Assembly (NCBI RefSeq): GCF_900107175.1
Contig: NZ_FNOZ01000045.1
Coordinates: forward strand, 1-33,277
Length of the DNA: 33,277 nt
Direction of reading: 5' to 3'
Source of the DNA: Modestobacter sp. DSM 44400
GTDB taxonomy: Bacteria > Actinomycetota > Actinomycetes > Mycobacteriales > Geodermatophilaceae
The notes under the pieces are model-generated. The model saw only the letters and a list, made by a program, of their open reading frames with translations, searched no databases and had not been told where the DNA came from. Positions 1 to 33,277 of this stretch are shown in pieces (the stretch's first letter is position 1; each line of letters begins with the position of its first letter). The position numbers and the translations under genes were made by a program.

Positions 1-89
1 CGCCCACCGAGCCAGTCTGCCATCGCACGGCGCCAACGAATTGGCCGTCAAGAGGTGGCGCACACCAACCGTTCCCACATGACGATCCG

Positions 90-716
90 TCACCGGGCCA
101 GCCCGAAACGCTCAGCCAGGCAGGCGGCGACGTCCTCGGCGGTGCGGGTGTGGTTGATGTGCACGACCGGGAGGTCGGCGGCGGCCGCATGCCGCGCCAG
201 ATGGCCGGTGAAGAGGCGGTCGCGTTCAACCAGGTTGGCCAGGGCCCGGTCGGGTTGGCGAGTGCGCAGCCAGAACGCGTCCGCGGACCCTCAACGGGCG
301 AACGCCGCCCGGCGGAAGCCGGGTGTGGGCAGGAGCCAGACCGCGTGCCGCCGGTCGGACAGGTGCGGACGGACCAGCTGCGGGAGGAGCCGGAAGCCCT
401 CGGCGATGACCGGTCCGTCGCCGGCCAGCTGCCGGAGGTCATCGAGCACCAGCTTGAAACCTTCGCCGTGGAACCACGGGAAGTGCTCGTACATCGTCAT
501 GGGGTCGCCTTCGACCCACCGTTGGTCCATGGTCATGCGTCGGAAACGCGCCAGCAGCGGCGCCGCAGCCGGCTCCAACTCATCGCTGTGCACACCGATC
601 GTCGCGTCAGTGCTGTACAGGGGCGCATCGAACCGCTCGGCGAGCAATCGGGCGACCGTTGTCTTCCCGGCGCCGCTGCCACCTCCGATCCACCGCACAT
701 GGGCAAGCGAGCGCAT
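90..716 (-). pseudogene. P-loop kinase-like protein with internal TGA stop
   Basis: A nucleoside or adenylate kinase-like P-loop protein. The Walker A motif GGGSGAGKTT lies at residues 11-20 just after a short first strand, as in small-molecule kinases. The ATG at 716 has an SD-like GGGGAG about 10 bases upstream. The frame is open for 141 codons, then meets TGA at 291-293. Reading on in the same frame gives 67 more sensible codons (a region with FWLRTRQPDRAL, then VVHINHTR and CLAERFGLAR) before a TGA at 90-92. The whole gene would encode about 208 residues, normal for the family. A single CGA-to-TGA change would explain the stop. It may be a recent pseudogene or a base-call error; substrate unknown. 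Confidence 0.7.
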
Positions 717-906
717 GGTGCCAGTCTCTCCCCGGCCCGCAACGGCGGTCCTCGAAGCACTTCATACCGCCGGGGTTTCCACGGCATGAGCACCCAACCC
801 GACGTGGCCGGAGAGCCCGGTCAGGCTCCGGGTCGTCTCACACGGGATCGGCTGCTGGGACGGACAGCTCGGTCCCGGCGACTTCCGCGAAGGGCACCTG
901 CGACGG

Positions 907-1668
907 TTACGCCTTCTGGGCGACGGCGAAGGTGCGCAGGAAGGGGAAGACGGTGCCGTAGGGACGGCCGGGGTAGGCGTGGCGTAAGAGGGCGGCGTAC
1001 TCGGCGCTGAAGGCGTCGGCCTCGTCGTCGTTCAACCTCTGAAGCACGGGCCGCAGGCCGGTGCCACGGACCCACTCCAGGACCGGGTCGTCACCCGGCA
1101 GGACGTGCAGGTACTGCGTCTGCCAGACATCGGCTTGCAGGCCGTTTGCGGTAAGCAGGTCGAGGTAGGTGTCGGGGTCGGCCACTGCCAGAGCGTCGCG
1201 GAGCACGCCCTGCAGCCGACCACGCCAACGGGGTGAGTCGGCGAGGTTGCGCATCAGCTTGTGCGAGGGAGCGTCGAAGTTCGCCGGCACCTGGAAGGCG
1301 ATCCAACCGCCGTCGTTGAGCTGCCCGGCCCAACGGGTGAGGAGCTCGGTGTGCTGCGGCACCCACTGCAAGGCGGCGTTGCTGATCAGAACGTCGACGC
1401 CTAACGCGTCGAGGTCCTCCGCCGCCCCGACCGTGAAGCTCGCGCCCCGGCCGACGGGTGCGCGGGCGATCATCTCGGGCGAGGAGTCCAGGCCCAGGAG
1501 TGTCGCCGCCGGCCAGCGCTGCGCCAGCGTGATGGTGAGTTCACCGGACCCGCAGCCGACGTCGACGACCGCGGCCGGTGACTCCGCGCTGATCTGGGCG
1601 ACCAGGTCGAAGAAGGGCCGGCTCCGGTGGTCGGAGTAGCGGGCGTACTGCAAGGGGTCCCAGCGCAT
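907..1668 (-). CDS. tam: trans-aconitate 2-methyltransferase (Tam)
   Basis: A SAM-dependent methyltransferase that methyl-esterifies trans-aconitate, a spontaneous by-product of cis-aconitate that inhibits aconitase; cytosolic. It starts MRWDPLQYARY, the usual Tam N-terminus, so the ATG at 1668 is preferred over a frame that stays open to 1839. Motif I (VVDVGCGSGELT) is at residues 34-45, the acidic loop LGLDSSPEMI follows, and ISNAALQWVP corresponds to the Tam active-site strand. The length of 253 residues matches E. coli Tam (252). The gene stands alone, 190 bases downstream of the kinase-like gene's start on the same strand. A 9-base direct repeat lies 20-48 bases upstream of the start. 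Confidence 0.88.
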   Translation of the reverse strand: MRWDPLQYARYSDHRSRPFFDLVAQISAESPAAVVDVGCGSGELTITLAQRWPAATLLGLDSSPEMIARAPVGRGASFTVGAAEDLDALGVDVLISNAALQWVPQHTELLTRWAGQLNDGGWIAFQVPANFDAPSHKLMRNLADSPRWRGRLQGVLRDALAVADPDTYLDLLTANGLQADVWQTQYLHVLPGDDPVLEWVRGTGLRPVLQRLNDDEADAFSAEYAALLRHAYPGRPYGTVFPFLRTFAVAQKA

Positions 1669-1687
1669 CAGGATCCGATCTTTCGAG

Positions 1688-1716
1688 GTCGAGACACCTA
1701 GCTTGACGTCGAGACA
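1688..1716. promoter_or_regulatory. 9-bp direct repeat upstream of tam
   Basis: GTCGAGACA occurs at 1688-1696 and again at 1708-1716. The copies are exactly 20 bases apart, about two turns of the helix, so both would face the same side of the DNA. They lie just upstream of the tam ATG. A tandem operator for an unidentified regulator is an inference. Confidence 0.4.
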
Positions 1717-2012
1717 GGCGCTACCCGCGCGATCTGCAGCTCGCCCGCTCGGACTGTCCCCCAGGACGAGCCTTCTGCGGGAACGCCCCGCTCCCCACCC
1801 GACGCCTGTGACTTCGACCGTAGGCGGCGCGGTTCTCACAGCGCCATGTGGCCGGGTCAGCGAACTGGGCTGGCCGTGGTGATCACGTCTGATAGACGAT
1901 CGCTACCGGCACCTACCGTCAGACGGTCCGCCGAGCTGCGTAGCGCCACTAGCCGGGCGGGCTGCTGCCCAACGGTGGCGCGGTAGGCGAGACGCACGCA
2001 GTAGGTCGTGGG
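1717..2012. other. Intergenic region upstream of tam
   Basis: No credible gene was seen between the tam upstream repeats and the cupin stop codon. One short inverted repeat, ACCGTC-A-GACGGT, lies at 1915-1927. It could be an operator or a weak hairpin; it has no T-tract. Confidence 0.4.
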
Positions 2013-2354
2013 CTACCTCCGCCTCACGACGGCGAGGAAGGTGCAGCCGTCTGGCGAGCTGGGCTGATGCGACGACCCGGGCCGGTTGTGGATGAACGTT
2101 CCCCGCCCAGACGCCTGGTTCTGGTCGACGAACGTCCCTGACAGGACGTAGAGGTACTCGTCGTGCTCGTGCTCATCCAGGTAGGAGAGCTGGTAGCCGG
2201 CGTCGTACTGAAGGAGCACTATTCGCGTGCCCGACTCGCGGTCGTTCACAAGAGTCATTCGCCGGTATCCCGGCTCGACCTCCGTCCACTGCGCCGTCGC
2301 GGTGTCGACGTAAGTCACGAGCGCCTCAAGCATGGAACGCTCTGCTTCGGTCAC
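2013..2354 (-). CDS. Cupin-domain protein, ChrR-like
   Basis: A single-domain cupin of 113 residues. Cupin motif 1 is visible as HEHDEYLYVLSG, with the HxH pair and following Glu that normally bind a metal. Motif 2 contains PGSSHQPSS with the last metal-binding His. The short acidic context resembles the C-terminal cupin of ChrR-type anti-sigma factors (Cupin_7), but no zinc-binding anti-sigma N-terminus is present, so a free-standing metal-binding cupin is the safer call. The start is GTG at 2354; an internal ATG at 2333 is possible because neither has a strong SD. A 10-base palindrome lies just upstream. Confidence 0.75.
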   Translation of the reverse strand: MTEAERSMLEALVTYVDTATAQWTEVEPGYRRMTLVNDRESGTRIVLLQYDAGYQLSYLDEHEHDEYLYVLSGTFVDQNQASGRGTFIHNRPGSSHQPSSPDGCTFLAVVRRR

Positions 2355-2368
2355 GACTCAGCGATCTT

Positions 2369-2378
2369 GTTCATGAAC
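2369..2378. promoter_or_regulatory. Palindrome upstream of the cupin gene
   Basis: A perfect 10-base palindrome, GTTCATGAAC, lies 15 bases upstream of the cupin GTG, with short CTCAG and CTGAG arms outside it. The position fits an operator near the transcription start; the regulator is unknown. Confidence 0.35.
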
Positions 2379-2434
2379 TGAGGGTAGTGCTGTCCCCCTC
2401 GCCCGGGAGGCGCCGTGTCGGAAGACGAACTCCG

Positions 2435-2950
2435 TCATCCGGACACGTCGTCCAGGTCGGCGAGGCGGATCGTCGCGTTGTCGCGGTAGCCGCGACGGTC
2501 GTAGAAGTCGAGTGCGGGGTGGTTGTCCACGTGGATGCCTGCGACGAGCTGCCGCACGCTGTGCAGGCTGGCCCACTCGCGGGCAGCGCGCTCCAGCCGG
2601 CGGCCCACTCCCTGACCCCGCTCGTAAGCGGCGACCACCAGGTGCAGGTGTCCGGTGGGTACCGGCAGCAGGATCTGGTGGGCGGGCGGTGGCGGGTCGG
2701 CCGACACCTCGGCCAGTCCGATGACCCGCTGCTCGACGACGGCCACGAGCAGGGCTCGCCCGCCGTGGTCCGCGGCCAGCTCGGCGTCGAAGTGGCTGTG
2801 TACCGCGGCGCGGTCGGGGACCCGGTAGACCGACGGGTCCAGGGCCGCGTGCACCCGGCCGTTCTCCAGGCGCAGCTCGACCAGCTCCTCGAGGTCGCCG
2901 TACCGGGCGGGCCGGACGGTGACGGTCGTTTCCTGCCGGTCCGCCCCCAC
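2435..2950 (-). CDS. GNAT family N-acetyltransferase
   Basis: A GNAT-fold acetyltransferase of 171 residues that would move an acetyl group from acetyl-CoA to an unknown amine. The N-terminal VTVRPARYGDLEELVELR is the usual first strand and helix. The acetyl-CoA loop reads RGQGVGRRLERAA (the Q/RxxGxG/A signature), and HVDNHPALDFYDRRGY is the typical motif B region with Asn and the Tyr of the FYxRxGY segment. The start is a GTG at 2950; a slightly later start is possible. It is divergently arranged with the MOSC gene across 39 bases, so the two promoters must share that gap. Confidence 0.85.
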   Translation of the reverse strand: MGADRQETTVTVRPARYGDLEELVELRLENGRVHAALDPSVYRVPDRAAVHSHFDAELAADHGGRALLVAVVEQRVIGLAEVSADPPPPAHQILLPVPTGHLHLVVAAYERGQGVGRRLERAAREWASLHSVRQLVAGIHVDNHPALDFYDRRGYRDNATIRLADLDDVSG

Positions 2951-2989
2951 GAGCCCATCCTGCCCGGTCGCGTCCCGGACACTGGACTG

Positions 2990-3808
2990 ATGAGTGCTGT
3001 CGTCGCGGTGCTGCGCTACCCGCTCAAGAGCGCACAGGGCGAGCAGCTCGTTGCGGTGCAGGTCGACCGGGAGGGGCTGCGGTCAGACCGGACCTGGGCC
3101 TGCATCGACGTCGTCGACGGCACGGTCGGCAGCGCCAAGCACCCGGGGCGCTGGGGGCGGCTGTTGCAGGTCGTCGCCACCGTCGACCCGAAGGGCGGCG
3201 GCGAGGTCATGGTCGGCGTGGACGGGCGGCGGGCGGTCGCCGGCAGTCGGCAGGCCGACGAGCTGCTCACCGAGCACCTGCAGCGGCCGGTGCGGCTGAC
3301 GCAGGACGTGCCGGACCGGGCCCGGCTGCACCGGCAGCTGCCCGACGATCCGGGGCTGGTGCAGCAGTGGATGGACGACGCGGCCGCGGGACAGGAGATG
3401 GTCACCGAGTTGTCCGGCGCCCGGCCGGGCGGCCGGTTCGTGGACTTCGGGGCGGTGCACCTGGTCACCACCGGCGCCCTGGCCCGGCTCGCCCGGCAGG
3501 TCGGCCGCAGCACCGTGGACGCCGCGCGCTTCCGCCCCAACCTCTGCCTGGACGCACCGCGCGACCCGGCACCGGGCCAGGAGCTGCGGATCGGTGACGT
3601 CGTGCTGCGGGTGGTGCTGCCCACGCCACGCTGCATCGTCCCCGCGCTGCACCCCGACCCCGCAACGCCGCTGGACCGGCACCTGCTGACCACCTTGGCT
3701 CGAAACCACCAGACGGCCGTGGGCGACTTCGGGCGCGCAGCCTGCTTCGGGGTCTATGCCGAGGTCATCCAGCCCGGCCGAATCGACGTCGGCCAAGTTG
3801 TCCGATAG
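2990..3808 (+). CDS. MOSC domain-containing protein
   Basis: A MOSC-domain protein of 272 residues with an N-terminal beta-barrel part (MSAVVAVLRYPLKSAQGEQL, a MOSC_N-like start) and a C-terminal MOSC domain. The conserved cysteine is visible in LPTPRCIVPALH, and the ending FGVYAEVIQPGRI is typical. MOSC proteins are molybdenum-cofactor sulfurase relatives or mARC-like oxidoreductases that bind sulfur or Moco; the substrate here is unknown. The ATG at 2990 begins directly with the MOSC_N strand, although the frame is open from 2387. It is divergent from the GNAT gene and is the last gene before the transposon. Confidence 0.82.
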   Translation: MSAVVAVLRYPLKSAQGEQLVAVQVDREGLRSDRTWACIDVVDGTVGSAKHPGRWGRLLQVVATVDPKGGGEVMVGVDGRRAVAGSRQADELLTEHLQRPVRLTQDVPDRARLHRQLPDDPGLVQQWMDDAAAGQEMVTELSGARPGGRFVDFGAVHLVTTGALARLARQVGRSTVDAARFRPNLCLDAPRDPAPGQELRIGDVVLRVVLPTPRCIVPALHPDPATPLDRHLLTTLARNHQTAVGDFGRAACFGVYAEVIQPGRIDVGQVVR

Positions 3809-3869
3809 CCGACCGGCCAGCGACACAAGATCACCAGAACGTCGCCAAGGAGAAGCGCGAGGACCGGTC

Positions 3870-3915
3870 GTCCCAATAGACCCGTCCGAATTGTTGTCCC
3901 ACAAGGGTGCCTTGT
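3870..3915. repeat. Left-end repeats and resolvase palindrome
   Basis: GTCCCA occurs at 3870-3875 and 3896-3901, 26 bases apart, and could be part of transposase-binding repeats. An inverted repeat ACAAGG-GTG-CCTTGT fills 3901-3915, ending 16 bases before the resolvase GTG. Resolvases usually bind a palindromic res site next to their own gene, so this is a candidate res site and operator. Confidence 0.45.
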
Positions 3916-3931
3916 ACGGCACACTCACCCC

Positions 3932-4555
3932 GTGACCGGACTCAAGATCGGGTACGCCCGGGTATCGACAGTCGGGCAGGACCTCACCGCTCAACGGGAC
4001 GGCCTGGCCGCACTCGGCGTCGACGCCGAGCGGATCTACGTCGACCACGGCCTGACCGGGACTACCCGAGTCCGGCCGGGCCTGCGCGAGGCTCTGGCCG
4101 CCTGTCGCGCCGGCGACACGCTCGTGGTCACCAAGCTCGACCGTCTCGCCCGATCACTGCCGGACGCCCGCGACATCGTCGAGGAGCTCACCACCCGCGG
4201 CGTGCGGCTGCAGCTCGGCGGCTCGGTACACGACCCGACCGACCCGGTCGGGCGGCTGCTGTTCAACGTGCTAGCGATGGTCGCCGAGTTCGAGGCCGAC
4301 CTGATCCGCGCTCGAACCCGTGAGGGCATGGCCGTGGCCCGCGCCGCCGGCAAGCTCCGCGGGCGCAAACCCAAGCTCACCCCCGGCCGCGAGGCGCTGC
4401 TGGTGGACCTCTACCGCACCGGGCAGAAGAACCCGTCGGACCTCGCGGAGTTGTTCGGCGTCGGGCGCTCCACCGTCTACCGAGCCCTCCAGCGCGCTGG
4501 CGCCGGCGTGCCAACCGCGGCCGGCGCCGCGGTTGCCTCCACCGCGGCCGAGTGA
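3932..4555 (+). CDS. Serine recombinase (resolvase, TniR-like)
   Basis: A small serine recombinase of 207 residues. The catalytic serine is S12 in GYARVST. The family segments DHGLTGTTRVRPGL, VVTKLDRLARS, PVGRLLFNVLAMVAEFEADLIRART and GRKPKLTP follow in the usual order, and a C-terminal HTH (DLAELFGVGRSTVYRALQRA) ends the domain. It resolves cointegrates or inverts DNA at res. The start is GTG at 3932. It lies 13 bases before the transposase gene, with which it is probably co-transcribed, as tniR is linked with tni genes in Tn5053-type elements. Confidence 0.92.
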   Translation: MTGLKIGYARVSTVGQDLTAQRDGLAALGVDAERIYVDHGLTGTTRVRPGLREALAACRAGDTLVVTKLDRLARSLPDARDIVEELTTRGVRLQLGGSVHDPTDPVGRLLFNVLAMVAEFEADLIRARTREGMAVARAAGKLRGRKPKLTPGREALLVDLYRTGQKNPSDLAELFGVGRSTVYRALQRAGAGVPTAAGAAVASTAAE

Positions 4556-4568
4556 CCGGCTTCCGGTG

Positions 4569-6050
4569 ATGGTGTCGACCCTCGCCGGGCTCGAGCAGGA
4601 GCAGCGGGCTCTTGCGGATCGACGGTGGCAGGTCCTGCGGCCGCACGTCGATGACGGGGTGCCGCTCACGCGGGCCGCCCGCGACGCGCATGTCCCGCTG
4701 CGCACCGCGCAGCGCTGGCTGGTCCGCTACCGCACTGGCGGCCTGGCCGCATTGGCCCGACCAAGCAGGTCCGACCGTGGCGTGCGGCGAATGCCGGCCG
4801 AGCTGGTACGCCTGGTCGAGGGCCTGGCGCTGCGTCGCCCCCGCCCCTCGGTGGCGACCGTGGCGCGGCAGGCAGCGCTGGCCGCGGCGGAGCACGGATG
4901 GCCCGTGCCGTCCTACAGCACCGTGCATGCGATCGTCGCCGGCCTGAACCCGCAGCTGGTGACGCTGGCGCATGACGGGCCGACAGCGCTGCGCGACCGC
5001 TACGAGCTGGTGTATCGGCGGCAATCCGACCGGCCGAACGCGATGTGGCAGGCCGACCACACCGAGCTGGACGTGCTGGTGCTGGACGCCGACGGGACGC
5101 CCGCCCGGCCGTGGCTCTCGGTCGTGCTCGACGACTGCTCCCGGGCCGTCGCCGGCTACAGCCTGTTCCTGGGGGCGCCCTCGACGCTGAACCTGTCGCT
5201 GGCGCTGCGCCAGGCCATCTGGCGCAAGACCGACCCGGCGTGGGCGGTGCACGGCCTGCCCGACCTGCTCTACGCCGACCACGGCAGCGACTTCACCAGC
5301 GACCACGTGGCTGCGGTCGCCGCCGACCTGCACATCGATCTGGTGCACTCCGCCGTCGCGCGCCCACAGGGGCGAGGCAAGATCGAGCGGTTCTTCGGCA
5401 CCGTCACCACCGAGCTGCTGCCCCAGCTGCCCGGGCAGCTCGTCCGCGGCCGCCCGGTGTCCCCGGCCCGGCTTACGCTGCCCGAGGCGGACGCCGCACT
5501 CGGCAGGTGGATCACCGGCACCTACCACCAGCGCGTCCACAGCGAGACCGGCCAGGCGCCGCAGCAGGCGTGGCTCGCCGACGGCTGGCTGCCCCGCACC
5601 CCGGACAGCCTCGAGCAGCTGGACCTGCTGCTCGTCCAGGTTGCCAAGCCGCGGGTCGTGCATCGCGACGGCATCCGCTTCCAGGGCCTGCGCTACCTGG
5701 ACCCGACCCTGGCCGCCTACGTCGGCGAGCCAGTCACCATCCGGTACGACCCGCGCGACCTCGGCGAAATCCGGGTCTTCCACCGCGGCCGCTTCCTGTG
5801 TCGGGCGATCAGCCGTGAGCACGCTGGCCAGGCACTGACGCTCAAGGACATCCAGACCGCCCGCAGCGCCCACCGTCGGGCCCTTCGAACCCAGCTCGAC
5901 GACCGGCGCGCCGCGGTCCGCGAGTACCTGCCACCGCGCCCGGCTGAGCCGGCAGCCGCCACCACCGCGCAGCGGCAGACCGAGCCGGCGCAGCAGCAGT
6001 CCTCCCGGACCCGGTCGAGGCTGCACACCTACCTGGAGGACAAGACGTGA
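4569..6050 (+). CDS. tniA: DDE transposase TniA (Mu/TnsB-like)
   Basis: The transposase that cuts and joins transposon ends. An N-terminal HTH (LTRAARDAHVPLRTAQRWL) is at residues 33-51. The retroviral-integrase-like core has D163 in WQADHTELD, D237 in YADHGSDF and E273 in GRGKIERFFG, with 35 residues between the last two, giving a complete DD(35)E triad. A Mu-type C-terminal barrel follows (RFQGLRYLDPTLAAYVGEPV, then VTIRYDPRDLGEIRVF). At 493 residues it is a normal length and appears intact. The ATG at 4569 comes 13 bases after the resolvase stop. The final codons overlap the tniB start as GTGA. Confidence 0.92.
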   Translation: MVSTLAGLEQEQRALADRRWQVLRPHVDDGVPLTRAARDAHVPLRTAQRWLVRYRTGGLAALARPSRSDRGVRRMPAELVRLVEGLALRRPRPSVATVARQAALAAAEHGWPVPSYSTVHAIVAGLNPQLVTLAHDGPTALRDRYELVYRRQSDRPNAMWQADHTELDVLVLDADGTPARPWLSVVLDDCSRAVAGYSLFLGAPSTLNLSLALRQAIWRKTDPAWAVHGLPDLLYADHGSDFTSDHVAAVAADLHIDLVHSAVARPQGRGKIERFFGTVTTELLPQLPGQLVRGRPVSPARLTLPEADAALGRWITGTYHQRVHSETGQAPQQAWLADGWLPRTPDSLEQLDLLLVQVAKPRVVHRDGIRFQGLRYLDPTLAAYVGEPVTIRYDPRDLGEIRVFHRGRFLCRAISREHAGQALTLKDIQTARSAHRRALRTQLDDRRAAVREYLPPRPAEPAAATTAQRQTEPAQQQSSRTRSRLHTYLEDKT

Positions 6051-6872
6051 CGACACTGACCAGGCGCCGCACCGGGCCGTTCATCGCCACCAAGGAGTAC
6101 CGGCGCTTCGTCGAGTTCGCCGACGCCGTCCGCCGGGAGAGCTACATCGGCCTGTGCTTCGGCCCCGCCGGCGTCGGCAAGACCCTGTCCGCCCGCCGCT
6201 ACACCCACTGGGACAGCGCGGAGCCGCTGCTCGAGCAGTGGGGGCCGCGCTCGGACAGCGATGCGAACATCTACGCCTCGTTGGCCCGTTCCCGCACCGT
6301 CTTCTACAACCCGACCACGACCAGCACGCTGCGGCAGGTCGACAAGGACCTCGACCTGCTGTTCAGCCGCGTTGACATCTGCATCGACCAACACGTCCCC
6401 CGCGAACAGACGCACTCCTCCGGCGGCCCGCCGCGCTACGTCGACCTGCTCGTCGTCGACGAGGCCGACCGGCTCTCCGCACCCCTGCCTGGAACACCTG
6501 CGCGACCGCTTCGACCGCCGACCCGTTGGGCTCCTGCTGATAGGCATGCCCGGCATCGACAAGCGGCTGTCGCGCTACCCCCAGCTCTACAGCCGCATCG
6601 GCTTCGCCCACCAGTATCGCCCGCTCGGCGACGACGAACTCGCGTTCGTCCTGAGCCGCCACTGGCGCAAGCTGGGGCTGACCCTGGACCTCACCGATTT
6701 CACCGACGCCCAAGCCGTCGCCACCGTCGGCCGGATCACCCGCGGCAACTTCCGCCTCGTCCACCGCCTGTTCGTTCAGATCGAACGCGTCCTGAAGATC
6801 AACGACCTCACCGTCATCACCAGCGACGTCATCGATGCCGCCCGCAGCACCCTCGTCATCGGCGACACCTGA
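6047..6872 (+). pseudogene. tniB: TniB/TnsC-like ATPase, frameshifted
   Basis: An AAA+ ATPase that activates the transposase and helps choose target DNA. Walker A (GPAGVGKT) and Walker B (VVDEADRL) are visible in the first frame, starting at the GTG at 6047. Near 6480-6487, in a run of four C, the frame is lost. The expected continuation (CLEHLRDRFDRRPVGLLLIG, then sensor and C-terminal parts ending RSTLVIGDT) is in another frame and stops at 6872. Removing one base restores one reading frame of about 274 residues, the family size. Either a one-base insertion has killed the gene or this is a homopolymer error. Confidence 0.85.
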
Positions 6873-6887
6873 GCTACGGAGGCCTCC

Positions 6888-7335
6888 ATGACCGTCCCGG
6901 CAGCGCCAGCAGACGGCGCCGACAAGGCGCAGCTGCTCGACGTCGCGTACCACCACGAGCCGTACTGGCGCCCCGGCCAAAGTGACTGGATCAAGAGCCT
7001 GCTGCTGTTCTTCGACGGCGTCGCTGTGCTGGTCCCGGACTACATGCGCGACCGACCGCTGTTCACCGACCCGACCCTGGCTCAGCCCCTCGCCGACCAA
7101 GGCTTGCTGCACCGGCTCAGCCCCGAGACGCTCGTCGATCAGCAGACCGCCGAGGCGCTCACCGAGCTCCTGGACGACCTGCTGCGCGCAGACGCGTTCG
7201 ACGGCCTCAACCGGGACACCGCCTTCGCCGAGATCTCCCACTCGCGCCTCGGCGGCACCGCAGACGCCGGCCTGACCGAGGTTGTCCTCGAACAACTGCG
7301 CGAGCGGGGCCTCGCTCGGCCCACGGTCGACGGTG
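6888..7335 (+). pseudogene. Hypothetical protein, truncated N-terminal part
   Basis: The first 149 or so residues of an unrecognised protein. It starts at an ATG with a strong SD (GGAGG, 5 bases upstream), 15 bases after tniB, so it was probably in the tni operon. Segments such as YHHEPYWRPGQSDWIKSLLLFFDG look like a structured soluble protein. After about 7335 the natural sequence ends and membrane-protein sequence in another frame takes over, so the 3' part was lost, most likely by a deletion. The 243-codon open frame that continues is made of out-of-frame sequence. Function unknown. Confidence 0.6.
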
Positions 7336-7336
7336 T

Positions 7337-7712
7337 CTCAGCCGCTGCTCACCGCTCAGCAGTTCTCGGTCGGGCTGCTCGCCCTGGTCGTGGCGATCGG
7401 GCTGCTCGCCGGTCTGACCCCGTACGGCGTCGCGACCGCCGTTGTCCTGGCCCGGCGCACCGCGACCACCCCGGCTGCCGGCGCCGCACCCGGTATGCGC
7501 ACCGCCGCGTGGTTCACGCCTCGGCGCGGCCGTTTCCCTGCTCGCCGCCGGCGTGGTCGCGGCGCTGGCCGGACAGGTCCTGGTCAACGTGCGCCTGGCC
7601 CGCTATCTGCCGCTGCTGACGCTGCTCATGGGGCTGCAGATGCTGGGTCTTCGCCGTGCCCGCCGCCGAGCGGCGGCTGCCCGCAGCGTCGAGCGACCGG
7701 CGCGGCCACTGA
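7337..7712 (+). pseudogene. CcdA/DsbD-like membrane protein fragment
   Basis: A remnant of a multi-span membrane protein. One frame gives QQFSVGLLALVVAIGLLAGL and GVATAVVLARRT up to AAWFT. After a one-base shift near 7517 the next frame gives LGAAVSLLAAGVVAALAGQV and RYLPLLTLLMGLQMLGL. These hydrophobic segments resemble the CcdA/DsbD transmembrane family that moves reducing power across the membrane, but the match is by eye. There is no start codon of its own; it is fused to the truncated gene at 6888. Thiol-disulfide relatives lie nearby (fragments at 9094 and 9425), so a redox cluster may once have stood here. Confidence 0.45.
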
Positions 7713-8037
7713 GGGCCTTCCTTGCTTACCGGGCCATAGTGCCAAGATGGCGGGATGACCGGCCCGGACGGCCGTCACCGCCTGATGGCCCGGCCGTGGG
7801 GTTGCTCGTCACCGGAGCCACCCCGCACCCCAGGCCGCGACTGCCTTGATCGAGCGATTCCCGACCGTAGCCGGCGCGGTCACGGCCGCTGCTGCCTACG
7901 GTGCGGATGTCGGTCATGGCGCAACCTCAAGTGCCCGCCACGGCTGCCGGCGGGCTGGCGCCGTCCTCGTTGCCGGCTGGCTCCTGCGGTCCGGTGAGCT
8001 GGGTGTCGGTGTACGCATCCGCTCGGGCTGCTGGTGG
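7713..8037. other. Region without a recognisable gene
   Basis: Open frames cross this stretch, but none shows a family motif, a convincing ribosome site or protein-like composition. It lies between the CcdA-like fragment and the convergent lipoprotein gene and is probably part of the deletion scar. No terminator-like hairpin was seen. Confidence 0.4.
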
Positions 8038-8730
8038 CTACCGGTGCCCCGTGGGCCACTGCAGGAACGGCATGTTGATGATGATCCCGGGCTGCTGGAG
8101 TGTCAGTTCCCCCGCCTGCTGCGCCGCCAGGACGTCCGCGGCGGAGGTCAGCTGGCGTGGGCTGGCGCCATCTTTCCAGGTGACCAGGTTCAGGGCACGC
8201 AGCGGGGAGTAGCCCGGATCTCCCGGTGCGGTGGGGAACACGTCGCCCTGGAAGCCCAGTGGACCGCGGTGCTCGGGCTGGATGCCGTTGCTGAATATGT
8301 ACACCGGGGATGTGGCCTCCGGCGGCACCTTGGCCAGCTCTGGCACGTAGACCACCGGTGAGTTCTTCTTGCCCGTCAGCAGGTCGGCGATCTTCTGGTC
8401 GGAGACCTCAGTGTGGGCGAAGCGGATGTCCTTGTTGGCGTACCAGGCGAAGACCGACGGCGGCTCGGCGGATGGAGCCGCGCCCGCCGAGGATGCCCCG
8501 GCAGCGGGTTGCGAGGGCTGCGGCGCCTGGGACTGAGTGGTTGCTCCGCAAGCGGTGACGAGCAGAACCGTGAGCGCCGCCACCCCGGTGAGCAGGCGAA
8601 CCCGGTGCGCGCGGGCGGCGTTCCTGGTTCGGGCAGCCGGTGGCGGCCCTGCGGGCCCGAGCTCGCCGCCGGGCTGTGCCGTTCCGGTGGCCATCGGGTG
8701 GGAGACGGCGACGTCCTGTCGTGTCGGCAC
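8038..8730 (-). CDS. Putative secreted lipoprotein
   Basis: A predicted lipoprotein of 230 residues. A hydrophobic segment (LLTGVAALTVLLVTAC) ends in the lipobox LVTAC with the lipidated cysteine at residue 61. A Ser/Pro/Ala-rich linker follows, then a conserved-looking domain (WYANKDIRFAHTEVSDQKIA, VVYVPELAKVP, GDVFPTAPGDPGYSPLRALN, GIIINMPFLQWP). The cytoplasmic stretch before the hydrophobic segment is unusually long (about 45 residues). The GTG at 8730 is supported by GGAGGA 10 bases upstream; an ATG at 8694 would give a more ordinary signal peptide but lacks an SD. Function unknown; it is the only intact gene in the debris zone. Confidence 0.7.
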   Translation of the reverse strand: MPTRQDVAVSHPMATGTAQPGGELGPAGPPPAARTRNAARAHRVRLLTGVAALTVLLVTACGATTQSQAPQPSQPAAGASSAGAAPSAEPPSVFAWYANKDIRFAHTEVSDQKIADLLTGKKNSPVVYVPELAKVPPEATSPVYIFSNGIQPEHRGPLGFQGDVFPTAPGDPGYSPLRALNLVTWKDGASPRQLTSAADVLAAQQAGELTLQQPGIIINMPFLQWPTGHR

Positions 8731-9093
8731 GGCTACGTGGTCCTCCGGTCTTCGGCGCTCGGTCAGCGGCGGGGGCCGCCTGTCACGTGGCGACGACCCT
8801 GTCGCGGTTCAGCCAAATGCCTCCACCGGCTGGAAGGTCAAATCGGTGTCCTCGAAGCAATGCCGGCAGCCCGCGTGGCGGTAACCGACGGCGCCGGTAG
8901 CGGCCACCGGCCCCTTGCCCGGTCGTGGGCCGCCCCCAAAGGAAGCGGCACCATTGCCGACCGTCGCGTCAGTGGGCTCCGTGCTGTGACAGCCCGATGT
9001 CGAGCGGCCCGTGGCCGGCCCCCCATCTCGGCGCCGATGGTCAACGGCACGACCGCCATGCGGTCGTCATCGGCTGCTCGGTGGCTGCGCGGA
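8731..9093. other. Region without a recognisable gene
   Basis: The 363 bases upstream of the lipoprotein gene hold its ribosome site (GGAGGA on the minus strand) and presumably its promoter. No coding segment with a recognisable motif was found on either strand. Confidence 0.4.
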
Positions 9094-9424
9094 TCAGAGT
9101 TGCCGGACGTCGGCTTCCACGGCCTCGAAGGCCTTGCGGGCGGCGATGAGGACGGGGTCCCAGACCGGGGAGAACGGTGGGGCGTAGGCCAAATCCAGGG
9201 AGAGGATCTGGTCGACGCTCATCTCGTTCCAGATACACGTAGCCAACGTGTCGATGCGCTTGGCGGCCTCGCTGCGGCCGACGACCTGCGCGCCCAGCAG
9301 CCGCCCGCTGCGCCGCTCGGCGATCATCTTGATCCGGATGGGTTGCGCGCCAGGGAAGTAACCGGCCTTGGTAGTGGAGTCCACCGAGGCGGTCACGAAG
9401 GAGTGGCCGGCCGCCTGCGCCTCC
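9094..9424 (-). pseudogene. FAD-dependent disulfide oxidoreductase, C-terminal fragment
   Basis: The dimerisation domain of a pyridine-nucleotide-disulfide oxidoreductase (CoA-disulfide reductase, NADH oxidase or mercuric-reductase relatives). The segments GRLLGAQVVGRSEAAKRIDT, ATCIWNEMSVDQILSLDLAY and APPFSPVWDPVLIAARK are characteristic. The FAD and NAD(P)H domains are absent. Upstream, the frame reads [14 protein letters not shown] as far as about 9424 and then meets the DsbA-like fragment on the other strand. The gene was cut by a deletion or rearrangement, leaving about 110 residues. Confidence 0.75.
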
Positions 9425-9788
9425 TGGCTGGACGACGTCCACCCGCACGCCCGGCTGGCGGCCGAGGCGACCGATGCCGCGGCCGCCCAGGGCGCGTTCT
9501 GGGGCCATGCACGACCTGCTGCTCGAGCACCAGGACGCGCTCTCCTTCGACGACCTCGTCGGCTACGCCCGGCAGTTGCATCTTGATGCCGAGCGGTTCA
9601 CCCGTGACGTCACCGAGCGCCGCTTCGCCGGCCGGGTCGCCCGGGACGTCGACGGCGCCGACATGTCCGGCGCGGGCGGCACCCCCACCTTCTTCATCAA
9701 CGGCCGCCGCCACCACGGCGCGTTCGACCTCGCGACACTCACCGCAGCCGTGCGTGCGACCGGCGCCCGGGCCGCCTACACCGGCTGA
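9425..9788 (+). pseudogene. DsbA-like thioredoxin-fold fragment, frameshifted
   Basis: The C-terminal part of a DsbA/Thioredoxin_4 protein like those fused to NhaA antiporters. [20 protein letters not shown] runs in one frame. A one-base insertion near 9510 moves [20 protein letters not shown] to the next frame, which continues to [18 protein letters not shown] (with the cis-Pro loop GTPTFF) and the TGA at 9786-9788. The N-terminal half with the CxxC active site is missing. It abuts the oxidoreductase fragment of the opposite strand at about 9424, marking a recombination junction. Confidence 0.75.
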
Positions 9789-9911
9789 CAGGTCCGGGCC
9801 GACCCCGAGCTGATGAAGTGCACGACGGCCCCGATGCCCCCGACTCGCCCTCGGAGCCAGCGTCTCACCGCACGGCATTCAGCCAGCCAGGGGACACGCC
9901 GATAACCCCCC

Positions 9912-10814
9912 TTATGTTGCCCGACCAGCTGACTTCGACATTGTCGTGACGGACGCCGGAGGGGCTGCGATGCTCAGGAACTGGGTCGGGTAGCGACGCG
10001 GGTCGCCGGGCCCGCCTCGAGCGGCGTCAGCCCGCTGGATGCGCTGTTCCATGCGCCTTACCGTGCCACTCCCGGACGCTGCTGCCAGAACCTCGTCGAG
10101 ACGTTGGCCGCGGAGCTCGCCGATCAGGTCGACGGTGAGGTCCTCGAAGATGTCCACCGCGGCCTGGTACATCCGGGAGAGCTGCAGCAGCTCCCACGTC
10201 TCGATCAGCGGGCTGCGAAAGGGCTGCCGGCCGACGACCCGCAGCACTCGGCTGATCTGAGGATGGGACCAGCCCTCGGGTCCCGCGTTCTCGACGTCGG
10301 ACCAGATGACCATGCCGCGGATCTCGGCCATGGTCAGGCCCAGCTCGCGGCCGATCGTGTCGTAGGAGCCGAGGGTCATGTAGGAGTCGGCCAGGCGCTG
10401 GCCGATCGCTCCGCTGAACTGGTGGACGACATCTCGGACTGAGTCTCGGTGCTGGGGCAGCAGCTGCAGGTGCGCCATGGTGGAGAAGTCCAGTTGGCCG
10501 CCGGTGGTCTTGGTGCAGATGTCGACCAGGTGCTCGGGCCACCACCGGAAGCGGGCCGGCCGGTACATCCGCTTGTGCCACATCAGGTCATCGAGCCAGC
10601 GGGCCGCACGCTCAAGCCGCTCTTCACCGGCTGGCGTGCCCGCGGGCACCGGTTGAGGGGAGTCCGGCCGCAGCCCGGGGAAGCGGGATTCGATCTCGCG
10701 TCCCATCTCCTCGCACAGACGCCGGGTCTCGGCGAGGACCTCTGGAGGCAGCTCACCGCCGGCGCCGGCGCCGGGGGCGCCGCGACCCAGGCCGCGTCGA
10801 CGATCTGCTGGCAT
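9912..10814 (-). CDS. Hypothetical protein, 300 residues
   Basis: An unrecognised soluble protein of 300 residues. The ATG at 10814 is chosen over a frame open to 10859 because GGGAGG lies 5 bases upstream. The N-terminus is Arg/Gly-rich (MPADRRRGLGRGAPG). The middle is mostly helical with Trp-rich segments (WLDDLMWHKRMYRPARFRWW). The segment DTIGRELGLTMAEIRGMVIW could be an HTH. It is transcribed away from the iteron-like repeats and the replication gene, and it could be a regulator or partitioning factor, but nothing in the sequence proves this. Confidence 0.6.
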   Translation of the reverse strand: MPADRRRGLGRGAPGAGAGGELPPEVLAETRRLCEEMGREIESRFPGLRPDSPQPVPAGTPAGEERLERAARWLDDLMWHKRMYRPARFRWWPEHLVDICTKTTGGQLDFSTMAHLQLLPQHRDSVRDVVHQFSGAIGQRLADSYMTLGSYDTIGRELGLTMAEIRGMVIWSDVENAGPEGWSHPQISRVLRVVGRQPFRSPLIETWELLQLSRMYQAAVDIFEDLTVDLIGELRGQRLDEVLAAASGSGTVRRMEQRIQRADAARGGPGDPRRYPTQFLSIAAPPASVTTMSKSAGRAT

Positions 10815-10903
10815 CGCATCCTCCCGCGCTCGGTGTCTCTGCTCAGTCTGCGGCACCACGGGATCTACGGCAGTCAGGTCGTCGTCTGCGCGCGTCTTGC
10901 TAC

Positions 10904-11000
10904 TTGCTCCCCACCATGCTCCCCACCATGCTCCCCACTGGCCTGGGGAGCACTTCTAGGCTGCTGACCTGGGGTTTCGAGTGCCTCCCCATGCTCCCCA
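10904..11000. repeat. Iteron-like TGCTCCCCA repeat cluster
   Basis: TGCTCCCCA occurs at 10905-10913, 10917-10925, 10929-10937 and 10992-11000. The first three copies are tandem with a 12-base period (TGCTCCCCACCA unit). An inverted copy, TGGGGAGCA, at 10944-10952 forms with the third copy a perfect 9-base inverted repeat around a 6-base spacer. The array lies between the divergent genes at 10814 and 11213, next to the primase gene. It could be a replication origin, a partition site or a shared operator; which one cannot be told from sequence. Confidence 0.7.
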
Positions 11001-11212
11001 CAGCGGATCGGGTAAGTCGTGCGTGAACGGGCGCGCGCGGAGCGCTCAGTTCGCCGGGGATCTAGATGGGCAACTTGCAGTAGTTCTGGTGTCACAGCCG
11101 CGCACCGTTCGATCCCTTCCTCGTTCGTGGAGGGCCCCGAGGGTCGACGTGTCGACACGCCGAAGCTGTCAAGGGCCACGTTTCCGATTCGATTTGCTGG
11201 TAGGACTACGGC

Positions 11213-11476
11213 GTGGCGAACAGGCGAGGAGTCCAGCCAACCGGGGGACGCCGAAAGCTGGGGGAACGCAAGGCGCAGACGGTGCGCATGCCCATGGACC
11301 ATTTCGGGCTGTACGACGCCGAGGCAGAGCGCGAAGGCCTCGAGATCGGCGACTACCTCACCAAGTCACTGGCTGAGGCTCACGGCCTACCAGTGCCTGG
11401 CTACATCGAGGAACGCCAGCGCAAGGCACTGGCTGCGCGCGAGGCCGAGCAGCAGGAGATGCCCATCAGCGCCTGA
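11213..11476 (+). CDS. Small basic protein, possible RHH-type
   Basis: An 87-residue protein with a basic N-terminus (MANRRGVQPTGGRRKLGERK) and then a short strand-like segment and two helices (QTVRMPMDHFGLYDAEAERE, then DYLTKSLAEAHGLPVPGYIE). The size and the strand-helix-helix order suggest a ribbon-helix-helix DNA-binding protein, as plasmid copy-control or partition proteins often are, but the match is weak. The GTG at 11213 has GGTAGG 8 bases upstream. It lies between the iteron-like cluster and the large replication gene; a GC-rich hairpin follows its stop. Confidence 0.6.
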   Translation: MANRRGVQPTGGRRKLGERKAQTVRMPMDHFGLYDAEAEREGLEIGDYLTKSLAEAHGLPVPGYIEERQRKALAAREAEQQEMPISA

Positions 11477-11498
11477 AACAGGCCTTGAACAGCGAGAA

Positions 11499-11528
11499 GC
11501 CCCCCACGGCTGGCCGGCGGAGGGGGGC
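11499..11528 (+). terminator. GC-rich hairpin after the small basic protein
   Basis: GCCCCCC at 11499-11505 pairs with GGGGGGC at 11522-11528 around a 16-base loop, 22 bases after the stop at 11476. There is no T-tract, so it is at most a hairpin-type terminator of the kind found in high-GC actinomycetes. Confidence 0.45.
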
Positions 11529-11575
11529 AACTCGACTCGAAGCAATCCTCGGTGGAGAGGACTAGCGCCATCATA

Positions 11576-11619
11576 CCCAGGTACCTGGGGTTCACGATGC
11601 TGCCTGAGCAGCATCGTGA
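11576..11619. repeat. Two adjacent perfect palindromes before the replication gene
   Basis: CCCAGGTACCTGGG (11576-11589) is a perfect 14-base palindrome. Two bases later TCACGATGCTGC (11592-11603) pairs perfectly with GCAGCATCGTGA (11608-11619) around the loop CTGA. The hairpin ends 3 bases before the first possible GTG start (11623), so it would occlude or flank the ribosome site. It may be an attenuator, an operator or a primase/origin hairpin. Confidence 0.55.
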
Positions 11620-11622
11620 CTC

Positions 11623-14600
11623 GTGTCGCACGGGCTGGTGCCCGTGAGTGAGTCCTTCGCGGGCGATGTAGCCCGCGGCCCTCGCACCTCGCTTCGTCGC
11701 GTCGTCGCAGCTCTTGAGGCTCCTCATCTGCGTCCCCTTAGGGGCTACCGCGGGCAGGACGTGTTCCAGGCTCCATGCCCGGTGCACGACGACGCGAGCC
11801 CGTCGCTGGCGGTGCGGTGGGTCTCTGGCGGTGGTCGCGGGCAGGTGCTGCTGCGCTGCCACGGTTGCAACGCCGACTTCGACGATCTGGCGGCCGCGCT
11901 GGGGCTAGCGCCCTCGGACTTCTTCGACGAGGCCCCCCAGCCCTCCCATGCTGACCGGGTAGGGGTGCGCGCCGGTCGTTCGCCGCAGCAGCGCCGCGCC
12001 GGCCAGCGCCGAGGCCGGCTGGGTCGCCTGCCTCAGCCGATCGCCAAACCGGTGCGCGATGAGCCCCTGACCGCGGAGCCGGAGCACATCTGGCTCGCGG
12101 TCGAGACGTACCCGTACACCGACGCCGAGGGCCACCTGGTGCAAGAGGTCGTTCGGGAGCGGTGCACCTCTTGCTCGACGCCGCACAAGGCCTTCCGGCA
12201 GGTTTTCGTGGTGGCCGACCGTCGGGTCAAGCGCAAGCCTGAGAACTTCGCCCCCGTGCTGTACCGGCTGCCGCAGGTGGTGGCCGGCGTCGCGTCCGGG
12301 ACCCCGGTGTGGCTGCTGGAGGGGGAGAAGGACGTTGCCGCCGCCGAGGCGCTGGGTCTGCTGGCGACGACCAACGCCCAGGGCGGCCGGGGCTTCAGCG
12401 CCGAGCTCGCCGAGGCGCTGCGTGGCGCTGACGTGCGGGTGGTGCTCGACCGGGACGACACCGGCTGGGACCGCGGCGTCACAGCCCATCGGGAGCTGAC
12501 CGCTGTCGGCGCCTCCGTGGAACTGCTGCTGCCGGTACCGACCGCGGCGAAGAGCGACTTCAGCGATCACCTCGAGGCCGGGCACACCCTTGAGCAGCTC
12601 GTGCCGGTGCACCTGGAGGAGGTTGCGGCGTGGGCCGCCGTCGCCCAGGTCCGGGCGAGGGCTGCGGGAGTCGAGCAGACGCTGGCTGAGACCCAGGCGC
12701 AGCTGGCGGTGGCCGGGGAGTCCGGCGAGGCAGAGGCGGAGGAGGCCGTGCGCTTCGCTCGCCGTTGGGCGCAGGAGGCCGAGATCCGGCACGAGGTGCT
12801 GGACAGTGCCTTGGACGCCGTCCGGTCCCACACCGCGCGCACCGGAACGGTGTGGGCCGAGGAGGCGCTGACCACCGCCGGTGACCTGCGGCGGCAGGCC
12901 ACCACGGCGGCGCGGACGGCGCTGCAGCTGGTCGGGCAGCCCGTTCCGCCGGCGCTGCAGCTGACGCCACCGGTCGACGTCACCGCCGCAGTGCCCAACG
13001 CTGCTCCGGCGGCCCTGGCCGCAGCGCCGGCACCCCGGCCCGGGTCGGCCACCGAGCAGGCCGCGGAGCGGTTCACCCGCCGAGACGGCGGCCTGACGGT
13101 CGATGGGGCCGCGATCGCCCAGCCGCTGTTCCGGATCGTGAACCACCAGATCGTGCAGGTCGATCGGGAGAAGCGCCGCGGCAAGGACTCCGACGAGGAG
13201 GCCGGTGAGGACCTCAAGCTCGTCCTCGGCATCGACGTGCGCATCCTGGAGATGGAGTACCTCGAGGACGCCATCGCCATCGACGTCGACGTCCCCCAGC
13301 TGAGGGGACGGGAGTCCCGGCTGACGCAGACGGTGCTCAACCCCCCGGCGCCGGCGGAGCTCTCCGGCCTGGTGCTGTCCTTCACCCACCCGACCAGCGG
13401 TGAGGTGATGCAGCTGCGCATCAGCGCCGACCAGTGGCGCGACGCCAGCTGGATGGAGGCCCTGCCCGGGCAGCCGGACTACGACGGCAAGCCGGCGGGC
13501 CTGGCGACGGTGCGCCGTGCGATCAAGGCCGTCAGCCCCGACATCCGGATGACGACCCGTTACCGCTCGACCGGCTGGCGTGAGCTCCCTGACGTCGGGT
13601 GGTGCTTCGTGCACGCCGGCGGCGGGATCAGCGCCCAGGGCGCGCAGGAGATGCCGGTGCTGCTGACCGGCCCGCTGGCGCGCTATGACCTGCCCGATCC
13701 CAGCGTCGACGCCGCCGCTCTGCGCGCGGCCTTCGTGGAGCACTCGGCCGGCATGCTGACCCGCCTGCCGGCCCGGGTCACGGCTCCGATGCTGGGCCAG
13801 GTGTACCGGTCCGCGCTGGGCCCCAACCCGTGGGTGCTGGCGCTGATCGGCTCGCCGGGCTCTTACAAGACCTCGATCGCGTCGCTGGGCATGCACCACT
13901 GGGGTGAGCTGTGGGACCGGCGGAAGCCGGCGAGCTCGATGTCGGGCAACGGGGACACCCTCAACGCCCTGCGCATCAAGCTCAACGCCGCCAAGGACGC
14001 CCTGTACTGGGCGGACGACGTCGCCCCGACCAAGGACTGGCTGGCCGCGCAGAAGCTGCTGGAGGAGTTCGCGCGCCTGGTGCACAACGGGGAGCAGCGC
14101 TCCCGGTCGACCCGGGACGGTCTGGGGGTGCTCGACGGGACCCCGCCGCGCTCCAGCGCCATGGTGACCAGCGAGGTCATGCCCCGGCCGGGTTCTGGTG
14201 CCCAGCGGATGCTGGTGGTGCCGCTGCAGGCTGAGGAGATTTCCCTCGAGGCGCTGATCGCACTCGATGGCGAAGCGTCGCGGCATGGCCGGGCTCTGCT
14301 GATGTCGTCGATGCTGCGGTGGCTGGCCGCGGACCTGACCGGCTACAAGGCCCGCTACGCGCAGGAGGCCCAGCGGTACGCCGAGCAGCTGCGCGCTGAC
14401 GGTGAGCAGGTTCGCCAGGCCGAGGCCGTCGGGTCGATGTGGTCGGGCTGGTGCGCGATGAGCGACTTCCTCGTCGACGTCGAGGCGATCACCGCCGCGG
14501 AGCAGGAGCAGCTGCTGGCCCGGGTCGATGAGGCGCTGGGGCAGGCGGTCGCGGCCACCGCTGACCCGGACATGCCCTCGCGCACCGGCGCGCGGGTGCG

Positions 14601-17133
14601 GGAGCTGCTGTGCCACGCGCTGCGCTCGGGCCTGGCCTACGTGGAGGACGTCCGGACCGGTGAGCCACCGCCGTGGCCGCTGGCCGGCCGGCTCGGGTGG
14701 CGACGGGTCGCGGTGGGCGTCGATGAGTTCGGTGGCCCTCGGTACAAGCTCGAGGCGCGGGGGACCCGGTTCGGGTACGTGCTGCACGACCCGGATGGAC
14801 GGGATGGCGGCGCTCAGCTGCTGGTGGACTCCACGGCGCTGGAGCAGGTCCTGAAGGCGACCGCCGGGACGATGGCCGATGCGGTGCAGCTGGACCGCGG
14901 GACGGCGATCCGGGCGCTCTACGACGAGGGTGTGCTGATCGCTGAGGAGCGGGCCGGGACCACCCCGCGGTTCACGGTGCAGCGCACCCTGCACTGCGAG
15001 GACCGCCGGCAGCGGGTTACCGCTCTGCGCCTGTGGGAGTTGCTGGGTGAGGAAGGCGACGTCGACGGCACGCTGACGTTCCCCGAGGGGCCGGATGATC
15101 TCGGTCCCGATGACGGGGATGACCAGGTGACCGTCGAGGACGACGACAGCACTGCAGCGACTGGAGTGGAGGCCGCGGCCGCGGCGCTGTTCGGCCCCCC
15201 GTCATTTGACAGTTCGCAGCAGGGAGGTCTAGCGTCGCCGGCACCAACCGAGGGCCTGACCAGCCCCGCGGACGAGCAGGAGCATGACGCGATGGCCCAG
15301 CAGTACAGCGACGCCGAGGGGACCTTGGCTGTCGCGGAGATCCTCGACGAGCCGCGGCCCTGCCAGGCGTGCGGCCGGTCCTGCGCCGCTCGCTTCGCCG
15401 GCGTCGTGCTGCACATCCCCTGCTGGATGCGCAGCACTGCCGCCAGCCGGGTCACGCAGCCGGCCACTGCGCCTACGGCCGTTGTCGCCGAGCAGGCGCC
15501 AGTCACCTCGTCGACGTCGACGCCGACCCCGGCACCCGTCCCCGCCGCAGCGCCAACCCGGCCCGCACCGCCGACCGCGCCGGTCGCCGCAGCGCGGGCG
15601 CCGGCCACCCCCGCCACGCTGCGACCAGCGGCGTCCCGCCCGCAGCGTGGTGCGCCGGTGGCTGCAGCTGCGACGTTCGCCGCCCCGGCAGCCGTCGCCC
15701 ACACCGACGGCGTGTGGCTGCCCGACGGCACCCGCCGCGACCTCCCCGCCGAGCTGACCCACATCGGGCACCTGGCCGAGCTCGTGCACGACCTGCAGCT
15801 GGGCACGCAGGTCACCAACTGGCGCAGCGAGCCCGGGCAGCTGTGGATCACCGGGGAGCTGCTGGCAGCCCTCGACATCGACGTCGACGCGATCCCCGAA
15901 GAGCCCACCGAGCGGGTGGAGGCCATCTACGAGCTGACCCGCGGCACCCCGCTGGTGGAGCTGGCGCGAGCCGAGGGCTGGGAGCTCGGCGGCAGCGGCG
16001 ATGGTCTGCGCGGCTGGACGCGGGTCTGGCGAGGTGAGCGTCGCGGCGTGTGGATCGCGCTCATCCCGGCCATGAACGCCGACCCGCTGGAGACCCCCGT
16101 GCTGGCCGACGGCCCCTCGCCGGCCACCTTGGCCCGACGGCTGTCGCTGTTCACCGAACAGCTGAAGGCCCCGTGGGCGATGGGCGCCTCCGCGACCGGC
16201 ATCGACCTAATGATCAACCTGCGCTGGAAGGACCGGGAGCGGCTCTTCGCCCCCCGCGACCCGGTGCCCCCGGCCCAGGTGTCCACCCTCGAGCAGGACA
16301 TCAACTGGTCCCGGGTGCCCACCGAGACCGAGCGGTCGGCCCGCTTCGTCCACGCCTACGACCGCGGTGGCTCCTACGCCGCCGGCGTCGCCGGCCTCGA
16401 GCTCGGCGTGGGGGAAGCCGAGCACCACCCGCAGGGCCGCGACTTCGACCCGAAGCTGCCCGGCTACTGGAAGATCGAGGTGCCCGAGAGAGCCGGGGAC
16501 TGGCGGTTCCCGCACCCCCTCATCCCGCGCGGCTCGGCCCCGGCCCAGCCGATCTGGTTGACCACCCCGGGCCTGCAGCTGGCCTGGGAGCTCGGCTACG
16601 AGCCCGCCGTGCTGGCCGCCTACACGTGGCCGGAGCACTCCCGGGTGCTCGACCCCTGGTACGAGCGGATCCGCGACGCCCGCACCGCGCTGGACACCGA
16701 CGACGTCGACGCCCAGCGCGCCCGCGACCTGCTCAAGGTCGTCTACACGCGCACCATCGGGATGCTGGGCAGCGAGACGTTCATGGCCGGGCGCCCGGGC
16801 TATGACCCGGCTCGCCGGCACCACATCGTGGCCAAGGCGCGGGCGAACATCCTGCGTCGGATCGTGCAGATTGGCCGGGACAGCGACCGGTGGCCGGTCG
16901 CGGTCACCGCCGACACCGTCCTGTACCTCTCCGACGACCCGGACCCGGTCAGCGCCTGGCCGGGCAAGCCGGCCCAGCTGGGCCGCGGGCTGGGGCAGTT
17001 CAAGCCCGAGGCCAGCGGTCTGCTGGTCGACCAGCTGCCGCACCTGACCGGCAAGGGTTACAAGGGCAAGGAGCTGCTGGGCGAGCCTGGTGCGGCCGAG
17101 CCGGGCACTGCGCAGGCCTCCGGTGAGCGCTGA
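11623..17133 (+). CDS. Primase-ATPase fused to a Tap-like polymerase domain
   Basis: A probable replication protein of 1836 residues. Zinc finger: C52-x2-H55 and C79-x2-C82 (CHC2 primase type). TOPRIM: EGEKD at 233-237 and DRDD at 276-279. A helical linker and a P-loop ATPase follow, with Walker A GSPGSYKTS at 743-751 and ALYWADD at 793-799 as Walker B. After an Ala/Pro-rich stretch comes a CxxC...HxxC finger (C1247, C1250, H1264, C1267). The last 470 residues resemble the Streptomyces telomere-associated protein Tap: FVHAYDRGGSYAAG, LLKVVYTRTIGMLGSETFM and VTADTVLYLSDDPD look like family-B polymerase motifs A, B and C. The exact GTG start (11623 or 11644) is uncertain. A separate start at 15292 is well supported (see the promoter entry). 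The stop overlaps the next gene as TGATG. Confidence 0.75.
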   Translation: MSHGLVPVSESFAGDVARGPRTSLRRVVAALEAPHLRPLRGYRGQDVFQAPCPVHDDASPSLAVRWVSGGGRGQVLLRCHGCNADFDDLAAALGLAPSDFFDEAPQPSHADRVGVRAGRSPQQRRAGQRRGRLGRLPQPIAKPVRDEPLTAEPEHIWLAVETYPYTDAEGHLVQEVVRERCTSCSTPHKAFRQVFVVADRRVKRKPENFAPVLYRLPQVVAGVASGTPVWLLEGEKDVAAAEALGLLATTNAQGGRGFSAELAEALRGADVRVVLDRDDTGWDRGVTAHRELTAVGASVELLLPVPTAAKSDFSDHLEAGHTLEQLVPVHLEEVAAWAAVAQVRARAAGVEQTLAETQAQLAVAGESGEAEAEEAVRFARRWAQEAEIRHEVLDSALDAVRSHTARTGTVWAEEALTTAGDLRRQATTAARTALQLVGQPVPPALQLTPPVDVTAAVPNAAPAALAAAPAPRPGSATEQAAERFTRRDGGLTVDGAAIAQPLFRIVNHQIVQVDREKRRGKDSDEEAGEDLKLVLGIDVRILEMEYLEDAIAIDVDVPQLRGRESRLTQTVLNPPAPAELSGLVLSFTHPTSGEVMQLRISADQWRDASWMEALPGQPDYDGKPAGLATVRRAIKAVSPDIRMTTRYRSTGWRELPDVGWCFVHAGGGISAQGAQEMPVLLTGPLARYDLPDPSVDAAALRAAFVEHSAGMLTRLPARVTAPMLGQVYRSALGPNPWVLALIGSPGSYKTSIASLGMHHWGELWDRRKPASSMSGNGDTLNALRIKLNAAKDALYWADDVAPTKDWLAAQKLLEEFARLVHNGEQRSRSTRDGLGVLDGTPPRSSAMVTSEVMPRPGSGAQRMLVVPLQAEEISLEALIALDGEASRHGRALLMSSMLRWLAADLTGYKARYAQEAQRYAEQLRADGEQVRQAEAVGSMWSGWCAMSDFLVDVEAITAAEQEQLLARVDEALGQAVAATADPDMPSRTGARVRELLCHALRSGLAYVEDVRTGEPPPWPLAGRLGWRRVAVGVDEFGGPRYKLEARGTRFGYVLHDPDGRDGGAQLLVDSTALEQVLKATAGTMADAVQLDRGTAIRALYDEGVLIAEERAGTTPRFTVQRTLHCEDRRQRVTALRLWELLGEEGDVDGTLTFPEGPDDLGPDDGDDQVTVEDDDSTAATGVEAAAAALFGPPSFDSSQQGGLASPAPTEGLTSPADEQEHDAMAQQYSDAEGTLAVAEILDEPRPCQACGRSCAARFAGVVLHIPCWMRSTAASRVTQPATAPTAVVAEQAPVTSSTSTPTPAPVPAAAPTRPAPPTAPVAAARAPATPATLRPAASRPQRGAPVAAAATFAAPAAVAHTDGVWLPDGTRRDLPAELTHIGHLAELVHDLQLGTQVTNWRSEPGQLWITGELLAALDIDVDAIPEEPTERVEAIYELTRGTPLVELARAEGWELGGSGDGLRGWTRVWRGERRGVWIALIPAMNADPLETPVLADGPSPATLARRLSLFTEQLKAPWAMGASATGIDLMINLRWKDRERLFAPRDPVPPAQVSTLEQDINWSRVPTETERSARFVHAYDRGGSYAAGVAGLELGVGEAEHHPQGRDFDPKLPGYWKIEVPERAGDWRFPHPLIPRGSAPAQPIWLTTPGLQLAWELGYEPAVLAAYTWPEHSRVLDPWYERIRDARTALDTDDVDAQRARDLLKVVYTRTIGMLGSETFMAGRPGYDPARRHHIVAKARANILRRIVQIGRDSDRWPVAVTADTVLYLSDDPDPVSAWPGKPAQLGRGLGQFKPEASGLLVDQLPHLTGKGYKGKELLGEPGAAEPGTAQASGER
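15203..15294 (+). promoter_or_regulatory. Internal promoter, leader and start inside the replication ORF
   Basis: Within the ORF, TTGACA (15206-15211) is followed 18 bases later by TAGCGT (15230-15235), a good -35/-10 pair. It is followed by GGCCTGACCAGCC at 15253 and AGGAG 9 bases before an in-frame ATG at 15292. This would express the last 613 residues, with the second zinc finger and the Tap-like domain, as a separate protein. The block CATTTGACAGTTCGCAGC (15203-15220) differs by one base from that before the WhiB gene (22770-22787). Confidence 0.6.
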
Positions 17134-17729
17134 TGGACAAGCCCGGCTTCACCCCCCAGCTACGGGGGACGCTGTTCAGCGCGCTGACCGGCCGCGGCGG
17201 GGACGTCAGCGGGCGGCCCGACGCTGACGTGCGCGGCATGCTGCTGGCCATCGGCGGGCCGGCCAACACCAAGTCCGGCATCAACCTGACCGCGGTCGCC
17301 GCCGAGCTCGGCGTCTCCCGGCGCACCGCCGAGCGGTGGGTGACCAACGCCAGCCAGAGGATCCGGCTGCGCGGGGCGAACCTGTCGAAGGTGGTGGCGA
17401 AGTCGCGGCAGGCTGCCACGACCAAGGCCGGCCGGCGCAAGGCGATGGCTGCGGTGCGGCAGGGCCCGCGCAGTCGCTACGGGGCGAAGCTGAGCGTTAC
17501 CGGACAGCAGGGGCCGCTGCGCAGCGGGACGGCCTACCGCCGCCGCCGCAAGATCACCTTGGACCTGGCACCTGAGGCGACCGAGGCGATGCTGGCCGCC
17601 TATGAAGACGGCGGGGACAAGGGCTACATGGCCTGGCTGGAGACCTACGCCAGCGAGAACTACCTCGACGACTGGGGCTTCGACTCCATCAGCGACATCG
17701 CGGTCGACGACCCACGCAGCGGGTTGTGA
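17133..17729 (+). CDS. Tpg-like terminal protein candidate
   Basis: A 198-residue basic protein with an HTH at residues 49-71 (AAELGVSRRTAERWVTN), a Lys/Arg-rich middle, SRYGAKL, and a C-terminal part (RKITLDLAPEATEAMLAAYE, then GYMAWLETYASENYLDDWGF). The same order (HTH, basic segment, ARFGYTA-like motif, ITxxLPPAYAxxLFDAxxxG, a tail with Tyr and acidic residues) marks Streptomyces terminal proteins (Tpg, about 185 residues), which are covalently bound to linear DNA ends. The ATG overlaps the stop of the Tap-like gene by one base, like the tap-tpg operon. The family call rests on remembered sequence and should be treated as probable. Confidence 0.65.
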   Translation: MDKPGFTPQLRGTLFSALTGRGGDVSGRPDADVRGMLLAIGGPANTKSGINLTAVAAELGVSRRTAERWVTNASQRIRLRGANLSKVVAKSRQAATTKAGRRKAMAAVRQGPRSRYGAKLSVTGQQGPLRSGTAYRRRRKITLDLAPEATEAMLAAYEDGGDKGYMAWLETYASENYLDDWGFDSISDIAVDDPRSGL

Positions 17730-18397
17730 GCGGCCCGGCCGTCGGCGAGCACGGTGACCCGCTCGGCGCAGACACGGTCTGGACCCGCGACCAGCTGACG
17801 GTCGCGCTCCTCATGCTGTTCGGGCTCGCCCGCCGCGGCGGGCCCGACACCGCGGCCGCGGCCGCGGAGCTGGGGGTCAGCCGGCGCACCGTGCAGCGGT
17901 GGCTGCGGCCTCGAGCTGACGACCGCGCCCCGATCTCGTCAGCCCACGCGGCCCAGGTGCGGGCCCTGGCCGGCCTCGACGAGCAGGTGCGCCGCGACGA
18001 GCAGCGCACCGCCGACTACGCCCAGGACGCCCTGGCGCGCATCGCGCTGCCCAAGGGCCGCGGCGTGCTCCCGGCCTGGCGGGAGCAGCAGTGGCTGGAC
18101 CAGCACCTGGTGACCATCACCGAACTCGACCACGGCGTCCGGCAGGCGGCCCTGACCCGGGTCACCAGCCGGAGCCGGGAGCGTGGCCAGCCCAACAGCG
18201 GCACGGTGGTCGGGTTCTGCGTGGTGGCGACCCGCTTCCACGCCCAGCTGCTCGTCCACGAGCTGCTGACCCAGATGGGCCCCTGGCGGATCCGGGGCCG
18301 GGCCGTGGCGCCCAAGCAGGGCAGCACCCGCACCTGGCTGCCCGGCGCACCCGACGTCGACCTCAACGAGCTCGCCGTCGCTCATGGGCTGCGGTGA
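17726..18397 (+). CDS. Second HTH protein of the Tpg-like operon
   Basis: A 223-residue protein starting at GTG 17726, overlapping the previous stop as GTGA. Its HTH (AAAAELGVSRRTVQRWLRP, residues 44-62) is very close to that of the preceding Tpg-like protein (AAELGVSRRTAERWVTN), which suggests a paralogous pair or shared DNA targets. The rest is Arg-rich (TRVTSRSRERGQPNSG) with a strand-rich part (VVGFCVVATRFHAQLLVHEL). It lacks the Tpg C-terminal signature. It may be a second telomere or replication protein; its function is unknown. The stop overlaps the next GTG. Confidence 0.6.
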   Translation: MSGPAVGEHGDPLGADTVWTRDQLTVALLMLFGLARRGGPDTAAAAAELGVSRRTVQRWLRPRADDRAPISSAHAAQVRALAGLDEQVRRDEQRTADYAQDALARIALPKGRGVLPAWREQQWLDQHLVTITELDHGVRQAALTRVTSRSRERGQPNSGTVVGFCVVATRFHAQLLVHELLTQMGPWRIRGRAVAPKQGSTRTWLPGAPDVDLNELAVAHGLR

Positions 18398-18720
18398 TCA
18401 CCCTGGTCACACCGTCGTCCTCGCGCTCACCTTCTTCCGTTGTGATCACGGAAGAGGTGCACATCAGCTACAACCCGGCGACCAGCTGCAGCACGGTCGA
18501 TGACCGCTGGACGTCCCCCGGCGGCGTGCAGCGCGGCCGGCTCGGGATCCACCGTGAGCCCTACGGCTGGGCCGGAGTGGAGTGCACGGCCATGCTCTAC
18601 GCGGCCGCCGGTCGGCTGGTGCATCTCGACGTCGTCGCGGCTGCCGGCGCCCAGGCCGACGTCGTCAACCAGGTCGACGACGTCGACCAGGCTGGGCGGG
18701 GAGCCTCCGATGGGGCGTAG
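18394..18720 (+). CDS. Small hypothetical protein, 108 residues
   Basis: The GTG at 18394 overlaps the previous stop as GTGA, placing it in the same operon. No SD is visible; GTG codons at 18442 or 18457 could also be starts, and a cluster of palindromes (GGTGATCACC at 18393-18402; CTTCCGT at 18434-18440 with ACGGAAG at 18448-18454) lies over this region. The segment EVHISYNPATSCSTVDDRW and the ending rich in Asp, Val and Gln do not match a family known to me. It overlaps the next gene by 11 bases. Confidence 0.5.
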   Translation: MITLVTPSSSRSPSSVVITEEVHISYNPATSCSTVDDRWTSPGGVQRGRLGIHREPYGWAGVECTAMLYAAAGRLVHLDVVAAAGAQADVVNQVDDVDQAGRGASDGA

Positions 18721-19609
18721 TCGCAGCGCGAACCCCGACGGGTACGTCGTCGCCGCCGACCGCGGTTCCTCCAGCACCGCGACGAAACAGGCTCAGTCCA
18801 TCGGCGCTGCGGCTGCTGGGGTACGAGCCGAGACACGTGATGGGGCGCGGGAGCTGGACGCAGCCGTGGAGGCGATGCCGGGGCTGACCCGACAGCAGCG
18901 AGACCGGGAACGCGCCATGCCCCGGGCGACCACTGGTGAGGTCCCACACCCTGTCATGGAGCGCGGGCTGCCTGAACCGGACGCGATCCGGGTGCCGTTG
19001 AGCTCCCGCCAGCGCAAGGCCCGGTCGGTGAGCAAGCGGGCCGCGCAGGACCGCCTGCCGGCCACCCAGTTCACCGCGACGGAGGCGTTGATCAGTCGGC
19101 CGGAGCGGTGGTCTGAGCTCAACGACGCCCTCTCCGACGCCGCCGGCGACATCCAGGCTCTCGACGAGGGCCAGCGGCGGAGCATCCAGCGGATCGACCG
19201 GGCCGTGCAGGCGTTCGAGCGGGCCAACGACCGCGGGCACGTCATCTACAGCAACGTCCGTATGCCCCAGGTGATCAACCGATCGAACCTCGAAGGCTTC
19301 GTGCGCAACAACTTCCCGACCGGCACGATCGTCAATTTCGACAGGTTCACCGCCGGCGCGCACACCATGCACGAGATCGAGACCGACGCAGCTCCCGAGG
19401 ACCGCTCGGTCGTGTTCGAGATGCAGACCCGCCGCGGCGCGTACCTCGGCCAATCCGACAGCGTCGACAACACCTACCACCTGCTGCCCCGCGGAATGCG
19501 ACTGCGCGTCGCTGGCTCTCATCAGGCTCGCTACCGCCGCCCCGACGGCACCCTCGGCAGCCGGCACGTCGTCCAACTCGTCGACCTCGACGACCCGTCC
19601 AGCACCTGA
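18710..19609 (+). CDS. ADP-ribosyltransferase-fold-like protein
   Basis: A 299-residue protein with an Arg-rich, disordered-looking first 120 residues and a folded C-terminal part. The order HVIYSNVRMP (178-187), GTIVNFDRFTAGAHTMHEIE (205-224), VVFEMQTRRGAYLG (234-247) and NTYHLLPRGMRLRVAG (254-269) follows the layout of the ADP-ribosyltransferase fold (R, then STS, then ExE followed by LLPRG). The catalytic ExE before LLPRG is replaced by N-T-Y, so it may be an inactive or altered member. The ATG at 18710 has GGGGAG 6 bases upstream. It is the second to last gene of the operon that begins with the replication protein. The family call is tentative. Confidence 0.5.
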   Translation: MGRSRSANPDGYVVAADRGSSSTATKQAQSIGAAAAGVRAETRDGARELDAAVEAMPGLTRQQRDRERAMPRATTGEVPHPVMERGLPEPDAIRVPLSSRQRKARSVSKRAAQDRLPATQFTATEALISRPERWSELNDALSDAAGDIQALDEGQRRSIQRIDRAVQAFERANDRGHVIYSNVRMPQVINRSNLEGFVRNNFPTGTIVNFDRFTAGAHTMHEIETDAAPEDRSVVFEMQTRRGAYLGQSDSVDNTYHLLPRGMRLRVAGSHQARYRRPDGTLGSRHVVQLVDLDDPSST

Positions 19610-19622
19610 AGGAGCACGCGCC

Positions 19623-19799
19623 ATGCCCTACACCGATCGCCACGGTCGCCCCGAGCTCCTGATGCACCCCGACATCGCCCGCGGGGTGGCCTCCTACCGA
19701 CGCGAGGCGCCTCTCGAGGAACCGGCAGAGGGCACCTCCGCCAAGCCGGCCAGCAAGGGTGACCCAGCGGAGCGGCGACCTGAGCGAGCTGCGGGGTAG
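19623..19799 (+). CDS. Small hypothetical protein, 58 residues
   Basis: The ATG at 19623 has AAGGAG 8 bases upstream and starts 13 bases after the previous stop. The short protein (starts MPYTDRHGRPELLMHPDIA) is charged and probably unstructured at its end. It is the last gene of the replication operon. Function unknown. Confidence 0.55.
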   Translation: MPYTDRHGRPELLMHPDIARGVASYRREAPLEEPAEGTSAKPASKGDPAERRPERAAG

Positions 19800-19986
19800 C
19801 CAGAACAGGAGCGGCCTTACGCCGCTGCACGCGCGACACCGCGGACACCCAGGTGAGCGGTCGCGGCTCGAACACGCTTGGTCTCGCTCGACTAGCGCTC
19901 TGAGCTGCAAGTTCGAGTCAGACTCGATGTCACAACACGGGCGCAACGAGACCTTTCCTCAGTACCACTACGTGAGGAGAGATCAG

Positions 19987-21186
19987 ATGCGCCGGACCGG
20001 CGTGCTTGTCGTCACCGCCGCCCTCGGGCTGACCGTCGCCGCCTGCGGCGCCGACGGCGACCCACCCGCTGCCGACGGCTCGTCGGCCGATCTGGCGAGC
20101 TCGCTGGCCCCGCTGTTGGAGGCCGTGCCGGCCGGGCTCGTCGTCCCCGAGACCTTCGATACCACCGCGGGATTCGCCCTGCGGACCGGTGCGGGAGCCG
20201 TGAAGCGCGGCGAGGACGGCCGCGACACCTACGAGGTGACGCCGTTCGGTGTGGCCTCCTACGCCATTGACGACGCGGGCGTGCCGATCATCGAGTCGGT
20301 GAGCATGACCGGGACGGGCCAGTGGCGGCTCGAGGTCAGCGACCCCCTCCAGCCCGACACCGAGATCAAGCCCTCGCTGGTGTCGGTCGTCGGGGAGGAG
20401 ACGACCTGGCTGGGGTTGGTCGAGCACGGCACCGAGACCGGCACCTCCAAGCCGGTGACGCGCGTGAGCACCTACGACGCGAGGACCGGGGCGGTCGGCG
20501 GTCGGGCGACCGTGGACGGCGTCGACCGGATGGAGACCCACCTGGGCTCCAACATCGTGCTCTACGTCGACAGCGACCAGGGGTGGGGCACGGTGGTCAT
20601 CGACCCGGCCACCGGGACGGCGACCCGGCACGACCCAGTCACCGTGCGGGAGGGGGAGTACGAGTGGACCGAGACGGTGTTCGACGTCTACCGCGGCAAG
20701 GAGCTCGCGCTGCGGCAGTGCACCGACGAGTCCTTCTTCAGCTCCTGCCCCTCCGGCCTGCTCTACGGCGGGCAGTGGGTGCCTGGCGGCGAGAGCTACC
20801 TGGGTCTGGTCGTCACCCCCGGTGGCGCCACCGTGGGCCACGTCGACGTGGCCACGGGTAAGGACCTGGGCGGCTGCAGCGGTGAGCCGATCGACGTCGC
20901 GCCGTGGTCACCGTCTGGCCGGTACGCCGTGATCGCCGGCAACGTCGTCGACTTCACCGACCACACCGCGGTGTGCCTGGGCTTCTACCCGATCGTGACC
21001 GCCATCGACGACCAGGGCGTCGGCTACGGGTCGGCGGAGAACGGCGACCGCGTGCGGATCGACACGGCCAACGGCGGTCAGATCACCACGATGCCGGCGG
21101 ACACGGTGCTGCCGAGGGCCATCGGAGCCGGCGGCTACGGGATCTTCCGGACCGACACCTCTGTCGTGGTGCTGCCTCCGCGGTGA
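19987..21186 (+). CDS. Putative lipoprotein, beta-propeller-like
   Basis: A 399-residue predicted lipoprotein. The ATG at 19987 has AGGAGA 6 bases upstream. A short signal peptide (MRRTGVLVVTAALGLTVAAC) ends with lipobox VAAC and Cys20, and an acidic/Ala/Ser linker follows. The rest is strand-rich with repeated motifs such as STYDARTGAVGGRATVDG, VVIDPATGTATRHD, HVDVATGKDLGG and RIDTANGGQITTM, like blades of a WD40/PQQ-type beta-propeller. Its role is unknown; it sits outside the membrane. It has its own leader after the replication operon, with 187 bases between. Confidence 0.75.
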   Translation: MRRTGVLVVTAALGLTVAACGADGDPPAADGSSADLASSLAPLLEAVPAGLVVPETFDTTAGFALRTGAGAVKRGEDGRDTYEVTPFGVASYAIDDAGVPIIESVSMTGTGQWRLEVSDPLQPDTEIKPSLVSVVGEETTWLGLVEHGTETGTSKPVTRVSTYDARTGAVGGRATVDGVDRMETHLGSNIVLYVDSDQGWGTVVIDPATGTATRHDPVTVREGEYEWTETVFDVYRGKELALRQCTDESFFSSCPSGLLYGGQWVPGGESYLGLVVTPGGATVGHVDVATGKDLGGCSGEPIDVAPWSPSGRYAVIAGNVVDFTDHTAVCLGFYPIVTAIDDQGVGYGSAENGDRVRIDTANGGQITTMPADTVLPRAIGAGGYGIFRTDTSVVVLPPR

Positions 21187-21209
21187 CCTGCCCCGTGGGC
21201 CGGGCGGAA

Positions 21210-21537
21210 TCAGAACGGCGGGCTGTCCTCGGGGGCCTGCTCGATGTTCGGTAGGCCGGCGTCCACCGGCCTACCGCGAACCCGAAGCCGGGGGCGATCT
21301 CCCGGTAGTACTCCACGCAGCCGAACCAGCCGCCGCCCCGCTCCTCATCACGCATCCAGCCGTGCAGCAGGGCCGGGGCGTGCCACTCACCGCTCCACCG
21401 GACGCGGATCGGCTGGGGTGGGTCGATGACCCGCTCGGCATCCTCCAGCGCGGTGCGGAGGTCGTCCCAGCTGGTCACGATCAGGTGATCGGGGACCGGG
21501 AGCTGCCGTGGCGGCCGGCCAGGATCGCGGGACGACA
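21210..21537 (-). pseudogene. Hypothetical protein, frameshifted
   Basis: A small unrecognised protein reading SWDDLRTALEDAERVIDPPQ, then RVRWSGEWHAPALLHGWM and WFGCVEYYREIAPGFGFAVG. At 21260-21266 the frame breaks. A natural ending (VDAGLPNIEQAPEDSPPF and TGA at 21210-21212) lies one base off, so a base seems to be missing. The break lies exactly inside an 11-base inverted repeat. The start is uncertain (GTG at 21537 or 21477). Without the shift the frame runs on antisense into the lipoprotein gene. Confidence 0.5.
21249..21276. repeat. Perfect 11-bp inverted repeat in a broken gene
   Basis: CGGTAGGCCGG (21249-21259) pairs perfectly with CCGGCCTACCG (21266-21276) around the loop CGTCCA. It lies where the minus-strand hypothetical gene loses its frame. 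It may act as a hairpin terminator for the lipoprotein gene (stop at 21186), or it may have caused a polymerase or sequencing slip. Confidence 0.55.
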
Positions 21538-21651
21538 CAGCCCCCACTATCGGCCCTGGGCCGGCGACGCCGTGCCCGCACCACACCAGCGGCCCGGTGC
21601 GGGCCGGCCGTGTCAGGGTGACCGCATGGTCAGCTGCGGGCGCGGTCGACG

Positions 21652-22314
21652 GTGATCGCGCTGGCTGCGCTGGTCATCGGGGCGCTCGGGCTGGTCGTGG
21701 GCGGGCTGCTCCGCCGCCGCGTCGGTGACCTGGTGCCCACCGGTGCCCCGTCGGGGGCCGCTTCGGGGCGAGTGCGACGTCCCGTGCCGGCGGGGGTGCT
21801 CGAGGTGGTCACCGGCGCCCTGTTCGCCCTGACCCTCCTGTGCGCCAGCGTCTCACCCGTCCTGCCCGCCTACCTGTGGTTCATCGCCGCTGCGGTGGCG
21901 CTCACCGTCGTCGACGTCCAGCACCAGCTGCTGCCGCGGCGTATCGTCTGGCCGGCTCTGGCCGGTGGCGAGGTGCTGCTGTTGCTCGCCGCGGCGACCA
22001 CCTCCGCGTGGGAGGCGTTGCTGCGTGCTGCGCTGGCCAGCGTGGCGCTGCTGGTCCTGCACCTGCTGATGGCGCTGATCTCCCCCTCGGGCATGAGGAT
22101 GGGCGACGTCCGGCTGGCCGGCGTCACCGGGCTGTAGCTGGGCTGGGTGAGCTGGCAGGCCGTGGTGGTGGGCGCCTTCGTGCTGCAGGCGGTGCTGGCC
22201 GTGCCGCTGCTGCTCACCCGCCGCGCGGACCGGCATGCCCGGCTGCCCTTCGGGCCGGCGATGGTGGCCGCGGCCGCACTGACTGTGGGGATCAGCTCGC
22301 TGCTGGCTCGGTGA
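21652..22314 (+). pseudogene. Prepilin peptidase (type IV), internal TAG stop
   Basis: A membrane aspartyl protease of the A24 type IV leader peptidase family that trims prepilin signal peptides. Several hydrophobic helices are visible. The two catalytic aspartates are in VVDVQHQLLPRRIVWP and in GMRMGDVRLAG (the GMGD motif). The frame from GTG 21652 stops at TAG 22135-22137, directly after GVTGL. Reading through gives LGWVSWQAVVVGAFVLQAVL and a last helix, ending at TGA 22312-22314, which makes a normal length of 220 residues. A W or Q codon changed to TAG would explain it. No pilin or secretion partner gene is in the window. Confidence 0.7.
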
Positions 22315-22753
22315 CCGCTGCGCCGGCCGGCTGCTGCTGCGCCCGGCTGGTGCCGTAGCGCTGCTGCGCCCACTGGCGGGTGCGCGAGATCCCCTCGACG
22401 GTGGCGATCGTGTCGGCGACCTCGGCCCAACTGAGCTCCGATGCACGGGCCTGGTCGACCGCGCTCTGGCGGTCCTCGGGGGCCGCCGCGGCGAGAGCTG
22501 CTCGAGCTCGGCGGACGGCGCGGGCGGGGTGGTTGGCCAGCCAGGTGTCGATCGCTGTGGCGTCGAAGACGACTTGCCGGTCCACCCGGCCCTGCTGGGG
22601 CCGCGGCATGCCCGCGGTTACCCGAACCCGCTGGTTCATGCCCCGGCCGGCGGTGGCCGCGGCCGCACGCAGGGTGGAGAGGGCCGGCCGCGGGACACCG
22701 AGCTCGGCGACGATGCGGTCGGCGACCTGGTCGTAGGTGTAGTGCCCGGCCAC
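22292..22753 (-). CDS. Hypothetical DNA-binding protein
   Basis: A 153-residue protein with two similar HTH-like segments. The first, YTYDQVADRIVAELGVPRPA, is at residues 5-24; the second, LSWAEVADTIATVEGISRTR, is near residue 105. A basic stretch (RPQQGRVDRQVVFDATAIDTWL), which resembles an excisionase/MerR-type wing, lies between. The start is GTG at 22753; no strong SD is visible. Its 3' end overlaps that of the prepilin peptidase gene by 23 bases on the opposite strand. It is divergent from the WhiB gene, across a 111-base promoter region. Confidence 0.6.
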   Translation of the reverse strand: MAGHYTYDQVADRIVAELGVPRPALSTLRAAAATAGRGMNQRVRVTAGMPRPQQGRVDRQVVFDATAIDTWLANHPARAVRRARAALAAAAPEDRQSAVDQARASELSWAEVADTIATVEGISRTRQWAQQRYGTSRAQQQPAGAAVTEPAAS

Positions 22754-22769
22754 TCCGTCGCCCCCAACC

Positions 22770-22802
22770 CATTTGACAGTCCGCAGCGTGAGTGGGGATC
22801 AT
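22770..22802 (+). promoter_or_regulatory. Promoter before the WhiB operon
   Basis: TTGACA (22773-22778) and GATCAT (22797-22802) are 18 bases apart. The -35 block CATTTGACAGTCCGCAGC (22770-22787) matches the internal promoter in the replication ORF at 17 of 18 bases, and GGCCTGACCAGCC follows at 22833, as it does there. Confidence 0.6.
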
Positions 22803-22864
22803 CGCAGACGCGTCGCTGACCCAGGCGGCGCCGGCCTGACCAGCCAGCGATGAGGGAGCACCCG

Positions 22865-23404
22865 ATGAACGCCTTGATGCACCGACCCGCCGCGAACTAC
22901 GCTGACCGCACTACGAGCATGCAGGTTGTTCCGGAGGCACTTCACCGCGGTGGGGTCGCCTCCGGTTCACGTTTTGGGCCTTCTGCCTCCTGCGCCGGCC
23001 GCGAGGACCTGGACTGGGTCCCGGACTCCGAGGACCTCCTCGTGCCCCGCCTGCAGCGCCGGCTCTGCCTGTCCTGCCCGACCCGGCAGTCCTGCCTGAC
23101 CCGGGCCTTGGAGACCAGGTCGGTCGGCTACTGGGCCGGCACCACCACCGCCGACCGTGCTGGCCTGGCCGGGGTCGACGGGCCGCTGCTACCGCTCCTC
23201 GACGCCCGCCAGGACCAGCTGGCCCGGGCCGCCGCGGCCGCCGCGGCCGCCGACCGGGCCAAGGCACTGCACCCCGTCGGGGAGGGGAACCTGTGGTGGT
23301 ACCGCCGACGAGGCTGCCGCTGCGCTGAGTGCCGTGCCGCGAACGCCGCGCACCGGGCCGCGGAGCGTGCCCGGGCAGGCTCCCGGACAAAGGTGGCGGC
23401 ATGA
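22865..23404 (+). CDS. WhiB-family protein with a GCRC zinc-like tail
   Basis: A WhiB-like iron-sulfur regulator of 179 residues. Four cysteines lie at C43, C68, C71 and C77 (C-x24-C-x2-C-x5-C, the Fe-S cluster pattern), followed by GYWAGTT, corresponding to the family's G(V/I)WGG turn. The C-terminal RRRGCRCAECRAANAAHR is a second, Cys-rich motif of a type seen on actinophage and plasmid proteins. The ATG at 22865 is preferred over 22850 because GAGGGAG ends 6 bases before it. WhiB proteins bind sigma factor and control transcription; the targets are unknown. The stop overlaps the next gene as ATGA. Confidence 0.85.
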   Translation: MNALMHRPAANYADRTTSMQVVPEALHRGGVASGSRFGPSASCAGREDLDWVPDSEDLLVPRLQRRLCLSCPTRQSCLTRALETRSVGYWAGTTTADRAGLAGVDGPLLPLLDARQDQLARAAAAAAAADRAKALHPVGEGNLWWYRRRGCRCAECRAANAAHRAAERARAGSRTKVAA

Positions 23405-24339
23405 CCAGCCAGACGCCCCTCGCCGCGACCCCCGACCGGCTGGAGGGCGCGCTGGGGTCGCCGTGGGCCCGGGTGAAGGACCCCACGCCCATCCCCGACC
23501 CGATCGACGGCGACCAGATCCGGGTGCTGCCGGCCGAGCAGCTGCAGCGGCTCCTGCGGGACAACCTGCTGCCCCGCGAGTCCGACGTCGACGGCCGGGC
23601 CCGCTGGGTGTCGCTGTGGGCGGTGCTGGCCGATGACCCCGAGCTCACCGAGCTGGCCTTCGACGTCCTCGAGGACCTGATGGACGTCACCGAGGACGCT
23701 CTCGATGACGGCGTCCTGGACCAGATGGCTGGCAAGCGCGCCCGGAAGTTCCTGCGTAGCTGCGAGGAGGCCTGGTCCCGGCTGCAGGTCGACGAGGAGC
23801 GGCCGCTGGGATGGGTCGGCCGGCGCGCGACGGCGTTGGACCCGCTAAGCCGGCGGGTGCTCGAGCAGCTGGTGCTGGCGATCGCCGGGCACCGCCACCA
23901 GCTGACCGGTCACGGCGACGCCCAGCGCGTCGACGAGCGGCTGTGGGCGGTGCTGGCCGACGTCGACCTCGACCCGGCCGGCTTCCGGCGGGGACCGCTG
24001 CCGCCCTACCCGGTCGACTCCGGGGATCGCTCCCGGCCCGTGCAGCGCCGCGGCAGGATGACGCTGCCGCTAGTCGACGCCGAGCGCCCGCTCGGGTGGG
24101 CCGGCGCCGCGGCCGCGGGGTTCAAGCCCTCGGCCCGACCGGTGCTCGAGCAGCTCGTGTTGGGCATCGCAGTGCACCGGCAGGCGACCGCGAACGCCGG
24201 CGCCGTACGCCCCGACGTCGACGAGACGCTGTGGTCGACGCTGGCCCACGTCGGGCTGGATCCACTCACACCTGGACTCGCCGGTGAAGCCATCCAGATG
24301 CCCACCGGCCCGGTAAAGCAAGGCGACGAAGGACGCTAA
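23401..24339 (+). CDS. Hypothetical protein with a duplicated domain
   Basis: A 312-residue acidic protein, translationally coupled to WhiB (ATGA). Residues 131-192 and 226-288 are repeats of each other: both have ERPLGW near the start, RxVLEQLVL(A/G)IA, a VDExLW segment and end in LDP. A third partial copy (VSLWAVLADDPEL) is at residues 70-82. The family is not known to me. The link with WhiB suggests a role in the same regulatory circuit, which is inference. Confidence 0.6.
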   Translation: MTSQTPLAATPDRLEGALGSPWARVKDPTPIPDPIDGDQIRVLPAEQLQRLLRDNLLPRESDVDGRARWVSLWAVLADDPELTELAFDVLEDLMDVTEDALDDGVLDQMAGKRARKFLRSCEEAWSRLQVDEERPLGWVGRRATALDPLSRRVLEQLVLAIAGHRHQLTGHGDAQRVDERLWAVLADVDLDPAGFRRGPLPPYPVDSGDRSRPVQRRGRMTLPLVDAERPLGWAGAAAAGFKPSARPVLEQLVLGIAVHRQATANAGAVRPDVDETLWSTLAHVGLDPLTPGLAGEAIQMPTGPVKQGDEGR

Positions 24340-24477
24340 GGAGCGAGCCGAAGCCGAGAAAGGCAGGGCGCCCGTCAACGATTTTACCTACACGGCCATG
24401 GAGCGGTGCGGCTCCCGCTTACCGAAGTGAGTCGGCACGTAGCTGCCAGCAGTGCGGCTTGCAAAAGTCAATAGGTC

Positions 24478-26343
24478 CTAGGGTTCTATCAACAAGGGTC
24501 GCGTCTCGACCACGGGCTGACCTGCGTAGGTTTTGAGATGATTCATCCATCGGTTCAACTCATTTAGTTTGTTAACGTTCCATAAGTCATGGTCGGCGAA
24601 TCGATCCTTCATCAAGTCGCCTAGCTGCGAATCTACATCACTAGCTGATTCCAGTATTTCTTGCGCGAGTAGGGTGTGTACCCACTTGAGCGCAGCACCT
24701 CGGCCTGTAAATAGCCCTGATGCAATTGCTGGCCGATCGGGATTCATTACTTCAAGTCGATGACGGGCATCCCGCCACAGCGGCGTGCCTTGAGCGTGGG
24801 ACATCTTGTTGAGCGCGTCGTTCAAAGGGGACAGAGGCTTCCACTCGACTCCCGCTTTTCCTAGCCAATCCCGAAATTTGCTTCCGGGATTGGCCAGAAT
24901 CCCGGCCGCCTGATATGGGTTTCGTCGCCACACTCTCAGTTGTACTGCCATTTCCAGCACAGTCCGCAAGGCGGCCATAGAGCGATCATCATCCTCTAGC
25001 CATAGCCAGTACGCGGTGCGTACGGCCGACGCGGCAAGAGCGGCGGCGGCAGCGGGCTCTGGCTTCTTAAGCCAACCGCTGAGTAGGCCCGTGCTTTCTG
25101 CCACCATGATGTAGTTGTAGTTGAATCCAAAAGAGGTGTCCTCGAACGGTAATGCACTTGGATTGCCCGACGGCTCGCCATCCTCGACAGCGAAAACATC
25201 ACCAGCAGTCCGAATGGCTCGAACCCGCCGAGTGACGAAAGCTAGCTCCGTAGCAGAGGGGCCAAGAGGTTGAGCTGCGGAGAGCGTGTGCAACCTGAGA
25301 AGGTGGTCATACTTTCTTACCGCCTGCTCCATGCTCGGCTCTGCGCGACCTCGAATAGCCAGCCCCCGAACCACTGGTTCGGTGTAGTTCCACGGGATTG
25401 GCGGCATAAGACCCACGTCGAACGGTGCAATGTTGCCACTCTTCGCCTTCCCTTTTTCAATAGAAAGGCGATCGATTAGGCCACGAAGGCATATCGTACT
25501 GAGCCTTAGAGCACTCAAGATCAGATCCGCAGCACATTCCACAACACGCGCAATGTCTGGTGATGGCGTTTTGAGCAGGTCATGACTTTCCCAGGCAACG
25601 GCTTCTCTGTGCTCTCGACCATGAATTAGCTCAGACAGGTCGGCATACACGTCGCCAGCCATCGGGGCGCTACCAACAGACGCATTGGTGGCTTCGCTCG
25701 GCGTTAGGGGAAAGGGGAATGTCCAGCCACCCGCTATTTGCAGAGTTGGGTACGCGTTTGGGATCTCACGGGGCAACGGTGGGACATTGGAATTATAGTC
25801 GCCAGACTTTGCCCATACGCGACTCATGAACTTTTCGAATGATTCGTCGTCAGTCTGAGTCCAACCGTTCACATCAGCCATGCGTTGAGTCCAACGTTCA
25901 AGCTGGTTCCGAGCGATCAGGGCCGCGCCAGCGTACTGCCCCACCATGGTTAAGCGAAGCGCTGAAACGATGCTGTTGAGTCCCCATGCATAATGACTTG
26001 GCCAATTTCGACCATAGCTGTTAGCAGCGATCCCCAAAGTGCTGTAACCGAGCTTCAACAAGGCAGCATCTAGGGGAGGTACGTCCGTCAAACACAAGTA
26101 TGCAGCCATCAAAATTTTTTTGGGTGGACGTTCGGAGGACTCAAACCGCACTTCATGCCGGTGATCTAGCAACGCTTGGAACCAAGGCATTCCGCGACTT
26201 GCGATATGCATGAATTCTTCAACTGAAGCGCCCCTGCTTCTTACACGAGACAATGCCGCGTTGTACTCCTTATTTTTCCGGAGTTCGGGATCGCTTTTGA
26301 CTGCGGCGCGGCGCTCTGCTTTCCGTCGACTGTCCTTGCCCAT
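24478..26343 (-). CDS. Large hypothetical protein in an AT-rich island
   Basis: An unrecognised cytosolic protein of about 621 residues. The base composition is markedly more AT-rich than its surroundings (about 40% GC over 24541-24600). The N-terminus is Lys/Arg-rich (MGKDSRRKAERRAAVKSDPE). The central segments YADLSELIHGREHREAVAW and MAALRTVLEMAVQLRVWRRN look helical, and the C-terminus is rich in charged residues. No catalytic motif is seen. The ATG at 26343 begins 64 bases after the CysH stop on the same strand; the frame also has a TTG at 26361. Foreign cargo, possibly defence-related, is an inference from its place beside the Cas operon. Confidence 0.55.
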   Translation of the reverse strand: MGKDSRRKAERRAAVKSDPELRKNKEYNAALSRVRSRGASVEEFMHIASRGMPWFQALLDHRHEVRFESSERPPKKILMAAYLCLTDVPPLDAALLKLGYSTLGIAANSYGRNWPSHYAWGLNSIVSALRLTMVGQYAGAALIARNQLERWTQRMADVNGWTQTDDESFEKFMSRVWAKSGDYNSNVPPLPREIPNAYPTLQIAGGWTFPFPLTPSEATNASVGSAPMAGDVYADLSELIHGREHREAVAWESHDLLKTPSPDIARVVECAADLILSALRLSTICLRGLIDRLSIEKGKAKSGNIAPFDVGLMPPIPWNYTEPVVRGLAIRGRAEPSMEQAVRKYDHLLRLHTLSAAQPLGPSATELAFVTRRVRAIRTAGDVFAVEDGEPSGNPSALPFEDTSFGFNYNYIMVAESTGLLSGWLKKPEPAAAAALAASAVRTAYWLWLEDDDRSMAALRTVLEMAVQLRVWRRNPYQAAGILANPGSKFRDWLGKAGVEWKPLSPLNDALNKMSHAQGTPLWRDARHRLEVMNPDRPAIASGLFTGRGAALKWVHTLLAQEILESASDVDSQLGDLMKDRFADHDLWNVNKLNELNRWMNHLKTYAGQPVVETRPLLIEP

Positions 26344-26407
26344 AGGGCCATGATGCCTCAACCCGCGGTCGTTTCACTGCGACAAGGAGGGCTTTCGGTC
26401 TTCCCGC

Positions 26408-27259
26408 TTAGATGAACTCGCGCAGCCGGGGCAGTACCGCGGATAGTTTCTCGAAGAGCTCGGGCCAGCCGCGGCGTAGCCAGGTGGCGCGGCCTTGCTC
26501 GAGCTGGCTGCCGTCGATCATGTGGGAGACCCGCTGGGCGTGCTCGGGGGCGCCGAGAGCGCGCAGCTTGGCGTACACGGGGTTGACGGGCAACTGGTGG
26601 CGGGCGAGGTAGGCCCAGACGTCGTTGGTCTTCCAGTCCCAAATTGGGCCGAAGGCGACGGTGCTGTCGGTGCGGCGGACCACCCCGCCGTGGCGGGCGC
26701 GTCGTGCCGTCTCGGAACGGGAGGCGGCCTGACAGCGGCAGGTGCAGTGCTGGGCGAGCTCGGTGCGCAGGGCGTTGGCGTAGAGGGCGGCGCGGCCGCG
26801 GGACTCCTGGGCGCGCACACCCCAGAGCTCGCCAGGCCCGTGGTCGCGGTGGGCGCGGCTGGCCGGTTCGGTGATGAGGATCTGGTGAAGGTCGGTGCGC
26901 TGGGCTGGCTGGGGTGCGCGGTGGTCCCAGGCTCCGCTGGCGGCCAGCACTTCCAGGGTGGTCTGGCGGGCGGGGTACCAGTGCAGGTCCAGGTGCAGCT
27001 GGTCGGTGATCTGCTCGAGGTAGCGGTAGGTCTCGGGGAACTCGAAGCCGGAGTCGAAGAAGGCGACCGGGACGTTGGGCTCGATGGCGAGGATCTGGTG
27101 GAGGACGGCGAGGGAGTCCTTGCCGCCGGAGAAGGCGACGTAGCCGTCGTGGGCTTCCAGGTGGGCGGTGATGCGGTCGGCGAGGCCGGCTTCGGCCGCG
27201 CGGGGGCGTTGTAGGGCCCGCAGGGCGTGCAGGTCGAGGCCGGGGCCGGGCTGGGTCAC
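26408..27259 (-). CDS. cysH-like: CysH-like PAPS reductase-family protein of type IV-B
   Basis: A 283-residue PP-loop ATPase-fold protein. SGGKDS at residues 44-49 is the pyrophosphate-binding loop, preceded by YVAF. VAFFDSGFEFPETYRYLEQI and FGPIWDWKTNDVWAYLARH are hallmarks of PAPS-reductase/DndC-like enzymes. The Cys-containing C-terminal motif of true CysH is absent, so sulfate reduction is unlikely. The GTG at 27259 lies 8 bases after the csf3 stop, as expected of the CysH-like gene that marks type IV-B systems. In those systems its role is unsolved; it may use ATP to modify a substrate. Confidence 0.88.
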   Translation of the reverse strand: MTQPGPGLDLHALRALQRPRAAEAGLADRITAHLEAHDGYVAFSGGKDSLAVLHQILAIEPNVPVAFFDSGFEFPETYRYLEQITDQLHLDLHWYPARQTTLEVLAASGAWDHRAPQPAQRTDLHQILITEPASRAHRDHGPGELWGVRAQESRGRAALYANALRTELAQHCTCRCQAASRSETARRARHGGVVRRTDSTVAFGPIWDWKTNDVWAYLARHQLPVNPVYAKLRALGAPEHAQRVSHMIDGSQLEQGRATWLRRGWPELFEKLSAVLPRLREFI

Positions 27260-27266
27260 CGAACGG

Positions 27267-27998
27267 TCAGCCGTCGAGCAGTGCGGGCAGGTGAAGCAGC
27301 TGCTGGCGGGCGGGGTGCATGTAGGGCGGGCGGAGGCCGGCGGTGCCGCGGCCGCCGTCGGGCACTGTGGGATGGCCGGCCAGGCAACCGGCCGGGGTGG
27401 GGCGGCCCAGCGTGCCGTCGGGGTGCAGGTGGGCGGCCTCCCAGGAGTCGAGGGTGGGGTCAGGGGTGACCGTCCAGGCCAGCACGTGGCCTTCGCCCTG
27501 GGAGCGCTTCTTGCCGATCGCGGTGACGGTCTGCAGTAGGGCGGCGATCGCGTCGACGTCGCCGACCGCGCGCCAGCTGACGGCGCGGCAGGTGGTGACC
27601 AGCAGGGGCATGCGGCGGGCCCGGTAGCGGCCTTGGCGGTCGGAGACGGAGGCCGGCAGCGTGGCGGCCAGCTGCTCCATAGCTCGGTGGTCGGTGCGCC
27701 CGGTCCAGGTGCGCACCTCGGGCAGGGGGAGGGCTTGGTCCTCGGGGTGGGCGCAGGTGGCTGCCCAGTGCCAGGTGTCGACGTCGGTGGTGCAGCGGGC
27801 CAGGGGGAGGTCGAGGTCGGCGGGGTCTGGGGTGTCGATGAGCCGGTCGGTGAGCTGGCCGGCGGCGTGGGTGGCGGCCTTGTGGTCGGCCCACAGCGCG
27901 GAGGCCAGGAGGCCGTCGAGGGCGATGCCCCAGGGGGCTGCTTGGGCGATGCCGCCGGCGAGGTCGGCGCGGACGGTGAGGGGGACGTGGCCGGTCAT
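27267..27998 (-). CDS. csf3: Csf3, Cas5-like RAMP protein of type IV
   Basis: A 243-residue RAMP-fold subunit expected to hold the 5' end of the guide RNA in the type IV complex. The Gly-rich loop of RAMP proteins is visible as IGKKRSQGEGHV (residues 161-172). The N-terminus MTGHVPLTVRADLAGG is a RAMP-like first strand, and ALDGLLASALW is a helix typical of Csf3/Cas5 relatives. The ATG at 27998 overlaps the csf2 stop as ATGA; the longer open frame upstream belongs to csf2's antisense shadow. Position between csf2 and cysH is canonical. Confidence 0.85.
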   Translation of the reverse strand: MTGHVPLTVRADLAGGIAQAAPWGIALDGLLASALWADHKAATHAAGQLTDRLIDTPDPADLDLPLARCTTDVDTWHWAATCAHPEDQALPLPEVRTWTGRTDHRAMEQLAATLPASVSDRQGRYRARRMPLLVTTCRAVSWRAVGDVDAIAALLQTVTAIGKKRSQGEGHVLAWTVTPDPTLDSWEAAHLHPDGTLGRPTPAGCLAGHPTVPDGGRGTAGLRPPYMHPARQQLLHLPALLDG

Positions 27999-28888
27999 GC
28001 AAGGGCCTGCAGGGCGGTGATCGCAGCGGCGGGGTCGGCGAGCAGGTGGGCCCGCCAGTCGACGGCCTCGGCGGGTTCGCCGACGAGCTGGGTGCAGGTG
28101 AGCTCGGTGGCGACCTGGCCGTGGCCGATGGCGGCGCGGCCGCCGATCCGGCCGTCGCGGGTGAAGACCTCGAGTACCTCGGTGAAGAAGGCGACCTCCA
28201 GCGGGGTGGCCCGGTCCAGCCGCAGCCAGGTGCTCATCGTGGTGCCGGCCGGCAGGGTCTCGATGCGGTAGCGCATGAGCTGGTCGGTGTCGGAGGCCTC
28301 GGGGAGCTCGTCGAGCTGGGGGATGCCGTCGATGACCGGGATGCGGTCGACGGCGGTGAGCTCGGCGAAGGCGTGGTTGCTGGTGTCGTCCTGGCGGACG
28401 TAGGTCTCGATCTGTGTGGCGTCGAAGGCCGGCAGGGCGGCCTGGGGGGCGGGGTCGAGGATGTGGCTGGTCTCGGCGAGGTGGGGGACGACCTTGCCGA
28501 CCTGCAGGCAGCCGTCGATGATCCGGCCGCCGGCGGCGCAGCCGAAGACCCCGACCTGGGGGATGAGCTCGCGCAGGGTCTGCAGGCGACGGCCCGACAG
28601 CGGTTCCCCGGTGGTCTTGGCCAGGGAGCCGCCGCCGCGCAGGGCGTGGGCGGCGGCGAGGGGCAGCTGCTGCTCGTAGTGCAAGACGTCGCGCAGCAGC
28701 TCTTCCCCGATGCGCCGCAGCCGGCCGCGTCGGCCGTTGCCGGACACGATCGGGACGTGGATGGGCACGCCGAGGGGAGTCAGGACCAGCTCGCGGCGCA
28801 GGAGGGTAATGGTGCCGCGGGTCTCGCCGCCGTGGGCGATCGAGGAGGTGGCGCGCAGGGTGGCGGTCCACTTCAGAGTGCTGGGCAC
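27995..28888 (-). CDS. csf2: Csf2, Cas7-like backbone of type IV
   Basis: A 297-residue Cas7-type subunit that should form the filament along the RNA. Supporting segments are LRATSSIAHGGETRG near the N-terminus, HVPIVSGNGRRGRLRRIGEE (residues 44-63, the RNA-contacting Csf2 motif), an acidic middle with a thumb-like loop, and IGGRAAIGHGQV near the C-terminus (RAMP Gly-loop type). The GTG at 28888 has AGGAG 10 bases upstream and lies 2 bases after the cas11 stop. The order cas11-csf2-csf3 fits type IV-B. Confidence 0.87.
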   Translation of the reverse strand: MPSTLKWTATLRATSSIAHGGETRGTITLLRRELVLTPLGVPIHVPIVSGNGRRGRLRRIGEELLRDVLHYEQQLPLAAAHALRGGGSLAKTTGEPLSGRRLQTLRELIPQVGVFGCAAGGRIIDGCLQVGKVVPHLAETSHILDPAPQAALPAFDATQIETYVRQDDTSNHAFAELTAVDRIPVIDGIPQLDELPEASDTDQLMRYRIETLPAGTTMSTWLRLDRATPLEVAFFTEVLEVFTRDGRIGGRAAIGHGQVATELTCTQLVGEPAEAVDWRAHLLADPAAAITALQALA

Positions 28889-28890
28889 GG

Positions 28891-29448
28891 TCAGCTGGCT
28901 CCTGGGGTCGAGCGGGTGTCGCGGACGGCGTCGGCGACGATGCGGGTGCGCAGCAGCAGGGCCTCGGTCTCCAGCCGCAGCGCCATGAGCACCGGGGTGG
29001 AGTCGGCGCGCAGCAGCTGCTCGAGCTCGGTGCGCTCGGCGGCGTTGCGGGGGGCCGAGCCGAGTTCGGAGGCCACGTCGCGCCACCAGCGGCGCAGGGT
29101 GCCGGCTCGGTAGGTGGCGGTGATGACCCGGTCGGGCAGCAGCTGCTCCCAGTAGGTGCGTCGGTAGCGGCTGACCCAGCCGTTCTGCCAGTCGATGCCG
29201 TAGTGGATGAGCAGCAGCAGACGTTCGGCGACGCCGGCGGGCCCGGTGAGAGGCGTCATGCGCTCGCCCAAGACGGCCAGCCAGCGGTCGGTGGGGCTGT
29301 CCTCCAGACCGCCGGCCGCCGACGCACCCGCCCAGCCGGTGGCATCGGTGGTGGGAGATGTGGTGGCACCGATGGTGGCAGTGTCGGTGGCGGCGGCGGT
29401 GGTGGTGCTGCTGGTGGTGGCCGTGGTGGCCGTGGTGGTCACCGTCAC
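28891..29448 (-). CDS. cas11: Cas11-like small subunit of type IV-B
   Basis: A 185-residue protein whose folded part (about residues 53-175) is an all-helical bundle with many Arg, Trp and Leu (DRWLAVLGER, GWVSRYRRTYWEQLLPDRV, TLRRWWRDVASELG), as expected for the small subunit that packs along the Cas7 filament. The first 40 residues are a Thr/Ala repeat encoded by a GGT/GGC-rich tract on the plus strand (about 29355-29445), unusual for Cas11. The GTG at 29448 overlaps the previous stop as GTGA. Identification rests on position and helical content rather than on a sequence motif. Confidence 0.7.
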   Translation of the reverse strand: MTVTTTATTATTSSTTTAAATDTATIGATTSPTTDATGWAGASAAGGLEDSPTDRWLAVLGERMTPLTGPAGVAERLLLLIHYGIDWQNGWVSRYRRTYWEQLLPDRVITATYRAGTLRRWWRDVASELGSAPRNAAERTELEQLLRADSTPVLMALRLETEALLLRTRIVADAVRDTRSTPGAS

Positions 29449-29675
29449 CGGATCACCCAGAAGCCGGGCAGGGCCATGAACTGCGGCGCGCTGTACAGGC
29501 AGGTCAGGCACCCGACCTCCCCCGGGCTGCTGGCATGCCACCCGCTGCTGCGGCCGCCGCACAGCGTGGCGCGGGGCAGCTCCTCAGGCCGGTGCCCGGG
29601 CATGGCAGGTGAGTGCAGCACCAGGTGGGTCAGTTCGTCCGCGGGGCTGGTGACGGTCTGGAACGGTGAGCTCAT
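29445..29675 (-). CDS. Small Cys/His protein inside the type IV-B operon
   Basis: A 76-residue protein between csf1 and cas11. The ATG at 29675 overlaps the csf1 stop as ATGA, and the stop overlaps the cas11 GTG. Cysteines and histidine at C39, H47, C56 and C59 (LCGGRSSGWH then GCLTCL) make a probable zinc-ribbon site. Similar small zinc-finger proteins occur on actinomycete plasmids. It is not one of the standard type IV-B components known to me, so it may be an accessory subunit or a regulator. Confidence 0.6.
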   Translation of the reverse strand: MSSPFQTVTSPADELTHLVLHSPAMPGHRPEELPRATLCGGRSSGWHASSPGEVGCLTCLYSAPQFMALPGFWVIR

Positions 29676-30364
29676 CGACGGGCCTTTCGCAGGTTCGACA
29701 GGGGAGATCGAGGACGAGGTGCCGCCGGCGGGACGCCGGTGTCGGCGACGGTGGCGTAGAGCGCGAGGTCCAGCCACGGGCGTCGGGATTGCCATGGGTC
29801 CAGCGCTGCCCAGTCGGCGAGGAGGGCCGGGTAGTTCTCCGCCGGCAGCCGGGACAGCATGCTCCAGGGCGGCGCGGGGGCGGTGAGCATCCGCGACCCG
29901 AAGCCCAGCCGGCGGACGCGGCGGAGGGCGGCCAGTCGCTCGACGTCGGCGGGGGCCCAGGACAGGTGGGCGTCTTCGATCGTGACGCGCCCCCAGGCCG
30001 CAGTGGGCGCCAGGTGCTTGCGGCCGGGGTGCAGCGGCACGATCAGCGCCCGGTCCGCGCTCAGGGGGACCTCGAGGTGCTCACCGACCTCGGTAGGGGT
30101 CAGGGCCTGCAGCTGGCCGGCTCGGGTCACCAGGTGGGCGGTGGCACGCAGCGGGGGGTGCCGGTAGGCCCAAGCGCACGGCGGGCAGACGCCGGTCCGG
30201 CCGGGGTCGGCCCATCCGTCGTAGCCGGTGAAGGACCGTGAGACCACCTCGGTAGCCGCGATCAGCGGCCCGCCGGCCCCGCAGCGGGCGCAGAGGCCCT
30301 CCCGGGTGGGTGGCTCGACGTCGGGGGCGCCGGCGGCGTGCCAGGCCATCGTCAGGACGTCCAT
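29672..30364 (-). CDS. csf1: Csf1, large-subunit-like protein of type IV
   Basis: A 230-residue protein, first of the operon. Two CxxC pairs (C25-x2-C28 in LCARCGAG and C60-x2-C63 in GVCPPC) form the N-terminal zinc finger that marks Csf1. The rest includes a helical part (ADVERLAALRRVRRLGFGSRM) and a C-terminal SRLPAENYPALLADWAALDP. Csf1 is the short counterpart of Cas8 in type IV complexes. The ATG at 30364 has GAGGAG about 10 bases upstream; the frame remains open to 30547 but that part looks non-coding. The divergent methyltransferase gene starts 330 bases away. Confidence 0.8.
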   Translation of the reverse strand: MDVLTMAWHAAGAPDVEPPTREGLCARCGAGGPLIAATEVVSRSFTGYDGWADPGRTGVCPPCAWAYRHPPLRATAHLVTRAGQLQALTPTEVGEHLEVPLSADRALIVPLHPGRKHLAPTAAWGRVTIEDAHLSWAPADVERLAALRRVRRLGFGSRMLTAPAPPWSMLSRLPAENYPALLADWAALDPWQSRRPWLDLALYATVADTGVPPAAPRPRSPLSNLRKARR

Positions 30365-30694
30365 CGGCTGTGGGTCTCCTCGGGGGCGCGTGTCCGCTCC
30401 TGCCCCGAGGAGGCGGCCGGCGGGTCTCAGTCGTCTCAGGAAGGTGAGCGCTGGGCGTGCGGTGTGACCGCCGGTCGGCTCGAGGTGCGCTTGCATCGCC
30501 GCTTGGTCTTCAGGTGCGAGAGCCACCCGCCGATAGATCCAGCTCACGCCTCAGCTGAGGGCTGCACTGGCCACTGCCACCCGACCGTTGGACTGACCGT
30601 CCGACTCTGGTGCCCGCCCAGCCCGGGGCTGTGCGCCGCAGGCTGTCCGTGGCGGGTCACCGCATCGGCACGCGCCGGGTCCTACCCTCCAGCG
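30365..30694. promoter_or_regulatory. Divergent promoter region of csf1 and a methyltransferase
   Basis: No gene is supported here. It must hold the Cas operon promoter on the minus strand. A perfect 12-base palindrome, CCTCAGCTGAGG, is at 30549-30560. On the plus strand TACCCT at 30683-30688 lies 6 bases before the GTG of the methyltransferase, which fits a -10 box of a leaderless actinomycete transcript. No CRISPR-like repeats are present. Confidence 0.45.
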
Positions 30695-31267
30695 GTGGAT
30701 CTCCAGCCGGTGCGTGACGCGTACTCGACCATGTCTGCGCAGTACATCGGCCTGTTCGACGGCGGCTGGCAAGATCACGAGGACGACACTGCTCTCGTGC
30801 GGCGGCACCTGACCGGACTTTCCGGACCGGTGCTTGACCTTGGTTGCGGGCCCGGTCACTGGACCGCCTATCTGCACTCCTTGGGCGCACAGGTCACGGG
30901 CGTCGACATGGTCCCCGAGTTCATCGCGCACGCTCAGGCAACTCATCCCGGCCCGGAGTTCCAGCTCGGCTCGATGACCGAACTGGATGTTCCCGAGCAC
31001 TCCGTGGCAGGGATCCTCTCCTGGTACTCGACCATCCACCTGCCGCCGCCGGAACTCGACCGCGTGCTCACCGTGTTCCGCCAGCTCCTCCACTCCTCCG
31101 GCGTGCTCGTCGTCGGCTTCTTCGACAGCGACGACGACGTGGCCGGGTTCGACCACAAGGTCGTCACCGCCTACCGCTGGCCCGTCGACACCTTCTCCCT
31201 TGACAACTTCCGGGGTTCCGATCTTGAGGCGATCCGAAATTTCAGAGGTGGCTGTCACGCTGCTTGA
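30695..31267 (+). CDS. Class I SAM methyltransferase, probably 3'-truncated
   Basis: A SAM-dependent methyltransferase of 190 residues. VDLQPVRDAYSTMSAQYIGL starts the protein; LDLGCGPGHWTAYL is motif I, VTGVDMVPEFIAHA motif II and GILSWYSTIHLPPPEL motif IV. The start is GTG at 30695, with a TACCCT box just before it that suggests leaderless translation. After WPVDTFS (about 31199) the sequence LDNFRGSDLEAIRN does not look like the usual last strand and helix of this family, so the end seems replaced. The substrate is unknown. Confidence 0.7.
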   Translation: MDLQPVRDAYSTMSAQYIGLFDGGWQDHEDDTALVRRHLTGLSGPVLDLGCGPGHWTAYLHSLGAQVTGVDMVPEFIAHAQATHPGPEFQLGSMTELDVPEHSVAGILSWYSTIHLPPPELDRVLTVFRQLLHSSGVLVVGFFDSDDDVAGFDHKVVTAYRWPVDTFSLDNFRGSDLEAIRNFRGGCHAA

Positions 31268-31340
31268 GCACCACCACCTCGCCGTGGGCGCAGTCGGCTG
31301 ACGGCTTTCGGCAACGTCATCTAGGAGACCTTGCCCGTAC

Positions 31341-31548
31341 GGCATCCAGCTCCGGCAGCCTCTGGCCGGCGACATCATCGGTAGCAAGATCACCATCGCG
31401 GCCATCGGCACCGCGTTCGAGGCCAGCTACGGCTGACATCTGGTCAACGGCGACACCGCGGTGGACACGAGCTTCTTCCAGTCCGGTTCCATGGGCACGC
31501 TGGAATCATTCGTTCACGAGGCCGGCGTCTCCACCGACTACATGGCCA
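31341..31548 (+). pseudogene. Gmad2-type immunoglobulin-like domain remnant
   Basis: A frame with IQLRQPLAGDIIGSKITIAA, TAFEASYG, then TGA at 31434-31436, then HLVNGDTAVDTSFFQSGSMG. This pattern (LxxPxxGDxxG...FEAxxxxxLVNGDxxVxxxxFxxxGSMG) is that of the Ig-like domain found in spore-germination and other secreted proteins. There is no start codon and one internal stop (TGG to TGA would restore Trp), so it is decayed. Confidence 0.5.
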
Positions 31549-31800
31549 CGCCCAGACCCCCAGGCTGCGCCGGCCAGCGCAGGTGGGCGGACTGCTGTCA
31601 CGGGCCACCACGTACGAACGGCCACGAGCAGCACGATCGCGGCCGGCAGCGCCGCACCCGCGATGTGCTGGGCGGTGGTCGAGGGGAACATCGCCAACAG
31701 GCCGTAGCCCAGCCAGTCAGTGGTGACCAGCACGCCCACGGCCACCAGGGGCACAGCCGGCCGCTGCGAACACCAGCCACCCCACCCACCGCGGTGCCAT
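31506..31800 (-). pseudogene. Small membrane protein, frameshifted
   Basis: The ATG at 31800 gives MAPRWVGWLVFAAA; after a one-base shift near 31756 the frame VPLVAVGVLVTTDWLGYGLL, then AGAALPAAIVLLVAVRTWW follows. Two or three hydrophobic helices are visible. It overlaps the Gmad2 remnant at its end, which looks fused to unrelated sequence. Function unknown; probably a relic. Confidence 0.4.
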
Positions 31801-32270
31801 CTCGACAGCGCCGCTCGAGGCGGTCCGCCGCCTGGAGCGGGGTCGGCGAGGCTTCGACGTGGTCACTGGATCTCCAAGCGCTGTCCTGGGTCGGGCCGCG
31901 GCGAAGCCGGGCTCGGGCCGGCTGGTGCTGCCCGGCCGGCCCAGCAGACCTCAGCGGCACCCCCCACAGGGCTCTGACACACCGTCTCAGCGCCGGGCGG
32001 CGGCCGGCCGGCTCGCCGGCTGTTCCACCGCGGCCTTCCCCTGGCGGCCTCCACTGCCACAGCTAGAGAACGCGGCGATAACGATGCGATCACGGGCCTG
32101 CTTCGCTCATTTCATAGGACCGCTGCACCCCATGCCGGGTGTACCGGTCCCACATTTCCGGTGGACAAGCCGGTATGCGCCAAACAATCGCCCTAGAATG
32201 GGATTCGCGGGTACCAACCCAGGGGCGCGCACCGAGGGACCTGACCAGTCCCGCGAAATGAGGAGTGAGA
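31801..32270 (+). promoter_or_regulatory. Upstream region and leader of the last hypothetical gene
   Basis: No gene is supported from 31801 to 32190. TAGAAT at 32194-32199 is a good -10 box, although no clear -35 was found. CCTGACCAG starts at 32240, and the wider block with ACCGAGGG and CCCGCG around it matches the leader inside the replication ORF (15247-15270). AGGAG at 32261-32265 is the ribosome site for the ATG at 32271. Confidence 0.5.
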
Positions 32271-33017
32271 ATGTCGGAATCGGCAGTGAGTGTCGCTCAA
32301 GACCTGCTCGGGCGGAGTTATTATCTGCCCGACCGGGGAGTCATCGGCGAGGCGGTGGCGGTGGCGACCACCGGGCTGACGACGGTGACCGTGGCCGGCC
32401 AACAAGAGGAGGACGTGGCCGGGGCCGTGGTGCTGCCCCGGCTCGGTGAGTCGGTGTGGATCGCCGAGGGGCGTGAGACGCCGCTGCACGGGCGGTGGAT
32501 CGGTCTGCGGACGCCGCTGGTGGCCGGGGAGCCGGTGACTGCCCGGGTGCTGTGTGCCGGGGCCATGGTGGAGCACACCGCCCAGGCGCGGGTCTTCGAC
32601 GCCAGGGTGACGCGGATGGTCGCGGGTGAGGACGGCCCGGCTTCGCCGCGCAGCGGCCTGCACGCGGTCGCCCAACTAGCGGCGATGCTGGACCAGCAAG
32701 AGGTCCAGCACGCGCGGTGGAAGGCCGAGTTCGCCGAGGCCGCCGGGCGCCGAGCCACGGACATGGACCTGTGCGGGCAGTTCGACGACTTCATGCGCGA
32801 GTGGAACCTGCCGGGCCGCACGCGGTCCTACACGGTGCTCGTCGACACCAGCCAGCTCGTGCGCCTCACCGTGGAGGCCGAGAGCGAGTTGGACGCCGAG
32901 GAGCTGGTGACGGACGCGATGGTCCGGGAGGCGCGCAGCGCCGATGCGAACCGCGCCGATGCGAACCGCGCCGATGCGCTGACGTGGAGCGTGTCCCGGA
33001 TCGACCTGGAGGACTGA
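32271..33017 (+). CDS. Hypothetical protein with ADANR repeats
   Basis: A 248-residue protein with no family I know. The ATG at 32271 has AGGAG 5 bases upstream. The first half is rich in beta-forming Val and Thr (GEAVAVATTGLTTVTVAG); the middle is helical (QLAAMLDQQEVQHARWKAEF); the C-terminal part (YTVLVDTSQLVRLTVEAESE) resembles a short alpha/beta domain. Near the end ADANR is repeated 2.6 times because of a 15-base DNA repeat (about 32938-32979). It is the last complete gene of the window. Confidence 0.55.
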   Translation: MSESAVSVAQDLLGRSYYLPDRGVIGEAVAVATTGLTTVTVAGQQEEDVAGAVVLPRLGESVWIAEGRETPLHGRWIGLRTPLVAGEPVTARVLCAGAMVEHTAQARVFDARVTRMVAGEDGPASPRSGLHAVAQLAAMLDQQEVQHARWKAEFAEAAGRRATDMDLCGQFDDFMREWNLPGRTRSYTVLVDTSQLVRLTVEAESELDAEELVTDAMVREARSADANRADANRADALTWSVSRIDLED

Positions 33018-33023
33018 CCGCAC

Positions 33024-33139
33024 ATGGACGTGGTGATCCACACCAGTGACCCGGACGCGGTGGACCGGACAACATTCGGGCGCCGCTGGAGGCCGAGGAC
33101 TACTTCGTCCTCACCGTGACCGTGAACCCGAGGCAATGA
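33024..33139 (+). pseudogene. Small ORF, apparently frameshifted
   Basis: The ATG at 33024, 6 bases after the previous stop, gives MDVVIHTSDPDAVDR. Near 33068-33070 (GG of CCGGAC) a missing base leaves the natural ending DNIRAPLEAEDYFVLTVTVN in another frame, with a TGA at 33137-33139. As one frame it would be about 38 residues. Function unknown; it may encode a small partner of the preceding protein. Confidence 0.45.
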
Positions 33140-33159
33140 CCTCGGGCACGTGATACCCA

Positions 33160-33207
33160 GGAATGGCGCGGGCCGGATACCTTCCCCGATTCAGCCCGCG
33201 CCATTCC
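33160..33207 (+). terminator. 14-bp hairpin after the last gene
   Basis: GGAATGGCGCGGGC (33160-33173) pairs perfectly with GCCCGCGCCATTCC (33194-33207) around 20 bases. CACTTCTTTTC follows, so it may work as an intrinsic terminator for the 32271 gene. It is also the first of the hairpins at the end of the window. Confidence 0.6.
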
Positions 33208-33214
33208 CGCACTT

Positions 33215-33263
33215 CTTTTCGGCTTGCCGAAAAGCCCTTCGGCCCGGGCGCGCAGCGCCCGGG
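33215..33263. repeat. Tandem hairpins, telomere-like
   Basis: CTTTTCGGC (33215-33223) and GCCGAAAAG (33226-33234) form a hairpin with a 2-base loop. CCCGGGCGC (33243-33251) and GCGCCCGGG (33255-33263) form one with the loop GCA. On the minus strand this reads GCTGCGC in the loop region, the central motif of several actinomycete linear-replicon ends. Confidence 0.5.
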
Positions 33264-33277
33264 TACAGCGCCGCAGG

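What the first reader, a model, noticed from the sequence alone, without database searches (positions are those of the whole stretch)
26408..30364. Complete type IV-B CRISPR-Cas operon without an array
Csf1 (two CxxC pairs), a Cas11-like protein, Csf2 (IVSGNGRRGRLRR), Csf3 (IGKKRSQGEGHV) and a CysH-like protein with SGGKDS are encoded in one overlapping minus-strand operon. Type IV-B is array-less and its function and RNA source are largely unknown; this copy is intact and lies beside replication genes. That makes it a strong candidate for a poorly understood system. The component names follow established type IV nomenclature; the function is not shown by sequence.
Basis: partly seen in the sequence, partly recalled or inferred. 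Interest (0 to 1): 0.9.

Follow-up and report, generated by a model that had tools for sequence, protein, structure and literature searches.

The report
Type IV-B operon with extra gene
This is a complete plasmid-type CRISPR relative (type IV-B) that has no spacer array of its own, in a branch whose operon carries one extra small conserved gene.

Summary
In detail: csf1, cas11, csf2, csf3 and cysH are intact on the minus strand at 26408-30364, and the four csf/cas proteins match type IV profiles at E 7.6e-58 or better. Csf2 and Cas11 match chains of the solved Mycobacterium IV-B complex 7JHY. No array was seen in the contig and no Cas1 or Cas3-HD in the host draft genome. It is an array-less type IV-B system, a known kind. 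Of 33 csf loci searched it is intact in 6 and broken in a seventh. It keeps His17/Cys39/Cys56/Cys59, matches no curated family, and had no strong match away from csf operons in the plasmids, phages and genomes searched. Five csf1 leaders of this branch share an octamer that shuffling does not reproduce. No conserved guide RNA was found. CysH keeps SGGKDS without a conserved cysteine; Csf2 lacks the proposed catalytic Asp. Function remains inferred.

The parts
29672..30364 (-). csf1 (Cas8-like large subunit, 230 aa, four-Cys zinc-finger pattern)
   Evidence: PADLOC typeIV_Cas8 8.7e-72; the four Cys columns each hold Cys in 29 of 30 aligned Csf1
29445..29675 (-). ORF76, small His/Cys protein (76 aa), extra operon gene of this branch
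   Evidence: 6 intact copies counting the window; the other five are 32-71% identical to it; invariant H17, C39, C56, C59; ATGA overlap with csf1 in 6 of 6; no curated family
28891..29448 (-). cas11 (small subunit, 185 aa; Thr-rich N-terminal extension)
   Evidence: PADLOC typeIV_Cas11 7.6e-58; 7jhy chain 4.7e-31; GTGA overlap with ORF76
27995..28888 (-). csf2 (Cas7-like backbone subunit, 297 aa with the GTG start chosen here)
   Evidence: PADLOC typeIV_Cas7 1.3e-99; 7jhy Csf2 chain 1.7e-58
27267..27998 (-). csf3 (Cas5-like subunit, 243 aa)
   Evidence: PADLOC typeIV_Cas5 8.3e-93
26408..27259 (-). cysH-like gene (CasCysH, 283 aa), PP-loop SGGKDS, no conserved Cys
   Evidence: Pfam PAPS_reduct 6.2e-26; 27-row alignment; model pTM 0.68 matches PAPS reductases
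30439..30446 (-). CACCTTCC element in the csf1 leader
   Evidence: shared by the five leaders of the branch that were compared; a common 8-mer arose in 0 of 3000 shuffles of four of them
30376..30412 (-). possible leader hairpin (arms CTCCTCGGGG and CCCCGAGGAG) that would cover the csf1 ribosome-binding region
   Evidence: 120-nt leader MFE z -2.1, p 0.03; weak, not conserved as one structure

Best explanation
A complete type IV-B (array-less) CRISPR-Cas operon on a plasmid-type element in a high-GC actinobacterium. Shown by homology: Csf2 and Cas11 would build the double filament around RNA seen in 7JHY, with Csf1 and Csf3 as end subunits. Inferred: the complex loads ready-made cellular RNA of fixed length rather than its own crRNAs, exposes it for base pairing, and recruits CasCysH, which uses its PP-loop to hydrolyse ATP at the alpha-phosphate and adenylate or otherwise modify a bound nucleic acid. 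Inferred: ORF76, made by translational coupling between Csf1 and Cas11, is a small metal-binding partner of the complex, most likely at the Csf1 end. The likely benefit is to the plasmid, in conflict with other plasmids or with host RNA-guided defence. Confidence is about 0.97 for the family assignment, 0.8 that ORF76 is a real operon gene with a role in the system, and 0.25-0.3 for the functional model.
For: Profile matches; solved IV-B chains. CysH: SGGKDS in 27 of 27 homologues and no cysteine column conserved in more than 12 of 27; modelled fold matches PAPS reductases. ORF76: conserved in 6 loci with an exact 4-nt overlap with csf1 in 6 of 6 and with an in-frame cas11 in 5 of 6. No Cas1, no Cas3-HD and no clustered I-E-like palindromes in the host draft genome. 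Synteny with plasmids pXCEL01 and pCPRO01. Heterogeneous RNA of about 55-60 nt bound by the Mycobacterium complex (PMC7937560, parts 1 and 2 of 4 read); ATP alpha-hydrolase proposal (PMC8175902, passages).
Against: No experiment that I saw supports CasCysH activity on nucleic acid. The ORF76 structure model failed (mean pLDDT 46.9), so metal binding rests on conserved His/Cys only. ORF76 dN/dS is 0.52-0.86 in the four pairs compared, higher than csf1, csf2 and csf3 in 4 of 4 pairs and than cas11 and cysH in 3 of 4; between the window and G006 its own frame is only slightly better conserved (71%) than the two other frames of the same stretch (64-65%). ORF76 was not found in 26 of 33 csf loci, so it is not essential to type IV-B in general. 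CasCysH was not found in the flanks read of 3 of 30 loci (L051, L057, L061).
Confidence: 0.65

Rival explanations
1. The complex borrows crRNAs from another CRISPR system in the cell and acts as a mobile RNA-guided effector.
For: Proposed in the literature as told in PMC8175902 (passages); the Mycobacterium JS623 megaplasmid carries a I-E system beside IV-B (PMC7937560).
Against: No Cas1 and no Cas3-HD match in this draft genome; the 9 palindrome sites found lie on 9 different contigs; other CRISPR types and Cas6 were not searched genome-wide. The Mycobacterium complex did not enrich co-expressed crRNAs.
Confidence: 0.1
2. It is an RNA sponge: it soaks up host guide RNAs non-specifically and protects the plasmid from RNA-guided host defence; CysH has a separate or regulatory role.
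For: Non-specific RNA loading, and negative co-occurrence with other CRISPR systems as cited in PMC7937560; no dedicated conserved RNA found here; no Asp at the proposed catalytic position of Csf2.
Against: Does not explain the conservation of the CysH PP-loop motif (27 of 27) or the His/Cys protein ORF76.
Confidence: 0.3
3. ORF76 is a chance reading frame in a high-GC operon and not a gene.
For: High-GC DNA produces many spurious frames; dN/dS only moderately below 1; in the window-G006 pair the other two frames of the stretch are 64-65% identical against 71% for ORF76, and one of them has a single stop in the window and none in G006.
Against: Six loci keep start, stop, length (76-78 aa), the 4-nt overlap with csf1 and 15 invariant residues, down to 32% identity; the records of pXCEL01 and pCPRO01 annotate it as a CDS.
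Confidence: 0.05
4. The operon encodes its own guide RNA in the csf1 leader.
For: 7 of 24 leaders folded, the window's among them (-2.1), have z at or below -2.1, more than chance alone would give; the strongest are pXCEL01 (-7.2), L057 (-4.8) and L043 (-3.0).
Against: The other 17 leaders lie between -1.6 and +1.4 and no common structure is seen by eye; no Rfam match up to E 1; little sequence conservation in the upstream stretches.
Confidence: 0.05

Closest known systems
Type IV-B CRISPR-Cas of Mycobacterium sp. JS623 (complex 7JHY)
   Same: csf1, cas11, csf2, csf3, array-less operon; Csf2 homologous over nearly full length and Cas11 over its C-terminal two thirds
   Different: Here ORF76 is inserted between csf1 and cas11, and the Csf2 loop is four residues shorter with Gly at the Asp42 position, if that is numbered as in the deposited chain
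Rhodococcus plasmid IV-B loci (e.g. RHA1 pRHL2, pRHL3)
   Same: Same five core genes, plasmid location
   Different: cysH lies upstream on the opposite strand; no ORF76 found
Xylanimonas pXCEL01 and Cellulosimicrobium pCPRO01 plasmid loci
   Same: Same six-gene order with ORF76, shared CACCTTCC leader element, syntenic backbone
   Different: The csf operon points the same way as the backbone genes in these plasmids and the opposite way in the window; the records annotate the csf genes as hypothetical proteins and cysH as a PAPS reductase family protein
PAPS reductase (CysH), BrxP, DndC/SspD
   Same: PP-loop family: Pfam PAPS_reduct 6.2e-26, PADLOC BrxP 4.2e-14, SspD 3.2e-5, DndC 8.4e-5; PAPS reductases nearest by sequence and fold in the PDB
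   Different: No conserved cysteine, so not a cysteine-dependent reductase by sequence

Membership tests
Type IV-B CRISPR-Cas | Csf2 (type IV Cas7) | tested here: met
   PADLOC 1.3e-99; 7jhy 1.7e-58; NCBIfam 1e-13, below its equivalog cut-off
Type IV-B CRISPR-Cas | Csf3 (type IV Cas5) | tested here: met
   PADLOC 8.3e-93; NCBIfam 9e-14, below its equivalog cut-off
Type IV-B CRISPR-Cas | Csf1 (Cas8-like large subunit) | tested here: met
   PADLOC 8.7e-72
Type IV-B CRISPR-Cas | Cas11 small subunit | tested here: met
   PADLOC 7.6e-58; 7jhy 4.7e-31
Type IV-B CRISPR-Cas | linked cysH-like gene with SGGxDS and no catalytic Cys | tested here: met
   PAPS_reduct 6.2e-26; 27-row alignment
Type IV-B CRISPR-Cas | no CRISPR array and no crRNA maturase in the locus | tested here: met
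   No array-like repeats in the whole contig; no Cas6 match among the 27 window ORFs scanned. The rest of the genome was checked only for Cas1, Cas3-HD and one palindrome pattern
Type IV-B CRISPR-Cas | plasmid location | tested here: inconclusive
   Contig backbone is in part syntenic with plasmids pXCEL01 and pCPRO01, but the contig is linear, 33 kb, ends unknown
[quoted passage not shown]
   Needs purification
Type IV-A | dinG helicase, cas6/csf5, array | tested here: not met
   None among the operon proteins; no array in the contig
Cysteine-dependent PAPS/APS reductase | conserved catalytic cysteine near the C-terminus | tested here: not met
   In 27 rows the C-terminal part holds a Cys in one row only (L047); L015 and L049 are incomplete there

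The most novel reading that the evidence does not exclude
The window represents a distinct six-gene variant of type IV-B in which a previously undescribed His/Cys protein (ORF76) is an obligatory subunit of the Csf complex, translated between Csf1 and Cas11, and decides which RNA or target the complex accepts; this would open the RNA-source question in a system with a defined minimal operon.
Probability: 0.3. Interest if true: 0.65.

Novelty: new variant of a known kind. Interest (0 to 1): 0.45.

Why it matters
Type IV-B is a CRISPR subtype whose RNA source and purpose are described as unknown (PMC8175902, passages). A branch with an extra conserved protein, a compact co-directional operon, a shared leader element and no Asp at the proposed catalytic position of Csf2 offers a sharper experimental system than the Mycobacterium complex, in which Csf1 and Csf3 were not resolved (PMC7937560). 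In seven literature searches (listings, and for three papers passages or parts) I saw no mention of a further operon protein of this kind; the library lacks most subscription papers and the main type IV survey (PMC7038947, not held), so this is not proof of novelty.

Tried and rejected
A guide RNA in the operon: 24 csf1 leaders (window plus 23) were folded with 200 shuffles each. Seven have z at or below -2.1 (window -2.1, L036 -2.3, L042 -7.2, L043 -3.0, L049 -2.4, L056 -2.3, L057 -4.8); the other 17 lie between -1.6 and +1.4. Leaders are thus somewhat more structured than shuffles overall, but I saw no shared structure. For L013 the csf1 start, and so the leader, is not established. Rfam gave nothing at E up to 1. 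Among seven 400-nt upstream stretches (L036's is 179 nt) only window-L036 and a marginal L011-L041 match appeared, and among five downstream stretches none. Rejected as a common feature.

ORF76 as a broad phage or plasmid zinc protein: I had expected this from recall. tblastn over 72,556 plasmids gave the two csf plasmids plus two matches at E 0.3; phages none; of 112 family genomes 3 strong hits, all at csf operons, and 2 weak ones; of 394 class genomes 1 strong hit (the window) and 11 weak ones at E 3e-4 to 1e-2, ten of which contain a stop. PHROGs gave nothing and Pfam nothing convincing (best: one member of six at 0.001 to a transit-peptide family).

ORF76 structure: mean pLDDT 46.9, not used for a fold search. 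Small ORFs near csf in L047, L055, L058, L054 and L050 were read and do not look like ORF76. A viral-contig scan with Csf2 found no relative. No promoter-like or terminator-like site by simple consensus in 26300-30900. In the class search 14 of 19 genomes with a type IV Cas7 match have only weak C-terminal matches (E 1e-9 to 1e-3) in open frames of 317-1247 aa; not treated as type IV. Three fetched distant loci (L038, L039, L040) matched the window's proteins only weakly and were dropped from the 30-locus comparisons, although L038 and L039 match the type IV Cas7 model at 1.6e-65 and 5e-58; they were kept in the ORF76 search, which found nothing there. In L013 the start at the ORF76 stop opens only a 62-aa frame, so the cas11 junction is confirmed in five, not six, loci.
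Full report
What is there. The window is the whole of contig C63 (33,277 bases) of a draft genome of 182 contigs and 5.0 Mb. The host's family probably includes Klenkia: genome G249 of the same family has its match on a 15,901-base contig, the length of the named Klenkia contig found independently. In the host's genus 2 of 23 genomes hold a Csf2 match, the host among them. On the minus strand, from 30364 down to 26408, lie csf1, ORF76, cas11, csf2, csf3 and cysH. Profile E-values are 8.7e-72 for Csf1, 7.6e-58 for Cas11, 1.3e-99 for Csf2 and 8.3e-93 for Csf3 (PADLOC); CysH matches PAPS_reduct at 6.2e-26. Pfam has no match over its cut-off for the four csf/cas proteins, and NCBIfam's Csf2 and Csf3 models match at about 1e-13 but under their cut-offs. 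Csf2 and Cas11 match chains of the IV-B complex 7JHY at 1.7e-58 and 4.7e-31. This is far beyond chance.

Array and partners. No array-like repeat family appears in the contig, no Rfam family up to E 1, no tRNA. In the host draft genome there is no Cas1 and no Cas3-HD match at E 0.001, although the same searches ring in 9 and 7 of 14 control genomes. A I-E-like palindrome pattern gave 9 sites on 9 contigs, so no array of that form. Other CRISPR types and Cas6 were not searched across the genome, and the draft may miss sequence.

The missed gene. ORF76 (29445-29675) starts inside the csf1 stop (ATGA) and ends inside the cas11 start (GTGA). Homologues sit at the same place in G006 (71% identity to the window), Klenkia (53%), Xylanimonas pXCEL01 (51%), Cellulosimicrobium pCPRO01 (43%) and Tessaracoccus MC1679 (32%), with 15 invariant residues including H17, C39, C56 and C59. 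The 4-nt overlap with csf1 is present in 6 of 6; the 4-nt overlap with a full-length cas11 frame in 5 of 6, L013 being the exception. Tessaracoccus coleopterorum has a frame-broken copy. A profile of the six, run with all filters off over all frames of at least 45 codons in 33 loci, found nothing else below E 0.01: 6 intact and 1 broken of 33. Plasmid tblastn found pXCEL01 and pCPRO01 and, at E 0.3, two unrelated records among 72,556; phages none. Of 112 family genomes 3 gave strong matches, all at csf operons (G000, G006, G249), and 2 weak ones; of 394 class genomes 1 strong (the window) and 11 weak. No curated family fits. dN/dS is 0.52 (window-G006) to 0.86 (window-Klenkia) over four pairs, higher than csf1, csf2 and csf3 in every pair, and in the closest pair the two other frames of the stretch are 64-65% identical against 71%; GC bias makes dS uncertain. 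Constraint is therefore moderate, and the case for a gene rests on the conserved position, junctions and residues across distant loci. I read it as a real, lineage-restricted operon gene. Metal binding is inferred from residues only; the model was poor.

Where the branch sits. In trees of Csf2 (30 loci) and Csf3 (29) the window groups with G006 and Klenkia, near the Promicromonosporaceae plasmids, Tessaracoccus, Wenjunlia and Mangrovactinospora, which have cysH downstream on the same strand. Of 11 Rhodococcus loci 10, and of 6 Mycobacterium/Mycolicibacterium loci 5, have cysH upstream on the opposite strand; the remaining two have none in the flanks read. Supports inside the window's branch are weak in Csf2 (0.65-0.73), its inner order differs between the trees, and Wenjunlia and Mangrovactinospora lack ORF76, so gain versus loss is open. 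FastTree with midpoint rooting was used, which is rough.

Catalytic residues. SGGKDS is present in 27 of 27 CysH rows (L015 and L049 are incomplete). No column holds Cys in more than 12 of 27 rows; 13 of 27 (including the window, HCTCRC) carry a short insert with two or three cysteines, often CxxCC in Rhodococcus, and 14 do not. The modelled fold (pTM 0.68) is closest to PAPS reductases, E 1.8e-9, TM-score about 0.5. This agrees with the published statement that the catalytic Cys is absent (PMC8175902, passages). In Csf2 the loop that holds the proposed catalytic Asp42 of JS623 (PMC7937560) is four residues shorter here. If Asp42 is numbered as in the deposited chain (the Asp of SVGSD), its column holds Gly in 16, Thr in 8, Ser in 2 and Asp in 4 of 30 loci, the four all mycobacterial, and Gly in the window. 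That speaks against target RNA cutting by this residue in most of the loci compared; the numbering is my inference.

Leader element. The 120 nt before csf1 in the window, G006, Klenkia, pCPRO01 and pXCEL01 all hold CACCTTCC, 48-89 nt upstream. Of 3000 dinucleotide shuffles of four of them (G006 left out as homologous to the window), 0 shared an 8-mer and 8 a 7-mer. The octamer occurs twice in the 33-kb window. It also precedes a backbone gene in pCPRO01 and pXCEL01 (37 and 47 nt before the annotated start) and, further off (about 230 nt), in G006, but not in the stretches read in the window and Klenkia. I take it as a plasmid-family promoter or operator element; its reader is unknown. No sigma-70-like promoter was found by consensus.

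Context. Backbone genes at 11623-24339 have homologues in the same order in G006, Klenkia and, in part, pXCEL01 and pCPRO01; the WhiB-type regulator is found in all four, and a prepilin peptidase is annotated in both plasmids (its window copy matched by tblastn only in G006). The csf operon is inverted relative to the backbone compared with the two plasmids. So the element is plasmid-like, but a linear 33-kb contig cannot prove it.

How it most likely works. By homology to 7JHY, Csf2 and Cas11 form the filament on RNA. Which RNA is unknown: the Mycobacterium complex bound heterogeneous RNA of about 55-60 nt and did not enrich co-expressed crRNAs (PMC7937560, parts 1 and 2 of 4), and here no array, maturase or conserved leader RNA was found within the searches named. 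My working model is loading of cellular RNA followed by CasCysH-catalysed, ATP-dependent modification of a bound nucleic acid, as proposed in PMC8175902 (passages), with ORF76 as an additional metal-binding partner. The sponge model is about as likely. The 2025 classification (PMC12669027, passages) describes IV-B as lacking effector nucleases and most IV-B loci as lacking arrays.

Verdict. The family assignment is secure and known. New here, as far as the searches reach, are ORF76, its tight linkage, the branch's operon order and the leader element. Interest 0.45.

Noticed in passing
30439-30446 (-): CACCTTCC, one of two copies in the window, lies in the csf1 leader; the same octamer precedes csf1 in four relatives and also a backbone gene in L036, L041 and L042.
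   Followed up: partly
L042 6590-6655 (pXCEL01 csf1 leader): Exceptionally stable hairpin that covers the csf1 ribosome-binding region, z -7.2 against shuffles.
   Followed up: partly
26732-26749 (-), within cysH: Cysteine-rich insert (HCTCRC) present in some CasCysH lineages (13 of 27 rows have two or more Cys there) and absent from others.
   Followed up: partly
29300-29448 (-), cas11 N-terminus: Thr/Ala-rich N-terminal extension of Cas11 in the window, G006 and Klenkia (178-185 aa) that pXCEL01 and pCPRO01 lack (140-144 aa).
   Followed up: no
24478-26343 (-): 621-aa ORF directly downstream of cysH, no family and no relative among the frames of the 33 csf loci; likely variable cargo.
   Followed up: partly
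18500-19609 (+): Backbone gene with homologues in six compared loci, lying just upstream of csf1 on the opposite strand in L037; by recall it resembles a mono-ADP-ribosyltransferase, but Pfam gives no match at 0.001.
   Followed up: partly
3932-6985 (+): Resolvase, Mu-type transposase and AAA ATPase genes, a tniABR-like transposon (the name is recalled).
   Followed up: partly
22850-23404 (+): WhiB-type regulator (Pfam 1.7e-6), also annotated near csf in seven plasmid loci.
   Followed up: no
L022-L035: Weak matches to the C-terminal part of the type IV Cas7 model in open frames of 317-1247 aa, 12 of 14 in one family of the class; nature unknown.
   Followed up: no
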